Shown: piece by piece, positions 1 to 64,000 of the stretch
Layout: each line of letters starts with the position of its first letter
How positions within the stretch are numbered: the stretch's first letter is position 1
Source: Colwellia sp. C2M11
GTDB lineage: Bacteria > Pseudomonadota > Gammaproteobacteria > Enterobacterales > Alteromonadaceae
Length of the DNA: 64,000 nt
Assembly (NCBI RefSeq): GCF_018860915.1
Contig: NZ_JAHKQD010000011.1
Coordinates: forward strand, 1-64,000
Reading direction: 5' to 3'
The notes under the pieces: model-generated
Seen by the model: the letters and a program-made list of their open reading frames with translations, nothing else
Databases searched by the model: none
What the model was told of the DNA's origin: nothing
Program-made: the position numbers and the translations under genes

Positions 1-270
1 ATTTATTCGCCTAATAATGGGATATAACATAATACCTATGTTATTGAGGTGTATTGTGTTCAGGCGACTGAAGTCGCCCCTACAAAAACGTCCTACGAAA
101 TAATTGATTACCATCACCGTAAAGGCGAATTTATTCGCCCCCATATAAAAACACCCAATACAAGAATTGATTATCATCACCGTAGGGGCGAATTTATTCG
201 CCTAATAATGAGGTGTAATATAATACCTATGTTATTGAGGTGTGTTGTGTTCAGGCGACTAAAGTCGCTT
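1..270. repeat. REP/MITE-like palindromic repeat mosaic
   Basis: No convincing gene. Two short palindromes recur: GGCGAATTTATTCGCC (near 124-139 and 187-202, with a partial copy at 1-11) and AGGCGACTGAAGTCGCC (62-78, with a variant at 253-268). A block of about 87 bp running from the first palindrome through an AT-rich linker to the second occurs twice (about 1-78 and 187-268). A 39-bp unit ending in the first palindrome is directly repeated at 102-140 and 164-202. The layout is that of REP/BIME or MITE-type dispersed repeats. The 5' end is cut by the window edge. Confidence 0.8.
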
Positions 271-284
271 AATTAACAATAAAA

Positions 285-533
285 TTAAGCAACATGCATC
301 TTGATAAATTTAGCTAATAACGCGTCTTCGCTTTCAACGTGATTAGGATCAGGCTTTACACAATCTATAGGGCAAACACTGACACAGGTTGGCTTATCAT
401 AATGACCTACGCACTCTGTACATTTATCAGTATCAATTTCATATATGTGTTCACCTAATGTTATTGCTTCATTAGGGCATTCAGGGTCACACATATCACA
501 ATTGATACAACTGTCTTCAATATATAATGCCAC
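285..533 (-). CDS. yfhL: YfhL-type 2[4Fe-4S] ferredoxin
   Basis: An 82-residue dicluster ferredoxin, likely a cytoplasmic electron carrier. Eight or nine cysteines form two cluster motifs: C9-x2-C12-x2-C15-x3-C19-P, and C38-x2-C41-x8-C50-x3-C54-P. The wide x8 gap is typical of the YfhL/Alvin-type subfamily. The start is GTG at 531-533. It begins 3 nt after the stop of the upstream U32-family gene, so the two are almost certainly cotranscribed. That neighbour modifies tRNA with help from an Fe-S centre, so this ferredoxin is a plausible electron partner; this is inference from gene order only. Confidence 0.9.
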   Translation of the reverse strand: MALYIEDSCINCDMCDPECPNEAITLGEHIYEIDTDKCTECVGHYDKPTCVSVCPIDCVKPDPNHVESEDALLAKFIKMHVA

Positions 534-536
534 TAT

Positions 537-1943
537 TTATTCACTTACTTGGTTTTGGGCGAAAGGATGTCTTGTTGTACCACCATCAGTTAAGTAGCGC
601 ATAATAATGCCAAAGGTTAAATCTAATTCGGTATTTAGTGCAATAGCTACTTTATGACCTGAGCCTTTTGCATCGGTTATTACCTCACCTGTTTTACTGT
701 TTATCATGTTCGTTAAAGTAAAATTGATATTACCCTTTGGTGTCATTAATTCTAACTTATCGCCGATGAGAAATTTATTTTTAACGTCAATTTCAATTAA
801 TCCTGAATCTTCGTTTCTTCCTAATACTTCGCCAACAAATTGTTGTGTATCACTTTTTGAATACCCATAGTCATAATTTTGTGTTTCTGAGGGACGGTGA
901 CGTTTTAAAAAGCCTTCGGTATAACCTCGATGAGCTAAATGTTCTAACTCAGAATTTAAATTAGTATCAAAAGGCTTGTTGGCCATAGCATCATTAATAG
1001 CTTGGTTATAAACTTGAGCAGTTTTAGCACAATAGTAAAACGACTTAGTTCTACCTTCTATTTTTAATGAATGTATTCCCATTTTTACTAAACGCTCGAC
1101 ATGCTCAACAGCGCGTAAGTCTTTTGAATTCATAATATATGTGCCGTGCTCATCTTCAAATGCCGGCATATATTCACCAGGACGGCCTTCCTCTTGAAGT
1201 AATACTAGGTCGTCGACTGGCTGATTTTGAGCATGTCCTTGCTCAAGTGTAATAATATTATTGTTTGGTGTGTATATTTCTGGCGAAGGAGCTACTGCAA
1301 TAATGTCACCTGTTTCAGTTTCTTTTGCTTTATGTGTGTCATATTTCCATCGACATGAATTGGTGCAGGTGCCTTGGTTTGGATCACGTTTGTTAATATA
1401 ACCCGATAATAAACAACGGCCAGAATAAGCCATACATAAGGCGCCATGCACAAAAACTTCAAGCTCCATTTCAGGACAGTGTAGGCGGATATCTTCAATT
1501 TCATCAAGCGACAACTCACGCGATAGTATTACCCGTTCAACCCCTTGTTGGTGCCAAAACTTTACAGTAGCCCAATTTACCGCATTCGCTTGGACAGACA
1601 AATGAATAGGCATGTCTGGAAAGTTTTCACGTACCATCATTATTAAACCTGGATCTGACATGATCAAAGCGTCTGGCTTCATTGCAATGACAGGAGAGAT
1701 ATCTTTTAAAAAAGTTTTCAATTTACCATTGTGAGGCGCAATGTTATTAACCAAATAAAACTTTTTGCCTAATGCGTGTGCTTCATTAATGCCTATTTGA
1801 ATGTTTTCGAGAGAGAACTCATTATTTCGAACTCGAAGAGAGTAACGTGGCTGTCCAGCGTAAACAGCGTCAGCGCCATAAGCAAAAGCATATCGCATAT
1901 TTTTTAAACTACCCGCAGGGGAAAGCAATTCAGGTCTTAGCAT
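537..1943 (-). CDS. trhP: tRNA U34 hydroxylation protein TrhP (peptidase U32 family)
   Basis: Family knowledge: TrhP (YegQ) takes part in prephenate-dependent formation of 5-hydroxyuridine at tRNA position 34, the precursor of cmo5U. The 468-residue length fits. The U32 signature lies around residues 161-200 (EVFVHGALCMAYSGRC then GTCTNSC), with C170, C177, C193 and C197 suitably placed to bind an Fe-S cluster. The N-terminal PELLSPAG opening is typical of the family. The ATG at 1941-1943 is used. It leads a two-gene operon with the dicluster ferredoxin. The 246 bp upstream separate it from a divergent HDOD gene and must hold both promoters. The older name 'peptidase' should not be read as proteolytic activity. 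Confidence 0.93.
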   Translation of the reverse strand: MLRPELLSPAGSLKNMRYAFAYGADAVYAGQPRYSLRVRNNEFSLENIQIGINEAHALGKKFYLVNNIAPHNGKLKTFLKDISPVIAMKPDALIMSDPGLIMMVRENFPDMPIHLSVQANAVNWATVKFWHQQGVERVILSRELSLDEIEDIRLHCPEMELEVFVHGALCMAYSGRCLLSGYINKRDPNQGTCTNSCRWKYDTHKAKETETGDIIAVAPSPEIYTPNNNIITLEQGHAQNQPVDDLVLLQEEGRPGEYMPAFEDEHGTYIMNSKDLRAVEHVERLVKMGIHSLKIEGRTKSFYYCAKTAQVYNQAINDAMANKPFDTNLNSELEHLAHRGYTEGFLKRHRPSETQNYDYGYSKSDTQQFVGEVLGRNEDSGLIEIDVKNKFLIGDKLELMTPKGNINFTLTNMINSKTGEVITDAKGSGHKVAIALNTELDLTFGIIMRYLTDGGTTRHPFAQNQVSE

Positions 1944-2189
1944 AAAATTTAATTAGTTTGATTTATGTACAGAATAAATGGGGGCGCATTATAAAAAAAA
2001 GTGTGAATACGGACAATCCAAAACAGGGATAAGTATGTTCTAGAACAAAGAAAATGGTTAAATACTTATTAATTGACCTATCGACTATTATAAGTGAAAA
2101 ATATTTAGTCAAAAAAAGTAAATAATCCATTGAGTTAAAGAAAATTGTGCTATGTTAAAATGATAGTGTAAATATAAAGAGGATTTCTT

Positions 2190-3032
2190 ATGGCGGCTGA
2201 AAGTGCGTTATACACGATTTTAACGGAAAAAATCAATCAAGAGGCGTTGGTATTACCTACATTGCCAGAGGTTGCATTTAAAGTCAGACAGGCGGCTGAC
2301 GATCCTGATGTTAATTTACATTACATGAGTGACATTATCGCGAAAGATCCTGCGCTTTCTTTAGGCTTAATAAAAGTAGCTAATAGCGCGTTATTAGGAA
2401 GAACGGTTAAGGTTGAGAGTGTGTCTCAAGCCGTAACTCGTATTGGGCTGCGTCAAATTAAGGGTATTGCTACGGCGATGGCACTTGAACAAGTGTTTGT
2501 TTCTAAAAATGAAGTTGTAGCTACTTACATGAAAAAGTCTTGGGAAAAAACAGTTGATGTCGCTTCTGTATCAATTAGTTTAATGGGAATTTATCTTGAA
2601 AATAATAAGCATACGGCATTAAATTTAGATACGCTTACCTTAGGCTCTTTAGTACATAATATTGGTGTTTTACCTATTTTAACTGAAGCTGAGCAATATC
2701 CAGATACCTTTGCTAATCCGACATTTTTACAGCAAGCTATTACTAAGCTTTCAGGTAAAATTGGTGGAGAAGTCACACGTGCATGGGGATTTTCTGCAGA
2801 GTTAACTGAATTAGCGGAAAGTTGGGGGGATTTAACTATTTTACCAACCGAGATTCATTATCTAGATTTTATTCGAGCTGGTGCTATTTATCACAATATT
2901 TTTAAGAATAAAGCAACGCAAGAAGTCTTATTAACGAGTTATGTGAAAAAAGGTATTTTACCTGATATTGCGTTTATGGATACTGAAGACTTTAAAGCAA
3001 GGTGTGCCGACGTTAAATCAATGTTTATCTAA
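2190..3032 (+). CDS. HDOD domain signalling protein
   Basis: A 280-residue protein made essentially of one HDOD domain (about residues 18-215), a catalytically degenerate relative of HD phosphohydrolases found in bacterial signalling and c-di-GMP-related proteins. The N-terminal stretch with LPTLPEVAFKVRQAADDPD and the following KDPALSLGLIKVANSA helix are characteristic. There is no EAL, GGDEF or receiver domain and no signal peptide, so it is probably a cytoplasmic adaptor. A good ribosome site (AAGAGGA at about 2177-2183) precedes the ATG. It appears to be monocistronic: a weak hairpin follows and the next gene starts 255 bp on. Its specific role cannot be told from the sequence. Confidence 0.85.
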   Translation: MAAESALYTILTEKINQEALVLPTLPEVAFKVRQAADDPDVNLHYMSDIIAKDPALSLGLIKVANSALLGRTVKVESVSQAVTRIGLRQIKGIATAMALEQVFVSKNEVVATYMKKSWEKTVDVASVSISLMGIYLENNKHTALNLDTLTLGSLVHNIGVLPILTEAEQYPDTFANPTFLQQAITKLSGKIGGEVTRAWGFSAELTELAESWGDLTILPTEIHYLDFIRAGAIYHNIFKNKATQEVLLTSYVKKGILPDIAFMDTEDFKARCADVKSMFI

Positions 3033-3076
3033 CGTTATTGATTATTTATTGTCATCAAGCCTGACTTTTCATGCAG

Positions 3077-3106
3077 GGTTTATTATTGCTCATTCTATAA
3101 TAAACC
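3077..3106 (+). terminator. AT-rich hairpin after HDOD gene
   Basis: A perfect 10-bp inverted repeat (GGTTTATTAT / ATAATAAACC, loop 10 nt) sits about 45 nt after the stop codon. The stem is weak and only a short pyrimidine run (TTCT) follows, so this is a tentative terminator. Confidence 0.4.
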
Positions 3107-3287
3107 TTCTATTGTTCAACAGTAAGTTCTTGCCTATAGCGGTGAGTTATATTTCACATTGAATTTAACTCGCGCTTAGTTTACCAATATTAGCTTAATT
3201 TTAATCCTACTTTTAATTAAAGGTGAACAGAAAGAAATAACACTGTATATTTGTAACGTCTCCATTCCTCATAACCTTTTTAACTTT

Positions 3288-5498
3288 ATGCGACTTACTT
3301 TTCTTTTTCTAATTTTCTGTATTACGTTAACAAGCCCATTACTTTATGCAGAATCACGTCCTAAAATTGGTTTAGTTCTCAGTGGGGGCGGTGCTAAGGG
3401 AGCTGCTCATATTGGCGTGCTAAAGGTTATTGAGAAAAATAACATTCCTATTGACTATGTTGTTGGTACCAGTATTGGTGCTTATGTTGGCGGCTTATAT
3501 GCACTAGGTTATAGCGTTGATGAAATCGAAAATACTATGCTCAACCTGCCTTGGGAGCGGAGCTATTCTGATTATATTCCTCGAGCGTTTTTATCATTTG
3601 AAAATAAAAACTTAAGAGATAAATATAATATTCCCATGCGAATAGGGATTCGTGATGGGCAATTAAAGTCATCCAATGGTTTTTTGCTAGGGCAATCAGC
3701 AGATAGTTTATTGAAATTGTCAACTAATGTAGTTGCGAAATTTGCGAGCTTTGATCATTTGGCTATTCCTTATCGTGCCATTGCTTCAGACTTAGTAACA
3801 GCTAGAGCGGTGGTGATTAATAAGGGAAGTATTACAAAGGCGATGCGAGCATCTGCCGCTGTTCCTGGTGTCGTAGAGCCAGTAACTATTGATGGTAGAT
3901 TATTAGTTGATGGTGGTATTGCTAATAATATGCCTATTGATGTTATCAAAGCGATGGGGGCTGATATTGTTATCGCCGTAGATATTGGTTCAGCGTTATT
4001 TCCAAAAGAAAATATTAATAGCACGTTTGATGTATTTAACCAGTTATCAACCATTATCACGAATAATACCACTCAGGCTCAAATGCGGTATTTATCGACT
4101 AGCGATATATTAATCCGTCCAAAAATTGACTATTTAAGTACCACAGATTTTTCAATTATGACACAAGCGCTTGAGCTAGGTGAGCAAGCAGCATTACAAA
4201 GCGAAGCCGCGTTAAAACTGTTAGGTGTTAGTGAGCAAGAGTACTCAACGTATCAACAAGAAAAAAAGCAAAAAGCCCTTACTTGGTTTAATACTTTTAC
4301 CCAACCTATTACGAGCATTGAATATCAGAATAACTCAACCGTGAGTCAGGCTATTATTGAGGAAAAGTTGGCGATTAATATCGGAGATATTGTTAGTAAA
4401 GAGCAGTTGCAATTAGCTATTGAACGAATTTATTCCTTAGATAAGTTTGAGTATGTTGATGCTGAATTTCTGGATCTAGCTGAAGGGAGGCAACTGATAG
4501 TGACCACCCGTGCTCAATCTTGGGGGCCTAATTACCTACACTTAGGTTTTAAATTAGAAAGTGATTTTAAACAAGGCTCTGTTATTGATCTTGATTTAGC
4601 TTATATTTTAAATGATGTGACGCCGTATGGCGGTATGTGGATTAATGAAATAAAGTTAGGTTGGGAGTCATTATTGGCAACAGAGCTTTATCAACCATTA
4701 TCGGAAAACCAACATTATTTTGCTAGAACAAGAATCCAATATAGTCAGGATAAATGGGAAGCGACAGATGATAGAGTTGAGCTCATTAATAAAAATTATT
4801 TGGCTAAGTTAGGATTAGGTTTTGATTACTTAAATGATGGTGTTATAGAGCTTGGCTTCCTTGGCGAAACAGGAAAACTTGCGTTTGAAAATCACCAAGG
4901 AGGATCACTTGATTATGAATCTTATGGTGCTTACTTATCATTTAGTTATGACAGTTTAAATAGTATTAATTTCCCTACCCATGGTAATAAATTATCTGTG
5001 AATATGTTTTGGCGCAATGATCATTATCAAGACATTGAAGGGACTGAGCCTAAAGATACATCATTAGAAGTGCAGTTAGACTGGCGTGGTGCTTTTAACG
5101 TTAATAATCATTCTTTTGTTAGCATAGCGTCATTTGCAACGGTTAATAATGATAGTGACTTTACTGTGCATGTTACTGAATTAGGCGGTTTTTTGAATCT
5201 GTCTGGTTATCAAAAAGATGCCTTAATTGGGGCACACAAAGTTTTTGCTGCTGTTGTTTATCAGTATGATTTAGGGCGAGAACTTTTTGGAAAAGCAAGT
5301 TTACCGTTATATTTAGGCGCTAGTTTTGAAACCGGTAACGTGTGGGAAGTGAGTGAATCAATTGCCATGGACGACTTGGTACGTTCTGGTAGCTTATATT
5401 TGGGGACAGATACTGATTTTGGTCCCGCTGTTTTTGGTTTTGGCTTTGCTTCTGGTGGTGAAAATACGGTGTTTTTATCATTAGGTAAAAACTTTTAA
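3288..5498 (+). CDS. patatin-like phospholipase with outer-membrane barrel (type Vd / PlpD-like)
   Basis: A 736-residue exported protein. A signal peptide (about 1-21) is followed by a patatin lipase domain with the oxyanion loop GGGAKG (33-38), nucleophile motif GTSIG (Ser62) and DGG motif (Asp about 208), so the catalytic dyad is intact. A single POTRA-like segment (about 335-410) leads into a BamA/TamA-type beta-barrel filling the rest. The protein ends in Phe, as outer-membrane barrels usually do. This architecture is that of type Vd autotransporters such as Pseudomonas PlpD, in which the lipase is moved to the surface and may be released. It stands alone, with no chaperone gene beside it. 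The lipid substrate cannot be predicted. Confidence 0.9.
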   Translation: MRLTFLFLIFCITLTSPLLYAESRPKIGLVLSGGGAKGAAHIGVLKVIEKNNIPIDYVVGTSIGAYVGGLYALGYSVDEIENTMLNLPWERSYSDYIPRAFLSFENKNLRDKYNIPMRIGIRDGQLKSSNGFLLGQSADSLLKLSTNVVAKFASFDHLAIPYRAIASDLVTARAVVINKGSITKAMRASAAVPGVVEPVTIDGRLLVDGGIANNMPIDVIKAMGADIVIAVDIGSALFPKENINSTFDVFNQLSTIITNNTTQAQMRYLSTSDILIRPKIDYLSTTDFSIMTQALELGEQAALQSEAALKLLGVSEQEYSTYQQEKKQKALTWFNTFTQPITSIEYQNNSTVSQAIIEEKLAINIGDIVSKEQLQLAIERIYSLDKFEYVDAEFLDLAEGRQLIVTTRAQSWGPNYLHLGFKLESDFKQGSVIDLDLAYILNDVTPYGGMWINEIKLGWESLLATELYQPLSENQHYFARTRIQYSQDKWEATDDRVELINKNYLAKLGLGFDYLNDGVIELGFLGETGKLAFENHQGGSLDYESYGAYLSFSYDSLNSINFPTHGNKLSVNMFWRNDHYQDIEGTEPKDTSLEVQLDWRGAFNVNNHSFVSIASFATVNNDSDFTVHVTELGGFLNLSGYQKDALIGAHKVFAAVVYQYDLGRELFGKASLPLYLGASFETGNVWEVSESIAMDDLVRSGSLYLGTDTDFGPAVFGFGFASGGENTVFLSLGKNF

Positions 5499-5578
5499 GT
5501 TTACCTTCCGTTTATCGTTAGTTTTATTTTGGACGCGCTGACATATTAATATATAGAAAAAAATAAGGTATTTATATA

Positions 5579-6457
5579 GTGTTATTAGTTAAAAACGAAT
5601 TTGGCCAAGTGCTTGAAACCAAGTTAGCTCAAGATTTATCTGTATTAGCTATTGAGCATACAGTCGTTAAAGCAAAGATTAGTTTATATGGTGGCCAAGT
5701 ACTGAGCTGGCATCCTGATGGTGAAAAAGAAGTTTTTTGGCTATCAAAAGATTCCCTTTTTGAGCAAGGAAAAGCAATTCGTGGCGGTATACCTTTGTGT
5801 TGGCCTTGGTTTGGCGCGCATCCAAATGATAATGCTCACACTGCCGGTAATCATGGCTTTGTGCGAATGCAGCAATGGCAAGTCGTTAGTATTGATATTA
5901 GCGAGCAGGGGGTTGAAGTCACCTTGAGTTGGCAGGGAGAAGCAATGAACGAGCTATGGCCAAATGCTTGTCAATTAAAACAAGTATTGTTTTTTGGCCG
6001 TTCGTTTAAGCAAACGTTACAAATGACTAATCTTGGTGATGCCGATGCATACTACACTGGTGCTCTGCATAGTTATTTCCGGGTGAGTGCTCCTGCAGAA
6101 ATAAAAATAGCGGCGCTAGGGCAAGCTGATTATTATGATAAGTTAACTGAACAGTTATGTAAGCCACAAGTGTTTAAAAATGGTGTAGGCCCTGTTGACC
6201 GTATTTACCATAGCAATAAAGATCTGAGTCTAGTGGATTATGCTTGGGGCCGAACGCTTGAGCTGAAATCACAAAATACAAAGCAGTGGGTTTTTTGGAA
6301 TCCAGGTGTTGAGGCAGCTAATAAAATGGCCGACGTTCACCCTAATGGGGAACAGGAGTTTGTTTGCTTAGAAGCAGCAACCACTGAAATGCAATTACTC
6401 CCAGCGGGGGGAAGTAAAACAATTACCCAAGAGATATCAATTGTAAACCATGAGTAA
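5579..6457 (+). CDS. D-hexose-6-phosphate mutarotase (YeaD-like)
   Basis: A 292-residue protein of the aldose-1-epimerase fold, YeaD subgroup, which interconverts alpha and beta anomers of hexose-6-phosphates. Visible family marks are IRGGIPLCWPWFG near residues 67-79, the downstream NHGFVR segment, and the late FVCLEAA stretch near the catalytic glutamate. The start is GTG at 5579 with AAGGT about 10 nt upstream. There is no signal peptide, so it is cytoplasmic. It is separated by 80 bp from the patatin gene, and nothing functional links the two. Confidence 0.87.
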   Translation: MLLVKNEFGQVLETKLAQDLSVLAIEHTVVKAKISLYGGQVLSWHPDGEKEVFWLSKDSLFEQGKAIRGGIPLCWPWFGAHPNDNAHTAGNHGFVRMQQWQVVSIDISEQGVEVTLSWQGEAMNELWPNACQLKQVLFFGRSFKQTLQMTNLGDADAYYTGALHSYFRVSAPAEIKIAALGQADYYDKLTEQLCKPQVFKNGVGPVDRIYHSNKDLSLVDYAWGRTLELKSQNTKQWVFWNPGVEAANKMADVHPNGEQEFVCLEAATTEMQLLPAGGSKTITQEISIVNHE

Positions 6458-6580
6458 TTATTGTTTTTATTGCTTGATACTTAATCATTCAATTGTTCAT
6501 CAATCACTCATGGTTGTTTATAAATTATTCATCCTTTGGTTGTTTTTTTGTTCGTGGTTTGTTCATTTTTTAGGTCGCCA

Positions 6581-6730
6581 GTTCCGTCATTCCGTTGGTG
6601 TCTTAATACGGAATCCCATGCGTGTGGTTGAATAGTACTTAGAATACTGGATCATATAAACTACACAGCATAACGTTTGAGATTCTGAATCAAGTTCAGA
6701 ATAACGTTGGTTATTTAGGATGACGGTAGT
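6581..6730 (-). repeat. Dispersed ~130-bp repeat, copy in inverted orientation
   Basis: Its reverse complement aligns by eye with the element at 34118-34250. It begins with a CTGAACTTGATTCAG-type hairpin and ends with a GGATTCCGTATTAAG ... CGGAATGACGG end, with a shared middle (for example TATTCAACCA). It fills most of the 302-bp gap between the mutarotase gene and mutH (6458-6759). I see no gene in that gap; a short reading frame at its start has no family features. Confidence 0.75.
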
Positions 6731-6759
6731 TGCTCAGGATATAGCGCATTACACTAAAA

Positions 6760-7449
6760 TCAAACATCAATATTGATACGTAAGTTTTTATTTAATAGCG
6801 CTTGAGTGAAAGGAATCTTTAAATAAAAGCCACGAGGTAAGGTCATAAATGGTTTGCCATGGCGATTATAAGCTTGTGTTTTCGCTTTAGCGTTGGCAGC
6901 TTTTGGTCTAAGTTGTAGTACTTGCCCATGTTTACCATGAATATTTTCAACATCGCCTAAAACAATCATATCGGTTAGCTCTTGCCAGTCCATTGCTAAT
7001 AATTGTTCTTCTTCAGCAGAAGGCGACCAAAGGAAAGCGCTGCCAATTCGGCGCTCTGCTAAAGGAATTTTTTTGTTGTCAGGGGTGTCACAAATGATAG
7101 GAACCCATAGAACTTTTGATAATTTTTGCTTAAGCCAACAATTTTGCCAATTAACGCCCACTAAACCTGTTAAAGGCGCAACACAAACAAAAGTCGTTTC
7201 AAGTGGCTTACCTTGACAGTTTATAGGCAAGGTTTTCAATTCAATACCAAGTGTAGGAAAGTCAGGTTCAGGTTTTGAGCTTGCGCTGGCGCCAAGCACA
7301 TGTTCAAGCAATAATCCTATCCAACCTTTGTTCCGTTTTAAATCTACAGGTATTTCAATTTTCGCATCATCGGCAACCTCTGCGAGGGTTAAGCCAGCTA
7401 AGTTATGCACTCTTTCAAGTAACTCTTGTTCAGAAGCGGGAATATTCAT
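6760..7449 (-). CDS. mutH: DNA mismatch repair endonuclease MutH
   Basis: MutH nicks the unmethylated strand at hemimethylated GATC sites after activation by MutS and MutL. The 229-residue length is normal. The catalytic D-x6-E-x-K motif is present as D63, E70 and K72 ([14 protein letters not shown]), with the same spacing as in the E. coli enzyme. The presence of mutH implies that the host also has Dam methylation, as is usual for this group. It is divergent from rppH, a neighbourhood common in gammaproteobacteria. The ATG at 7447-7449 is used. Confidence 0.96.
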
Positions 7450-7587
7450 GTAGTATTAATCATTAATGCTTGGTAAATAAAAAGCCATTATCTTGCTATT
7501 AGGTAAAAAAATCAAAGTAATCATTTGCTCCATTGGCGTTATTATGGTTGAATCTACACAAGTATTTTTTAGTTTTCAGGAGTTCCT

Positions 7588-8115
7588 GTGATCGATGCCG
7601 AAGGCTACCGAGCCAATGTCGGCATAGTAATAATTAATAGCAGGGGACAAGTATTTTGGGCTAGAAGGTTTGGGCAACATTCATGGCAATATCCACAAGG
7701 TGGTGTTGATGAAGGTGAAACTGCTGAGCAAACCATGTTTCGAGAGTTATATGAAGAAGTAGGATTAAAACCAGAACATGTTAAAATTGTTGCTTCAACT
7801 AAACACTGGCTAAAGTATAAATTACCAAAACGTTATATAAGGCACGATAGTAAACCTGTTTGTATTGGGCAAAAACAGAAGTGGTTTTTATTAAAATTAA
7901 CTGCACCTGAATCATCGGTCAATTTACTACATAGCTCTCATCCTGAATTTGATGATTGGCGTTGGGTGAGTTACTGGTATCCAGTTCGACAAGTAGTGTC
8001 ATTTAAGCGCGATGTTTATCGTAAAGTTATGAAAGAGTTTGCCGTACAGGCTTTATCTTTTTCATATGAAAAAAGGCCTGATAGGCGGCCTAATCGAGGT
8101 AAACGCCAAGCGTAA
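7588..8115 (+). CDS. rppH: RNA pyrophosphohydrolase RppH
   Basis: This Nudix hydrolase removes pyrophosphate from the 5' end of mRNAs and so primes RNase E decay. The 175-residue length is typical. The Nudix box spans residues 38-60 (GGVDEGET, then [10 protein letters not shown]) with all its glutamates intact. The GTG start at 7588 is preceded by AGGAG at 7578-7582, and the predicted N terminus ([13 protein letters not shown]) fits the family. The basic C-terminal tail is RNA-binding-like. A terminator separates it from ptsP. Confidence 0.96.
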
Positions 8116-8138
8116 TTATTACTATGAGTTATTTTATT

Positions 8139-8164
8139 AAAAGCCTACTTACGTGGGCTTTTTT
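8139..8164 (+). terminator. Intrinsic terminator after rppH
   Basis: A stem AAAAGCCTAC / GTGGGCTTTT with loop TTAC is followed by a T-run. It lies 24 nt after the rppH stop and 30 nt before ptsP, so rppH transcription is probably separated at least partly from ptsP. Confidence 0.8.
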
Positions 8165-8193
8165 ATTCATTTTATACGTTCAATAAGGAAATT

Positions 8194-10512
8194 ATGTTAA
8201 CCACGCTACGTCGTATTGTGCTTGAGTTTAGTCAAGAAATGCAGCTGCAAATAGCATTAGAGCGTATGGTTAGCCAAATCAAAAATTCACTAAATACTGA
8301 CTGTTGCTCAATTTATTTAGCTGACCACGCTCAACAACACTTTTTATTAATGGCTTCCGATGGCTTAGCACAAAAGTCGTTTGGGCAAACCGCGATAAGG
8401 TTTTCTGAAGGCTTAGTTGGACTAGTAGGACAACGAGAAGAGCCAATAAATATTGCCGATGCGCGAAATCATCAACATTTTATGCATGCCCCCGAAGTTG
8501 AAGAAGATGATTTCAATGCTTTTCTAGGCACACCTATTATTCACCGACGTAAAGTGTTGGGGATCCTTTCTATTCAACAAAAGCATGCGAGGAACTTTAC
8601 AGAAAATGAGGAAGCCTTTTTAGTTACGTTAGCCGCTCAATTAGCTAATGCGCTAGCGAGTGCTGAAGTGAAAAATCTATTTACGGAATCAGAAAAAAGT
8701 AAAGATGTAAAACAGTTGTTGGGTATTGCTGGTGCTCCAGGGATAGCACTGAGCGAGATTATTGTACATCAGCCTAAGGTTGAGCTTGCTACGCTAGCAT
8801 TACAAAAAGTGAGTGTCGCTCAACAAAGTAAACAAGTGCTGCGTTTTACCACTGCGGTTAATAAAACCAAAGCTGACTTTGAACAGCTGAGTCAAAAATT
8901 AAGTAATATTATTACTAATGATAATTTAGCTATTTTTGATGTTTACATACAATTGCTTGACCAAGCTGATATTAGTCAGGGCGTGATAAAAAAAATCAAT
9001 GAAGGCTGGCAAGCAGAAAGCGCTCTTAAGCTTATCATTGATCATTATGTGACTCAATTTGAAGCAATAGATGACAGTTATTTAAAAGAGCGAGCTACCG
9101 ATATTCGAGATTTAGGTAATCGCTTATTACTGAATTTACAAAAGAAAAAATCATTAAAAGTAAAATTGCCTAAAGCCTTTATTTTACTGGCGGAAGATGT
9201 AACGGCTTCTATGCTGGCTGAATATCAACATAAAGGTTTAAAAGGCATTGTATCTTTGTCTGGCTCAGCTAACTCTCATGCTGCTATTTTAGCGCATGCG
9301 CTTGAATTACCGGCAATAATGGGAATTACAAACATTCCAATTGCTCAGTTTAACCATCAACAAGCTATTGTTGATGGTTATAGTGGTGAATTGTTTATTA
9401 ATCCTGATGATGCATTGATAAGTGAATATCGGCATTTAATTGCTCAAGAAAGTGAATTGATCAGTAAAATTCAGCAAGAGGTTCATCTACCAACTATCAC
9501 GCAAGATGGTCAAGCTATAGAGCTACAATTAAATGCTGGTTTGTCTGCCGGTTTTGAACGACCAGAAAATTTAGGTAGCTTAGGTATAGGTTTATATCGA
9601 ACAGAAATACCTTTTATGGATCGGCATTATTTTCCATCAGAGCAAGAACAAACGAATTTATATGAACAAACATTAAAAGAGTTTTCTCAAGCAACTGTTA
9701 CCATGCGTACGTTAGATATAGGTGGAGATAAATCGTTACCTTACTTCCCTATTACCGAAGATAATCCTTTTCTAGGTTGGCGTGGGATCAGGATTACCTT
9801 AGATCACCCTGAAATATTTTTAGTTCAGGTGCGTGCCATGATTCGGGCTAATCATCAGTATAATAATTTAGCAATTATGCTACCGATGATTTCAAATGTT
9901 AATGAAGTAGATGACGCTATTCGTTTAATTAATCAAGCGCATTTAGAAGTGGGTATTGAGATAAATAGCGAGCGGCAAAGTGATATAACTTATAAACATG
10001 GCAACGACATGCAGATTAAGGAGCTTCCGCGTCCCAAAATAGGTATCATGTTAGAAGTGCCTTCTGTGATATTTCAACTTGAAGAGTTAGCTCAACGAGT
10101 TGACTTTTTCTCTGTTGGTAGTAATGATTTAACACAGTATTTACTTGCGGTAGATCGTAATAATGCTCAAGTGGCTGATTTACACGATGCTTATCACCCC
10201 GCGGTACTTAGAGCATTGTATACGATTGCCAAAGAGTCTAAAAAGTATTCAATACCGTTAAGTTTGTGTGGGGAGTTGGCTGGTGAACCTGCGGGTGCCT
10301 TGTTATTATTAGCAATGGGTTTTGATAAACTCAGTATGAATGGACATAATATAGCACGTATTAAATGGGTTATTCGCCATGTTGATTTTCAAAGAGCAGA
10401 ATTGATTTTATCTCACACCTTAAAATTGATTACTGCGAAGCAAGTGCATACATACTTAAATGAGCAACTTGAACAATTAGGTTTGGGCGGTTTTATTCGC
10501 GCTGGATTGTAA
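8194..10512 (+). CDS. ptsP: Phosphoenolpyruvate-protein phosphotransferase PtsP (EI-Ntr)
   Basis: The first enzyme of the nitrogen-related phosphotransferase system; it moves phosphate from PEP to NPr. Domains in order: an N-terminal GAF sensor (about 15-165), the EI N-terminal domain, the swivelling phosphohistidine domain with active H362 (SGSANSHAAILA), and the PEP-binding TIM barrel with C692 (LCGELAGEP). At 772 residues it is a little longer than E. coli PtsP. The ATG at 8194 follows AAGGAA. It leads a tight ptsP-TSUP-lgt-thyA run, overlapping the next gene by 1 nt. Confidence 0.96.
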   Translation: MLTTLRRIVLEFSQEMQLQIALERMVSQIKNSLNTDCCSIYLADHAQQHFLLMASDGLAQKSFGQTAIRFSEGLVGLVGQREEPINIADARNHQHFMHAPEVEEDDFNAFLGTPIIHRRKVLGILSIQQKHARNFTENEEAFLVTLAAQLANALASAEVKNLFTESEKSKDVKQLLGIAGAPGIALSEIIVHQPKVELATLALQKVSVAQQSKQVLRFTTAVNKTKADFEQLSQKLSNIITNDNLAIFDVYIQLLDQADISQGVIKKINEGWQAESALKLIIDHYVTQFEAIDDSYLKERATDIRDLGNRLLLNLQKKKSLKVKLPKAFILLAEDVTASMLAEYQHKGLKGIVSLSGSANSHAAILAHALELPAIMGITNIPIAQFNHQQAIVDGYSGELFINPDDALISEYRHLIAQESELISKIQQEVHLPTITQDGQAIELQLNAGLSAGFERPENLGSLGIGLYRTEIPFMDRHYFPSEQEQTNLYEQTLKEFSQATVTMRTLDIGGDKSLPYFPITEDNPFLGWRGIRITLDHPEIFLVQVRAMIRANHQYNNLAIMLPMISNVNEVDDAIRLINQAHLEVGIEINSERQSDITYKHGNDMQIKELPRPKIGIMLEVPSVIFQLEELAQRVDFFSVGSNDLTQYLLAVDRNNAQVADLHDAYHPAVLRALYTIAKESKKYSIPLSLCGELAGEPAGALLLLAMGFDKLSMNGHNIARIKWVIRHVDFQRAELILSHTLKLITAKQVHTYLNEQLEQLGLGGFIRAGL

Positions 10513-11303
10513 TGTTTCTAATTTTTATTAGCTGTTTATTCCTTGGCGCTATTACCGGCTTTTTAGCTGGACTATTAGGTATTGGTGGCGGTTTAATTGT
10601 AGTGCCTGCTTTAGTTTACTTATTACCTCAACTAGGTATTAGTAATGAAGTGATCATGCCAATGGCGTTGGCAACCTCGTTATCGACAATTGTGATTACT
10701 TCATCTAGTGCCACATTGGCGCACCATAAAAATAGAAATATTCCTTGGAATATAACGAAACCACTGATGTTCATTGTCGCTTTTGGGGCCTTAGTAGGGG
10801 CTTTTATTGCTGATCATTTGTCAGCTCAAGCATTAACAAGCTTTTTTGCTATTGCGGTTGTAATACTTGCCTCCTATATGTTGCTATCTATTCGGTTGCA
10901 GCGCTATAAAGAAATGCCGTCAAAGATTAAGTTACAATTTATTAGTTTACTCACCGGTGTTGTTGCGAGTTTAATGGGCATGGCAGGTGGGGCTATTTTA
11001 GTGCCAATTTTAACGTACTTTGGTACGCCATTAAGACATTGTATCGGTATTGCTACTGTATGTGGCGTTATGGTGGCGTTATTTGGCTCTTTGGGGTATA
11101 TCATTTCAGGATTTGGTAATGAATTATTGCCAGCTTGGAGTCTTGGTTATGTTTATTTACCTGCTTTGAGCGGAATCGCGCTAACATCTTCATTATTTGC
11201 GCCTGTTGGCGTAAAATATGCCGCTAAGGTGCCTGTACAAACTTTAAAAAAATTATTTGCCATTTTTCTTATTATTGTGGCAATGAAAATGATGTTAACT
11301 TAA
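10512..11303 (+). CDS. TSUP family (TauE/SafE) membrane permease
   Basis: A 263-residue inner-membrane protein of the sulfite exporter TauE/SafE superfamily. Two repeated halves, each beginning with a glycine-rich helix (GLLGIGGGLIVVPAL near 20-34 and MGMAGGAILVPILTYFG near 155-171), give about eight membrane segments, the standard TSUP pattern. The substrate is unknown; family members move sulfur-containing organic acids or sulfite. Its start overlaps the ptsP stop by 1 nt (TAATG), which suggests translational coupling. Nothing in the operon points to a sulfur role. Confidence 0.87.
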   Translation: MFLIFISCLFLGAITGFLAGLLGIGGGLIVVPALVYLLPQLGISNEVIMPMALATSLSTIVITSSSATLAHHKNRNIPWNITKPLMFIVAFGALVGAFIADHLSAQALTSFFAIAVVILASYMLLSIRLQRYKEMPSKIKLQFISLLTGVVASLMGMAGGAILVPILTYFGTPLRHCIGIATVCGVMVALFGSLGYIISGFGNELLPAWSLGYVYLPALSGIALTSSLFAPVGVKYAAKVPVQTLKKLFAIFLIIVAMKMMLT

Positions 11304-11307
11304 CTTT

Positions 11308-11330
11308 CTTCGCATTTTTAAGCGAAGCTT
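11308..11330 (+). terminator. Short hairpin between TSUP gene and lgt
   Basis: CTTCGC / GCGAAG with an 8-nt loop, followed by CTTTATTT. The 6-bp stem is weak, so it could be a partial terminator that tunes lgt-thyA expression; it could also be chance. Confidence 0.35.
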
Positions 11331-11344
11331 TATTTGGATAGAAA

Positions 11345-12205
11345 ATGACAGACCAGTTTTTACAATTTCCCATTATTGACCCTATTATTTTTAGTATTGG
11401 GCCGGTTGCTCTTCGTTGGTACGGCATGATGTACTTAGTCGGGTTTTTGGGTGCAATGTTTATTGCAAATAAAGCCGCAGATAAAAGTGGTGGCGAGTGG
11501 ACTCGTGAACAAGTAAGTGATTTATTATTTTATGGCTTTCTTGGTGTAATTTTAGGTGGGCGAATAGGCTATGTATTTTTCTATCAATTCGACTACTTTT
11601 TAGCCGAGCCATTGTACCTTTTCAAAATTTGGGCTGGCGGTATGTCATTCCATGGCGGATTGCTCGGTGTTATTGCTGCGGTGTACCTATTTGCACGTAA
11701 AACCAATAAAGCATTTTTAACCGTAGGTGATTTTGTTGCACCGCTTGTACCTATTGGTTTAGGTATGGGACGTTTAGGTAACTTTATTAATGCTGAATTA
11801 TGGGGAAGACAAACTGATGTACCTTGGGCTATGGTGTTTCCAACCGACCCATTACAATTACCACGCCACCCATCACAATTGTATGAATTCTTCCTGGAAG
11901 GTGTTGTGTTATTTGCTATTTTATACGTTATTACACGTAAGCCTAGAAGTTTAGGTTTAGCTTCAGGCGCTTTCTTAATTGGGTATGGTGTGTTTAGAAC
12001 CATTATTGAATTCTTTAGAGAGCCAGACGCTCATTTAGGCTTATATTTTTCTTTTATTACTAAAGGGCAAATTTTAAGTCTACCGATGATTTTAGGTGGA
12101 GTTTTGATTATTTATTTGGGTTACTTAATTCAAGAAAAAGAAGCAATATCTAATACAAAGCGTACAGGAAGCAAAACAACATCTGCTAATAAAGGTAAAG
12201 TATAA
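11345..12205 (+). CDS. lgt: Prolipoprotein diacylglyceryl transferase Lgt
   Basis: Inner-membrane enzyme that transfers diacylglycerol from phosphatidylglycerol to the lipobox cysteine of prolipoproteins, the first step of lipoprotein maturation. The 286 residues form about seven membrane segments. The Lgt signature [14 protein letters not shown] is seen near residues 141-154, and MSFHGGLLG near 100 carries the conserved histidine. The window contains several likely substrates, including RlpA, LptE, the thioredoxin-fold lipoprotein and the NUP-family lipoprotein. Its stop overlaps the thyA start by 1 nt, as in many gammaproteobacteria where lgt-thyA is conserved. Confidence 0.97.
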
Positions 12206-13056
12206 TGCGTGCATATTTAGATTTGTGTCAACGTATTGTTGACCAAGGTACTTGGGTTGAAAATAGTCGAACCGGGAAGCGTTGTTTAACCGTTATTAAT
12301 GCTGATTTGGAATACAATGTTGCCGATAACGAATTTCCGATGATAACGACCCGAAAAAGTTTTTTTAAATCGGCTATTGCTGAATTTCTTGGCTATATTC
12401 GTGGCTATGATAATGCGGCTGACTTTAGAAAACTAGGTACAAAAACCTGGGATGCGAATGCTAATTTAAATGATGCTTGGTTAAACAATGTTCATCGTAA
12501 AGGTGAGGATGATATGGGGCGTGTTTATGGCGTTCAGGGGCGAGCTTGGGCTAAACCTGATGGTGGCACTATTGATCAGCTCCAAAAAATAGTTGATAAC
12601 TTAAGTCAAGGTATCGACGATCGTGCTGAAATCCTGACGTTTTATAACCCTGGTGAATTTCATATGGGGTGTTTAAGGCCTTGCATGCATACTCACAATT
12701 TTTCAGTATTAGATGGCACACTTTATTTAACCAGTTTTCAACGTTCGTGTGATGTACCTCTAGGACTAAACTTCAACCAAGTACAGGTATTCTTTTTCTT
12801 GGCTATCATGGCGCAAATTACAGGATTAAAGCCTGGTATTGCTTATCATAAAATAGTAAATGCACATATTTATGAGGATCAATTAGCCTTGATGAAAGAG
12901 GTGCAGCTTAAACGTGAGCCGTTGCCGTTACCTAAATTGATTATAAATCCGGATATTAAATCGTTAAAAGACTTAGAAACCTGGGTCACAATGGATGATT
13001 TCTCAGTGGAAGGTTATCAGAGCCATGAAGCAATAAAATATCCGTTTGCTGTATAA
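12205..13056 (+). CDS. thyA: Thymidylate synthase ThyA
   Basis: Makes dTMP from dUMP with methylenetetrahydrofolate. The 283 residues include the dUMP-binding [14 protein letters not shown] motif (near 182-195), the nucleophile region [10 protein letters not shown] (near 155-164) and the C-terminal [13 protein letters not shown] segment that binds the nucleotide. The length and the RPCMHTHNF variant around the catalytic cysteine differ from the 264-residue E. coli protein, and I believe they match the longer Vibrio/Alteromonadales form. It is the last gene of the operon and is followed by a good terminator. Confidence 0.96.
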
Positions 13057-13126
13057 GCGATATTTTTAACCTTAAGCTATTTTGTTCTCTATATAAAATT
13101 GTTTACTTAATTAAACAGGTATAAAA

Positions 13127-13150
13127 AAACCGACATAATGTCGGTTTTTA
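13127..13150 (+). terminator. Intrinsic terminator after thyA
   Basis: A perfect 9-bp stem (AAACCGACA / TGTCGGTTT, loop TAA) is followed by TTTATTG and preceded by an A-run. It can therefore also serve the convergent nagB gene on the other strand. Confidence 0.85.
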
Positions 13151-13206
13151 TTGTTAATGTAGGTAATTATCTAAGCTAATATCATCTTAAATGAAAACTA
13201 TCTAAA

Positions 13207-14013
13207 CTAATAGTTGTGATATAAACCAAACTCTTCATTTACTTTAATATTTTGATTATTTGCCCAATGGTAATATTCTTGATCTTCTAGCTTACTTGCT
13301 GCCGCTTTATCTAATAATACAATGGCGTTTTCATGCATTTGCAAAGCTGAAGCTGGGCACATAGCTGAAAGTGGGCCAGCTACCATGTCTTTTACTGCCT
13401 GTGCTTTACTCTCACCTGTTGCCATTAACAGGACATATCTCGCATCTAAAATAGTTGCAATACCCATGGTCATAGCAAGTGTTGGTTGAAATTCATCTTT
13501 ATCAAATAAACGAGAATTATCAGTAAGGGTTTGTTGTGTTAATGTTTTTATTCGTGTGCGTGACGCTAGACTTGATGTTGGCTCATTAAAACCAATATGT
13601 CCATTTGCACCAATGCCTAAGATTTGTAAATCAACACCATTAGCCTGTTTGATTTTTTCTTCATATGCTAAACCTTGCTCTCTAGGGTTTTCACCTTGGT
13701 TACAAGTAGGTAAAAAGGTATTGTCTATATTAATATCAACATGATTAAATAAATTTTGATTCATAAAGTGACGATAGCTTTGTGCATTATCAGCATCAAT
13801 ACCCAAATACTCATCTAAATTAAAACTTGTTGTATTTTTAAAACTTAACTCACCTGCTTTATATTTATTTACAAGTTGTTGATAAAGGCTAATCGGAGTG
13901 CTGCCTGTCGCTAGGCCTAACACAGGATTTTTTTTCTTAGTAAGTAATTCAGCTACCCATTCGGCAGCATTAACGGCAACTTGTTGTGCATCGTCAAAAA
14001 TAATAACTTGCAT
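13207..14013 (-). CDS. nagB: Glucosamine-6-phosphate deaminase NagB
   Basis: Converts glucosamine-6-phosphate to fructose-6-phosphate and ammonia, the last step of GlcNAc/chitin sugar use. The 268 residues include GLATGSTP (33-40), NLDEYLG (D67) and GIGANGHIGFNEP (H139). The residue matching E. coli Asp141 is Asn137, as in Bacillus-type NagB (GIGxNGHIGFNEP). The gene stands alone, without nagA, nagK or a nag regulator next to it, unlike most nag loci. An AAGGAAA ribosome site precedes the ATG. Confidence 0.94.
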   Translation of the reverse strand: MQVIIFDDAQQVAVNAAEWVAELLTKKKNPVLGLATGSTPISLYQQLVNKYKAGELSFKNTTSFNLDEYLGIDADNAQSYRHFMNQNLFNHVDINIDNTFLPTCNQGENPREQGLAYEEKIKQANGVDLQILGIGANGHIGFNEPTSSLASRTRIKTLTQQTLTDNSRLFDKDEFQPTLAMTMGIATILDARYVLLMATGESKAQAVKDMVAGPLSAMCPASALQMHENAIVLLDKAAASKLEDQEYYHWANNQNIKVNEEFGLYHNY

Positions 14014-14348
14014 GTTATTTCCTTAGAAAAATTAAACTATTATCCCTTAGAGGGTATACCAAGGGCAGACGTCTGAAATAGTAGACATCTGAAAGTATCA
14101 GTAATCATTGCATGTTATTTATTTTTAACATTATCAACCTGAGGCTGTTTTATTGTTGCAATGACATTAATCTAGGTGCGTTTAGTAACTTTACCACAAA
14201 ATTATCCGATATATTGGTAAAGTTCAGGAAAAAATGCACATTTTTGATCTGAAAATTACCACGTAAGGCTAAATAATCTTGCCTTGTGGTACTACCAGTT
14301 TAATTATGGCACACTCAAGAAAAGATTAACTTGGAGATGGTAAATTTT
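14014..14348. promoter_or_regulatory. Divergent intergenic region with separated inverted repeat
   Basis: No gene is seen in this gap between nagB (minus) and the crotonase gene (plus). It holds ACTTTACC at 14188-14195 and its reverse complement GGTAAAGT at 14216-14223, 20 bp apart, which could be paired operator half-sites. Nearer nagB, AGACGTCTGAAA and AGACATCTGAAA form a direct repeat around 14069-14094. Neither resembles a regulator site I can name with confidence. Confidence 0.4.
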
Positions 14349-15158
14349 ATGACTAATGCAAGAGTGAAATTTAACGTTGAGCAAAACATTGCTTATGTCA
14401 CTTTAAATAGAGTGGATAAACATAATGGTTTAGATAAACCAATGATACTTGAACTAGTGCAAGTAGCGAAAAAAATTAATGAAGATCGTGCTATTCGTTG
14501 TGTCATTTTACAAGGTGCAGGTGCTTCATTTTGTGCTGGATTAGATTTTAATTATGTTGCTAAAAACCCGTCAATGATTGGTAAGTTCTTTTTCAAACTG
14601 CCTTGGCGCAAAGATAATATGTTTCAACGTGTAGCACACGTTTGGCGAGATTTATCAGTGCCTGTTATTGCGGTTGTGCATGGTAATTGTTTTGGGGCGG
14701 GGATGCAGATCATATTAGGTTGTGATTATCGTATAGCGACTCCTGATGCAAATCTATCGATTCTAGAAATGAAATGGGGATTAATTCCAGATATGAGTGG
14801 TATGGTCACGTTATCTCGATTAACTCGCCTAGATATAGCCCAAGAATTAACAATGACAGGACGATTTTTCTCAGGTGTTGAAGCCGAGCAATATGGTTTA
14901 GTTTCAAAAGTTAGTGAAACGCCTATCATTGAGGCGAAAGCGTTGGCTGAAAAAATTTGTCAACAAAGTCCTGATGCTATTGCTGCTGCAAAATATTTAT
15001 TTAAAAAGACTTGGAAAAAAGATACCAGAGCGGCATTATTTTGGGAAAGAATAGTTCAGTTACGATTGTTAGGACGAAAAAACCAAAAGATAGCAATGAA
15101 GAATGGTTTATCTAAAAATGAAGAGCCAAAGCCATTTGTTGATCGTAGTAGTTTTTAA
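14349..15158 (+). CDS. Crotonase / enoyl-CoA hydratase family protein
   Basis: A crotonase-fold protein of 269 residues from ATG 14349. The oxyanion-hole segments CAGLDFNYV (near 60) and HGNCFGAGMQIILGCDYRIA (near 110-130) are present, so it likely binds an acyl-CoA thioester. The usual hydratase glutamates are not obvious: the second catalytic region reads EMKWGLIPDMSGM, with Asp at the expected position as in isomerase-like members. A reading frame also opens at TTG 14331, but GGAG at 14333-14336 fits the ATG better. It is monogenic; the substrate is unknown. Confidence 0.85.
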   Translation: MTNARVKFNVEQNIAYVTLNRVDKHNGLDKPMILELVQVAKKINEDRAIRCVILQGAGASFCAGLDFNYVAKNPSMIGKFFFKLPWRKDNMFQRVAHVWRDLSVPVIAVVHGNCFGAGMQIILGCDYRIATPDANLSILEMKWGLIPDMSGMVTLSRLTRLDIAQELTMTGRFFSGVEAEQYGLVSKVSETPIIEAKALAEKICQQSPDAIAAAKYLFKKTWKKDTRAALFWERIVQLRLLGRKNQKIAMKNGLSKNEEPKPFVDRSSF

Positions 15159-15426
15159 CATTATAGCTAAATATATAGTTTTGATGACACAGTATACATT
15201 AAAGGTCGTCTTTTGACGGCTTGCACAATACGCGCGTATATCATTGGTTTTATTGGCTTTGGAATGACTCTAAAGTAGTCCGCTGGCCTGGTTCTTGTAC
15301 ATTAACTATGCTCTTGAGTAGAGAATAGATTTAATCTAGTTGATATAACTATGAAACTTTAATTACCTTCATTACTTCGTGAAAAATTTCTGTTAGAATT
15401 ATTTTTATTTATTGTTAGTTTTTTTA

Positions 15427-15924
15427 ATGAAACCATCTCCTTCTTTTACAAGTAAATTTATATTAGATAAAGCATATTTTAATGAGTGCTATAGTGAGTC
15501 AAGCACATTAGAGCTTTCTGCTAAGACCTTTTTAAAATCAGGTGTTTTAATGTCATTTGGTTTAATTATTTTGATATTTACCCCAGTAAATGCGTATGCT
15601 GCTTGGTTTGTTGTAGCATTGGGGATACTTGAAGCGCTAAGTTTATACTATAGTCAACCTTGGTGGGTTGTTAGACAAATGCTTAGTAAAGCCTCTAACA
15701 GCGAAGTGACATTAACGGTTGATGAACAAGGTGTTCTTAGTGAGTCTTTTTATCATACCGGTCGAATATTATGGCAAGACGTTACTACCATAACAGAAAC
15801 TGACTTAGGGTATGTTTTGCACTTTAAGGCAGGAAAAAATACAGGGAAAAGCTACTTATCTAAGTCTCATCTATCAAGTGATGCCCAATCTTATATTAAA
15901 ATTAAAATGGCAGAAATTACTTAA
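15427..15924 (+). CDS. YcxB-like small membrane protein
   Basis: About 165 residues from ATG 15427; a TTG 15 nt upstream is in frame but a poor start. A cytoplasmic N-terminal strand region (FILDKAYFNECYSESS) is followed by two close hydrophobic helices (about 45-85) and a C-terminal half with TLTVDEQGVLSES, ILWQDVTTITET and YLSKS, the pattern of the YcxB/PF14317 family. Function is unknown in that family. A very strong inverted repeat follows the gene. No operon partner is visible. Confidence 0.7.
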   Translation: MKPSPSFTSKFILDKAYFNECYSESSTLELSAKTFLKSGVLMSFGLIILIFTPVNAYAAWFVVALGILEALSLYYSQPWWVVRQMLSKASNSEVTLTVDEQGVLSESFYHTGRILWQDVTTITETDLGYVLHFKAGKNTGKSYLSKSHLSSDAQSYIKIKMAEIT

Positions 15925-15931
15925 ATGCCAC

Positions 15932-15971
15932 ATTAGTTAACCTTAAGTTTATTAACTTAAGGTTAACTAAT
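15932..15971. terminator. Perfect 18-bp hairpin
   Basis: ATTAGTTAACCTTAAGTT and its exact reverse complement are separated only by TATT. It starts 8 nt after the YcxB-like gene stop. A pyrimidine-rich but interrupted tract (TCTTAATCGTATTCTTTTCTCTC) follows, so it may terminate transcription or protect the 3' end. Such a long perfect stem is unusual here. Confidence 0.6.
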
Positions 15972-16052
15972 CTTAATCGTATTCTTTTCTCTCTAGTTAT
16001 TTGCTCTCTAAAGCGATCCCTCCTAAGAGTGTTTTTTATGCGCTTATAGAAA

Positions 16053-16943
16053 GTGAACTTATTGCTACGCGCTAAAATTCTATCTTGTCTTTACTTTGTT
16101 TTTATTAATTTTATATTGGAAAATTACGTCTTTGATCGCTATCTTGAAGATAGTAATTGTTTTATTGAGTATGGCAACTTGCTATACTCGCCACCTCAAA
16201 TTTTGCTAGGAATTCCTTTATTGTTAACTCTTTTTCGTTTTATTTTGATGGCTTTTATCTTTCTATTTATTTGCATTGTTTCTTGCTCGTATTGTTTGAT
16301 AAGGCCTTTTCATCGAAATAATGTTTACCATACGTCTAAATATTTAGGCAAGATGAGTAAGTTATTAGGCTTTGATGTTGAAGTAAGAATTCCTGAGTCA
16401 GTTAAGGCTGTCGGCCCTGCTATTTATGTGGCTAATCATCAAGACAATTATGATATATTTACCGTCGCTAATGCAGTGCAACCAGGTACGGTCACGCTAG
16501 GTAAAAAAAGTTTAAAATGGATCCCTTTTTTTGGTCAAATGTACTGGCTAACAGGAAATATATTAATTGACCGTAAAAACTCGAATAAAGCGATGGGCAC
16601 AATGAATGTTACCGTCAAAAAAATCATTCGAAATAAACTTTCTATTTTGATGTTTCCTGAAGGTACTCGGAGTAAAGGGCGAGGGCTTTTACCTTTCAAA
16701 ACAGGGGCTTTTCGTACGGCAATGCAAGCTAATGTTCCTATCATTCCTATTTGTGTTAGCAATCAAATAGGAACAATTAAATTGGGCCGTTGGAATAATG
16801 GAAAAATTCTTATTGAGCTATTAGAGCCTATTGTTATTCCTAATGATGATAGCGTCAGTGCACGTAATATCGCTGAGCAAACACACGCATTAATGAAAGA
16901 AAAAATTAGTCAACTTGATAAAGAACTAGCAGAAGGTAAATAA
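16053..16943 (+). CDS. 1-acyl-sn-glycerol-3-phosphate acyltransferase (PlsC family)
   Basis: A 296-residue membrane-associated acyltransferase, probably making phosphatidic acid or a related lipid. Hydrophobic segments occupy about residues 5-25 and 50-85. The catalytic H-x4-D block is NHQDNYD near 133-139, and the glycerol-phosphate binding motif is FPEGTRSKGRG near 202-212, followed by VPIIPICVSN. The start is GTG at 16053; an earlier ATG at 16038 runs straight into a stop. The gene lies 1 nt upstream of rraB, so the pair is cotranscribed. A housekeeping plsC may exist elsewhere. Confidence 0.88.
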   Translation: MNLLLRAKILSCLYFVFINFILENYVFDRYLEDSNCFIEYGNLLYSPPQILLGIPLLLTLFRFILMAFIFLFICIVSCSYCLIRPFHRNNVYHTSKYLGKMSKLLGFDVEVRIPESVKAVGPAIYVANHQDNYDIFTVANAVQPGTVTLGKKSLKWIPFFGQMYWLTGNILIDRKNSNKAMGTMNVTVKKIIRNKLSILMFPEGTRSKGRGLLPFKTGAFRTAMQANVPIIPICVSNQIGTIKLGRWNNGKILIELLEPIVIPNDDSVSARNIAEQTHALMKEKISQLDKELAEGK

Positions 16944-16944
16944 A

Positions 16945-17295
16945 ATGATTGATAAAGAATTAGAAGGTTGGTTGGAGCATACCGATGCACTTGTAGGTGA
17001 GTTATTATCAGATGGAACAAACGAAGAGGTATATCATACTATTGAGCATCATTTTGCTAGTGAGAATTTTGATCTACTTGAGAAAGCCGCGATAGCTGCA
17101 TTTAAACTTGGATTAGAAATTGAAGAGCCAGAAGAAGCTGAGCTTGAAAATGGCGACAAAGTATTTGCCTTTGATATTGTAACCGAGCAAATGCTCAATG
17201 CTGAGTTACTACGAAAAGAAACCAAAGCGATGTTTGAATTAGCACAGAAATGCAACGTAGACTATGACGGCTGGGGCACTTACTTTGAAGAGTAA
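16945..17295 (+). CDS. rraB: Ribonuclease E inhibitor RraB family
   Basis: RraB binds RNase E and modulates its action on a subset of transcripts. The 116 residues match the family along their length: an acidic protein with FDLLEKAAIAAFKLGLEIEEPEE (shown here in two parts, FDLLEKAAIAAFKL and GLEIEEPEE), a second FAFDIVTEQMLNAE segment, and the typical end YDGWGTYFEE. It starts 1 nt after the acyltransferase stop and is probably translated from the same message. This and RppH are the two mRNA-decay modulators in the window. Confidence 0.92.
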   Translation: MIDKELEGWLEHTDALVGELLSDGTNEEVYHTIEHHFASENFDLLEKAAIAAFKLGLEIEEPEEAELENGDKVFAFDIVTEQMLNAELLRKETKAMFELAQKCNVDYDGWGTYFEE

Positions 17296-17441
17296 GCTTT
17301 TATTATCTAAGATAATTTATCTTTATATATAATTATCGCTATATCGGAAGAACTTTTTAATAAGTAGGCGAATAATCGACAAAACCTATCAAATAAAATA
17401 CACTAGTGGTCATACCTTCTTTGTAAGTTTGAGAGAATTTT

Positions 17442-18560
17442 ATGTCTGTTGTAATTAGTGGGACGGGGTTATTTACTCCTCCTGAAAGTATTTCCAATGA
17501 TGAGTTAGTCACTTGTTTTAATCGTTATGTTGATCACTTTAATAGTAGTAATAAACAAGCTATTGAAAGCGGTGATATTACTGCGCTAGCTCATTCGAGT
17601 AGCGCTTTTATTGAAAAAGCTTCAGGTATCAAAAGCCGTTATGTTATGTCTAAGTCAGACATATTAAATATTGATGTTATGAGACCGACATTTGTTGAAC
17701 GTCCCAATAACGAATTATCCTTACAAGCCGAAATTGGTGTTGCTGCAGCGAAACAAGCTATGGCTGCAGCCAATAAAACCGCGGCAGATATTGATCTTAT
17801 TATTGTTGCTTGTGCTTATACACAGCGCTCTTACCCTGCTATGGCGATAGAAATACAGCAAGCGCTAGGCTGTTCAGGTTGGGGATTTGATATGTTGGTT
17901 GCTTGTTCTGCGGCAACCTTTGGTATTATCAATGCGGCTAATGCTATTCGTAGTGGTACAGCTAAAACCGTATTAGTGATTAACCCTGAAATACTGACAC
18001 CACAAATTAACTATCGCGATAGAGATAGTCACTTTATTTTTGGTGATGTTGCTACTGCATCTATTGTTGAAGACTCTTCTACTGCGACAGGAGAGCATCA
18101 GTTTAAAATCATTGCAGAGCAGCCTATTACACAATTTTCAAATAATATTAGAAGTAATATTGGTTACATGAATCAATGTAGCCCTGACACTGAGAATGAT
18201 GTGGATAAATATTTTATTCAGCAAGGTCGAAAAGTATTTAAAGAAGTACTGCCGATGGTATCGAACCTAATAGCATCGCAAATGGATAAGGTTGGCCTAG
18301 CACCAGAAAATATTAAGCGTCTTTATTTACACCAAGCTAATATTAATATGAATAACTTTATTGGTAAGAAGGTCTTAGGTCGCGATCCTACTCCTGAAGA
18401 AGCTCCTATCATTTTAGATGAGTATGCTAATACAAGTTCGGCAGGTTGTATTATTGCTTTGCATAAGCATCATGATGGTTTCAATTCTGGAGATAAAGCA
18501 GTGTTATGCTCTTTTGGTGCAGGTTATTCAGCATGTTGTTTAATCTTAGAGTATGTTTAA
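17442..18560 (+). CDS. Beta-ketoacyl-ACP synthase III-like protein
   Basis: A 372-residue thiolase-fold condensing enzyme. The Cys-His-Asn triad is C155 (MLVACSAATFG), H297 (LHQANIN) and N330 (NTSSAG), so it should be active. It is longer than canonical FabH (about 317 residues) and has an extra insertion near residues 25-75. This resembles the 373-residue FabH-like group that includes Pseudomonas aeruginosa PA3286, described as feeding beta-oxidation acyl-CoA into fatty acid synthesis. No other fab genes are adjacent, so it is likely accessory to the main synthase. The ATG at 17442 follows GAGAG. Confidence 0.88.
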   Translation: MSVVISGTGLFTPPESISNDELVTCFNRYVDHFNSSNKQAIESGDITALAHSSSAFIEKASGIKSRYVMSKSDILNIDVMRPTFVERPNNELSLQAEIGVAAAKQAMAAANKTAADIDLIIVACAYTQRSYPAMAIEIQQALGCSGWGFDMLVACSAATFGIINAANAIRSGTAKTVLVINPEILTPQINYRDRDSHFIFGDVATASIVEDSSTATGEHQFKIIAEQPITQFSNNIRSNIGYMNQCSPDTENDVDKYFIQQGRKVFKEVLPMVSNLIASQMDKVGLAPENIKRLYLHQANINMNNFIGKKVLGRDPTPEEAPIILDEYANTSSAGCIIALHKHHDGFNSGDKAVLCSFGAGYSACCLILEYV

Positions 18561-18591
18561 AGACAGTGTAAAATGAAGTAGACATTAAAAC

Positions 18592-18629
18592 AAAAAAACC
18601 ACAGGTTATATATTACCTGTGGTTTTTTT
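18592..18629. terminator. Bidirectional terminator between FabH-like gene and dacA
   Basis: ACCACAGGT / ACCTGTGGT stem flanked by seven A on the left and seven T on the right. It lies between two convergent genes and can terminate both. Confidence 0.9.
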
Positions 18630-18653
18630 ATGTAAATTATTTAAGTAACGTTT

Positions 18654-19850
18654 TTATTCAAAAAACTGTGCAAAGAATAATTTAATGTAATCGACAACTT
18701 TAGAAAAGAAACTACCTTCATTAACTTCTTGTAGCGTAACCAGTGGGTATTGTGCAATTTCTTCATTTCCTAACTGTAGGAACAATTTACCAACAACTGT
18801 GCCTTTAGCTATCGGCGCTTTCAATTGTTGATCTAATTCAAATGTTGCTTCTAAATTCTTACGTTGACCACGAGGGATAGTAATAGGAATATCCATGGTT
18901 ATGCCTAAATCTACTTCTTTCTTGTCACCCATCCAAATACGGTTAGTGGCAAACACTTCACCAGCTTGATATGGCGTGAATGTTTCAAAGAAACGGAAAC
19001 CATAATTAAGTAACTTTTTACTTTCTACTTTACGTGCACGCTCGCTTTCAGTACCCATTACTACGGTAATAAGACGCATGTTGCCTTTTGTTGCCGAGGT
19101 GACTAGGCTATAGCCAGCATTTGATGTGTGGCCTGTTTTCATGCCATCTACATTTAAGCTTTTATCCCATAACAATGAGTTACGGTTATATTGCTTGATA
19201 TTGTTGTATGTAAAAGACTTTTGTTTATAAAGAGCATATTCATCAGGTACGTCACGAATGATTGCACCTGCTAAAGTTGCCATATCGCGAGGTGTAGTCA
19301 TATGCGATGAGCTATCTAAACCATGACTATTCTCAAAAAATGAACTCGACATACCTAATTGCTCAGCATGAGCATTCATTAAATCGGCAAAAGCACCTTC
19401 ACTACCGGCAATGTGCTCTGCCATAGCTACACAAGCATCATTACCTGATGCAATAATAATCCCTTTATTCAACAGTTCAACTGAAACTTCTGTGCCGACC
19501 TCAATAAACATTTTTGATGAGTCAGGGAAGTTTTTTGCCCAAGCATTTTCGCTGATTGTTACCTTATCATCATTGGATATGTTACCGCTTTTTAACTCTT
19601 TTCCTATGATATAACTTGTCATCATTTTGGTTAAACTGGCAGGTGCTAGTTGCATATCAGCATTGCTTTGAGCAATAACTTTGCCTGTAGTGAAATCCAT
19701 TAAAATATAGCCTTTAGCATTAATTTGTGGTGCTTCAGGAATAATTGTTATTGCATGACTTATCGATGAAAAAGCTAAAGTCGTTCCAAGTAAGGAAGTT
19801 GATATTACTTTGAAAAAATTACGTATGATATTTTTTGATTTTATAGGCAT
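18654..19850 (-). CDS. dacA: D-alanyl-D-alanine carboxypeptidase (PBP5/6 type)
   Basis: A periplasmic low-molecular-weight penicillin-binding protein that trims the terminal D-Ala from peptidoglycan stem peptides. A signal peptide (about 1-33) precedes the catalytic domain. The active-site triads are SLTK (S72-K75), SGN (135-137) and KTG (238-240). The C-terminal domain ends in a probable amphipathic membrane anchor (VVDYIKLFFAQFFE). At 398 residues it is typical. It closes the leuS-to-dacA block. In E. coli ybeD-lipB-lipA follow dacA, but here a FabH-like gene does and the lip genes lie at 60 kb. Confidence 0.96.
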   Translation of the reverse strand: MPIKSKNIIRNFFKVISTSLLGTTLAFSSISHAITIIPEAPQINAKGYILMDFTTGKVIAQSNADMQLAPASLTKMMTSYIIGKELKSGNISNDDKVTISENAWAKNFPDSSKMFIEVGTEVSVELLNKGIIIASGNDACVAMAEHIAGSEGAFADLMNAHAEQLGMSSSFFENSHGLDSSSHMTTPRDMATLAGAIIRDVPDEYALYKQKSFTYNNIKQYNRNSLLWDKSLNVDGMKTGHTSNAGYSLVTSATKGNMRLITVVMGTESERARKVESKKLLNYGFRFFETFTPYQAGEVFATNRIWMGDKKEVDLGITMDIPITIPRGQRKNLEATFELDQQLKAPIAKGTVVGKLFLQLGNEEIAQYPLVTLQEVNEGSFFSKVVDYIKLFFAQFFE

Positions 19851-19948
19851 AATTATTTAATGTTAGGTTCGATAGAGTGATGAATTAATATAAAGCTAGA
19901 GGAAAGTATAACAGCTCTAATTTACATGGCTATGGTTGATATTAAGTA

Positions 19949-19972
19949 AATTGTAAAAATCGATTTACAATT
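19949..19972 (-). terminator. Hairpin between rlpA and dacA
   Basis: AATTGTAAA / TTTACAATT, 9-bp arms with a 6-nt loop, 37 nt after the rlpA stop. The stem is AT-rich and the following T content is modest, so it is a weak terminator candidate or part of the dacA control region. Confidence 0.4.
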
Positions 19973-20008
19973 AGTATTAATATCTTAACGGTTGCATTAT
20001 TTTGTCTA

Positions 20009-20869
20009 TTATAAAGCCTTTAAATAGGCATTTGGGTAGCTACCTTTTTTTAGTTCTAGCAAGAGGTTATTTAAGGTTGTTGTATTCGCTATAGGGCCTA
20101 TTTGAATGCGATATATACCGTTTTCTTTAGGAAATTTAACTGTTTGAGAATATTTAGCTGAGATTTCTTTCGCTATTGTTTGTGCAAGTTCATGCTTACT
20201 CGTAGCAAAGACTTGAATATGATCTTTTTCTTTCGTTAGTGACTTTTCAAGTAAATGGTCAGCAATGGTTTTACTGACGACTGGCTTGGCTTCAGCTTCT
20301 TTTTTGGGGATAGGTGGGCTCATTGCTGTTACCTTCTCTCCAAATTCAGTAATCGCACTGATTTTTACTTCTGCAGTCCCACTTGTTAGCATATCAAGCT
20401 TATAGGCTGCACTGTAGGATAAATCAATAATACGATTTTGATGAAAAGGTCCACGATCATTGACACGAACAATAACTGATTTATTATTCGCAAGATTAGT
20501 GACTTTAAGATATGTCGGTAAAGGCAAATGTTTATGTGCTGCACTCATGGCATACATATCATAAATTTCGCCATTGGAGGTTAAATGACCATGAAATTTA
20601 TTACCGTACCAAGAAGCGGTGCCAATTTGTTCAAAATTTTCTGCACTAGGTAATACTTTATAATTGATACCACGTACTTGATAGTCTTTATTCCCCCCTC
20701 TACTGTATGGCTCGGCACGTGCAATAGCATCTTGTTGTTCGCTTTGGTTTGGCAGTCGAGTTGGGATACTATCGTGTTTATCTTGATAACGGCCATTACT
20801 ACAGGATGCGACGAGAAGCACCGAAATAATTAAGAAAAGTGTTTGTAGAATTCTCATGAATTGACTCAT
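20009..20869 (-). CDS. rlpA: Septal-ring lipoprotein RlpA with SPOR domain
   Basis: RlpA is an outer-membrane lipoprotein at the division site; some members are lytic transglycosylases acting on denuded glycan. The lipobox LLVASC is at about 19-24, counted from the first ATG. The internal ATG four codons in, at 20857, gives a better signal peptide (MRILQTLF). A double-psi barrel follows, with GTASWYGNKFHG, TSNGEIYDM and VNDRGPFH; the Asp needed for lytic activity appears to be there. A C-terminal SPOR domain (about 210-285) should bind denuded peptidoglycan. It follows rodA, as is conserved. Confidence 0.93.
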   Translation of the reverse strand: MSQFMRILQTLFLIISVLLVASCSNGRYQDKHDSIPTRLPNQSEQQDAIARAEPYSRGGNKDYQVRGINYKVLPSAENFEQIGTASWYGNKFHGHLTSNGEIYDMYAMSAAHKHLPLPTYLKVTNLANNKSVIVRVNDRGPFHQNRIIDLSYSAAYKLDMLTSGTAEVKISAITEFGEKVTAMSPPIPKKEAEAKPVVSKTIADHLLEKSLTKEKDHIQVFATSKHELAQTIAKEISAKYSQTVKFPKENGIYRIQIGPIANTTTLNNLLLELKKGSYPNAYLKAL

Positions 20870-20988
20870 TGTATAAAACGTTTGATTGTTATAGTTGCAG
20901 TATATTTATTATGGTTTTAGTAAAAAGTAATATCTTATGTTCGCTGTTAAGCTATGTTGATAATAAATTAAGACGAAATAACTGAATA

Positions 20989-22104
20989 TTATACATGAAA
21001 TCGCCTATGTGTACTGATAGCCATAAGCATGCCAAAACCGGCGAGCAAAGTCACCATTGAAGTACCTCCAAAACTAACTAAGGGAAGTGGTACGCCAACC
21101 ACTGGTAATAAGCCTGATACCATACCTATGTTTACAAAGACATAAACGAAGAAGGTTAAAGTTATGCTACCGGCTAATAACTTTGTAAATGCATCTTGAG
21201 CATGCGTAGCAATCCATAACCCGCGCATTACAATAAGTAAGTATACTGCGAGTAATATGCCGACGCCAACTAAACCAAACTCTTCGCTGAAAACGGCAAA
21301 AATAAAGTCGGTATGTCGTTCAGGTAAGAATTCGAGTTGTGACTGTGTACCTTGTAACCAGCCTTTACCGGTAACGCCGCCTGAGCCAATTGCTATTTTA
21401 GATTGAATAATATGGTAGCCTGAGCCAAGCGGGTCTTGTTCAGGGTTTAAAAAGGTCATTACGCGTTGTCTTTGATAATCTTTCATCAAAAACATCCATA
21501 AAATAGGAGCAAAAGCTGAGCCTAAACCAACACATACACCAATGAGTTTCCAGCTTGCACCAGCAAGGAATATGACAAAAATACCTGAGCTAGCGATTAA
21601 TAATGATGTGCCTAAATCAGGCTGCTTAGCAATCAATAGCGTTGGCATTAATACTAAAATAAAAGCGAAAAACATCGTGGTTTTTTTTACGGGAAGACTT
21701 TCTTGGCTAATAAACCAAGCAATCATAATAGGGACAATGAGCTTCATTATTTCAGATGGTTGAAACTTCATAAAACCTAAATCTAACCAACGCTGTGCCC
21801 CTTTACCTACATGGCCAAAAAGTAATACGGAAACGAGTAATAATATTCCTATTACAAAAACAGGTACTGCCCATTTTTTATAGGAGAGGGGAGGAATTTG
21901 AGCAACGGCTACCATAACAACTAAAGCAACGCCTAATCGAATCGCTTGACGGTAAACTATGTCTATATCTTGCCCGCCAGCACTGTAGACAATAAATAAC
22001 CCTAGTGCCATAAGTGATAATATGCCGAGCAGTAAAACTAAATCGATATGCAATTTTTGCCATATACTATAGGTTTGTTCTTGCGCTTCGTTATTATTCC
22101 GCAT
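20989..22104 (-). CDS. rodA: Rod-shape SEDS glycosyltransferase RodA
   Basis: RodA polymerises glycan strands of lateral-wall peptidoglycan with its partner PBP2. The 371-residue protein has about ten membrane segments. SEDS signatures are GKGAQRWLDLGFMKFQPSEI near 83-103 and the late VGVPLPLVSFGGTSM near 336-350. The start codon lies inside the end of mrdA (11-nt overlap), which should couple their translation. This is the conserved core of the rod complex, so the organism is presumably rod-shaped. Confidence 0.97.
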   Translation of the reverse strand: MRNNNEAQEQTYSIWQKLHIDLVLLLGILSLMALGLFIVYSAGGQDIDIVYRQAIRLGVALVVMVAVAQIPPLSYKKWAVPVFVIGILLLVSVLLFGHVGKGAQRWLDLGFMKFQPSEIMKLIVPIMIAWFISQESLPVKKTTMFFAFILVLMPTLLIAKQPDLGTSLLIASSGIFVIFLAGASWKLIGVCVGLGSAFAPILWMFLMKDYQRQRVMTFLNPEQDPLGSGYHIIQSKIAIGSGGVTGKGWLQGTQSQLEFLPERHTDFIFAVFSEEFGLVGVGILLAVYLLIVMRGLWIATHAQDAFTKLLAGSITLTFFVYVFVNIGMVSGLLPVVGVPLPLVSFGGTSMVTLLAGFGMLMAISTHRRFHV

Positions 22105-24067
22105 GACTAGTGCTCAAATTGTGTTGTAATGGCGAGTGAGTATGGTGATGAGCAACATCATCTGTATCGATAGTTGAACTTCCATAGCTAGATGCAATTT
22201 CTCTGTTGCCAAAGTACTGATCCATAATTTGTCTTGCTACAGGGCCTGCATTGGTGCCACCGCCACCTTTTGAAACGTTTTCTATTGCCACTGATACGAC
22301 TATTTCAGGTGCATTATAGGGAGCAAAAGCGATAAACATTGCGTTGTCTCGTTGATTTTCTTTTGTTTTTTCTGCATCATATTTTTCGTCTTGTTTAATA
22401 CGCGCAACCTGTGCTGAACCGGTTTTTCCTGCGGCATCATATTTTGCACCTTTAAATGGTGCATGAGCTGTTGCGCTAATTTCTTGAACTGTTCGGTGCA
22501 TAGCGTTAAGTATTAAGTCCCAATGCTTGTCATTTTTTAGTACTAAAGGTGCTTGCTCTTCATAAATGACTTCTTCTTCAATATCTGAGTCTCTGCTGCG
22601 TTCTTTAGTTGATTTAAGCAAGTGTGGTACTCTGCGTTTGCCGCGATTTACTAAGGTTGTTAATGCTTGGGTTAATTGTAATGGGGTAACGGTCCAATAA
22701 CTTTGTCCAATACCAACCGACAAGGTTTCACCTGTATACCAAGCTTTATTGTAGCGAGCACGCTTCCATTCGACACTAGGCATGATACCGCTACTTTCTT
22801 CATGTATATCAATGCCAGTGTAATCTCCAAAGCCAAAGCGTTCCATCATGGTACTAATTTTGGTGATACCGAGCTTAAAAGCTAAATCAAAAAAGTAGAT
22901 ATTACAGGATTGCTCAATTGCTTTATTTAAGTCAACCCAGCCATGGCCCCACTTTTTCCAATCACGGTATTTATTAGGTAAACCTTTAAGTTGATACCAA
23001 CCAGGATCCCAAACTCGGGTTTCAGGTGTAATAATACCTTCTTCTAACCCTGTTAATGCTAAGAAGGGTTTTACTGTTGATGCTGGCGGGTAACCTTGCA
23101 CACTTCTATTAATTAGGGGTAAATCTTTTGAATTACGTATTTTATTCCAATCTTTAGTGCTAATACCATGGACAAATAAATTACCATCGTAACTAGGGTT
23201 AGAGTACATTGCTAAAATATCGCCTGTACGTGGATCCATCGCAACTACCGCACCACGTTTTCCTGCCAGAGCACGTTTAGCGATCATCTGTAACTCAATG
23301 TCGAGTGTTAACGTTAAGTCCTTACCTGGTGTTGGCGGTTTATAATCTAATGTTCGAATAACTCGACCTCGACTATTTACCTCAACTTCTTGATGGCCGA
23401 TGGTACCGTGCAGAATATCTTCATAATATTTTTCAATACCTAGCTTCCCTATGCCATGCGTTGCTGCATAGTTTTCAGACTTGCCATCAATTTCAAGTTG
23501 ATTAGCATCTTTACGATTTATGCGTGCTACATAACCTAAGTTATGTGTTGTTAACTTACCAAAAGGGTAATAACGTTTTAGCCGAGCATCGACAAAAACA
23601 CCAGGGAATTTATGCTGATTAACGGAGAAAAGGGCAACTTGTTGCTCGCTTAAGCGAGGGTGTAACTCTATTTGTTTGAAGCGGCGTTTACGTTTAACCG
23701 ATTTGAAAAAGCTTTTTTTTCTATCATCACTTATGTTAAGTAACGTACTAATTTCGTCGATACTCTCTTGTAAATTTTCAGTTTGCTCAGGTATAACTGC
23801 TAGGCTGTAAACTGGTTTGTTATCAGCAAGAATGACACCATTTCGATCATAAATTAGACCGCGATTCGGGGCAACAGGTAATAGTTTTATTCGATTAGAG
23901 TTAGAACGTGTTTGGTATTTTTCGAATGAATTTACTTGCAGTGAATAAATATTATTAAACAATATTAATATAAGTATTAATACACCCATAAATATAATAA
24001 AGGTACGGCGAGCAAATAAGTTTGCTTCTGCGCTATGATTACGCATCGTAATACGACGTTTAGCCAC
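22094..24067 (-). CDS. mrdA: Penicillin-binding protein 2 (MrdA)
   Basis: Class B transpeptidase that cross-links side-wall peptidoglycan with RodA. One N-terminal membrane helix (about 22-44) is followed by the pedestal domain and a transpeptidase domain with STVK (S330-K333), SCN (387-389) and KTG (548-550). The start is GTG at 24065-24067 with AAAGGAA upstream; an in-frame ATG at 24046 lacks a ribosome site. At 657 residues it is slightly longer than E. coli PBP2, and the C terminus carries a short His-rich tail (VAHHHTHS) of unknown meaning. Confidence 0.97.
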   Translation of the reverse strand: MAKRRITMRNHSAEANLFARRTFIIFMGVLILILILFNNIYSLQVNSFEKYQTRSNSNRIKLLPVAPNRGLIYDRNGVILADNKPVYSLAVIPEQTENLQESIDEISTLLNISDDRKKSFFKSVKRKRRFKQIELHPRLSEQQVALFSVNQHKFPGVFVDARLKRYYPFGKLTTHNLGYVARINRKDANQLEIDGKSENYAATHGIGKLGIEKYYEDILHGTIGHQEVEVNSRGRVIRTLDYKPPTPGKDLTLTLDIELQMIAKRALAGKRGAVVAMDPRTGDILAMYSNPSYDGNLFVHGISTKDWNKIRNSKDLPLINRSVQGYPPASTVKPFLALTGLEEGIITPETRVWDPGWYQLKGLPNKYRDWKKWGHGWVDLNKAIEQSCNIYFFDLAFKLGITKISTMMERFGFGDYTGIDIHEESSGIMPSVEWKRARYNKAWYTGETLSVGIGQSYWTVTPLQLTQALTTLVNRGKRRVPHLLKSTKERSRDSDIEEEVIYEEQAPLVLKNDKHWDLILNAMHRTVQEISATAHAPFKGAKYDAAGKTGSAQVARIKQDEKYDAEKTKENQRDNAMFIAFAPYNAPEIVVSVAIENVSKGGGGTNAGPVARQIMDQYFGNREIASSYGSSTIDTDDVAHHHTHSPLQHNLSTSHAE

Positions 24068-24181
24068 AATTATTTCCTTTAAGCCATACTATTTTAGCAG
24101 CGAATATATTTTTATTAGCACACTTATTGTAAATAATATTATAAAGAAAGCTTTGTTCAGCTATACAATAAGTCGTCACAG

Positions 24182-24652
24182 CTATTCTCTATGATAAGGG
24201 TGATTAGTATTAACGCTCCAAGCGCGATACAAGCTTTCAGCAATGAGAATTCTTACCATAGGGTGTGGTAAGGTTAATGACGATAAAGACCATTTTTGTT
24301 CACTGGCTTTGATGCAAGCAGGAGATAAGCCTTCTGGACCACCTACCAATAATGCGACATCTCTACCGTCAAACTGCCAACGTTCAAGTTGTTTGGCAAG
24401 TTGTGGCGTATCCCAAGGTTTACCTTCCACCTCTAAAGTGACTATTCGGTTTCCTTTGGGAATAGCGTTGAGTAACTGCTCACCTTCTTTTTCTAAAATA
24501 CGGGCAATATCTGCATTTTTGCCACGCTTTCCTGCTGATATTTCGACTAACTCAAATGGTAAGTCACGAGGAAAGCGACGAGAATATTCGCTAAAACCCT
24601 GAGTGACCCAACTAGGCATTTTGGTGCCGACGGCATATAAAGTTAGTTTCAT
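24182..24652 (-). CDS. rlmH: 23S rRNA pseudouridine-1915 N3-methyltransferase RlmH
   Basis: A SPOUT methyltransferase that methylates pseudouridine 1915 in helix 69 of 23S rRNA on assembled 70S ribosomes. The 156-residue length is exact for the family. The SAM-binding knot is visible as [11 protein letters not shown] (near 101-111) and the C-terminal [20 protein letters not shown] region, ending NHPYHRE. It sits 17 nt after rsfS, another large-subunit factor; the pair is conserved. Confidence 0.97.
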
Positions 24653-24669
24653 TATTAAGCCCAGCTAAA

Positions 24670-24993
24670 TTATTCTTCTGCCCATAACTGTTCTAAATTA
24701 TATTTATCGCGTTCTTCATCTGTCATCACATGAACGATAATATCGCCCAAATCAACTAATGACCATTCACCAACATCGTTACCTTCTATTCCACGAGGAG
24801 CAGAGCCAGCAGCGCGACATTCCATTGCAACAGATTGGGCGATGGATTTTACGTGACGCTTTGAGTTACCTGAGCAGATAATCATATAGTCAGCAAAACT
24901 TGCTTTATTAGTAATATGAAGAGAAACAATATCTCTTCCTTTCATATCATCAAGTTTTTCTATAACAAATTTATTAAGTTCTTCAGTTTGCAA
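24670..24993 (-). CDS. rsfS: Ribosomal silencing factor RsfS
   Basis: RsfS binds L14 on the 50S subunit and blocks subunit joining in starvation. The 107 residues include FADYMIICSGNSKRHV, GNDVGEWSLVDLGDIIVHV and EERDKYNLEQLW, the family's core. The start appears to be TTG at 24991-24993: AGGAAG sits about 8 nt upstream and the first residues (QTEELNKFV) fit, with no ATG nearby in frame. A rare start may hold expression low. A 116-bp gap separates it from nadD upstream. Confidence 0.95.
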   Translation of the reverse strand: MQTEELNKFVIEKLDDMKGRDIVSLHITNKASFADYMIICSGNSKRHVKSIAQSVAMECRAAGSAPRGIEGNDVGEWSLVDLGDIIVHVMTDEERDKYNLEQLWAEE

Positions 24994-25109
24994 GGTTGTT
25001 CTTCCTAGAGTTAGGTTTATTGTTAAGCTCGGTATTAAAGCACCGATAATAGCTGCGTTAAAATACGCACCATATAAGTTGGTAATAGTAACACTTTTTG
25101 ATGAAGCCG

Positions 25110-25781
25110 TTAACGATAAAGCATATTTTTGTTGATTAAATCTAATACTTTTGGATTTAATAACTTTTGGCAGCTCTGTTTATTAATTAAACGTTGTCTT
25201 ATTTCACTAGAAGAAAGGTTGATATTTAAGTGTTTTTCATTGTTTGGTAGGCTGCAAGGGAGTAATAAAATACCGCCATATTTTTTTTGTTTCAATGCAT
25301 GTACATCCGAAACTTGGTGTTCATTGAGTAGTATTTGAGTCGCGTGGTTGATGTTCTCTAGTTGATAGTTTGGTCGGGTATTTACCACTAAATGACAAAG
25401 CGATAATATTTCTTGATACTTATGCCATTGCGTAAAAGTTAATAAAGAGTCTAGGCCCATGATGAAATATAAACGTGAATTGGGATATGATAATGCTAAT
25501 TCTTTTAAAGTATCGACAGTATAAGAATAACCACTACGGTGTAATTCGCGTTCATCACAACTAAAGATAGATTCACTTTCACAGGCTAACTTTACCATGG
25601 TAGCTCGTTGTTTGGCGCTGACATTAGGCGTTGCTTTATGAGGGGGAATGCTTGCAGGAATAACTAGCACTTTATCTAATGACAAATGCTCCGCGACTGC
25701 CTTGGCGGGTAAAGTATGACCAAGATGAATGGGGTTAAAGGTACCACCTAAAATGCCAATATCATTCACTGTTCTTTGCAC
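25110..25781 (-). CDS. nadD: Nicotinate-nucleotide adenylyltransferase NadD
   Basis: Adenylates nicotinate mononucleotide in NAD synthesis. The nucleotidyltransferase signature GGTFNPIHLGH is at about 11-21, and the C-terminal LSSSEIRQRL corresponds to the ISSTxxR motif. The 223 residues are normal. The start is GTG at 25781, or a second GTG at 25769; no strong ribosome site decides between them. It lies between holA and rsfS, as in many gammaproteobacteria, though without the cobC/phosphatase gene found there in E. coli. Confidence 0.95.
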   Translation of the reverse strand: MQRTVNDIGILGGTFNPIHLGHTLPAKAVAEHLSLDKVLVIPASIPPHKATPNVSAKQRATMVKLACESESIFSCDERELHRSGYSYTVDTLKELALSYPNSRLYFIMGLDSLLTFTQWHKYQEILSLCHLVVNTRPNYQLENINHATQILLNEHQVSDVHALKQKKYGGILLLPCSLPNNEKHLNINLSSSEIRQRLINKQSCQKLLNPKVLDLINKNMLYR

Positions 25782-25856
25782 TCACATTTGCTGTATTTAT
25801 CATCTTTTACTCTTTATCTTCTTTATTCTACTTAACTAGCTTAAGTTAAATGTAGA

Positions 25857-26921
25857 TTAACCATATTCATAGTTCAGTGAAAAGTGCTGAGTAGTCTCGC
25901 CGTGATAAAGTGTGATACATAGATCTGCTAATAATATAAAAGCGTTAAATTCACTGCTTGTTTTACTGATTAAATCAATATCGGCCAGTCGTGACACCGC
26001 TCGTTTGGCATTTTTCAAGCTTATATGTGTTAGCGCATGCTGATATAAAGGTTTACGTTTATCCCAAATACGATATTCTTTATATAAGTCATTGAGTGGT
26101 GTTCCTTGTGCTAACTTACTTAGCATGGTGTATAACTGGCTAACTTCTTTGTGAAAGACCCAAATTATTTGTCCGGTAGCTGCGCCTTCCTGTTGTAACT
26201 GATCCAACATCACAACGCACTTTTTGCAATTACCTAGTAATAATGCATCAATAATTTGAAATGGATTAAACTTAGCCTGTTTGGTGACTAGTTTTTCTGC
26301 TTCATTTAAACTAATTAGTTGATTATTAGTCGGGAATAGTAGTGAAAGTTTCTGCAGCTCTTGTTCTAGAGCGGGTAAATTTCCCTCGCATAGCTCAATT
26401 AATAATGAGGATAACTCAGGAGCTAGGTTAATATTTAGATTTCTTGCTTGCTGTTGTAGCCATCGAGGTAGGCTTTTGGTATCAATATCATATATTGGCA
26501 GGTAGCAGCCTAGTTGGGTGAAGGTTTTAAACCATTTTTTATTCGCACTAGGTCCATCAAGTTTAGGGCCATGAAAAATAAACACGACATCTTGTAATGC
26601 GACATTTTTTTCAATCACTTCACTCAATGCAAGTAAGCTTTTATTACCATGATCTCCAATCTTAACCGTAGTTAACTCTACTTCAATAATACGTTGGTTA
26701 GAGAATAAGCTCATTGATTGATATTCATCAATAAGCTGCTGCCAATCAAAACTATTATCACTAGTAAAGCGAATTACTTCACTAAAACCTTGTTGCAAGG
26801 CATGATTTCTAATTGTTGCTAAGCTATCATTTTTTTGCCAAGGCTCATCCCCAAAAACCAACCACACAGGTTTAAAGCCTTGTGTTAGTGTTTGCTGTAG
26901 TTGGTTGTGGTAAATCTTCAT
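25857..26921 (-). CDS. holA: DNA polymerase III subunit delta HolA
   Basis: The delta subunit opens the beta clamp during clamp loading. The 354 residues fit the family, starting with IYHNQLQQTL and WLVFGDEPW (in place of the P-loop of true ATPase subunits) and carrying the conserved FNPFQIIDALLLGN segment near 220. Order lptE-holA-nadD is conserved; gaps here are 36 bp and 75 bp. Confidence 0.95.
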   Translation of the reverse strand: MKIYHNQLQQTLTQGFKPVWLVFGDEPWQKNDSLATIRNHALQQGFSEVIRFTSDNSFDWQQLIDEYQSMSLFSNQRIIEVELTTVKIGDHGNKSLLALSEVIEKNVALQDVVFIFHGPKLDGPSANKKWFKTFTQLGCYLPIYDIDTKSLPRWLQQQARNLNINLAPELSSLLIELCEGNLPALEQELQKLSLLFPTNNQLISLNEAEKLVTKQAKFNPFQIIDALLLGNCKKCVVMLDQLQQEGAATGQIIWVFHKEVSQLYTMLSKLAQGTPLNDLYKEYRIWDKRKPLYQHALTHISLKNAKRAVSRLADIDLISKTSSEFNAFILLADLCITLYHGETTQHFSLNYEYG

Positions 26922-26957
26922 GGATGCCTTGTTTTAAATTAGCGAAAATTGTCGATG

Positions 26958-27506
26958 CTATCGTTGAATTCTTGCCATATCTCGTAAAATTTTATCGGCA
27001 GCAGACTTTCTCATTTCGCTTAACAATAGTGATAACTCTCGAGATTTTGCTAATGCTAGATTAGGATCATCTTGGTAGTCTCGGTTTAATTCAAAGCTGA
27101 AGTTTTGAGGCTCTTCAGGTGCTTCACCATCTGCAGAGCCAAATTGTAACTGATAATGAACTGTGTAAATGAGTTCATATTCAGCTACTTGACCGTTTTG
27201 AAATACTGATAAGGTTCTTCTATCTAGCGTATCAGAGAGTATGCGCAGTTCAGGCTTTTGTGCACTTTTATATTTTAGTACATTAACCTGGTTGCGCGAA
27301 AGGTGTTGTTTTAACAAGCGGGTCAACTCCCCATGTACATCACTAGAGCTTACGTATAAGGTTTGCAATTCATCACTAAGCAAATAATCACCACGCAGAT
27401 GGAAGCCACAAGCGCTTAAAAAGCTAGTGGACAATATTACAAGAAAAATACAACTCCGTTGCTTAATAGCCCGACGGCTTACATACTGCATTAGTGAAAA
27501 ATTCAT
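26958..27506 (-). CDS. lptE: LPS-assembly lipoprotein LptE
   Basis: LptE plugs the LptD barrel that inserts lipopolysaccharide in the outer membrane. A signal peptide with lipobox LSAC (Cys about 33) is followed by the characteristic GFHLRGDY opening of the mature protein. Length 182 residues. It begins 1 nt after the leuS stop. A second ATG at codon 6 could also serve as start. Sequence beyond the first strands is variable, as is usual for LptE. Confidence 0.93.
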   Translation of the reverse strand: MNFSLMQYVSRRAIKQRSCIFLVILSTSFLSACGFHLRGDYLLSDELQTLYVSSSDVHGELTRLLKQHLSRNQVNVLKYKSAQKPELRILSDTLDRRTLSVFQNGQVAEYELIYTVHYQLQFGSADGEAPEEPQNFSFELNRDYQDDPNLALAKSRELSLLLSEMRKSAADKILRDMARIQR

Positions 27507-27507
27507 C

Positions 27508-30150
27508 TTAGTTAGCCACTATATTCAATAATTTACCAGGTATATAGATAACTTTGCGAATAGTGTTACCTTCAGTAAATTTCAGTACATGTTCATTGTT
27601 TAAGCCTAGTGCTTCAACGGTCTCTTTAGTCGCATCAGCAGCAACGGTAATTTTTGCACGTAATTTACCATTTACTTGAACAATAATTAATTTCTCATCT
27701 TCAACTAACGCGCTTTCATCAACTACAGGCCATTGTGCATTTTCAACCGCGTTGTTGTTATCAACCTCGGTTTGTTGCGTTAATTGGTTCCATAGGTAGT
27801 GACACATGTGTGGTGTAATAGGTGTTAACATAATAACTACCGCACGAAGCGCTTCAAGCATTACTGCTTTGTCTTCATCAGTGGTCATTGGTGCCTTAGT
27901 TAAATGGTTCATTAACTCCATTATGGCAGCTATTGCCGTATTGAAAGTATTACGACGACCTACATCATCCGTTACTTTAGCAATTGTTTTATGTAGTTCA
28001 CGACGGAGTTTTTTCTGGTCAGCATTCAAGTTAATATTATCGACTGCTGTTGACTCTCCATTTATCTCAATGAAGTCATGTACCAGTTTATAAACACGCT
28101 TAACAAAACGGTGTGCTCCTTCAACGCCTGAATCAGACCATTCTAATGTTTGCTCTGGTGGTGAGGTAAACATAATAAATAAACGCACAGTATCTGCGCC
28201 GTATTTATTAATAACTTCCTGTGGGTCAATACCGTTATTTTTAGACTTTGACATTTTACTCATGCCAGCAGAAATAACGGGTTTTCCATCAATATTACTA
28301 ATGGCAGAGGTTACTTGACCTTTTTCATCACGCTCAACGGTTACATCGGTAGGTGCAATCCATTCTTGTCCGCCATTATCAGCTTCTCGATAATATGTAT
28401 CTGCTAGCACCATGCCTTGACATAATAATTTTTTGTAAGGTTCGTCGCAATCAACTAAACCAACATCGCGTAGCAATTTATGGAAAAAACGAGAATAAAG
28501 TAAATGTAAAATAGCGTGCTCAATACCACCAATATATTGATCAACTGGCAGCCAATAATTTGCTTTAGCTGGGTCGATCATTTGAGTATCATCATTTGGT
28601 GAGCAATAACGTGCGTAATACCATGAAGATTCCATAAAGGTATCGAAAGTATCAGTTTCGCGTAAAGCTGGTTCACCATTGAAGGTCGTTTTTGCCCATT
28701 CAGGATCATCTTTAATAGGTGATGTAACGCCATTCATTACTACATCTTCTGGTAAAACAACAGGTAACTCATTTTCAGGCACTGGCACTGACTCACCATT
28801 TGCAAGGTTAATCATTGGAATTGGTGTACCCCAATAACGTTGACGCGATACACCCCAATCACGTAGGCGGAAGTTAGTTGTTACTTTTCCTTTGTTTTCG
28901 CTAGCTAACTTCTCGCTTATTGCAGTAAATGCTTGTTCAAAATTCAGTCCATCAAACTCGCCAGAATTAATTAGAATCCCTTTTTCTGTAATCGCTGCTT
29001 TTTCTATATCGTCTTCCGCTTCTCCATTTTCTGCTGAAGTAGTCACCACCTGAATTATTTCAAGACCATACTTTTTAGCGAATTCATAATCACGTTGATC
29101 ATGACCAGGAACCGACATTACCGCACCAGAGCCATAATCCATTAGAACAAAGTTAGCTGCCCAAACAGGGACTAATTTACCTGTAAGCGGGTGAATAGCT
29201 TTAAATCCAGTATCAACACCTTTCTTTTCCATCGCAGCCATGTCAGCTTCTGTGGTTTGGTTGCCTTTACATTCTTGAATAAAGTCTGCTAATGCTGTAT
29301 TGCCTTTTTCTGCATTATTTTTTGCAGCAATTAGTGCTAATGGGTGCTCAGCAGCTAAGGCGACATAAGTAACGCCCATTAAGGTATCAGGACGTGTAGT
29401 GTAAATATCAAAGCTTTCTTGTTTACCTTCAACTAAGCCATCAACTTGAAAGGTCATATCAACGCCTTGTGAGCGACCAATCCAGTTACGCTGCATCGTT
29501 TTAACTTGCTCAGGCCATCCTGTTAGTTGATCTAAGTCATCAAGTAATTCTTGTGCGTAATCGGTAATTTTTATAAACCATTGAGGAATTTCTTTCTTTT
29601 CAACGATTGCGCCAGAGCGCCAACCGCGGCCGTCAATGACTTGTTCGTTTGCTAATACGGTTTGATCAACCGGATCCCAATTTACCGTGGCATTTTTCTT
29701 ATAGACTAGGCCTTTTTCATACAGCTTAGTGAAAAACCATTGTTCCCAACGATAATAATCTTGTTTACAGGTTGCTAATTCTCGGCCCCAGTCATAGCCA
29801 AAACCTAAAGATTTTAGCTGGTTGCGCATATAGTCAATGTTTTGATAAGTCCATTTTCCTGGTGCGCTTTTATTTTTAATCGCGGCATTCTCAGCAGGTA
29901 AACCAAAAGCATCCCAACCCATAGGTTGCATTACATTTTTGCCTTGTAGGCGTTGATAGCGAGAAACTACGTCACCTAAGCTGTAATTACGTACATGTCC
30001 CATATGTAAACGGCCACTAGGGTATGGGAACATGGCAAGGCAATAGAACTTTTCTTTGCTGTCATCTTCAACAGCTTTAAATGTATCGTTTTCAGTCCAA
30101 AATTTTTGTACTGATGCTTCAATCAATTGGGGATTATAAATGGCTTCCAT
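27508..30150 (-). CDS. leuS: Leucyl-tRNA synthetase
   Basis: Class I synthetase charging tRNA-Leu. The 880 residues contain the HIGH-type HMGH (49-52), the CP1 editing domain (about 220-420, with [16 protein letters not shown]), and KMSKS (about 632-636). The C-terminal domain ends with [14 protein letters not shown]. It is the first gene of the leuS-lptE-holA-nadD run. The 212 bp upstream are shared with a divergent YbeL-like gene. I looked for a T-box-like or attenuator leader and did not recognise one. Confidence 0.98.
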
Positions 30151-30362
30151 TAGGGGGTCTCTAACGCTATTTTAGATGTTATTGTAGGGTGTTTAATCTG
30201 CTTGGATTATAATAAAAAACAGGTGGAACACGCAATAAACTTGAGTTTAAATTATCGTGATAGAATACCTTATCTAGCGTGCTAACAACAAGCTTATATT
30301 GGCAATTTTGTCTATACTGTTAGTAAGTGTATTCATAAATATAATGAGAAAAGGAAAAGGTA

Positions 30363-30848
30363 ATGGCAAATCAAAAAGACTATCTTGTAGAAATTTACCA
30401 AGATCTCAGTAATTGGCTGGAAGAAATGACTGAGTCACAAAAGCCAAAAGTTATCGAATTAGTGAAGCAAGCGAAATTATATGCCAAGGCAGCTGAAGAG
30501 ATGTCAGAGGAAAAAGTAAATCAATTTACAGATAACTTAAAACACGATTTACATGATTTTTATTTGCAAAATCAATCAGAGGCTAAGGATTCTACTTATT
30601 TAGGATTACTCAATGAAACACTATGGTCGACGCTTGCTCAATTAACCGATAAGTCGCAAGTTGAATGGGCTGAATTAGTGGAAGATTTTGAACATGATGG
30701 ATTATACAAAGTGGGTGATTTTATTGGTTTTGGTGAATTGGCTTGCCAACAATGTGGTGATAAACAGCATATTGTGCATTTTAGTGAAGTGACGGAATGT
30801 GTTAAATGTGGTGGAGATAGCTTTACCCGTTTACCATTAGATCCTTAA
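30363..30848 (+). CDS. ybeL: YbeL-like zinc-ribbon protein (DUF1451)
   Basis: A 161-residue acidic helical protein with a C-terminal zinc ribbon: C-x2-C near residue 127-130 (ELACQQCGDK) and C-x2-C near 147-150 (VTECVKCGGD). This is the DUF1451/YbeL family, whose gene also neighbours leuS in E. coli. No biochemical role is established. Helix-rich N-terminal two-thirds, no signal peptide. The ribosome site AAAGGAAAAGG precedes the ATG. Confidence 0.88.
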   Translation: MANQKDYLVEIYQDLSNWLEEMTESQKPKVIELVKQAKLYAKAAEEMSEEKVNQFTDNLKHDLHDFYLQNQSEAKDSTYLGLLNETLWSTLAQLTDKSQVEWAELVEDFEHDGLYKVGDFIGFGELACQQCGDKQHIVHFSEVTECVKCGGDSFTRLPLDP

Positions 30849-30966
30849 AGTATCTTTAAGCTAGAGTAAGCATTTATATTGTTAGCTAAGCGCTTAACTA
30901 GTACACTAACGCTATAGCTTTATCTCGCTTGCTCTATTTTAAAAAGTAATATTCTCAAGGACATAC

Positions 30967-33360
30967 ATGATAACAACACCTGCTTTGCAGTGTAAAATTA
31001 CTGCTGAACAACTTAGCTCTACTCTATCTGCCAAACTTTTCTCTCAAAAAAAAGATGCTAGCGAAATAAAACAAATTTTTGTCGGCCACGAGCGGGCTAA
31101 AGAGGCATTAGATTTTGGTCTTTCAATGTCGTCTGTAGGCTTTAATGTGTTTGCTATGGGAGAACATGGCATAGGAAGACAAACATTAATTAAGCAGTTA
31201 TTAGCTAAACTAGCAAAAGAACAAGCGACTCCAGTTGAGTGGTGTTACATCAATAATTTTGATGAAAGCCATGCACCTTATAAACTTTATGTTAACCCCG
31301 GTGATGGTAAACAGTTGTTGTCACGCATGAATAAGTTTATTGATGAATTAATGGATTTATTTCCTGAAATTTTTGATAACCCAGGCTATCAACGATATAA
31401 GTCTGCTATCGATCGTGATTTTAATAAAAAATATGATGAAGCTATTTCTACTGTTGAAAAAATAGCGCTGAAAAACAATGTTTCCTTATATGAAGAAAAT
31501 GGCGAAGTAGGTTTTGCTCCTTTAGTTGATGGTAAGCCATTAAATGATAAAGAATTTGCTAATATTAATGAAACTGAAAGAGCTCAGTTTTATAAATTGC
31601 TAGGCGAATTAGAAATTGCACTGGCTGAACAATTAATTGAGTTGCCATTATGGAAACGTGAATCATCAGATTTATTACGTAAACTGAAAATTGAAACGGC
31701 AGAGCAAGCAATAAAACCCTATTTACAAGAACTAGAACAAGAGTTTAGTGAAAATGCAGGGATATTAAAATACCTCAGCAAGGTTAGTAATCATGTCGTT
31801 GATGTATCGTTAGAAATTCTAGTCAATAATGAAGATGATGCACCTAATGATAAAGAACTGCGTAAACTTATGGTTGAACGCTTTTTACCCAATTTATTAG
31901 TGCCTAGAAATGAAACTGATGGCGCACCTGTTGTCTATGAGCAAAACCCAACATATCAAAATTTATTTGGTCATGTAGATTATTCTAGCTTTCAAGGCAG
32001 TACTTATACTAGTTATCGATTAATTCGTCCTGGCGCATTACATAAAGCGAACGGTGGTTATTTATTACTTGATGCTGATAAGTTATTAACACAGCCTTTA
32101 GTATGGTCTCGTCTTAAGCTGGCGTTGAAAACTGGGCAAATAACAATAGAGAATCCTTACTCAGAGTTAAGCCAACCTGGTTCGTACAGTTTACAGCCTG
32201 AAAAAATACCGCTAAGTGTAAAGGTTATTTTATTAGGTGATGCTGAAATCTATTACACTCTGCAAGATTACGATCAAGAATTTACCGAATTATTCCGAGT
32301 ATTAGCTGACTTTGATCGTCATTTAGAGAAAACAGATCATAACTTAATTGCTTTCGGTAATTTGATTCGTCAACGTGCATTTCAACACAATTATCCTGAA
32401 ATTGATGATGAAGCAGTACTTGAGCTTGTTCGTTACTCGTTAAGACGAGCTGAGCACCAACATAAAATTTCTGCCAATATTGTGCAAGTAAATGACTTAT
32501 TAGATGAAGCGAACTATTGGTGGAATAAAAGTGGTGCAAACGGTACTTTAAAGTCTGAGCATGTTGCTATGGCATTAGCAGCTAAAAAACGTCGTACAGG
32601 AAGATTAAGCGAAACTTGGCTTGATGAAATTAAAGAGCAACAAGTACTAATTAATACGGAAGGTGAGTTCATTGGAAAAGTAAATGGCTTAACAGTATTA
32701 GAAATTGGTGATAGTGTTTTTGGTACTCCTGCACGTATCACGGCAACCGTTTATGCTGGTAGCCAAGGTGTAACTGATATTGAGCGTGAAGTTGATTTAG
32801 GTAAATCTATTCACTCTAAAGGTGTTTTGTTGTTAACAGGGTATTTAGGGCATAAGTATGGTCAAAGTTTTCCTGTCGCTATTTCGGCTAATATTGCCAT
32901 TGAACAATCTTATGGTCATATCGACGGGGATAGTGCCTCAATGGCAGAGCTATGTGCATTGATTTCAGCGGTTACTTTATTACCAATAGATCAAAGCTTA
33001 GCGATTACGGGCTCTATTAACCAGCATGGCGAAGTGCAATCAATTGGCGGCGCTAATGAAAAAATAGAAGGTTTCTTTCAACTTTGTAAAGATAAAGGAT
33101 TAACTGGCAAACAAGGCGTTATTATCCCCAAAACCAATGTTATTAACTTAATGTTAAATAACGAAGTTATACAAGCGGTGGAGCGTGGTGAGTTTTCAAT
33201 TTATGCAGTAGAAACGATTGATCAAGCATTAGAGTTATTAATGAAAAACACGGCAGGCGTAATGAATAGTACAGGTCGTTATCCTCGACAATCAATTCAT
33301 GGCTTAGCTTTAGAGAAGCTATCTCATTTTGCTCAACTGTTAGAAGGTGAAGAGGAATAA
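30967..33360 (+). CDS. Lon-related AAA+ protease (AAA_32 / S16 family)
   Basis: A 797-residue cytoplasmic protease of the Lon-like group that includes E. coli YcbZ but is longer. The N-terminal ATPase region has a P-loop GEHGIGRQT (near 62-70) with Arg where Lys is usual, a substitution I believe is common in this family. A helical insert (about 110-290) follows. The C-terminal S16 domain has Ser656 (DGDSASM) and Lys699 (GGANEKIEG), 43 residues apart as in E. coli Lon, so proteolysis is expected. Substrates are unknown. It appears to be a single-gene unit. Confidence 0.9.
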   Translation: MITTPALQCKITAEQLSSTLSAKLFSQKKDASEIKQIFVGHERAKEALDFGLSMSSVGFNVFAMGEHGIGRQTLIKQLLAKLAKEQATPVEWCYINNFDESHAPYKLYVNPGDGKQLLSRMNKFIDELMDLFPEIFDNPGYQRYKSAIDRDFNKKYDEAISTVEKIALKNNVSLYEENGEVGFAPLVDGKPLNDKEFANINETERAQFYKLLGELEIALAEQLIELPLWKRESSDLLRKLKIETAEQAIKPYLQELEQEFSENAGILKYLSKVSNHVVDVSLEILVNNEDDAPNDKELRKLMVERFLPNLLVPRNETDGAPVVYEQNPTYQNLFGHVDYSSFQGSTYTSYRLIRPGALHKANGGYLLLDADKLLTQPLVWSRLKLALKTGQITIENPYSELSQPGSYSLQPEKIPLSVKVILLGDAEIYYTLQDYDQEFTELFRVLADFDRHLEKTDHNLIAFGNLIRQRAFQHNYPEIDDEAVLELVRYSLRRAEHQHKISANIVQVNDLLDEANYWWNKSGANGTLKSEHVAMALAAKKRRTGRLSETWLDEIKEQQVLINTEGEFIGKVNGLTVLEIGDSVFGTPARITATVYAGSQGVTDIEREVDLGKSIHSKGVLLLTGYLGHKYGQSFPVAISANIAIEQSYGHIDGDSASMAELCALISAVTLLPIDQSLAITGSINQHGEVQSIGGANEKIEGFFQLCKDKGLTGKQGVIIPKTNVINLMLNNEVIQAVERGEFSIYAVETIDQALELLMKNTAGVMNSTGRYPRQSIHGLALEKLSHFAQLLEGEEE

Positions 33361-33386
33361 CTTTTTCGTTATTTTAAAAGCCTAAA

Positions 33387-33480
33387 GTCGTCATCTTGAA
33401 CTTGATTCAGGGTCTTAATTACGGTGTGTGTACTCTATGAGATTCTGTATTAAGTGATCTACGGAATGACGACTGATTTG
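33387..33480 (+). repeat. Dispersed repeat, 94-bp short form
   Basis: Begins GTCGTCATCTTGAACTTGAT and ends ATCTACGGAATGACGACTGA. It is the same element as at 34118-34250 but lacks about 40 bp in the middle. It lies between the Lon-like gene and the thioredoxin-fold lipoprotein gene. The TTCTGTA ... TACGGAA end can pair with one mismatch. Confidence 0.85.
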
Positions 33481-33606
33481 TTATCTTAAAACTTGAACAA
33501 CACATACTTTACAACTAATTTTTTTATAAGCGAGTATCCTTTCTTTATTCACACCGTACTAAATATTGGGTATAGTCGTTAAATTACTCATTTTAAAAGT
33601 AACCTT

Positions 33607-34065
33607 ATGTTTAAAAAATTAATTTTATTGTGTGCTTTAAGTATGCCATTGCTAGGTTGTGTCGCTAATGCACCGTTTTCGGGCGGTATTACAACTGATG
33701 TACTGTTGAACGATTATGATAAATTTAGCGAGCAATACAAAGCGTTTACGCCAACAGCGCAAGATATAGCATTAATGCAAAAGTTAAAAGGCAAAGAGCT
33801 TATTGTATTATTTGGAACATGGTGCCACGACAGTGAGCGAGAAGTGCCAAAACTAATTAAGTTACTTGAAGAGTCTAAAGTAAAGCTTGCAAGTATTAAC
33901 TATGTAGCTGTGGATTATGATAAACGTGATGCTGGCGGTATAGCAGAGGCGAACGATTTACAATACACCCCTACGTTTATTGTTAAACAAAATGGTAAAG
34001 AGCTAATTCGGGTAATTGAAAAGCCAACGGGGTCATTGGCGCAAGACTTAACTCAGAGCTTGTAA
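33607..34065 (+). CDS. Thioredoxin-fold lipoprotein with single active-site cysteine
   Basis: A 152-residue exported lipoprotein: hydrophobic signal and lipobox MPLLGC (Cys18). The rest is a thioredoxin-like fold with LIVLFGTWCHDSEREVPK, where the usual CxxC is reduced to a single Cys followed by His-Asp-Ser. A TPTFIVKQNGKEL segment with the cis-proline supports the fold. A single cysteine cannot form a CxxC disulfide, so it may act on mixed disulfides, bind a ligand or be structural. Copies of a dispersed repeat flank the gene on both sides. Confidence 0.82.
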   Translation: MFKKLILLCALSMPLLGCVANAPFSGGITTDVLLNDYDKFSEQYKAFTPTAQDIALMQKLKGKELIVLFGTWCHDSEREVPKLIKLLEESKVKLASINYVAVDYDKRDAGGIAEANDLQYTPTFIVKQNGKELIRVIEKPTGSLAQDLTQSL

Positions 34066-34117
34066 ATGCTACTTGCTCATATCACTCCTGTAACTTTCTC
34101 GTGATCCTGAACTCTAA

Positions 34118-34250
34118 GTCGTCATTCTGAGCTTGATTCAGGATCCCAATCGTTATGCTGCGTAGTTGATGGATTCGTTATCCTAACTACTATTCAACCA
34201 TACTATTAGGGTTCCGTATTAAGTGATCTACGGAATGATGACTGATTTGT
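34118..34250 (+). repeat. Dispersed repeat, 133-bp full-length form
   Basis: Starts GTCGTCATTCTGAGCTTGAT and ends TCTACGGAATGATGACTGAT. The right end forms TTCCGTA / TACGGAA with a 10-nt loop, and the left end CTGAG / TTCAG. It matches the inverted copy at 6581-6730 over its whole length. The 589-bp gap 34066-34654 consists of this copy, the next one, and the xdhA control region. Confidence 0.85.
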
Positions 34251-34265
34251 CACCCTGAACTCTAA

Positions 34266-34360
34266 GTCGTCATTCTGAACTTGATTCAGGATCTTAATTA
34301 CGCTGTGCTAACCTCATGGGATCCCGTATTAAGCGACTGCGGAATGACGATTTTTTTGTT
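34266..34360 (+). repeat. Dispersed repeat, 95-bp short form
   Basis: A tandem neighbour of the copy ending at 34250, in the same orientation, joined by a short CACCCTGAACTCTAA spacer. It has the same middle deletion as the copy at 33387 and ends in GGAATGACGA plus a T-run, so it might also act as a terminator for the lipoprotein gene. Confidence 0.85.
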
Positions 34361-34568
34361 CACCCTAAACTTTAAAACAACCTTAATACCGACTATATTT
34401 TTATTATAGTGTCACTAAATTAACATAATCTTATTTTATAAATAACAATAAATATAGGTGCTACAAATGTGGTGTTTACTACTATTTGTATATTTTTCAT
34501 TGTGTTAGATTTAATGAGAATAACAATAATAATAGTGTTTAACTAATTGATAGGGTATAAGTGAAAAA

Positions 34569-34584
34569 TTGACACTTGTGTCAG
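34569..34584. promoter_or_regulatory. RutR-like operator upstream of xdhA
   Basis: TTGACACTTGTGTCAG, a near-perfect palindrome (TGACAC-TT-GTGTCA at the core) 70 bp before the xdhA ATG. It has the TTGAC-N6-GTCA(A/G) plan of the E. coli RutR box and recurs at 53545 and 56372. It overlaps the putative -35 region, which fits repression. The regulator is inferred to be the TetR protein at 46387. Confidence 0.65.
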
Positions 34585-34603
34585 TTTTTTACTCTGGTAT
34601 ATT
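34576..34603 (+). promoter_or_regulatory. Putative xdhA promoter with extended -10
   Basis: TGGTATATT at 34595-34603 gives an extended -10 (TGn-TATATT). A weak -35 (TTGTGT, 34576-34581) lies 16 bp upstream inside the RutR-like operator. The transcript would have a leader of roughly 45 nt. Confidence 0.4.
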
Positions 34604-34654
34604 TAGACCATTACCGCTTGTCTCGAAAAGTAACAAGGAATTACGGAAAAGATT

Positions 34655-36115
34655 ATGATAAATAATACCGTTCGTTTTTTATTTAAAAATAACGTTGTCA
34701 GTATAGAGAATATAGACCCTAATATAACTGTTTTACAGTATCTACGTGAAATACAGTTTAGTACTGGTAGTAAAGAAGGTTGTGCTTCTGGAGACTGTGG
34801 TGCTTGTACTGTCGTTGTTGCTGAGTTAGATAGTGACAACACGGGGCAACTTCATTATAAATCAATTAATTCATGTATTACTTTTGTCGGTAATTTACAT
34901 GGAAAACAATTGATTACGGTAGAAGATTTAAAAGAGAACAATAACTTACATCATGCTCAGCAAGCACTGGTTGATAATCATGGCTCTCAATGTGGCTTTT
35001 GTACACCCGGCTTTGTTATGTCTTCTTTTGCTTTACATAAGCATAATCAAACACCAAGTCGTGGGGAAGTACTAGAGGCGTTAGCGGGTAATTTATGCCG
35101 TTGCACTGGCTATCGTTCAATTATTGAAGCTGCTATTACCTCAAGTGTTGGTAGTGATGAAGACTCTTTCGCTAAACATTACCAAGAAACTGTTGCAACG
35201 CTTACTGAGCTACAAAAGTTACCAGCACCTAGCTTAGCGGGTAATGGTCATCAGTATATTTCTCCTTTAACTATCGATGAATTGGCATATGAGTTAACTG
35301 TAGAGCCCGAATCAACATTAGTGGCTGGTGGTACAGATTTAGCCCTTTCAGTGACTCAAAATTTAGCAACCATTAATAAGCTGGTTTATGTCGGTAATGT
35401 TGATGAATTGATGAACATAGAAGAAACAGAGTCTGAAATAGTGATTGGCTCAGCACTGCCATACAGTAAATTCATCGATACATTACACCATTATTATCCT
35501 GATTTAGGTGACATGATTGAGCGTATTGGCTCTAAGCAAATACGTAACACAGGTACATTAGGTGGCAATATTGGTAATGCATCACCTATTGGTGACATGC
35601 CACCAGCATTAATTGCTCTTGGTGCCACCATGACATTACATCTTAATGGTGTTGAACGCACAATACTGGTGGAAGATTATTTTGTTGATTACAAAAAAAC
35701 AGTGCTTAAACCATCGGAATTTATCAAATCAATACAAATTCCTAAGCCTGCAGTAGGTCAAACTTTGAAGCTTTATAAAATATCTAAACGTATTGATGAT
35801 GATATTTCAGCGGTACTAGCAGCCTTTTTTATTGAAGAGTCAGCGCAAAAAATCACTACTGTTCGCTTAGCTTTTGGTGGCATGGCTGCCACACCTAAAC
35901 GAGCATCTTTGGCTGAAAAAGCACTATTAGGTAGCAGCTTTACTAAGGAATCTGTTGAACAAGCAAAAGCCGCATTATTAACTGATTTTAATCCAATGTC
36001 TGATGTACGCGCATCAGATAAGTATCGCATGAAAGTTGCGCAAAACCTGATTGAAAAGTGCTACCTAGAGCTGCAAAGTCATGTGATAGAAACACGGGTG
36101 GTGAATTATGCGTAG
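34655..36115 (+). CDS. xdhA: Xanthine dehydrogenase small subunit XdhA
   Basis: Electron-transfer subunit of xanthine dehydrogenase, which oxidises hypoxanthine and xanthine to urate with NAD. The first [2Fe-2S] domain has C43, C48 and C51 (EGCASGDCGACTVV); the second has CGFCTPGF (near 112-119) and LCRCTGY (near 147-153). An FAD-binding domain follows from about residue 190 (TLVAGGTDLALS, then GTLGGNIGNASPIGD). 486 residues. It leads the plus-strand catabolic run and overlaps xdhB by 8 nt. Confidence 0.97.
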   Translation: MINNTVRFLFKNNVVSIENIDPNITVLQYLREIQFSTGSKEGCASGDCGACTVVVAELDSDNTGQLHYKSINSCITFVGNLHGKQLITVEDLKENNNLHHAQQALVDNHGSQCGFCTPGFVMSSFALHKHNQTPSRGEVLEALAGNLCRCTGYRSIIEAAITSSVGSDEDSFAKHYQETVATLTELQKLPAPSLAGNGHQYISPLTIDELAYELTVEPESTLVAGGTDLALSVTQNLATINKLVYVGNVDELMNIEETESEIVIGSALPYSKFIDTLHHYYPDLGDMIERIGSKQIRNTGTLGGNIGNASPIGDMPPALIALGATMTLHLNGVERTILVEDYFVDYKKTVLKPSEFIKSIQIPKPAVGQTLKLYKISKRIDDDISAVLAAFFIEESAQKITTVRLAFGGMAATPKRASLAEKALLGSSFTKESVEQAKAALLTDFNPMSDVRASDKYRMKVAQNLIEKCYLELQSHVIETRVVNYA

Positions 36116-38504
36116 TCTTATTGATGTAGCAAAAGCGAATACAAACAAAGTACATAAAAATACTGATGCAAACCTTGTTAATGGACAAGAAAATGTTGGT
36201 TTAGGTGGTGTCGGTCGGTCTAAAAAGCATGAAAGCGCAGAGAAGCACGTTGCTGGTGAAGCTATTTATGTCGATGATCGACCTTCATTACGCGGTGAAT
36301 TACATGCTGCGGTTGGTCAATCTACTCACGCTCATGCGAATATTCTTTCGATAGACTTATCTGCCGTAAAAAAAGCCGAAGGTGTGGTTGCGGTAATCAC
36401 TGTTGACGACGTTCCTGGTCATACAGATATTGGTCCGATATTTCCTGGTGATCCCGTTTTAGCTATTGGTAAAGTAGAGTTTGTTGGTCAACCCATTTTT
36501 GCGGTGGCGGCCACTAGTTATGACTTAGCGCGTAAAGCGGTCAAGTTAGCAAAAATTGAATACCAAGCGCTTGAAGCCGTATTAACTGTAAAAGATGCTT
36601 TAGCAAAACAGAACTTTGTTCGCCCGCCATTTACGATGAAACGTGGCGATTCTGACGTTGCTATTGCTGATGCGGAACATCAATTATCAGGCGAGATCGT
36701 TGTTGGTGGACAAGAGCATATGTACCTTGAAGGTCAAGTGTCTACTGCGGTACCAACAGAAGATGGTGGCATGGAAATATTCACTTCATCACAGCATCCT
36801 AGCGAAGTACAAAAATTAGTCGCTGAAGTGTTAGCTATTCCATTAAATAAAGTTTTAGTGGATATGCGCCGCATGGGTGGTGGTTTTGGTGGTAAAGAAA
36901 CGCAAGCTGCACCTTGGGCATGTATTGCCGCCTTACTTGCCAATGAAACCAAACGACCTGTTAAATTCAAGTTAGGTCGTATGGATGACATGATCATGAC
37001 GGGCAAGCGTCACCCCTTTGAAAATAACTACCGGGTTGGCTTTGACAACAATGGCCAAATTAAGGGAATTAATATTGAAGTGAATGGTAATTGTGGCTAT
37101 TCACCTGATTTATCTGATGCAATTGTTGATAGAGCAATGTTTCATTCAGACAACGCTTACTTTTTAGATCAAGCAACCGTTACAGGTAATCGATGTAAAT
37201 TAAACACAGTGTCTCATACCGCTTACCGTGGTTTTGGTGGGCCTCAGGGCATGATGACCATTGAAATGGTTATGGATGATATTGCTCGTCATCTAGGTAA
37301 AGACCCGTTAGAGATTCGAAAAGTAAATTTGTACGGTGATATTGAACGTAACATGACTCATTATCATCAAAAGGTAGAGCATAATAATTTATCTGAAATA
37401 ATTGAGACACTTGAAGCAAGCTCTGACTATCAATTACGTCGTCAAGCCATTACAGCGTTTAATGCTAATAGTCCTATTTTGAAAAAAGGCATCGCCTTAA
37501 CACCGGTAAAGTTTGGTATCTCATTTACAGTGCAGCATTTAAATCAGGCTGGCGCACTCGTACATATTTACACTGATGGTACTATCCACTTAAATCATGG
37601 TGGTAGTGAAATGGGGCAGGGTCTCAATACCAAAGTGGCACAAATTGTTGCCGAAGAGTTTAAAGTAAATGTGGATACTGTGGCTGTTTCTTCTGCCCGC
37701 ACTGACAAAGTACCTAACACCTCTCCAACGGCAGCATCTTCGGGAACCGACTTAAATGGTAAAGCCGCAGAAGCCGCAGCTAAAATTATTAAACAACGTT
37801 TAATTGATTTTGCCTGTGAAAAATATCAAGTTACAGCATCGCAAGTCATATTTGAAAACAATAATATTGTGGTGGGTGAGCAAACGTTTAGTTTTGCAGA
37901 GTTCTGTCAGATTGCTTATATGGGCCGAGTATCTTTATCTTCTACTGGATTCTATAAAACGCCTAAAATTCATTTTGATCGTGCTACAGGTAAAGGTCGT
38001 CCGTTCTTTTATTATGCAACCGGTGCGGCAGTATCTGAAGTGATAATCGATACGTTAACAGGTGAATATAAAACGTTACGTACCGATATATTGCAAGATG
38101 TAGGGCATTCAATTAACCCAGCTATTGATATTGGACAAATAGAAGGAGCGTTTATTCAAGGTATGGGGTGGTTAACCACTGAAGAGTTGATGTGGAATGA
38201 GCAAGGCCGTTTGCTGTCAAATAATCCGGCTACTTACAAAATACCTGCGATTAATGACACTCCGCAAGATTTCCGTGTGACCTTGATGCCTGACGCGCCT
38301 AATCGCGAGCATACTATTTATAACTCTAAAGCCGTAGGAGAGCCGCCGTTTATGTTGGGCATGTCGGTTTGGTGTGCATTGAAAGATGCTATTTCAAGTA
38401 TTGCTGATTATAAAATTAGTCCTGAACTTGATACGCCAGCAACCCCAGAACGCGTACTTTGGGCTGTTGAAGCAGTAAAATCACAGTCGTCAGCAATAGC
38501 TTAA
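36108..38504 (+). CDS. xdhB: Xanthine dehydrogenase large (molybdopterin) subunit XdhB
   Basis: Carries the molybdenum cofactor and the purine site. Visible marks over the 798 residues are GGQEHMYLEGQ, the GGGFGGKE motif, TAYRGFGGPQG (with the substrate Arg), and the late KAVGEPPFMLG with the catalytic Glu, which together match true XDH and not aldehyde oxidase. The start overlaps the xdhA stop by 8 nt, so they are coupled. The enzyme should accept both xanthine from GuaD and hypoxanthine from the deaminated adenosine route. Confidence 0.97.
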   Translation: MRSLIDVAKANTNKVHKNTDANLVNGQENVGLGGVGRSKKHESAEKHVAGEAIYVDDRPSLRGELHAAVGQSTHAHANILSIDLSAVKKAEGVVAVITVDDVPGHTDIGPIFPGDPVLAIGKVEFVGQPIFAVAATSYDLARKAVKLAKIEYQALEAVLTVKDALAKQNFVRPPFTMKRGDSDVAIADAEHQLSGEIVVGGQEHMYLEGQVSTAVPTEDGGMEIFTSSQHPSEVQKLVAEVLAIPLNKVLVDMRRMGGGFGGKETQAAPWACIAALLANETKRPVKFKLGRMDDMIMTGKRHPFENNYRVGFDNNGQIKGINIEVNGNCGYSPDLSDAIVDRAMFHSDNAYFLDQATVTGNRCKLNTVSHTAYRGFGGPQGMMTIEMVMDDIARHLGKDPLEIRKVNLYGDIERNMTHYHQKVEHNNLSEIIETLEASSDYQLRRQAITAFNANSPILKKGIALTPVKFGISFTVQHLNQAGALVHIYTDGTIHLNHGGSEMGQGLNTKVAQIVAEEFKVNVDTVAVSSARTDKVPNTSPTAASSGTDLNGKAAEAAAKIIKQRLIDFACEKYQVTASQVIFENNNIVVGEQTFSFAEFCQIAYMGRVSLSSTGFYKTPKIHFDRATGKGRPFFYYATGAAVSEVIIDTLTGEYKTLRTDILQDVGHSINPAIDIGQIEGAFIQGMGWLTTEELMWNEQGRLLSNNPATYKIPAINDTPQDFRVTLMPDAPNREHTIYNSKAVGEPPFMLGMSVWCALKDAISSIADYKISPELDTPATPERVLWAVEAVKSQSSAIA

Positions 38505-38548
38505 CGTGTTGATAAACGTGATGATTAGCGAAGAACGAGAGACGTAGT

Positions 38549-39439
38549 ATGACTATTTCCACCAGTAATAACTGGAACAATGCAGTATATCAATTGAGTA
38601 AACAAGGCCAAGCTTATGTTTTAGTAACCCTTGTCGGCGTATCAGGCTCAACACCGAGAAATAGTGGCACTAAAATGGTGATTAGCAAAGATGACATTTA
38701 CGACACTATTGGTGGTGGGCATCTTGAGCATAAAACAATTAAGTATGCACAAAAAATGCTAGCTGTGGGTAAAAGTGGTCAACATTTAGAGCACTTTCAA
38801 TTAGGTAGTAATTTAGGACAATGCTGTGGTGGTAATGCCAGTGTATTGTTCGAATGCTTTGCCGCTGTCGGCGTTAATATCATGCTGTTTGGTGCTGGTC
38901 ACGTTGGAAAAGCGTTAATGCCAATACTGACGCAATTACCGTGTCATATCACCTGGGTTGATAGCCGCAATGAACAGTTTCCAAATAATATTGATACTTT
39001 TCAGAATGTAAGACAAGTGGTAAGTGAAGAGCCTGAACGTGAAGTGGCCAATATGCCAGAAAATAGTTATTACATTGTGATGACTCATAATCATCAAATG
39101 GACTTTGACATATCGCAAGCTATTTTAAAGCGAGCGGATTTTACCTATTTAGGGTTAATTGCTTCTGATACTAAGTGGCGTCGTTTTCAGCAACGTTATA
39201 AACACCGTGACATTGATCCAATACAAGTGGCGCGAATGAATTGCCCAATAGGATTGAAAGCAGTCAGTGGAAAGTTACCAATAGAAGTTGCTGTTTCTAT
39301 CGCAGGCGAAATTATCAATACTTATCAAGCTCAAAAAGCGCATCAATTAAATGAAAATACATCAAAAAGTAGTAAGTCGCCATCAACACAGCAAGGTGTT
39401 CATTGGCAAGAAATTAAGCAGTTACTTACTGCGCAATAG
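38549..39439 (+). CDS. xdhC: Xanthine dehydrogenase accessory protein XdhC
   Basis: Chaperone that brings sulfurated molybdenum cofactor to XdhB. The N-terminal part has VGVSGSTPRNSGTKMV and IGGGHLEH, then a cluster with GQCCGG; a C-terminal Rossmann fold begins at VNIMLFGAGHVGKAL (near 110). 296 residues, with a polar C-terminal tail. It follows xdhB by 44 bp. The gene is needed for active XDH in known systems, so its presence supports a working enzyme. Confidence 0.95.
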   Translation: MTISTSNNWNNAVYQLSKQGQAYVLVTLVGVSGSTPRNSGTKMVISKDDIYDTIGGGHLEHKTIKYAQKMLAVGKSGQHLEHFQLGSNLGQCCGGNASVLFECFAAVGVNIMLFGAGHVGKALMPILTQLPCHITWVDSRNEQFPNNIDTFQNVRQVVSEEPEREVANMPENSYYIVMTHNHQMDFDISQAILKRADFTYLGLIASDTKWRRFQQRYKHRDIDPIQVARMNCPIGLKAVSGKLPIEVAVSIAGEIINTYQAQKAHQLNENTSKSSKSPSTQQGVHWQEIKQLLTAQ

Positions 39440-39509
39440 TTACTTAGATTTACATAACAAGCAGTAATTTTTTATTAGTAATATGATCAGTTTAAACAGG
39501 AGTAGCAAA

Positions 39510-40880
39510 GTGTCTCATTTTGCCCTACAAAGTAAAAACGTAATAGTAAGCACTAACAATGGTGAATCTTCAATGATTCCTGCTTGTGTAGAAATTAAAA
39601 ATGAGCATATTTATGCTATCCATCCGTATGGACAAACGTTACCGTGTGAAGTTTTAGATTATGCTGAATACGTTATTATGCCGGGGTTAGTTGACTCTCA
39701 TGTACATATTAATGAACCCGGCCGTACAGAATGGGAAGGCTTTAATACGGCAACACAAGCGGCTGCCGCCGGCGGAATTACCGCGCTGGTTGATATGCCA
39801 TTAAACTGTATACCTGTTACTACTACTAAGGCTGCCTTTCAAGAAAAACTCGACGCTGTTGAAGATAAATTATGGGTTGATTGTGGTTTTTGGGGCGGTG
39901 TGATTCCACAAAACATTGCTGATTTAGACGAATTGCTTAATGCTGGTGTATTGGGTGTTAAATCGTTTTTGATTGACTCGGGTATTGAAGAATTCCCTAA
40001 TGTATCAGCAACAGATATTCGTGCTGCAATGCCTATTTTAGCAAAACATGATGTACCTTACTTAATTCATGCAGAGCTAGACTGTGGTGGTTTTAATGAT
40101 GTTGAAATAACCAAGAAATATAATAGTTTTCTTGAGTCGCGCCCTAAAAAATGGGAAAACGATGCGATATCACTAATGGTAGATATGGCGCGTGAATCTA
40201 AGCAGAAAGGAGATAATTGTAAGGTACATATTGTGCATTTATCTTCGGATGAAGCGTTAGATACTATCGCGCAAGCTAAAAGTGAGGGCTTACGTTTTAC
40301 AGCAGAAACCTGCCCACATTATTTAACCATTGCGTCTGAAAATATTCCTGATGGTAAAACCTTATTTAAATGTTGTCCTCCTATTCGTGAAAACCAGAAC
40401 CGTGAACATTTATGGCAAGCAATTAGTGATGGTCGTTTAAGTTTTATTGTTTCTGATCACTCACCTTGCACACCTGAATTAAAGCATATTGATACCGGTG
40501 ATATTGAAAAAGCATGGGGTGGTATTTCAGCGCTACAATTCGGTATTTCATTAATTTGGACTGAAGCCAAAGAACGTGGTTTTAGTTTAATTGATATTAC
40601 TCGTTTGATGTCGACCGAAACGGCAAAATTTGCTGGTTTAGACTCAGTGAAAGGGGCAATAAAAGTAGGTAATCATGCCGATTTTTTAGTATTTGATCCC
40701 AATGTTGAATTCACTATTACTAACGAAATGATTAAGCATCGTCATAATATAACACCATACGCGGGTAGAAAAGTGACAGGTCAGGTACAGCATACCTTTG
40801 TACGTGGTCACCATGTTTATCAACAAGATCAATTTATCAACACACCCAAAGGCCGTCCGTTACTTAAAGGGAAACTTTAA
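39510..40880 (+). CDS. allB: Allantoinase AllB
   Basis: Hydrolyses allantoin to allantoate. The amidohydrolase metal ligands are visible: DSHVHINEPGRTEWEGF, the carbamylated-lysine segment GVKSFLIDSG, HAELD, IVHLSSDEA and VSDHSPC. I chose the GTG at 39510 because AGGAG (39498-39502) lies 7 nt before it; an in-frame ATG at 39483 has no ribosome site. This gives 456 residues, close to other AllB proteins. It follows xdhC by about 70 bp, probably in the same transcript. Confidence 0.95.
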   Translation: MSHFALQSKNVIVSTNNGESSMIPACVEIKNEHIYAIHPYGQTLPCEVLDYAEYVIMPGLVDSHVHINEPGRTEWEGFNTATQAAAAGGITALVDMPLNCIPVTTTKAAFQEKLDAVEDKLWVDCGFWGGVIPQNIADLDELLNAGVLGVKSFLIDSGIEEFPNVSATDIRAAMPILAKHDVPYLIHAELDCGGFNDVEITKKYNSFLESRPKKWENDAISLMVDMARESKQKGDNCKVHIVHLSSDEALDTIAQAKSEGLRFTAETCPHYLTIASENIPDGKTLFKCCPPIRENQNREHLWQAISDGRLSFIVSDHSPCTPELKHIDTGDIEKAWGGISALQFGISLIWTEAKERGFSLIDITRLMSTETAKFAGLDSVKGAIKVGNHADFLVFDPNVEFTITNEMIKHRHNITPYAGRKVTGQVQHTFVRGHHVYQQDQFINTPKGRPLLKGKL

Positions 40881-40965
40881 GCTGGTAGCTAACTATACTA
40901 ACGTCAGCAATTAACCTTGACGATACGTGTTAACGATTAAAAATTTTAAGTAGGAACAACAAGCA

Positions 40966-42018
40966 ATGATGCTAGATATAAATACACAAGAGCAGAACAA
41001 ATTAACAGGTGCTTCATTAGCATTAGTTACTCAGTTGAAAACTAACTGTGTTGACTTAGCCAGCGAACGGGTTGGCGGTGAAACATTATCGTGTAGCGAT
41101 GACTTTTTTGCCGGCATGGAAAACTTGCTTAAACCGGGTCGAGGTATTTTTATCGATGGTAAGTTTACTGATCGTGGCAAGTGGATGGACGGTTGGGAAT
41201 CTCGACGCAGCTATGGCCGTGACAATGGCAGAGAATTCGACTGGTGCATTATTCGTCTTGGTATCAAAGGAGTAATACGTGGTTTTGATATCGACACTAA
41301 TTATTTTCGTGGTAACGCGCCTCAAACAGTGTCAGTAGAAGCTTGTGTAAGTGATGTTCAACCTAATGAAGATACGGTTTGGCAGACTATTTTAACTGAA
41401 GTAGCGGTAAATGCTCACAGTCAGAATATTTTTGAAATTAATAATAATACCGCTTGGACGCATGTGCGTTTAAATATGTTTCCTGATGGTGGTATTGCAC
41501 GTTTTCGTGTTTATGGGGAAGCCGACGTTAACTGGAAAAATTTTGTTGATGGAGAGTTAATTGATTTAGCCTACATTAAAAATGGTGGCAAAGCGCTGCT
41601 TGTTAGTGACATGTTCTTTAGTGATAAAAATAATCTTATTATGCCTGGTCGTGGTAAAGATATGGGCGATGGTTGGGAAACTAAACGACGCCGTGATCCG
41701 GGGCCAGATTGGTCAATTGTAAAACTTGCGGCTAAGGGCAGTATTGAAAAAGTCATTGTAGATACCTGTCACTTTAAAGGTAACTTTCCGGATACCTTTA
41801 CTTTAGAAGGCATGGTAACTGACAGTGATGATTTTACTGATGGTAAGCAAGCAGACAAATGGCAACCTATTATTGCTAAAACTAAATTGTACGCACATCG
41901 CGAACATCTGTTTTTAAATGAAATTATACCGGCAAACACTGAAAAGTTTACCCATGTACGTTTAAATATATTTCCTGACGGTGGTATTTCTCGTATGAGA
42001 GTGTTTGGGAAAGTCTAG
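40966..42018 (+). CDS. alc: Allantoicase
   Basis: Splits allantoate into ureidoglycolate and urea. The 350 residues are two copies of the allantoicase beta-sandwich domain, seen as repeated GRGIFIDGKFTDRGKWMDGW / GRGKDMGDGWETKRRRDPGP and repeated THVRLN-(M/I)FPDGGI segments near 160 and 330. This route yields urea rather than ammonia, unlike the AllC amidohydrolase route; no urease is seen in the window. AGGAA lies about 10 nt before the ATG. Confidence 0.96.
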   Translation: MMLDINTQEQNKLTGASLALVTQLKTNCVDLASERVGGETLSCSDDFFAGMENLLKPGRGIFIDGKFTDRGKWMDGWESRRSYGRDNGREFDWCIIRLGIKGVIRGFDIDTNYFRGNAPQTVSVEACVSDVQPNEDTVWQTILTEVAVNAHSQNIFEINNNTAWTHVRLNMFPDGGIARFRVYGEADVNWKNFVDGELIDLAYIKNGGKALLVSDMFFSDKNNLIMPGRGKDMGDGWETKRRRDPGPDWSIVKLAAKGSIEKVIVDTCHFKGNFPDTFTLEGMVTDSDDFTDGKQADKWQPIIAKTKLYAHREHLFLNEIIPANTEKFTHVRLNIFPDGGISRMRVFGKV

Positions 42019-42037
42019 CTTAGCGATAGGGTAAAAT

Positions 42038-42538
42038 ATGAATATAGAAGAATTAAATACCTTGTCTGTTGAGCAAGCAACGCATGCTTTTATGCAATGT
42101 TGCACAGCTTCTGCTTGGGTTGAAGCTATGGTGAAGGCAAGGCCTTTTAGCGACAGTAGAGCAATTGCGACGCAAGCAGATTTAGTATGGCAAAGGTTAG
42201 AAGAAAAAGATTATTTAGAAGCCTTTGAAGGGCATCCTCAAATCGGCAATGTGGCAACTTTGCGAGCGAAATACGCGAATACAAAAGAATTAGCCAGTGG
42301 TGAACAAAGTTCAGTAAATCAAGCAAGTGAGCAAGTGCTCGTTGATTTAGCCAAGGGTAATGCTGATTACTTAGATAAGTTTGGTTTTATTTTTATTGTT
42401 TGTGCTACAGGTAAAAGTGCTGCAGAAATGCTAGCTTTGTTACTCGAGCGCTTACCCAATAATAGAGCAACTGAATTAGCAAATGCAGCGGAAGAGCAGC
42501 GTAAAATTTTCCACCTTAGAATTGATAAACTACTATGA
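42038..42538 (+). CDS. uraD: OHCU decarboxylase UraD
   Basis: Decarboxylates 2-oxo-4-hydroxy-4-carboxy-5-ureidoimidazoline (OHCU) to S-allantoin, the third step from urate. The 166 residues show the family order: an N-terminal CTASAWVEAMVKARPF, the catalytic EGHPQIGN (near 67-74, His of the HPRIG motif), and FIFIVCATGKSAAEML near 125. 19 nt after alc and 7 nt before uraH. Confidence 0.96.
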   Translation: MNIEELNTLSVEQATHAFMQCCTASAWVEAMVKARPFSDSRAIATQADLVWQRLEEKDYLEAFEGHPQIGNVATLRAKYANTKELASGEQSSVNQASEQVLVDLAKGNADYLDKFGFIFIVCATGKSAAEMLALLLERLPNNRATELANAAEEQRKIFHLRIDKLL

Positions 42539-42545
42539 GTCAAAA

Positions 42546-42890
42546 ATGATGAGCCAAATAACAACGCATGTTTTAGATACTACCCGCGGACTACCAGCAC
42601 AAAAATTACCTATTAGCCTTTTTGCGCAAACACTAGATGGTTGGCAAGAGCTTGCTAAGGGAATAACAAATACCGATGGACGCATAACTGATTTATTAGC
42701 TAATGATGTTGTGCTTCCAGCGGGCGTTTATCGTATGCACTTTGCAACCAAAACTTATTTTGACATGAACAATGAACAAGGTTTTTACCCTTTTGTTGAT
42801 ATCGTTTTTGAGCTTGATGGTAGCAACACGCATTATCATATTCCATTGCTATTAACTGCGTTTGGTTATTCAACATACCGTGGTAGCTAA
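42546..42890 (+). CDS. uraH: 5-hydroxyisourate hydrolase UraH (transthyretin-like)
   Basis: Hydrolyses 5-hydroxyisourate, the PuuD product, to OHCU. The 114 residues have HVLDTTRGLPA at the start and end in the YRGS tetrapeptide diagnostic of the family. The reading frame is open upstream into uraD, but the ATG at 42546 (or 42549) gives the correct N terminus. There is no signal peptide, so it is cytoplasmic. Confidence 0.96.
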   Translation: MMSQITTHVLDTTRGLPAQKLPISLFAQTLDGWQELAKGITNTDGRITDLLANDVVLPAGVYRMHFATKTYFDMNNEQGFYPFVDIVFELDGSNTHYHIPLLLTAFGYSTYRGS

Positions 42891-42895
42891 AACAA

Positions 42896-43402
42896 ATGAC
42901 TGACAATATAAAAATACTGACGCCACAACCATTAACAAAAGATGCTTTTACAGTGTTTGGTGATGTAATTGAAGCTAATTCAGAGGCAAATAACTTTGCT
43001 ATTAATGATGGCTTTACTCAACGTTATCATGATCTAGCAAAAATTGATGTAAATGATAATAACGGGCATCCACTAATCAATATTTTTCGTTCAACTCCTT
43101 TGGTGCAACCAATTGCTATCAAAATGATGGAACGCCACCCAAAAGGGAGTCAGGCATTTATTCCTATGGGAAGCAATGATTATTTAGTGGTTGTTGCACC
43201 AGCAGGAGAGTTTGATGTAAATAGCATTAAAGTTTTTCTTGCTAAATCTTATCAAGGCGTTAATTACCATAAAGGAACTTGGCACCATTTTTGTTTAGCA
43301 TTAGGCGGAGAAAGTGACTTTTTAGTGGTTGATAGAGGCGGCGAAGGCGATAACTGCGATGTACTTGAACTCGATGGTTCATTGGTTATTACCAATACAT
43401 AA
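42896..43402 (+). CDS. allA: Ureidoglycolate lyase AllA
   Basis: Cleaves S-ureidoglycolate to glyoxylate and a second urea, ending the pathway. The 168-residue cupin-like protein has FGDVIEANSE, FRSTP, MMERHPKGSQAFIPM (near 78-92) and NYHKGTWHH (near 123-131), typical of AllA. It starts 5 nt after uraH. Glyoxylate-using genes are not nearby and must be elsewhere. Confidence 0.94.
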   Translation: MTDNIKILTPQPLTKDAFTVFGDVIEANSEANNFAINDGFTQRYHDLAKIDVNDNNGHPLINIFRSTPLVQPIAIKMMERHPKGSQAFIPMGSNDYLVVVAPAGEFDVNSIKVFLAKSYQGVNYHKGTWHHFCLALGGESDFLVVDRGGEGDNCDVLELDGSLVITNT

Positions 43403-43456
43403 ATACATAGTGTGACACACAAACAAGTAAGACATTATAAATCAAGGTGAGAATAA

Positions 43457-44743
43457 ATGTTAAAAGTATTTCGTGGAGAATTACTGCACTTTTTGGCTGA
43501 TCCTGCCAAAGTCCCTCTACAAGAGAGCTATCAATATATAGAAGACGGATTACTAGTTATTGAAAATGGCTTGGTGGCAAAAATAGGTGAATTTGCTGAA
43601 TTGTTTTCGACCTTGCCTGCTGATATTGAGATTACTCATTACCAAAAAGGGTTAATCATACCGGGCTTTATTGATACGCATGTGCATTATCCGCAAACCG
43701 AAATGATTGCGTCTTATGGTGAACAATTACTTGAGTGGCTAGAAAGTTATACTTTTCCATTTGAACGTCAATTTTCAGATCTTGAGCATGGTAAGAAAGT
43801 TGCGGAGTTCTTTTTAGATCAGCTGCTTGATGCAGGAACAACAACAGCTTTAGTATTTGGTACTGTGCATAAAGAGTCGGTTGAAGCCTTTTTTACCATT
43901 GCTCAGCAGAAAAAGCTGCGCATGATTTGTGGTAAGGTATTAATGGATCAAAATTGCCCTGATTATTTATCAGATACCGCACAAAGTGGCTATGATGACA
44001 GTAAGGCATTAATCGAAAAATGGCATAATACTGACCGCTTACAGTATGCCATCACTCCGCGCTTTGCTCCTACTTGCTCAACAGAGCAATTAAATAAAGC
44101 TGGGCAATTATTGGCTGAAAATCCGAGTGTTTATTTACACACTCATTTAAGTGAAAATAAAGCTGAAATTGCGTGGGTAAAAGATCTTTTTCCTGACAGT
44201 GATGGTTATTTAGATGTCTATGATCAAAGTAAATTATTAGGCCGTCGCAGTGTTTTTGCTCATGGTGTTCATTTACATGACAGTGAATGTCAGCGTTTAA
44301 GTGAAACAGATTCAGCAATTGCTTTTTGTCCTAGCTCGAACCTATTTTTAGGCAGTGGTTTATTTAATCTTAAGCAAGCACAAACGCATAATGTGAATGT
44401 TGGACTGGGCTCTGATATTGGTGCAGGAACAACCTTTTCTATGCTAAGTACAATAAATGAAGGGTATAAAACACAGCAACTACGTGGCGATAAACTTGGC
44501 CCATTTCAATCGTTTTATTTAGCAACATTAGGTGGCGCGATTGCCTTAGATCTTGAAGGCACTATCGGTAACTTTACTCAAGGAGCTGAAGCTGACTTTG
44601 TTGTGCTTGATTGTCATGCCACTCCCTTAATGGCTAGACGAATGAGCCATTGTAAAAACTTATCTGAAAAACTCTTTATTTTAAGTATGTTAGGTGATGA
44701 ACGACACGTAAAAGCAACTTATATCATGGGGGAAAAAGTTTAA
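43457..44743 (+). CDS. guaD: Guanine deaminase GuaD
   Basis: Deaminates guanine to xanthine, feeding XdhAB. This amidohydrolase of 428 residues has the zinc ligands in GFIDTHVHYPQTEM (near 71-84), HTHLSEN (near 229-235), FAHGVHL (near 270) and GLGSDIGAG (near 317-325). There is a 54-bp gap to allA with the small palindrome GTGTGACACAC, and a good AAGGTGAG ribosome site. Confidence 0.96.
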   Translation: MLKVFRGELLHFLADPAKVPLQESYQYIEDGLLVIENGLVAKIGEFAELFSTLPADIEITHYQKGLIIPGFIDTHVHYPQTEMIASYGEQLLEWLESYTFPFERQFSDLEHGKKVAEFFLDQLLDAGTTTALVFGTVHKESVEAFFTIAQQKKLRMICGKVLMDQNCPDYLSDTAQSGYDDSKALIEKWHNTDRLQYAITPRFAPTCSTEQLNKAGQLLAENPSVYLHTHLSENKAEIAWVKDLFPDSDGYLDVYDQSKLLGRRSVFAHGVHLHDSECQRLSETDSAIAFCPSSNLFLGSGLFNLKQAQTHNVNVGLGSDIGAGTTFSMLSTINEGYKTQQLRGDKLGPFQSFYLATLGGAIALDLEGTIGNFTQGAEADFVVLDCHATPLMARRMSHCKNLSEKLFILSMLGDERHVKATYIMGEKV

Positions 44744-44848
44744 TTATCGGTTTTAGTTATCATTACTCTTTATTATATTCCTATAAATTAGCGCTATCAT
44801 AAGTTGATTATAAACCAAGTTTAAATGAAGAGATAAAAATACAAAGCA

Positions 44849-44864
44849 AGCGTTATATAACGCT
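44849..44864. promoter_or_regulatory. 16-bp perfect palindrome upstream of puuD
   Basis: AGCGTTATATAACGCT, 61 bp before the puuD start. It is unlike the RutR-like sites, so a second regulator is possible. A further imperfect hairpin (AAACAC ... GTGTTT, about 44878-44904) lies just before the ribosome site and might affect translation. Confidence 0.45.
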
Positions 44865-44925
44865 CTGTTCACAATAAAAACACTTATTTTAATAAGAAGT
44901 GTTTACATAAAAAATGAGGAAGTTT

Positions 44926-46113
44926 ATGGATCCGTATATTAATGAATGGTTAAACCTAATTATCAGGTTTGCTCATCTTATTACTGGTATCGCTTGGATA
45001 GGTGCCTCTTTCTATTTTGTTTGGTTAGACAATCATTTAGAAACACCACCACAAGAAAAAATGGATAAGGGTATTGGCGGTGATTTATGGGCCATTCATG
45101 GCGGTGGTTTCTATGAAGTAGCTAAATATAAGCTTGCCCCACCTAAAATACCAACTACGTTACACTGGTTTAAATGGGAAGCCTATACTACGTGGATTAC
45201 TGGTTTTTTATTATTGTCACTGATGTTTTATGTTGGTGCAGAATCATACTTAATTGACCGACGGGTTGCCGATTTAACACAATTACAAGCGATTGTATTA
45301 GGTCTTGGCTCTATTGTGGTTGGTGTCGGTATTTACGAATTTTTAGTACGTACTAAGTTAAGAAATCATGGCATTGTTTTAGGTTTGATTTTAATTGCCG
45401 TCGCAACGGCTTTATCTTATGGTTTAACGCAGATATTTAGTGCACGTGGTGCCTATATGCATATGGGGGCAATCATAGGCACTATTATGGCAGGTAATGT
45501 ATTTTTCGGTATTATGCCGTCGCAACGAGCTTTAGTTAAAGCGGTTGAAGAAGGACGTGCACCAGATCCTAGCTATGGATTAAATGCCAAAGTTCGCTCA
45601 ACACATAATACTTATACAACACTGCCTATCATTTTTATTATGATATCAAATCATTATCCGATGACTTATAACCATAGTGCTAATTGGCTGGTATTAATCG
45701 CGATTATTTTAATTACTGCCTCAGTGCGACAATATTTCGTATTACGTCATTTTGGTAAGCAAAAGCCCTTAGTGTTGGTTGGCTCTGTGGTCGCAACGAT
45801 TGTTTTAGCTTTTCTAATCGCGCCTAAATCAGTTGAGTTAAACGAAGCACAAAAACAATTAACGGTAAGTGATACACAAGCAATGCAAATTATTGAACAA
45901 CGTTGTAGCGCTTGTCATTCAAATAACAACACTGATGATATGTTTAAAACGGCACAAGCAGGAATTGTGTTTAATGATATTAATTCAATTAAACAATGGG
46001 CACCACGTATAAAAGCTCGGGTTATTGATGCTCAAGATATGCCTTTTATGAATAAAACTAACATGACAAAAGATGAGCGGACTCGTTTAGCTATTTGGTT
46101 AACTCAAAAATAA
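44926..46113 (+). CDS. puuD: Membrane urate hydroxylase PuuD with cytochrome c domain
   Basis: Oxidises urate to 5-hydroxyisourate at the inner membrane, passing electrons to the respiratory chain in place of making peroxide. An N-terminal region with about eight membrane segments carries conserved histidines (HLITGIAWIGASF, WAIHGGGFYEV). A C-terminal periplasmic cytochrome c domain has CSACH at about 327-331, and a probable Met ligand near QDMPFM. I start at ATG 44926 because GAGGA lies just before it; an earlier ATG at 44914 would place that site inside the gene. 395 residues. Confidence 0.95.
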   Translation: MDPYINEWLNLIIRFAHLITGIAWIGASFYFVWLDNHLETPPQEKMDKGIGGDLWAIHGGGFYEVAKYKLAPPKIPTTLHWFKWEAYTTWITGFLLLSLMFYVGAESYLIDRRVADLTQLQAIVLGLGSIVVGVGIYEFLVRTKLRNHGIVLGLILIAVATALSYGLTQIFSARGAYMHMGAIIGTIMAGNVFFGIMPSQRALVKAVEEGRAPDPSYGLNAKVRSTHNTYTTLPIIFIMISNHYPMTYNHSANWLVLIAIILITASVRQYFVLRHFGKQKPLVLVGSVVATIVLAFLIAPKSVELNEAQKQLTVSDTQAMQIIEQRCSACHSNNNTDDMFKTAQAGIVFNDINSIKQWAPRIKARVIDAQDMPFMNKTNMTKDERTRLAIWLTQK

Positions 46114-46190
46114 AGGAAGTTAAGCTAGGCAAGCTTTGAATAGTGAAAAAGTAAAATAATAACTGAAGTTGTTGATCTTGGTTGAAAAAT

Positions 46191-46220
46191 ACCAATATTT
46201 ATTATCTAATAATTATTGGT
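46191..46220. promoter_or_regulatory. 30-bp imperfect palindrome between puuD and tetR
   Basis: ACCAATATTTATTA and TAATAATTATTGGT, 14-bp arms with one mismatch around TC. It lies 77 nt after puuD and 167 bp before the regulator start. It could terminate puuD or be a control site for the regulator; there is no T-run. Confidence 0.4.
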
Positions 46221-46386
46221 TTGAACAGGTTATTTAAAGCTATTTAAATTATATTGTTTTTAACCAGTGATTATTTATAACAACTTATTTATAACCAATT
46301 GTTTATAAATAAAATTTACTAAAGTTGTGTGTTAGGACTCGTTTTTTTAACATTTGTTTACTCGCGATTTTTAAATAGGGATTTTT

Positions 46387-47013
46387 GTGAAAAAAGTGAA
46401 AGAAACAGAAGGGGCTATTCGACAAAAGAATAAAGCTCTTATATTTAAAGCTGCTAAAAAAGAGTTTGTTACTCATGGCTTTAAAGGTGCATCGATCAAG
46501 CGTATTGCAGAGCGGGCTGGGATTGCTCGTGCTAATATTCATTACTACTTTAAAGATAAAACCGATTTGTATCAGCAAATTTTAAGTAATATTATCGAAG
46601 TTTGGAACAGAGATTATGATACGTTAAATGCGAGTAGTGAGCCAAAAGCCGCGCTTAGTGCATACATTAGATCTAAGGTAATGCATTCTAAAAATGATCC
46701 CGATGCCTCTCGAATATTTGCTAGTGAATTAATTCATGGCGCACCTGTTCTGCATGATTACCTAAATAATGATTTTAAAGTATGGTTGCAAAGTAAAGTT
46801 GTCGTTATTGAGGCTTGGATAAAAGAAGGTTTGATTGATGATGTTAATCCACATCATTTGCTATTCTTAATTTGGAGTTCTACGCAACATTATGCTGACT
46901 TTAATGTGCAAGTTGTTGCAGCACTCGATAAGAGGGCTATGGATGACGACGATTTTGAAGCGATTGTTGCTACATTAACGCATGTTATTCTTAAAGGTTG
47001 TGGCATCAGCTAA
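46387..47013 (+). CDS. RutR-like TetR family regulator
   Basis: A 208-residue TetR repressor: helix-turn-helix about 18-62 (SIKRIAERAGIARANIHYYF) and a C-terminal ligand domain of the YcdC/RutR type, with LIWSSTQHYADFNVQVV closely matching the corresponding stretch of E. coli RutR. RutR binds uracil or thymine and controls pyrimidine use; here the gene lies inside a purine island, so the ligand may be a purine or pathway product. The start is GTG at 46387 after AGGGA. Three RutR-like boxes in the island are its likely targets. Confidence 0.87.
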   Translation: MKKVKETEGAIRQKNKALIFKAAKKEFVTHGFKGASIKRIAERAGIARANIHYYFKDKTDLYQQILSNIIEVWNRDYDTLNASSEPKAALSAYIRSKVMHSKNDPDASRIFASELIHGAPVLHDYLNNDFKVWLQSKVVVIEAWIKEGLIDDVNPHHLLFLIWSSTQHYADFNVQVVAALDKRAMDDDDFEAIVATLTHVILKGCGIS

Positions 47014-47065
47014 TGTTGTTGTTTTTAAGCTGCCTAACTTCTAACTTTTCCTGTCCTTTTTTGAT

Positions 47066-47096
47066 GAAACTCAGCGATATTTAATCACTGAGTTTC
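47066..47096. terminator. Hairpin between convergent regulator and NCS2 permease genes
   Basis: GAAACTCAG / CTGAGTTTC, 9-bp arms with extra inner pairing after one mismatch. No clear T-run on either strand, so termination strength is uncertain. The rest of 47014-47282 shows nothing recognisable. Confidence 0.5.
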
Positions 47097-47282
47097 CATT
47101 GAACAGTCGTTTTATACCAATCTCACTAACTATGTGATCATTTCTACTTGCTAAAATCACCAACTACATCGTTATTTATTTAATAATTAGCACAACTAGT
47201 TATTGAAATAAACGCCTTGTATTTGGCAATTTTTTCTACGTATAAATTTGTTCACTTAATTAATGAAACTGGTATTAGCTCA

Positions 47283-48584
47283 CTATTCAGTATCCGTAAT
47301 AATATCGGCATTTGGTAGTACTACATTCAACAATAAGGCAATAATTGAACCAGTCGTTATCCCTGAAGCTAAAATAACTTTGAGAAATTCAGGTAAGTGA
47401 CTTAATAATTCAGGACGAACAGTGACTGCCATACCGGTAGCAATGCTGACAGCGATAATCATGCCATTTCGTTTCGTATGTTGAGTGGTAGATAAAATAT
47501 TCACCCCTGCAGTAATAATCATGGCAAACATAACTAAGCCTGCACCACCTAATACAGGTAGAGGTATAGAGACAATCATAGCCCCTAAAACTGGGAATAA
47601 ACCTGCCAGAACTAACATTGCACCTGTAATAGCAACCACATATCTACTGGCAACGCCTGTCATCCCAACAATACCAACATTTTGTGAAAAGGAAGAAAAA
47701 GGCGTCGTTGAAAATACCGATGCTAGCGCTGAACCTAATCCATCACATAAAATACCACTTGATAGTTTTTTTCCGGTTAATTTAGTTTTTGTTACGTTAG
47801 ACAGTGCAAGAAAATCTCCGGTAGATTCCACTATTGTTACTAGGTAAGCGATAGACATTCCAATAATACCGCTAATTGGAAAGCTTAAACCAAAATGGAA
47901 AGGACTGGGTAAGGCAAATAATGGCGAACTTTCTACTGGCTTAAAGTCGATTACCCCTAAGGCTAAACAAACAAGGTAACCGACAAGCATGCCAATAACG
48001 ACAGCAGCGGCAGATAAAATACCTTTACCAAAGATAGATAATGTAACCACGGTTGCTAAAACTAGCAAACCTATGGCTAAATTAGACAGCGAAGCATAGT
48101 CATCTTGGCCTACTTGACCACCAGCAAACCAATCAATTGCTACGGGTACTAATGATAGACCTATTAAAGTCACCACTGTGCCAGTAACAATAGGCGGGAA
48201 AAATTTTCTAATTATTGGCATAAAAAAACTGCCAATGATCATTACAAGTGACGCAACCAAAGCCGAGCCTAAAATGCCTTCCACACCATATTCAAAACCA
48301 ATCGCGATAGAGACACCAACAAAGGTAAAACTCGTGCCCATAACACAAGGTAATCGAATACCAACAGGACCAAGCCCTTTACATTGAATAATAGTTACCA
48401 CGCCCGAAATTAGCATTGCTGCGTTAACTAGGACAACAATATCCGCTACAGGAAGCTTTAACACTCCGCCAATGACTAGTGGGACTGTAATAATTGCACT
48501 TAGTGCAGCAAGTAAATGCTGTGCTGCGAGTAATATGGATGTCCCTAGTGGCGGTTTATCTTCAACGTTATATAAAATGTCCAT
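47283..48584 (-). CDS. NCS2 family urate/xanthine permease
   Basis: A 433-residue inner-membrane nucleobase:cation symporter. LLAAQHLLAALSA near residue 18-30 and the NAT signature QNVGIVGMTGVASR (near 300) place it in the urate/xanthine (UacT/XanQ/PucK-like) branch of NCS2, with 12-14 membrane segments. It follows the exported nucleosidase gene by 52 bp and is probably cotranscribed with it, so it may import bases released in the periplasm. The exact substrate (urate, xanthine or both) is not decided by sequence alone. Confidence 0.9.
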   Translation of the reverse strand: MDILYNVEDKPPLGTSILLAAQHLLAALSAIITVPLVIGGVLKLPVADIVVLVNAAMLISGVVTIIQCKGLGPVGIRLPCVMGTSFTFVGVSIAIGFEYGVEGILGSALVASLVMIIGSFFMPIIRKFFPPIVTGTVVTLIGLSLVPVAIDWFAGGQVGQDDYASLSNLAIGLLVLATVVTLSIFGKGILSAAAVVIGMLVGYLVCLALGVIDFKPVESSPLFALPSPFHFGLSFPISGIIGMSIAYLVTIVESTGDFLALSNVTKTKLTGKKLSSGILCDGLGSALASVFSTTPFSSFSQNVGIVGMTGVASRYVVAITGAMLVLAGLFPVLGAMIVSIPLPVLGGAGLVMFAMIITAGVNILSTTQHTKRNGMIIAVSIATGMAVTVRPELLSHLPEFLKVILASGITTGSIIALLLNVVLPNADIITDTE

Positions 48585-48636
48585 AATGCCTACTTGAATT
48601 GTTATAAAATGAATGTTTTTTTATAGGATTTCCGTT

Positions 48637-49512
48637 TTATAGTGTTGCTATATAATGCTTTACTGTATTTAGAACGAATTGCTGACAATCTTGCGCGGTT
48701 GAAGGATCATACTTTCCGCCATTAGTTAGATTATTTGATAACACACGAATACTTAGCATTGGAATGTTATATTCACTGGCAATCATTGCAGCGGCAGCGC
48801 CTTCCATTTCTTCCGCGCTGGTACCGAAATTTTTATGGAACCAGAGAATTCTATCAATTTCATTATTCCAAAAGTTAGCTGAGCCGATTGTACCTTCGAC
48901 AACCTTGCCTCTTTTATATAAGCCTTTGACGGCGATAGCTGAATTTAATAGTGTTGGGCTACCCGCATAAAAACGTATTTTCTCAGCATCTTGGGCACCA
49001 GAGTCCTCTCCAGCACTACCTTTTGATGCCATAATATCCATGGGTATCCACGAAAATGGATCTGAGCCTTGGCCGTTTTTTTTATATGATGTTTTAAAGT
49101 TACCAATATTTACGGTTCTTTTACCTAACACTATATCTCCAACCATTAGCGCAGGATCATGTCCGCCTGATGTTCCTTGGTTAATGATGGCTAAAGGTCG
49201 GTATCTCTCTATGGCAATAGCTGTTGCTGCGGCAGTATTTTCTAGCCCTTTGCCTGTTTCTGCGACGATAACAGGGTAGTTATCTAATGTGCCAATATAA
49301 AAAGTAAAATAACCTGAGTATTCTATTCGAACATTTGACAGTCTTTTAGCTAGATACTCGGCTTCAATTGGCATTGGTGCTTCAATTAAAATTGGTTGTG
49401 GTGCTAACACTGCACTTTCTGTAATCGTACTTTTCATTGTTGTTGCGTTAGCATTCAGTTGAATGAATAGCGCTGTAAACAGTAATATGAATTGGGTAAG
49501 TAGTTTATTCAT
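48637..49512 (-). CDS. Exported purine nucleosidase/phosphorylase-fold protein (PNP_UDP)
   Basis: The MTA/SAH nucleosidase fold with an N-terminal signal peptide (about 1-24, LLFTALFIQLNANATT), so it should be periplasmic. Family marks are VAETGKGLENTAAATAIAIE, INQGTSGGHDPALMVGDIVLG, and the substrate-binding EEMEGAAAAMIASEYNIPML near 236-255. Cytoplasmic Pfs enzymes have no signal and are about 230 residues; this one has 291. It most likely frees purine bases from nucleosides for the adjacent NCS2 permease. Substrate is inferred from context. Confidence 0.85.
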   Translation of the reverse strand: MNKLLTQFILLFTALFIQLNANATTMKSTITESAVLAPQPILIEAPMPIEAEYLAKRLSNVRIEYSGYFTFYIGTLDNYPVIVAETGKGLENTAAATAIAIERYRPLAIINQGTSGGHDPALMVGDIVLGKRTVNIGNFKTSYKKNGQGSDPFSWIPMDIMASKGSAGEDSGAQDAEKIRFYAGSPTLLNSAIAVKGLYKRGKVVEGTIGSANFWNNEIDRILWFHKNFGTSAEEMEGAAAAMIASEYNIPMLSIRVLSNNLTNGGKYDPSTAQDCQQFVLNTVKHYIATL

Positions 49513-49676
49513 AGGGCAGTCCTTAATGGGGCGGTAGCATAATGCTTAAAAATAAATAAAGATGAACTATTTAAACTTTTAATTTATATCAAAGCACATT
49601 GCGCGACATGGTTTACGCTAATTTATGTCCAACTGATATTGTTGTACCGTTGAATAGTTGCATTGACGAATAATAT

Positions 49677-49714
49677 AAAGACAGCAATAGTTAGACTTAT
49701 TCATTGCTGTCTTT
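49677..49714. terminator. Terminator after the NUP-family lipoprotein gene
   Basis: AAAGACAGCAAT / ATTGCTGTCTTT, a perfect 12-bp stem with a 14-nt loop. Read on the minus strand it is followed by ATATTATT. It lies between the NUP-family gene (stop 49781) and the exported nucleosidase (start 49512), separating two transcripts. Confidence 0.75.
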
Positions 49715-49780
49715 ATTGTTGCATCAGGCGATAGAGTTTATTAATTACAGAATTTACTCATTAGCCTGAGCTTAGTTAGT

Positions 49781-50902
49781 CTATTTCGTTTGGTAAGGAG
49801 GAGTCTCTTTATATATAGACCAATTAGCGACTATATTGTCAACGACTATACTGCCGACAGAATAAGCAGACTCTAAAGACGATAACATGCCAGCAAAACC
49901 CTCTTCACCACTTTCCATTGCTAAGTTTTCAGCAGCAGTTAAACTGTCTGGCGGCATACTGTAATTACTTGCCGTGCGAAGTACCATAAAGCGGTTTTTA
50001 TCTGCCTTTCCGGCGCTATCTAAATAAGTTAATGCTTGGTAACTACCCGTATCTTCCATACCTGAAGTAACAAAGTTTGCTTGATCGTCACTCCAAAATT
50101 TTGTCCATGAATTAGCCCATTCATTAAGTAATTTACCATGCCAGAATGTAGAAGCAGCCATGTGATCACCTTTTAATACAAAGGGCGGTAATTGAGCTTT
50201 AGGGTAGTTAACATACTTAGCTCTTAATTTTTGCATTGCCGGGTAATCAGTCAGTGGAGTGTTTTTAGTTAGTTGATAGGCCCATTCAGCAAGCTCACCA
50301 TTTATTTTATAGACTTCACCAGCAGGCTGATGTTTAGTGTCTGACACTGTTTCATCTTTATATGGCCCATGTGAAAAAAGAGGAAAGTATCCGGTAGCCC
50401 AGTCTTTAGGTGCTTCGCGAGCGTCTATTTGATGTGCTAAATCACCATCAACTAACCATGTTGCCCATACTGCAGAGCCAATGGAAGCATCATGAGGATC
50501 AACACCTGCAATACCTGCGACTAACCAATAGGCTTGAGTAAGGTCAAAGCGAGGGTCTAAGCCCAAAGCCATAATAGCAGCAGTTGCACGCGCTGTGCCC
50601 ATGCCCGTTACCATACCTAAAACACCTGTTTCTTCATTTAAGTATAAATCGTGGAAACCTTGTGGAAATTCATACTTGGTATTTAAGGCTTGTCCTTCTT
50701 TCCATAGCTGAAATTCACCGGCTTTATCGCCCGAATCTTCACCAATTTCAAACATGTTAACAACAACAACTTTTACTTGAATTGGCTTAGTTTCTTCTAT
50801 GGTTTGCGTGGCAGAATTTTGTGTAGCTGTTTTTACTGCACTGCAGCTAGATAGGGTGAACATTAAACCGAGTAAGGTTATTGGAACTAATAAATACTTC
50901 AT
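49781..50902 (-). CDS. Purine nucleoside permease (NUP) family lipoprotein
   Basis: A 373-residue protein of the NUP family (PF06516), first named from Candida albicans. In this bacterium it has a lipobox LSSC (Cys20), so it is a lipoprotein facing the periplasm or cell surface and not a membrane channel. Core marks are VVVNMFEIGEDSGDKAGEFQ, GFHDLY, TGMGTARATAA and AYWLVAGIAGVDP. The fold is related to nucleoside phosphorylases, so binding or cleaving nucleosides is more likely than transport. It lies just downstream of the TonB receptor gene but past a strong terminator. Confidence 0.87.
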   Translation of the reverse strand: MKYLLVPITLLGLMFTLSSCSAVKTATQNSATQTIEETKPIQVKVVVVNMFEIGEDSGDKAGEFQLWKEGQALNTKYEFPQGFHDLYLNEETGVLGMVTGMGTARATAAIMALGLDPRFDLTQAYWLVAGIAGVDPHDASIGSAVWATWLVDGDLAHQIDAREAPKDWATGYFPLFSHGPYKDETVSDTKHQPAGEVYKINGELAEWAYQLTKNTPLTDYPAMQKLRAKYVNYPKAQLPPFVLKGDHMAASTFWHGKLLNEWANSWTKFWSDDQANFVTSGMEDTGSYQALTYLDSAGKADKNRFMVLRTASNYSMPPDSLTAAENLAMESGEEGFAGMLSSLESAYSVGSIVVDNIVANWSIYKETPPYQTK

Positions 50903-50962
50903 TGGGTCTCTCTATGATAAAGATAAAATAACAGGAATATGTTTACTTTATATAAACTTAAA

Positions 50963-50997
50963 AAAGACTCATATTCATATACTGAGTATGAGTCTTT
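50963..50997 (-). terminator. Strong terminator after the TonB receptor gene
   Basis: AAAGACTCATA / TATGAGTCTTT, an 11-bp stem with a 13-nt loop. On the minus strand it ends in TCTTTTT, a proper U-tract, 27 nt after the receptor stop. Confidence 0.88.
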
Positions 50998-51023
50998 ACG
51001 ACATTTTTGTGAGCTAGCTAATT

Positions 51024-53438
51024 TTAGAACTTGTAGCTGAATTTTGCTTGAACATGTCGTGGAAGTTCAGGTAATACTACTTGTCCACCAAATAGATCTG
51101 GGAAGTTAGAACGGTAGTATTTTTCATCGGTTAAGTTTTTAACGGTAAAACTTGCAGTCCAAGTTTCGGCATCATAAAACACACCAGCATTCATTAATGT
51201 ATATGAAGGTAGTTCTACTGCTTGTGAGAAACCTGAGTAAGTTGAGCTGGCATTAACCACACTAGCATTTGCGGCAAAGCCATTTTGGAAATCATAAGTT
51301 GCGGTCACGCTGTATATATCTTCAGGCATACCCGCTTTACGTCCGCCTTCTTCATCACCAACTAATGTTAAACCAATAACATTACCACCATAGATAAGAG
51401 CCGGATCACTTAAGTTAACTAAATCTTCAGCACCTAAGAAGCCAAACTGACCGCCATCTTGTATGGCTGTTAAGTTATAAACTTTAAGATTTGTATAACC
51501 TGCACTTAACACAAGTTGTTCGTTAAATACCCAGCGTAATTCAAATTCTGTTCCTTCATTACGCGTAGTGGCGTTAGTGGTTATTGACTGAGCATTAAAA
51601 TCAGTACGTTCTTGCTCATAAAATGATAATGCAAAGTATAAGCTGTCATCTAAAAAGCTACCTTTTACACCATATTCAGTTAATTTTGAAACATCAAAAG
51701 CACCACTTTCTAACTGAGCAACACCAATTTCTGCCCCTTGACCTGCAACCAATGTTCCTTGTTCAGCTAAAGTAATATAAGGAACTAAGCCAAAGTCTGA
51801 CTTATATGAAATACTGGTATTCCAAGATACACCATCTTCTGTTTTACTCGCGTCAGTAGTATTAGATGTATCGTATGAATCAGCAGAGCCTAATAATTTA
51901 TAATCCAGTCTGGTTGTTTCAATATCTATAGTGTCGTAACGAAGACCTAATAAGACATTTAAGCCCCAATCCCAACTTAAATTTGACATCGCGGCGATAC
52001 CGTAATCGGTATAACTTCCTACGTCATAATTATCATAATCTTTATCAATTCTTGTCGCGAGTAAACGACGATCTAATGCAGTTGAAGGCATGGTTAGATC
52101 ACGACGGTTAAAATATTCATTGGTAAAATCATCAGCATGTTTGAAATTGGTGTATCGAACTGAAGGTGATATTTGTACTTGTGCGATCAATGAATCGAAT
52201 TCATATTCATTTGAAAATACAAGCTTATTTTCAACAACATAACTATCATGTTTTTGAGCAAAACCGTATGCGTTTTCATTGATATTGTCATAGGCATCAT
52301 AAAATAATTGGTTTTTAATTTCCCAACCATTATCAGTGTAATAAAACATATCTAAATATAGCGTAACAGCGGTATTTTTAAGTTGATCGTCGGCAGCGGT
52401 GAGTACTTGGTTATGTGATAATGTACTTGTACCGGCGTTCTCTAGCATCATCGCTTCAGTTACTTCAGCGTCATTAAATGAGGTTGCAGGTACATAAAAT
52501 AAGCTGTTACCCGCTAAGTTAACTGCGCCATATTCTTGATGTGAAATAGAGCCATCACCATTGGTATCTAAAGGTTTCGATGTACCCGTAGTATAAGAGC
52601 CGTTATCAATAAGGTCTTGTGTTAAACGGTTCCAACCTGCAACTTGATTACCATCGTATTTATGGTACATGCCACCTACTTCAAAACGGAAATTATCGGT
52701 AATGTCGCCATTAAAAGAGGCTTGAAATATAGTTTGATCCGTACCAGAGTTATCATAGAAACTACCTGAGTTTTCAATTTCACCATACAGATAGAAGCCC
52801 ATTTCTTTCCCTGCTATTTTGGCAGGGCCACCAACTTCAGCTGTTATGACACTTTTATCCCAGCTACCTGTTGTGATAGAAAATTCACCTTTATTCTCAT
52901 CTAAGTATTGTCCGCCAGTGGCACGAGAAGACTTAGGGGTAAAGTTTAAATAACCACCAATTTTTGATGGGCCATGAATTGGAGAAGCAGGGCCTCTAAC
53001 AATATCAACACTACTTGATGCACCAATAGGGGTCGGGAAGTTACCCGGGTTATCAAGACGTTTAACTCCTCTGAAGTAGTTTTCACCAGGTGTACCACGA
53101 ACATCTAAAGAGCCAGCGACGCCAAAAAACGATTGTGTAAATGTACCAGGTGAAAATGCAACTAACTCATCAAGATCAGTGATAGCAAAACGTTCCATTT
53201 GCTGATTACTAATTGTTGATACCGAGCGTGGCGTTTCTAGTATTGATTCACCAAAACCAAAAACAGATTCAACTGCTTGGCCAGGTAAGCTTCCTAGGGA
53301 ACCTCTTACTTCTATTTTTTCAATATTCTCATCAACTTTTTTAGTTTCTTCATCTGCTGCGAATACATTCGAAGTTAAGCTAAGACCTAATGCAATTGCA
53401 GAAGCAAGGTAAGTGGTTTTGTAGTTACGTAGTGTCAT
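51024..53438 (-). CDS. TonB-dependent outer-membrane receptor, probably for purine nucleosides
   Basis: An 804-residue TonB-dependent receptor. A signal peptide ends near residue 27 (SNVFAADEE). A short EKIEVRGS stretch that may act as TonB box leads into the plug domain (about 50-175: ETPRSVSTISNQQMERF, VDIVRGPASPIHGPSKIGGY). The rest is a 22-strand-type barrel ending in FSYKF with the terminal Phe. Plug features resemble siderophore-type receptors, but the locus is purely purine-related, so nucleoside or nucleobase uptake is inferred. A RutR-like site lies 106 bp upstream. Confidence 0.9.
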   Translation of the reverse strand: MTLRNYKTTYLASAIALGLSLTSNVFAADEETKKVDENIEKIEVRGSLGSLPGQAVESVFGFGESILETPRSVSTISNQQMERFAITDLDELVAFSPGTFTQSFFGVAGSLDVRGTPGENYFRGVKRLDNPGNFPTPIGASSSVDIVRGPASPIHGPSKIGGYLNFTPKSSRATGGQYLDENKGEFSITTGSWDKSVITAEVGGPAKIAGKEMGFYLYGEIENSGSFYDNSGTDQTIFQASFNGDITDNFRFEVGGMYHKYDGNQVAGWNRLTQDLIDNGSYTTGTSKPLDTNGDGSISHQEYGAVNLAGNSLFYVPATSFNDAEVTEAMMLENAGTSTLSHNQVLTAADDQLKNTAVTLYLDMFYYTDNGWEIKNQLFYDAYDNINENAYGFAQKHDSYVVENKLVFSNEYEFDSLIAQVQISPSVRYTNFKHADDFTNEYFNRRDLTMPSTALDRRLLATRIDKDYDNYDVGSYTDYGIAAMSNLSWDWGLNVLLGLRYDTIDIETTRLDYKLLGSADSYDTSNTTDASKTEDGVSWNTSISYKSDFGLVPYITLAEQGTLVAGQGAEIGVAQLESGAFDVSKLTEYGVKGSFLDDSLYFALSFYEQERTDFNAQSITTNATTRNEGTEFELRWVFNEQLVLSAGYTNLKVYNLTAIQDGGQFGFLGAEDLVNLSDPALIYGGNVIGLTLVGDEEGGRKAGMPEDIYSVTATYDFQNGFAANASVVNASSTYSGFSQAVELPSYTLMNAGVFYDAETWTASFTVKNLTDEKYYRSNFPDLFGGQVVLPELPRHVQAKFSYKF

Positions 53439-53544
53439 GTCAGAGTGTTTCCCTTAAAATTTGTTCAGAACGCTAATTCAATTATTAGCAGTATTTATTT
53501 TTTATTATTATATGAACTAATAAAGCAGAATTAATGCCAAGTAG

Positions 53545-53560
53545 TTGACTTAAGTGTCAG
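53545..53560. promoter_or_regulatory. RutR-like operator upstream of the TonB receptor
   Basis: TTGACTTAAGTGTCAG, followed by TTTTTTATC, very like the xdhA site with its flank (GTGTCAGTTTTTTA in both). It lies upstream of the receptor gene on the minus strand; a TATAAT at 53512-53507 (minus) could be the -10 element. Confidence 0.6.
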
Positions 53561-53668
53561 TTTTTTATCCCGCTTTAATCTATTGTTTTTATTGTGTTTT
53601 ATTTTCTTTGTGAAATTTTTTATGGGTAATGAACAATTGAGGGAAATTTATACAGCACTAGATTGGAG

Positions 53669-53698
53669 CAATTGCACCAACTTATGCTGGTGCAATTG
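53669..53698. terminator. Hairpin after the unknown exported protein gene
   Basis: CAATTGCACCA / TGGTGCAATTG, an 11-bp perfect stem with an 8-nt loop, 34 nt past the stop of the 53732 gene. A T-run is present only on the plus-strand side, so it is a less typical terminator for the minus-strand operon. Confidence 0.55.
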
Positions 53699-53731
53699 TT
53701 TTGATAACCGTTAATTTATAAAAGGGGATTA

Positions 53732-54703
53732 CTATTTATAGTCGCCATTAAGGTAGCGATAAAAAGCAGGATTGACCCAAACATCCTCGCTTGAAAGCGA
53801 AACGTTCATTTTTGCTTGAGATAAGGTGTTATTAATTTTCTTAAGTACACTATCTACATTAGGGGGTAATACAAGTGTTGAAGCGATAAACCCATCGGCT
53901 TGCAGCGATATCCTTTTTACTGCAATAAAAGAGGCTTGTGGATGAAAAGTACGATAAAACGGTTGCCACCAAGCATCAATAATTAAGCCCGTTTGACCTT
54001 CACTATTTTTTTTGGCAAATTGATTGATTAGCGGCATGAAAGTATTTTGTTCAGCTTGATTAGCGAAGTTGAATCTTAAATCATACTCTTGCGCTGTTCT
54101 AATGTTTGATTTTTTTTCCTCTGTTTTAGTATCTTGCCAATTTTCACGAATGTTGAAGGCTGAACTTTTTGCGATTAATTGCCAGGTGAAGTCAACATTG
54201 TTAACGGTTAATAAACTAATGAGTTGCTTTGCATGCACCAAAGAACTATGACCGTAAAGGATTACATTGTCACCTGAGTCACTCGATGTCGCCATTGTTT
54301 GAGCTTTAATGTTATAACCTTCAACTATATTTTCAGCTAATAGCTGATTCAATAATGATGTCAGTGACGTAGGTACTGTTGGGTAATCAATTGTTAACGG
54401 CTTAAGAGCAGCACAATTTTCTAATGCAGTGCTTTGTTGTAATTGATTAACCTCTTTTTGGGGGAGACAACCTAGTTTAGATAATAATATAGCTGACTTT
54501 TCTTCTTCGCTATTATATTCAGTGCTGCCTGTTATTTTTTGTGATGCTTTATTTTCTTTAAGAGTAATGGTCTCAGATACTTCTGTTAATTTTGCTGCAG
54601 CCACTACCTGTGAATATGGTTGTTTGGCTTGTACAGTCGTAAATGAAAGTAAGGTAAAACATAAGCTAACAATTAGTTTGTTGTAGTGCAGTCTCTTGTA
54701 CAT
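53732..54703 (-). CDS. Exported protein of unknown family
   Basis: I do not recognise this 323-residue protein. It has a clear signal peptide (about 1-26, ending VQA-KQ), then a polar mature region with two cysteines (about residues 78 and 92) that could form a disulfide. The middle (about 115-200) has alternating helix-like segments, and a later block contains DAWWQPFYRTFHPQASF. There is no lipobox and no membrane helix after the signal. It starts 10 nt after the adenosine deaminase stop, so it is cotranscribed with it and likely works in the periplasm on the same process. Confidence 0.8.
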   Translation of the reverse strand: MYKRLHYNKLIVSLCFTLLSFTTVQAKQPYSQVVAAAKLTEVSETITLKENKASQKITGSTEYNSEEEKSAILLSKLGCLPQKEVNQLQQSTALENCAALKPLTIDYPTVPTSLTSLLNQLLAENIVEGYNIKAQTMATSSDSGDNVILYGHSSLVHAKQLISLLTVNNVDFTWQLIAKSSAFNIRENWQDTKTEEKKSNIRTAQEYDLRFNFANQAEQNTFMPLINQFAKKNSEGQTGLIIDAWWQPFYRTFHPQASFIAVKRISLQADGFIASTLVLPPNVDSVLKKINNTLSQAKMNVSLSSEDVWVNPAFYRYLNGDYK

Positions 54704-54713
54704 ATAAAAGATC

Positions 54714-56186
54714 CTAATTGATAGATTTGTTTAGTTGTGGGTATTGACGACGAATAAATTCATTTAAGACTGCTGGTTTAGTTAAACTATCAACACCATC
54801 CTTTTTAAAGCTTTGCTCAAACGATTTTATATTTTGGTTAAACTTATCACTAACTTGTTGCTTGTCTGCAATATTCAAAAAACTATATTCAAGCGAATTT
54901 TTACTCAATTTTAGAACTTCCTGCCAAGATAAATTAAACGATTTAACCGCAACAAAAAACTCATCAGTTAAGTTTGAATGAAACATACCTCTATCATCTG
55001 TTGATAAAGCAACCGGTATTCCAGTGCGCAAGTATTCAGGGAAGGGATGATTTTTAAAATCGTCAATATATTCTAATAATAAATTACTAATCAAATTAAT
55101 TTCAATTAAGTAATGGTTATGACGCATTAACAGTAGCGTTTGGGGATCACCTAATAAATTAACACCATGGCCAATTCTATCTGCGCCCAATAGTAAGGTA
55201 TCTCTAATATGGAAATTGGGTTCATCAACTTCGCCTGCATGAATGGTTAATGCAATGGCTGGATATTGTTGTCTTAATTCACGTAAAGTCGATAAAAACC
55301 TTAGTGGATGGCCTTTTCCATTATCTTCTCTGCCGACCATGTTAATACCAACATAAATGTCTCTATGTTTATCAACAAACTTATAAATATCGGTTAGTTG
55401 TTGTTCTGCAATAGGTGAAAATCGTAAAAGTTGATAGATCAATTTGACTGTGACACCTGTTTCCTTCGCATCTTTTTGAGCTAATCGTTGTTTAAGAATT
55501 GTTAGGGCTTTTTCTTGTGTTTGTGGCTTACCGTCAGGCGTCATAAAGGCAGATACATTGAATTGACTTTCAAGATAAATAACACCTTCATCAGAAAATG
55601 ATTTCATATTACGAACAAACAATTCAGCAGCGATATATGGGTTACTGGTTAGCTCATTTAAGCGTTGCCAGTGAGCTTGAAAAAACTCATCACGTCCTTC
55701 AAAATCTTTATCTAACCATAAGCTTTGCTGCCATGCTTCTTTCTCGGAAGCTGTTAATGATGACAAAGCTTTATAATTTTTTTGCTCACATTTACTTAGC
55801 TGATGATACGTATGGGCACTTATATTAACGAACGTTAGCATAGGAGAGCTGAAACCAAATGCATTTTGACCATAACCTTGGCATAAATTTAATGCGACTT
55901 TGGTGTAATAACTGTAGCCACCATTAAGTTCACTATTGGTGGCGATTTCGTACCACCAACGAGGAAAGTTACTACCACTAGAGTGTTGATGTAAATCAGC
56001 CCCTTTAGGCATATTATATAGAAATTGATATAGTTGCTTATCTGTTGCTTTGCTTTTGAAGTCATCAAACCATTTATCATTATTTTGGTTTACTTCAGCC
56101 CATGATTTAGCTGAGCTTTCTTGACAAAGTATTAATTGTGCAGTGAATAATATTACGCTAGCTAATATTTTTAATGATGGATGCAT
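54714..56186 (-). CDS. Exported adenosine deaminase (ADGF/CECR1-like)
   Basis: Deaminates adenosine to inosine. The 490-residue length and signal peptide (about 1-26) match secreted ADGF-type deaminases rather than the roughly 330-residue cytoplasmic Add. Metal and catalytic motifs are present: KGADLHQHSSGS (HxH), LTIHAGEVDE, DRIGHGVNL and STDDRGMF. LILCQ near the signal end is not a proper lipobox, so it is probably soluble in the periplasm or secreted. It heads a two-gene unit with the unknown exported protein, and a RutR-like site is 186 bp upstream. Confidence 0.9.
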   Translation of the reverse strand: MHPSLKILASVILFTAQLILCQESSAKSWAEVNQNNDKWFDDFKSKATDKQLYQFLYNMPKGADLHQHSSGSNFPRWWYEIATNSELNGGYSYYTKVALNLCQGYGQNAFGFSSPMLTFVNISAHTYHQLSKCEQKNYKALSSLTASEKEAWQQSLWLDKDFEGRDEFFQAHWQRLNELTSNPYIAAELFVRNMKSFSDEGVIYLESQFNVSAFMTPDGKPQTQEKALTILKQRLAQKDAKETGVTVKLIYQLLRFSPIAEQQLTDIYKFVDKHRDIYVGINMVGREDNGKGHPLRFLSTLRELRQQYPAIALTIHAGEVDEPNFHIRDTLLLGADRIGHGVNLLGDPQTLLLMRHNHYLIEINLISNLLLEYIDDFKNHPFPEYLRTGIPVALSTDDRGMFHSNLTDEFFVAVKSFNLSWQEVLKLSKNSLEYSFLNIADKQQVSDKFNQNIKSFEQSFKKDGVDSLTKPAVLNEFIRRQYPQLNKSIN

Positions 56187-56755
56187 ATTTTTCCTTTAAT
56201 TATTTTTTAAGGCACTATACCTTGGTTACTTACTTATATTGGGCACGGTATAGTATTTAATTTGCGAGCACCGGATAGTATTCGATAAGTTATCACGTGT
56301 ATAAATGTTTATAGGTGATTTAATTTCATGCTACAAGTTAATATTATTCATTCGTTTGCGCGACAAAAATGTTGACATGTTTGTCAGATTTTGTGACTTT
56401 GTTGTGATTACTTAGTGGGATAAGCAATGGTTATGTCTTAAATTGTGTCGATTACTACTCTCACAAGTAGATACTTCACCCGTCATGTTACATGAGTCAT
56501 GAGCATTTATTAATAAGTAGTCATTGCTTAATCAGATTTTATTTCTTAGTGCCATCTGAATTGGTTTGCTATGTAGCACTTTAACGAGTATTTATAAATT
56601 ATTGATTTTTATTTCGGTTACTAAGAAGATAGTTATACTCAGATTCATTTATATAATGATCCTAAACTAAAATTACTCTTTTATAATTATCCTTGCAATA
56701 AAAAATCACTTTAAAAATAAAATATTCTTTACAAATAAATAAGAGAATTGTAGTT
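56187..56755. promoter_or_regulatory. 569-bp divergent control region of adenosine deaminase and AzgA-type genes
   Basis: No gene seen. Besides the RutR-like site (56372-56387) it has ACTATACC at 56214 and its reverse complement GGTATAGT at 56247, with two direct repeats GCACGGTATAGTATTT (56243) and GCACCGGATAGTATTC (56268) spaced 25 bp, about two helical turns and a half. TCATG-TTA-CATGA at 56483-56495 is a further palindrome. These look like sites for at least one more regulator. Confidence 0.5.
56372..56387. promoter_or_regulatory. RutR-like operator between adenosine deaminase and AzgA-type genes
   Basis: TTGACATGTTTGTCAG, the third copy of the TTGAC-N6-GTCAG pattern, followed by ATTTTGT. 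It is nearer the deaminase (186 bp) than the permease (369 bp), so the deaminase operon is the more likely target. Confidence 0.6.
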
Positions 56756-58195
56756 ATGGAAAAAGTTAGTAACACTAATGAAAAACAAGTAAAAAGTGTC
56801 GGTTTTTTAGAGCGATGGTTTAAATTATCTTCCCATAAAACTACAGTCAAAATAGAAGTTATGGCAGGTTTTACCACCTTCGTAACTATGTCTTATATTA
56901 TGTTTTTAAACCCCATAATTATGTCTAAGTCTGGCATGCCCTTTGATGGGTTATTTTTAGCAACATGTCTTGGGGCTGCTATAGCGACAATCTTAATGGG
57001 GATGTACGCAAACTGGCCGGTAGGCCTTGCACCAGGTATGGGGTTGAATGCATTTTTTACCTTTACTGTCGTTGGTAGTATGGGATACAGCTGGGAAATT
57101 GCATTAGGAGCAGTGTTCCTTTCAGGTGTGCTCTTTGTGTTAATGAGTGTTACTCGGCTTAGAGAATGGATGCTAGAGAGTATCCCGATGAGCTTACGGT
57201 TGGCGATGACTGCTGGTGTTGGGCTCTTTCTTGGTTTTATTGGTTTACGTTTTACCGGCCTAGTTGTTGCTGATCCTGATAATATTGTAGCGATTGCAGA
57301 CTTAACTCATTTTGGCTTTGGTGCTTTTGGGCCAGAAGCACCAGCATTAGGATTTTTAAGTTTTTTACTTATTTCTATTCTTAGTTATCGTAACGTTTTT
57401 GGTGCTGTATTAATTGGTATTGCCGTGACTACATTGGTTGCATTTATAATGACTTGGGTTTTACCAACAGACTTTTTTGTTGTTGCTGAAGCGGCTAAAT
57501 CATTTGCTCCTACTTCAGGTTTTATGAGCTATAACGGCTTGTTAGCTATTCCTGATTTTGCAGCGCTTGAACCTATTTTGTGGAAAGCTGATATTGCTGG
57601 CGCTTTTCAAGTTGCGTTAATCCCTGTGATCGTTACCTTCTTATTTGTTAATATTTTTGATACAGCTGGAACTCTTATGGGGGTTGCTGAACGCGCCAAT
57701 TTACAGGATGAAAACGGTAAAATCCAAGGATTGAATAAATCTTTAAAGGCTGATTCTATCTCATCAGTTATTGGTACTGCCTTTGGTTGTTCGCCAGTTA
57801 CTTCTTATGTTGAATCGGCTGCGGGGGTTTCTGTTGGTGGTCGTACAGGGCTTACTGCAGTAACCATTGGTTTGCTATTTTTTGTCGGCATGTTTTTCTT
57901 ACCACTTGCACAAATGCTACCGGGATTTGCTGTCGATGGTGCACTTATCTATGTCGCTATGTTGATGATGAGCTCTTTAAGAGGTCTAGATTGGGATGAC
58001 TTAACAGAGTATGCCCCTGCCGTGTGTACAACAGTGATGATGGCATTTACCTTCTCTATTTCAAACGGTATCGCCTTTGGTTTTATTACTTATACAGTGC
58101 TTAAGTTGGGGGCAGGTAAGTCTAATGAAATATCGGGTGGGGTATGGGCGCTAACAGCATTGTTTGTAGCGAAGTTTATGTTTTTACAACACTAA
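56756..58195 (+). CDS. AzgA/GhxP-type purine permease
   Basis: A 479-residue inner-membrane permease of the AzgA-like branch of NCS2, which imports adenine, guanine or hypoxanthine with protons. GFTTFVTMSYIMFLNP near 40-55, GLAPGMGLNAFF near 97-108 and the FVNIFDTAGTLMG stretch near 298-310 are characteristic. It complements the urate/xanthine-type permease at 47283. Divergent from the exported adenosine deaminase, it fits uptake of bases formed outside the cytoplasm. I saw no purine riboswitch in its leader. Confidence 0.92.
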   Translation: MEKVSNTNEKQVKSVGFLERWFKLSSHKTTVKIEVMAGFTTFVTMSYIMFLNPIIMSKSGMPFDGLFLATCLGAAIATILMGMYANWPVGLAPGMGLNAFFTFTVVGSMGYSWEIALGAVFLSGVLFVLMSVTRLREWMLESIPMSLRLAMTAGVGLFLGFIGLRFTGLVVADPDNIVAIADLTHFGFGAFGPEAPALGFLSFLLISILSYRNVFGAVLIGIAVTTLVAFIMTWVLPTDFFVVAEAAKSFAPTSGFMSYNGLLAIPDFAALEPILWKADIAGAFQVALIPVIVTFLFVNIFDTAGTLMGVAERANLQDENGKIQGLNKSLKADSISSVIGTAFGCSPVTSYVESAAGVSVGGRTGLTAVTIGLLFFVGMFFLPLAQMLPGFAVDGALIYVAMLMMSSLRGLDWDDLTEYAPAVCTTVMMAFTFSISNGIAFGFITYTVLKLGAGKSNEISGGVWALTALFVAKFMFLQH

Positions 58196-58253
58196 ATAAA
58201 CCGATTTCCAGTTGATGTTTTATTTGAGAGTATTATTGTTTACATAATGTTAA

Positions 58254-58287
58254 AACGGTAGCGATATATTAAGTAGTCGCTACCGTT
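58254..58287. terminator. Bidirectional hairpin between AzgA-type and antiporter genes
   Basis: AACGGTAGCGA / TCGCTACCGTT, perfect 11-bp stem with a 12-nt loop. The minus-strand side ends CCGTTTTAAC, giving a short U-tract. It lies between two convergent genes. Confidence 0.75.
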
Positions 58288-58470
58288 AGTAATATTAATT
58301 TACTTTTTCGTTAATCGCTTACTTATCAGCATGGCACTAAGTTTTATAATCTTCTAAACTAGGCTCATCGCTAATTTTTATCTAAAACTCTCTGTTTAAT
58401 TATGTTGCTGTGTTATCAACAAAGGTACTTAAAGTAAAGCAGTGGTATGTGCTTTCTACATCTTCGAGTT

Positions 58471-59745
58471 TTATTCTTTTTCAGCTTTCTTTGCTCTATC
58501 AATCAAGGATGTAATTGTTGAGCCTTGAATAAGAATAGAAAATACAACAACAGAGTATGTCATCACCATAATAAGTTCTCTGACATCTATTTGTTTATCA
58601 GGAATAACTAATACACCCGGAGGAATAGAAAGTGCCATAGCTAATGCTAAACCACCTCTCAATCCACCCCAAGTGAGTATCCTTACTGACCAAGGGTTGT
58701 AGCTACGGTAACATTTAAAACCAATATAAGAAGTAAAAATACTAAGGTAGCGTGCGAGTAGTACTAAAGGAATGGCAATAGCCATTAAGATCCAATCTTC
58801 GGCATGAAATTTAAATAGCAGCATAGATAGACCAATTAGTAAGAATAGTACACCGTTTAAAAACTCATCCACTAGTTCCCAAAAATGATCCAGATGTTCC
58901 TCACTTTCTTTTGAAAAGCCAACAAATCTTGTCCAGTTACCTATCATAATACCCGATACAACCATTGCTAGTGGTCCTGATACATGAATAATATCGGCAA
59001 ATACATAGCCAGCCGTAGGTACGCCAATTGTTAATAGTAATTCCATGGAGTGATCATTAGTCGCACTGATTAAATAATGAAAAAGTAAACCTAATAAAAA
59101 TCCGTAAATAATGCCACCAAGCGCTTCTTGAGCAAACAATAGCGACACACTGCCTAATGTAGGTGTTTCTTGACCAAAAGCAATGGTGAATAGCGTGACA
59201 AAAATAACTAACCCAAAACCATCATTAAAGAGTGATTCTCCTTCAATTTGAGTGGCAATTCGTTTAGGAGCCGACAGTTTTTTTACGATGGCGAGCACAG
59301 CAATAGGGTCGGTCGGTGAAATCAATGAACCGAATAATAGGCAATATACCAAATCTAAATTAATACCGATTAATTGACAAATAGCATAGAGAGAAAAACC
59401 GATGAAAAAGGTAGAAAAAAGTGTTGCACCTAACGCTAATACGGTAATTTCCCATTTTTGATCTTTAAGGTTAGGCAATTTAATGCCTAACCCACCAGCA
59501 AACAATAGAAATCCGAGTATCCCTTTAAGTAAAAAATCTTCAAAGTTGATACTTGTCATCGTTTCAGTTGCTACTTGCTTTAGATTGAACCATTCATTTT
59601 GACCAAAAAATAGTATCAATAAGGACAAAATCATCGATCCTGCGGTAATAGCAATAGTCGTTTGCATTTTACCTATTTTACTATTGATGAAGGCGATGAG
59701 CATCGCTGCCGCCGCAAGAAAGCAAAGCGTATAGTAGACTGACAT
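58471..59745 (-). CDS. NhaP-type Na+/H+ antiporter
   Basis: A 424-residue inner-membrane cation:proton antiporter of the CPA1 family with 12-13 membrane segments. FGSLISPTDPIAVLAIVK (near 138-155) and GESLFNDGFGLVIF (near 168-181) carry the ion-binding Asp residues; AGGLGIKLPNLK and WGGLRGGLALAMALSIP are further family marks. It probably exports Na+, useful in seawater. It follows lipA by 44 bp, but a functional link is unlikely. Confidence 0.92.
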   Translation of the reverse strand: MSVYYTLCFLAAAAMLIAFINSKIGKMQTTIAITAGSMILSLLILFFGQNEWFNLKQVATETMTSINFEDFLLKGILGFLLFAGGLGIKLPNLKDQKWEITVLALGATLFSTFFIGFSLYAICQLIGINLDLVYCLLFGSLISPTDPIAVLAIVKKLSAPKRIATQIEGESLFNDGFGLVIFVTLFTIAFGQETPTLGSVSLLFAQEALGGIIYGFLLGLLFHYLISATNDHSMELLLTIGVPTAGYVFADIIHVSGPLAMVVSGIMIGNWTRFVGFSKESEEHLDHFWELVDEFLNGVLFLLIGLSMLLFKFHAEDWILMAIAIPLVLLARYLSIFTSYIGFKCYRSYNPWSVRILTWGGLRGGLALAMALSIPPGVLVIPDKQIDVRELIMVMTYSVVVFSILIQGSTITSLIDRAKKAEKE

Positions 59746-59789
59746 AGTGTTCTCGTTATGGTGCTATAAGATAAAGTCTAAATTAAAAT

Positions 59790-60809
59790 TTATTTAACTT
59801 CTTCACCGGCTGCTTGTTTATCAGCATGATATGAAGAGCGAACCAGTGGGCCACATGCGGCATGAACAAAACCCATTTTTTTAGCTTCACGTTCAAACAT
59901 GGCAAAATCATCTGGATGCACATAACGCTCAACGGCTAAATGATCTTTACTTGGTTGTAGGTATTGTCCAATGGTTAACATGGTTACACCGTGATCACGT
60001 AAATCTTGCATAACCGCTAAAATTTCTTCATTAGTTTCACCTAAACCCACCATTAAGCCAGATTTAGTAGCAACAGTAGGATTAGCTTCACCAAAACGTT
60101 TAAGCAGATCTAAAGACCACTGGTAGTTAGCGCCGGGACGAACTTTAGTATAAAGACGTGGCACATTTTCCATATTGTGGTTAAATACATGAGGAGGGTG
60201 CTGATTTAATATTTCGAGTGCCTTGTCCATTCTGCCGCGAAAATCAGGTACTAATATTTCAACTTTAGTCTCTGGCGCTTGCTCACCGATTTCTTTTACA
60301 CAATCAGCAAATTGTTGAGCACCGCCATCACGTAAGTCATCTCTATCAACAGAGGTGATAACGACATATTTTAAGCCCATATCTTTAAGGCTATTAGCTA
60401 GTTTCTTAGGCTCATCACTATTAGGTGCTAATGGGCGACCGTGACCAACATCACAAAATGGGCAACGACGTGTGCAAATATCACCCAAAATCATAAAGGT
60501 TGCTGTGCCGTGGTTAAAACATTCCGATAAATTAGGACACGAGGCTTCTTCACAGACTGAATGAAGGTTATTTTTACGTAAATTAGCTTTAATACTATCG
60601 ATACGTTCACTTGAACGTGGTAATTTAATACGTAACCAACTCGGCTTACGCAGCATAGTTTCTTTAGTTGAACTAACAACTTGGATAGGGATATGCGCTA
60701 ACTTATCAGCATCACGTAGCTTTGTACCAGGCGCCATTCTTGATGATTTTTTTACCGCAGTGTTAACTTCTATTATTTTGCTGTCGCTAGTTGGCATGTT
60801 GTTGCTCAT
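59790..60809 (-). CDS. lipA: Lipoyl synthase LipA
   Basis: Radical-SAM enzyme that inserts two sulfurs into octanoyl groups on lipoyl domains. Auxiliary cluster ligands C86, C91 and C97 ([12 protein letters not shown]), radical-SAM ligands C112, C116 and C119 (CTRRCPFC), and the conserved RSSYHAD near the C terminus are all intact. 339 residues. It overlaps lipB by 23 nt, so the pair is coupled. Confidence 0.98.
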
Positions 60810-61494
60810 AATTGCTCGGTAATCCTGTTTGGTAACTTACTTCGTCAGTTTCTAACAAAGCGATTAAATGTTTAACTAATGCATTACAAGCATCAGTCAT
60901 GTTTTGTGGACCTTCAATGTCAGATGTTTGGATCATTTCAAGGCCAGCATAACCGCATGGGTTTATACGTAAAAAAGGTGATAGGTCCATGTTCACATTG
61001 AGTGCTAAGCCATGAAAAGAGCAACCTTTTCTAACCCTTAATCCAAGAGAAGCTATTTTTTTATCATTGACGTAGACACCCGGTGCGTCAGGCTTTGGAT
61101 ATGCTTTGATATCAAAGTCGTTAAGTGAAGCAACGATTCCGTTTTCAATTAACGTGACTAATTGCCTAACGCCTATTTTTCTACGGCGTAAATTTATCAT
61201 AAAATAAATAACTTGCTGTCCTGGGCCGTGGTAAGTCACTTGGCCACCTCGGTCAACTTTGACAACTTCGATATCGCCAGGCATTAGCAAATGTTCTTCT
61301 TTTCCTGCCTGTCCTTGTGTGAAAACTGGGGGATGCTCGACCAGCCAAAGTTCATCACTAGTTTGGTCATCACGATTATCAGTAAAATTTTGCATAGCAT
61401 GCCAAACTTTACTGTAATCCATAGTATTTAATTGTCGAACAATTAAGTTATTTTTGTTTACTGTTACGGTAGAGTCGGACACGACAAATCTCAC
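60787..61494 (-). CDS. lipB: Octanoyltransferase LipB
   Basis: Moves the octanoyl chain from ACP to lipoyl domains, preparing the LipA substrate. [12 protein letters not shown] (82-93), K146 (KKIASLG) and C180 (INPCGYAG) form the active site. The apparent start is GTG at 61494 with a weak ribosome site; a second in-frame GTG four codons later is possible. 235 residues. It follows ybeD by 24 bp, the usual ybeD-lipB-lipA order. Confidence 0.96.
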
Positions 61495-61518
61495 AGAAAG
61501 TTAAAGTACTTTGTACTT

Positions 61519-61782
61519 TTATAAAACGTAACGCACTTGCTCTATTGCATTTAACGTTTCGTAAATTTTTTCAATATGTTCTTTACTGGTAACTCTTACC
61601 GGAAGAGATACAGCATGATAATTGCCTTTAGAGCTTGGGGTTATTCTAGTGGTATAGTCACCAGGAGTATGCTTCTGTAATTCTGCAATAATTAAATCGG
61701 GCAGTTCGTCACAGGCAACACCCATTACTTTAAAGTTCAATACTGTGGGAAAATCTAATAATTCGTCGAAATGGGTTTTCAT
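61519..61782 (-). CDS. ybeD: YbeD family protein (DUF493)
   Basis: An 87-residue protein from ATG 61782, the same length as E. coli YbeD; an upstream TTG would add 10 residues unlike the family. FDELLDFPTVLNFKVMG and YHAVSLPVRVTSKEHIEKIY are typical of this small ferredoxin-like fold. Biochemical role unknown; its gene is nearly always beside lipB, though normally also beside dacA, which is 41 kb away here. Confidence 0.92.
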   Translation of the reverse strand: MKTHFDELLDFPTVLNFKVMGVACDELPDLIIAELQKHTPGDYTTRITPSSKGNYHAVSLPVRVTSKEHIEKIYETLNAIEQVRYVL

Positions 61783-62076
61783 GTTTTTCTCTACAAAAGG
61801 TAATAGGATCAATTAGTAACTTGAGTTGTATTCGTTGTTACTTTGCTACTTAATAATAATTGCAATATTTTATCATTAATTGAGGTAAAAGTGCTATTAG
61901 CGTTTATGCTTTATTATAGCGATGTGTAATATCTTGTTTACTGCAAACATGACTTCATTCTGATCTGCTTTATTCAATACTTAAGATATACCAAAAAGGA
62001 TCAATATAAATAACTAGCAGCTAAGTAAAACTTATGCTTAAATGACTGTTTATATTTACAGTGCACAAGGTTTTTA

Positions 62077-63390
62077 ATGTTATTATTTTTGCAGCAAGCA
62101 GAAATTGCAGAGCTTGCTATTTATCTCACACTTATTGTTTTGCTTTTATCGTTACTGTTTGTTTTTAGACAAAATTTAAAACAAAATCATCAAATTTCCC
62201 AAATAAGTGCCATGCTTGAATTAGCTTCATCTTCACAAAATAGCGCGCTTATACAACTTTTCGACAAACAACAATTGCAGTTGTCTAGCGCTTTTGACCA
62301 ACAGATGGCTGATCTTAGATTGAAGTTACTAAGAGAGTTAGGAAGTCAAAAAGATCAACTTAATCAAACGTTAAGTCAAAATCAAAATCAAACGTTGGAT
62401 CAACTAATTAGTCATTTAAATAAAACCACGCAGGCTAATAGAGAAGAGTTGAGCAAATCATTAATACAAAGCAGTGAGCAAATGACTAAACGTATTGATG
62501 TGTTAACGAATGCGACCGATAAACGTTTACAAGAAATTAGCGGTCAAGTAGAAAAGCGGCTTGCAGAGGGCTTTGAAAAAACAACTAAAACCTTTAGTGA
62601 TATTTTGCAGCGTTTAGCCTTGATTGATGACGCACAGAAAAAAATCACCGAATTATCAACCAATGTGGTTAGCTTACAAGAGGTGTTAAATGATAAACGC
62701 TCTAGAGGGGCATTTGGTGAAGTACAACTAAGTGGTTTAATTCGCAATGTGCTACCAGAGCAAAGTTTTAAGCTTCAGCACACGTTATCAAATGGAAAAA
62801 TTGCCGATTGTGTATTGTTTTTACCTGAGCCTACTGGAAACGTAGTTGTAGATGCTAAATTTCCACTAGAAAGTTATCGTAAAATGATGGACTTTGAATT
62901 AGCAGAGTCAGATCGTAAAGCCGCACAACGACAATTTAAAGTTGATATTAAAAAACATATTAACGATATTAGTGACAAATATTTAATTGATAAAGAAACT
63001 GCTGACGGTGCAATTATGTTTATTCCAGCAGAAGCTATTTTTGCTGAGATTCACGGACACCAAAGTGATTTAGTTGATTATGCTAATAAAAAGCGTGTTT
63101 GGCTAGCTTCTCCTACAACACTTATGGCAATACTCACCACGGCACGGTCAGTATTAAAAGATGAAGCAACTCGAAAGCAGGTTCATATTATTCAAGCGCA
63201 TTTATCTGATTTAGCCAAAGATTTTGACCGTTTTAAAGGTCGATTTGCTAATTTAGCAAAACATATTGATCAAGCGGCTGTAGATGTGAAACAAATTCAT
63301 ACGTCGGCAGATAAAATTTCTACTCGATTTGAAAAAATCGAGCAGGTCGAATTACAAGATTCAGAGCCCCCTTTGATTAAAAAAAGTTAG
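62077..63390 (+). CDS. rmuC: DNA recombination protein RmuC
   Basis: RmuC limits inversions at short inverted repeats in E. coli; its mechanism is not settled. The 437 residues begin with a membrane helix (about 12-30), then a long coiled coil (about 35-205) rich in Gln and Ser, then the RmuC nuclease-fold domain (about 210-410) with DKRSRGAFGEVQL, VVVDAKFPLESY and PTTLMAILTTARSV. AAGG sits 6 nt before the ATG. Divergent from ybeD across about 290 bp in which I see nothing recognisable. Confidence 0.94.
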   Translation: MLLFLQQAEIAELAIYLTLIVLLLSLLFVFRQNLKQNHQISQISAMLELASSSQNSALIQLFDKQQLQLSSAFDQQMADLRLKLLRELGSQKDQLNQTLSQNQNQTLDQLISHLNKTTQANREELSKSLIQSSEQMTKRIDVLTNATDKRLQEISGQVEKRLAEGFEKTTKTFSDILQRLALIDDAQKKITELSTNVVSLQEVLNDKRSRGAFGEVQLSGLIRNVLPEQSFKLQHTLSNGKIADCVLFLPEPTGNVVVDAKFPLESYRKMMDFELAESDRKAAQRQFKVDIKKHINDISDKYLIDKETADGAIMFIPAEAIFAEIHGHQSDLVDYANKKRVWLASPTTLMAILTTARSVLKDEATRKQVHIIQAHLSDLAKDFDRFKGRFANLAKHIDQAAVDVKQIHTSADKISTRFEKIEQVELQDSEPPLIKKS

Positions 63391-63443
63391 TGCTTACTAC
63401 TTTATTAAAAACTCAGATTAAAGGGGGGGGGCAATTTTTTATA

Positions 63444-64000
63444 TTAAAATGCGACATTAACAAAAACAATTAATAGTAGAACAGGACAAATATAACGTAA
63501 ATAAAAGCCAAATAGCTTTAACTTTATATTACTGTTTAATACCGCAATGTCGGTGATTTTATTACCTCTATTCCAAATCCAGCCAATAACAATGAAATAA
63601 AACAGCGACATTAATGGTTGTAAAATAGTTGTAAGGGCTTGTACAACTAACCCGAATAAGACATCAAAAAAGGCAACTAATGTCATACTAGCAACTAAAA
63701 CAGCACCAGAAACTAACCAAGTTGCGTGATTACGGTTAAGTTTTCTATCTTCCACTAAATACGACACAGGTACTTCCGTTGTTGAAATGGTTGAAGTTAG
63801 TGCTGCAATAGATAATAAAGTAAAGAAACTAAACGCAACAATTAAGCCTGTAGTACCCATAGATGAAAATAACGAAGGTAAAATTTGAAATATAAGCTGG
63901 CCTTCACCAATTAAGTGACCATTGTTAAAAACATCTTGTCCGGCATGTTGTGCAACGAATAAAGCTGGAATAATAAGTAACCCGGCTAAAAAGGCGATAA
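63444..64000 (-). CDS. Sodium-dependent transporter of the SNF/NSS family (3' part)
   Basis: The C-terminal part of a sodium:neurotransmitter-symporter-like protein, open to the window edge, where its 5' portion is cut off; about 185 residues are visible. The sequence before the internal Met (at 63860) stays open and reads in frame as LIIPALFVAQHAGQD and GEGQLIFQILPSLF, typical of the family, followed by LTSTISTTEVPVSYLVED. Five or so membrane segments are present. Substrates of bacterial members are often amino acids; not predictable here. It converges on rmuC. Confidence 0.88.
   Translation of the reverse strand, partial: IAFLAGLLIIPALFVAQHAGQDVFNNGHLIGEGQLIFQILPSLFSSMGTTGLIVAFSFFTLLSIAALTSTISTTEVPVSYLVEDRKLNRNHATWLVSGAVLVASMTLVAFFDVLFGLVVQALTTILQPLMSLFYFIVIGWIWNRGNKITDIAVLNSNIKLKLFGFYLRYICPVLLLIVFVNVAF

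What the first reader, a model, noticed from the sequence alone, without database searches (positions are those of the whole stretch)
47283..58195. Candidate cell-envelope purine nucleoside utilisation locus
A TonB receptor, an exported adenosine deaminase, a NUP-family lipoprotein, an exported nucleosidase, an unknown exported protein and two inner-membrane purine permeases are grouped together. The layout parallels polysaccharide utilisation loci: outer-membrane import, periplasmic processing, inner-membrane uptake, then catabolism by the adjacent pathway. Most described bacterial nucleoside use relies on outer-membrane porins such as Tsx and cytoplasmic enzymes, so TonB-dependent nucleoside uptake with periplasmic deamination would be new or little described.
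Basis: inference. Interest (0 to 1): 0.85.

Follow-up and report, generated by a model that had tools for sequence, protein, structure and literature searches.

The report
TonB-linked purine nucleoside scavenging locus
A marine bacterium carries a gene set that appears to pull purine nucleosides through its outer membrane with an energised receptor, take them apart outside the inner membrane and feed the bases to a neighbouring breakdown pathway; related sea bacteria carry similar sets, often with the same DNA switch, but the transport itself has not been tested.

Summary
The genes are as described: an exported ADGF/ADA2-type adenosine deaminase, an exported unknown protein, a TonB-dependent receptor, a NUP lipoprotein, an exported MTAN-type nucleosidase and two NCS2 purine permeases, beside a purine catabolic pathway. 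The grouping is not chance: of 79 receptor loci (the best of 300 found), 66 hold a NUP gene and 73 at least one purine gene.

Best reading: TonB-dependent purine nucleoside import with periplasmic deamination and base release, feeding purine catabolism. Purine use is well supported; the receptor's substrate is inferred. The genome also has a NupC cytosolic route. New variant of TonB-linked nutrient loci.

The parts
34655..46113 (+). Purine catabolic genes xdhA, xdhB, xdhC, allantoinase, allantoicase, OHCU decarboxylase, HIU hydrolase, ureidoglycolate lyase, guanine deaminase, puuD
   Evidence: Six by Pfam, four by reading
34569..34584 (.). RutR-like operator TTGACACTTGTGTCAG, about 70 bp before xdhA
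46387..47013 (+). TetR-family regulator with RutR-type C-terminal domain (TetR_C_3), 38% identical to E. coli RutR
47283..48584 (-). NCS2 xanthine permease (PbuX subfamily)
   Evidence: TIGR03173 475 bits over cut-off
48637..49512 (-). Exported MTAN-type nucleosidase; nearest solved relative is 5b7g, of the periplasmic Aeromonas enzyme series
   Evidence: no relative in the 79 loci
49781..50902 (-). NUP-family lipoprotein; predicted nucleosidase fold
51024..53438 (-). TonB-dependent receptor of a purine-linked clade
   Evidence: Plug domain; orthologues; tree
53545..53560 (.). RutR-like operator TTGACTTAAGTGTCAG, about 107 bp before the receptor
53732..54703 (-). Exported protein of unknown family; relatives found in 6 of 79 loci, each after the deaminase and before the receptor
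   Evidence: no usable fold match
54714..56186 (-). Exported adenosine deaminase of the ADGF/ADA2 type with intact metal and catalytic residues
56372..56387 (.). RutR-like operator TTGACATGTTTGTCAG between the divergent deaminase and permease genes
56756..58195 (+). Second NCS2 permease (AzgA-like by recall; no NCBIfam match)

Best explanation
This is a purine nucleoside scavenging system built on an energised outer-membrane receptor. Inferred steps: the receptor, driven by TonB, brings scarce purine nucleosides (possibly nucleotides or related purines) into the periplasm; the exported deaminase turns adenosine into inosine; the NUP lipoprotein and the exported nucleosidase split inosine/guanosine (or related nucleosides) into base and sugar; two NCS2 permeases bring hypoxanthine, guanine and xanthine into the cytoplasm; guanine deaminase, xanthine dehydrogenase and the urate/allantoin genes then release nitrogen and carbon. 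A RutR-like TetR protein encoded beside the cluster is the probable regulator through YTGAC-N6-GTCAR operators. Shown by computation here: gene content, export-type N-termini, conserved neighbours, TonB complexes beside the receptor in relatives, shared operators, predicted NUP fold. Not shown: receptor substrate, enzyme specificities, regulator binding and ligand.
For: Conserved neighbourhood: of 79 receptor loci, NUP in 66, an NCS2 permease in 62, exported-type deaminase (over 120 bits) in 41, any purine gene in 73; NUP is an immediate neighbour in 62 of 79. Further recurrent neighbours: PuuE allantoinase (25 loci), an allantoate amidohydrolase/aminotransferase/amidase group (22), a phosphoribosyltransferase (9) and an allantoicase-like protein (5) (one representative of each was scanned). 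Presence/absence: 7 of 8 receptor-bearing genomes have NUP against 1 of 189 without. DUF3450-ExbB-ExbB-TonB-TPR follows the receptor in L038, L040, L042, L043 and L120. Co-regulation: 3 operators in the window against 0.24 expected, 3 of the genome's 5 sites; in relatives 42 of 52 sites lie before receptor/purine genes, against 1-8 sites in all per shuffle and 0-1 intergenic sites for changed spacers; the inner bases, left free, are palindromic too, giving YTGACCANNTGGTCAR. Export: hydrophobic N-terminus (10-residue mean over 1.8) in 34 of 36 deaminases, 68 of 70 NUP, 6 of 6 unknown proteins, against 4 of 40 weaker deaminase hits, 2 of 25 PuuE and 0 of 22 AllC. Deaminase residues H66, H68, H316, E319, H340, D397, D398 in 7 of 7. 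NUP model matches MTAN. No Tsx and no NupG family match in the genome. One distant locus (L149) has NUP and an exported-type deaminase amid purine genes.
Against: No transport, binding or expression data. The nearest named solved receptor is a siderophore receptor (plug region, E 3e-4). 6 of 79 loci show no purine gene in the DNA held: L064, L077, L100, L102, L108, L128 (L108 is cut off by its contig end). G031 has the receptor without NUP. The operator was first seen in the window, so its count there is circular; 41 of 79 loci have no such site before these genes, including all of L105-L129 except L112, an Alteromonas (L120 has one inside the frame called xdhA, 162 bp before the deaminase). 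One of eight control patterns, with another half-site, gave 13 hits, 6 intergenic. The regulator is below both RutR cut-offs, and E. coli's rut region holds no exact match, one with 3 mismatches. Both exported splitting enzymes resemble an MTA/SAH nucleosidase, so the substrate could be such a compound. In the window itself no TonB complex adjoins the receptor; a more distant one lies about 12 kb beyond 58195 (L050). A NupC/Add/DeoD-type cluster gives a parallel cytosolic route.
Confidence: 0.68

Rival explanations
1. The receptor imports purine-containing compounds other than simple nucleosides: nucleotides, free bases or urate, or SAM by-products such as methylthioadenosine; the exported enzymes then trim them.
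For: The nearest solved relative of the exported nucleosidase and the top VIA match of the NUP model belong to the periplasmic MTA/SAH nucleosidase of Aeromonas; the nearest solved deaminases include Helix AMP deaminase and AGSA; a 35%-identical receptor in L039 and L041 sits beside an NCS2 permease and an amidohydrolase without NUP or this deaminase in those stretches.
Against: No 5'-nucleotidase family among 18 of the 19 recurrent neighbour families scanned by one representative each (one HAD hydrolase sits with an amylase-type enzyme in 10 loci, two have no match), and the deaminase recurs in 41 of 79 loci.
Confidence: 0.22
2. The receptor is a siderophore or other metal-ligand receptor that merely lies among purine genes.
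For: TIGR01783 siderophore-receptor model matches at 118 bits; the only named solved hit is a ferric alcaligin receptor.
Against: TIGR01783 is far below its cut-off of 223.5; no Fur-box match with up to 3 mismatches in the window; NUP is an immediate neighbour in 62 of 79 loci; shared operator with xdhA.
Confidence: 0.05
3. Periplasmic deaminase and nucleosidases act mainly on signalling or toxic nucleosides outside the cell, and nutrition is secondary.
For: The deaminase is of the ADGF/ADA2 type, whose animal members act outside cells (recalled); export-type N-termini of the processing enzymes.
Against: Recurrent link to purine catabolism and permeases and a common operator.
Confidence: 0.05

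Closest known systems
Polysaccharide/carbohydrate utilisation loci with TonB-dependent receptors (SusCD PUL, Xanthomonas CUT loci; recalled)
   Same: Receptor, exported degrading enzymes, inner-membrane permease and local regulator grouped for one nutrient class
   Different: No SusD and no carbohydrate enzyme among the Pfam matches of the ten proteins scanned; the enzymes are of purine nucleoside families
Tsx/NupC/NupG nucleoside uptake with cytosolic Add and DeoD (E. coli; recalled)
   Same: Same nutrient; the genome holds a NupC cluster with Add, DeoD, DeoB, Udk and DeoC-like genes elsewhere (NupC by Pfam, Add by Pfam, others by reading)
   Different: No Tsx or NupG match; deamination and base release are placed outside the inner membrane
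Periplasmic MTA/SAH nucleosidase of Aeromonas hydrophila (PDB 5b7g, 5b7p, 5b7q; title seen for 5b7p and 5b7q)
   Same: Nearest solved sequence of the exported nucleosidase (E 2e-60) and top VIA match of NUP
   Different: NUP shares 12% identity in that match and is a lipoprotein of another Pfam family; no substrate was tested here
RutR regulon (E. coli)
   Same: TetR relative 38% identical; operator like the recalled TTGACCAnnTGGTCAA
   Different: Below RutR cut-offs; sites lie before purine genes
ADA2/ADGF extracellular adenosine deaminases
   Same: TIGR01431 spans residues 44-456 with 133 bits; ADA2 (3lgd, CECR1) is the third-best solved hit
   Different: Below the TIGR01431 cut-off of 315; bacterial

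Membership tests
TonB-dependent receptor | Plug domain | tested here: met
   PF07715 42.7 bits over cut-off 23.9
TonB-dependent receptor | Dependence on TonB/ExbBD | tested here: inconclusive
   TonB complex adjoins the orthologue in L038, L040, L042, L043 and L120, not in the window; dependence needs mutants
Siderophore receptor (TIGR01783) | Score over curated cut-off | tested here: not met
   117.9 against 223.5 bits
Siderophore receptor (TIGR01783) | Fur box upstream | tested here: not met
   0 matches with up to 3 mismatches in the window, (consensus recalled; weaker boxes not excluded)
Adenosine deaminase ADGF/ADA2 | A_deaminase domain with metal and catalytic residues | tested here: met
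   PF00962 124 bits; residues invariant in 7 of 7; roles recalled
Adenosine deaminase ADGF/ADA2 | Score over TIGR01431 cut-off | tested here: not met
   133 against 315 bits
NUP (PF06516) | Pfam score over cut-off | tested here: met
   372.6 against 27 bits
NUP as a membrane permease | Several membrane-spanning helices | tested here: not met
   Predicted model is a nucleosidase-type alpha/beta fold after an N-terminal signal helix
MTA/SAH nucleosidase (canonical) | Catalytic Asp at E. coli position 197 (1z5o title names Asp197; role recalled) | tested here: not met
   Asn in the exported nucleosidase, shared with 5b7g
RutR | Score over RutR equivalog cut-offs | tested here: not met
   184.9 against 368 and 165.1 against 230 bits
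SusCD polysaccharide utilisation locus | SusD-like partner | tested here: not met
   No SusD Pfam match in the ten proteins scanned
Nucleoside importer | Binds and transports nucleosides | not testable with these tools
   needs experiment

The most novel reading that the evidence does not exclude
A distinct family of TonB-dependent receptors, spread over marine Alteromonadales and related Gammaproteobacteria, actively imports purine nucleosides and works with NUP lipoproteins that are nucleosidases rather than permeases; together with an ADA2-type deaminase they form an outer-membrane-to-periplasm purine machine, in the Alteromonadales under a RutR-like regulator that has shifted from pyrimidines to purines.
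Probability: 0.5. Interest if true: 0.8.

Novelty: new variant of a known kind. Interest (0 to 1): 0.62.

Why it matters
Nucleosides are among the compounds for which marine bacteria may compete (PMC8027193, passages read), and purine cross-feeding has been reported among ocean microbes (PMC11698098, abstract start and passages). How Gram-negative marine bacteria get dilute nucleosides through the outer membrane did not complete in the papers that I could search. A receptor family with a clear genomic signature would offer an answer, would suggest a substrate for some 300 receptor genes, and would correct the reading of NUP proteins as permeases.

Tried and rejected

Literature (open-access library only): the listings of searches showed no title that describes TonB-dependent nucleoside import (76 shows 20 of 243 papers, 32 shows 20 of 23; titles and abstract starts only). 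Passages were read in PMC9870897, PMC8027193, PMC11698098 and PMC6281302; the marine TonB-receptor survey PMC3400609 has no occurrence of nucleoside, nucleotide or purine in its main text. Subscription papers and preprints were not searched. One search for the RutR operator found nothing, so that consensus is recalled; search 31 for the Aeromonas nucleosidase showed no paper on that enzyme among 10 of 28 listed.
Full report
Observation. The seven genes of the finding are present at the given positions beside a set of purine catabolic genes. The N-termini of the deaminase, the unknown protein and the nucleosidase read as signal peptides, and NUP carries a lipobox (LSSC) (by eye). Across the 79 relatives a hydrophobic N-terminus (10-residue mean over 1.8 in the first 60) is found in 34 of 36 deaminases over 300 bits, 68 of 70 NUP and 6 of 6 unknown proteins, against 4 of 40 weaker deaminase hits (mostly cytosolic-type), 2 of 25 PuuE and 0 of 22 AllC.

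Conservation in the order. NUP is rare: 8 of 197 genomes of the order and 14 of 299 of the phylum at E 0.001. Seven genomes have both (3e-11 without correction for kinship); G031 has the receptor only and G003 NUP only. In the neighbourhoods deaminase, receptor and NUP lie within 15 kb of each other in L034, L035, L038, L040, L042 and L043; L037 (G031) has one permease beside the receptor and two purine-type genes further off; L036 (second copy in G121) has none of these but a chemoreceptor.

Conservation in named genomes. The species collection gave 300 relatives, of which the best 80 (79 loci) were kept: Alteromonas, Paraglaciecola, Glaciecola, Aliiglaciecola, Pseudocolwellia, Psychrosphaera, Pseudoalteromonas, Thalassotalea, Thalassolituus, Cellvibrionaceae and uncultured Gammaproteobacteria. 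Within the DNA held, NUP is in 66 of 79, an NCS2 permease in 62, the exported-type deaminase (over 120 bits) in 41, any purine gene in 73; none in L064, L077, L100, L102, L108 and L128. Of 57 loci with at least 8 kb on both sides, 47 have NUP and 30 the deaminase; NUP, deaminase and a permease occur together in 37 of 79. The label GuaD also covers weak amidohydrolase hits, and one permease hit (L127) lies in an over-long frame, so single labels are approximate. The unknown protein has relatives in 6 of 79, the MTAN-type nucleosidase in none. Of 19 further recurrent neighbour families (5 or more loci), one representative each of 18 was scanned: PuuE allantoinase (25 loci); a group with allantoate amidohydrolase, class V aminotransferase, gamma-glutamyltransferase-like protein, amidase and TauE protein (22 loci); a phosphoribosyltransferase (9); an allantoicase-like protein (5); signalling proteins; and genes that look unrelated. 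The likeness of the group of 22 to the Klebsiella hpx urate genes is recalled.

Energy supply. In L038, L040, L042 and L043 the receptor is followed by DUF3450, two ExbB-type proteins, TonB and a TPR protein and then NUP (Pfam names from L042), with an ExbD-like reading frame in L042 (by eye). L120 (Thalassolituus) has the same set. In the window's own genome a more distant set of this kind starts about 12 kb beyond the second permease, past the window's end (L050; TonB 103 bits against 298-417 in L038, L040 and L043); whether it serves this receptor is unknown.

Regulation. Reading the promoters showed a common palindrome at 34569, 53545 and 56372. TTGACN6GTCAR occurs 3 times in the window against 0.24 expected, none of 100 shuffles reaching 3; YTGACWN4WGTCAR occurs at 5 places in the 4.17-Mb genome, 3 of them here, against 3 for the reversed control. 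Because the pattern came from these sites, the test that counts is in relatives: in 79 loci [TC]TGACN6GTCA[AG] has 52 hits, 42 outside genes and within 400 bp upstream of a receptor or purine gene (38 loci), 6 inside genes and 4 elsewhere; ten simulated shuffles give 1 to 8 (mean 3.2). Spacers of 4, 5, 7 or 8 give 2 to 7 hits with 0 or 1 outside genes; four patterns with other half-sites give 2 to 13 hits with 0 to 6 outside genes. Many sites are from close kin: 28 of the 46 intergenic sites differ in sequence. The inner bases, left free by the pattern, give YTGACCANNTGGTCAR, which is the RutR operator as I recall it. The TetR gene at 46387 is 38% identical to E. coli RutR but below both RutR cut-offs. 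The site lies most often before the permease/cytosolic deaminase pair (23 sites), less often before the receptor (8) or the exported deaminase (6). 41 of 79 loci lack it, including all of L105-L129 except L112, so this control looks like a trait of the Alteromonadales side.

Receptor identity. Sequence search in the PDB gives an unnamed TonB receptor and the ferric alcaligin receptor, over the plug region. TIGR01783 is below its cut-off. The tree places the window's receptor with Pseudoalteromonas sp. MMG010 (81% identity) and Pseudocolwellia, while the relative sampled from its own genus is only 54% identical, which suggests transfer between genera.

Other routes. The genome has no Tsx and no NupG match but has NupC in a cluster with Add, DeoD, DeoB, Udk and DeoC-like genes. 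So periplasmic processing is one of two routes, perhaps the one for low concentrations.

Verdict. Purine use is supported by gene content, conserved neighbours and shared operators. That the receptor carries nucleosides is the simplest reading but is not shown. Known pieces are joined in a way that the listed open-access searches did not turn up.

Noticed in passing
L036:7654-9798 (G121): Beside a second receptor copy lies a dCache chemoreceptor gene with a RutR-like operator 219 bp upstream: possible purine chemotaxis under the same control.
   Followed up: partly
L054:12491-14140 and ten further loci (L055-L058, L060, L062, L069, L079, L091, L092): NUP is 549-595 residues long; Pfam shows a C-terminal Cupin_5 (DUF985) domain in L054, seen by eye in L056, L057 and L092; the others by length only.
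   Followed up: partly
L039:6460-10478 and L041:9299-13323: A 35%-identical receptor beside an NCS2 permease and an amidohydrolase, in genomes that also carry the main locus: perhaps a second purine receptor type.
   Followed up: partly
L095:10000-18300: Three receptor genes in tandem between the permease and NUP.
   Followed up: no
L063:13721-17535 and similar Alteromonas loci: A hybrid histidine kinase and a GGDEF response regulator (14 loci each) and an Hpt protein (7 loci) recur near the receptor locus.
   Followed up: no
L044, L045, L046, L047, L049: A distant receptor (26-32%) is followed in five genomes by a 717-721 residue protein; in L045 this joins a VTT domain to a pyridine nucleotide-disulphide oxidoreductase, and a solute-binding protein lies two genes on.
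   Followed up: no
L003:10149-11246 (G000 C23): A second NUP gene of the same genome stands among efflux-type and regulatory genes, away from purine genes.
   Followed up: no
window 34066-34400: Repeated stretches (GTCGTCATTCTGA..TTGATTCAGGATC) between genes before xdhA look like a small repetitive element (by eye).
   Followed up: no
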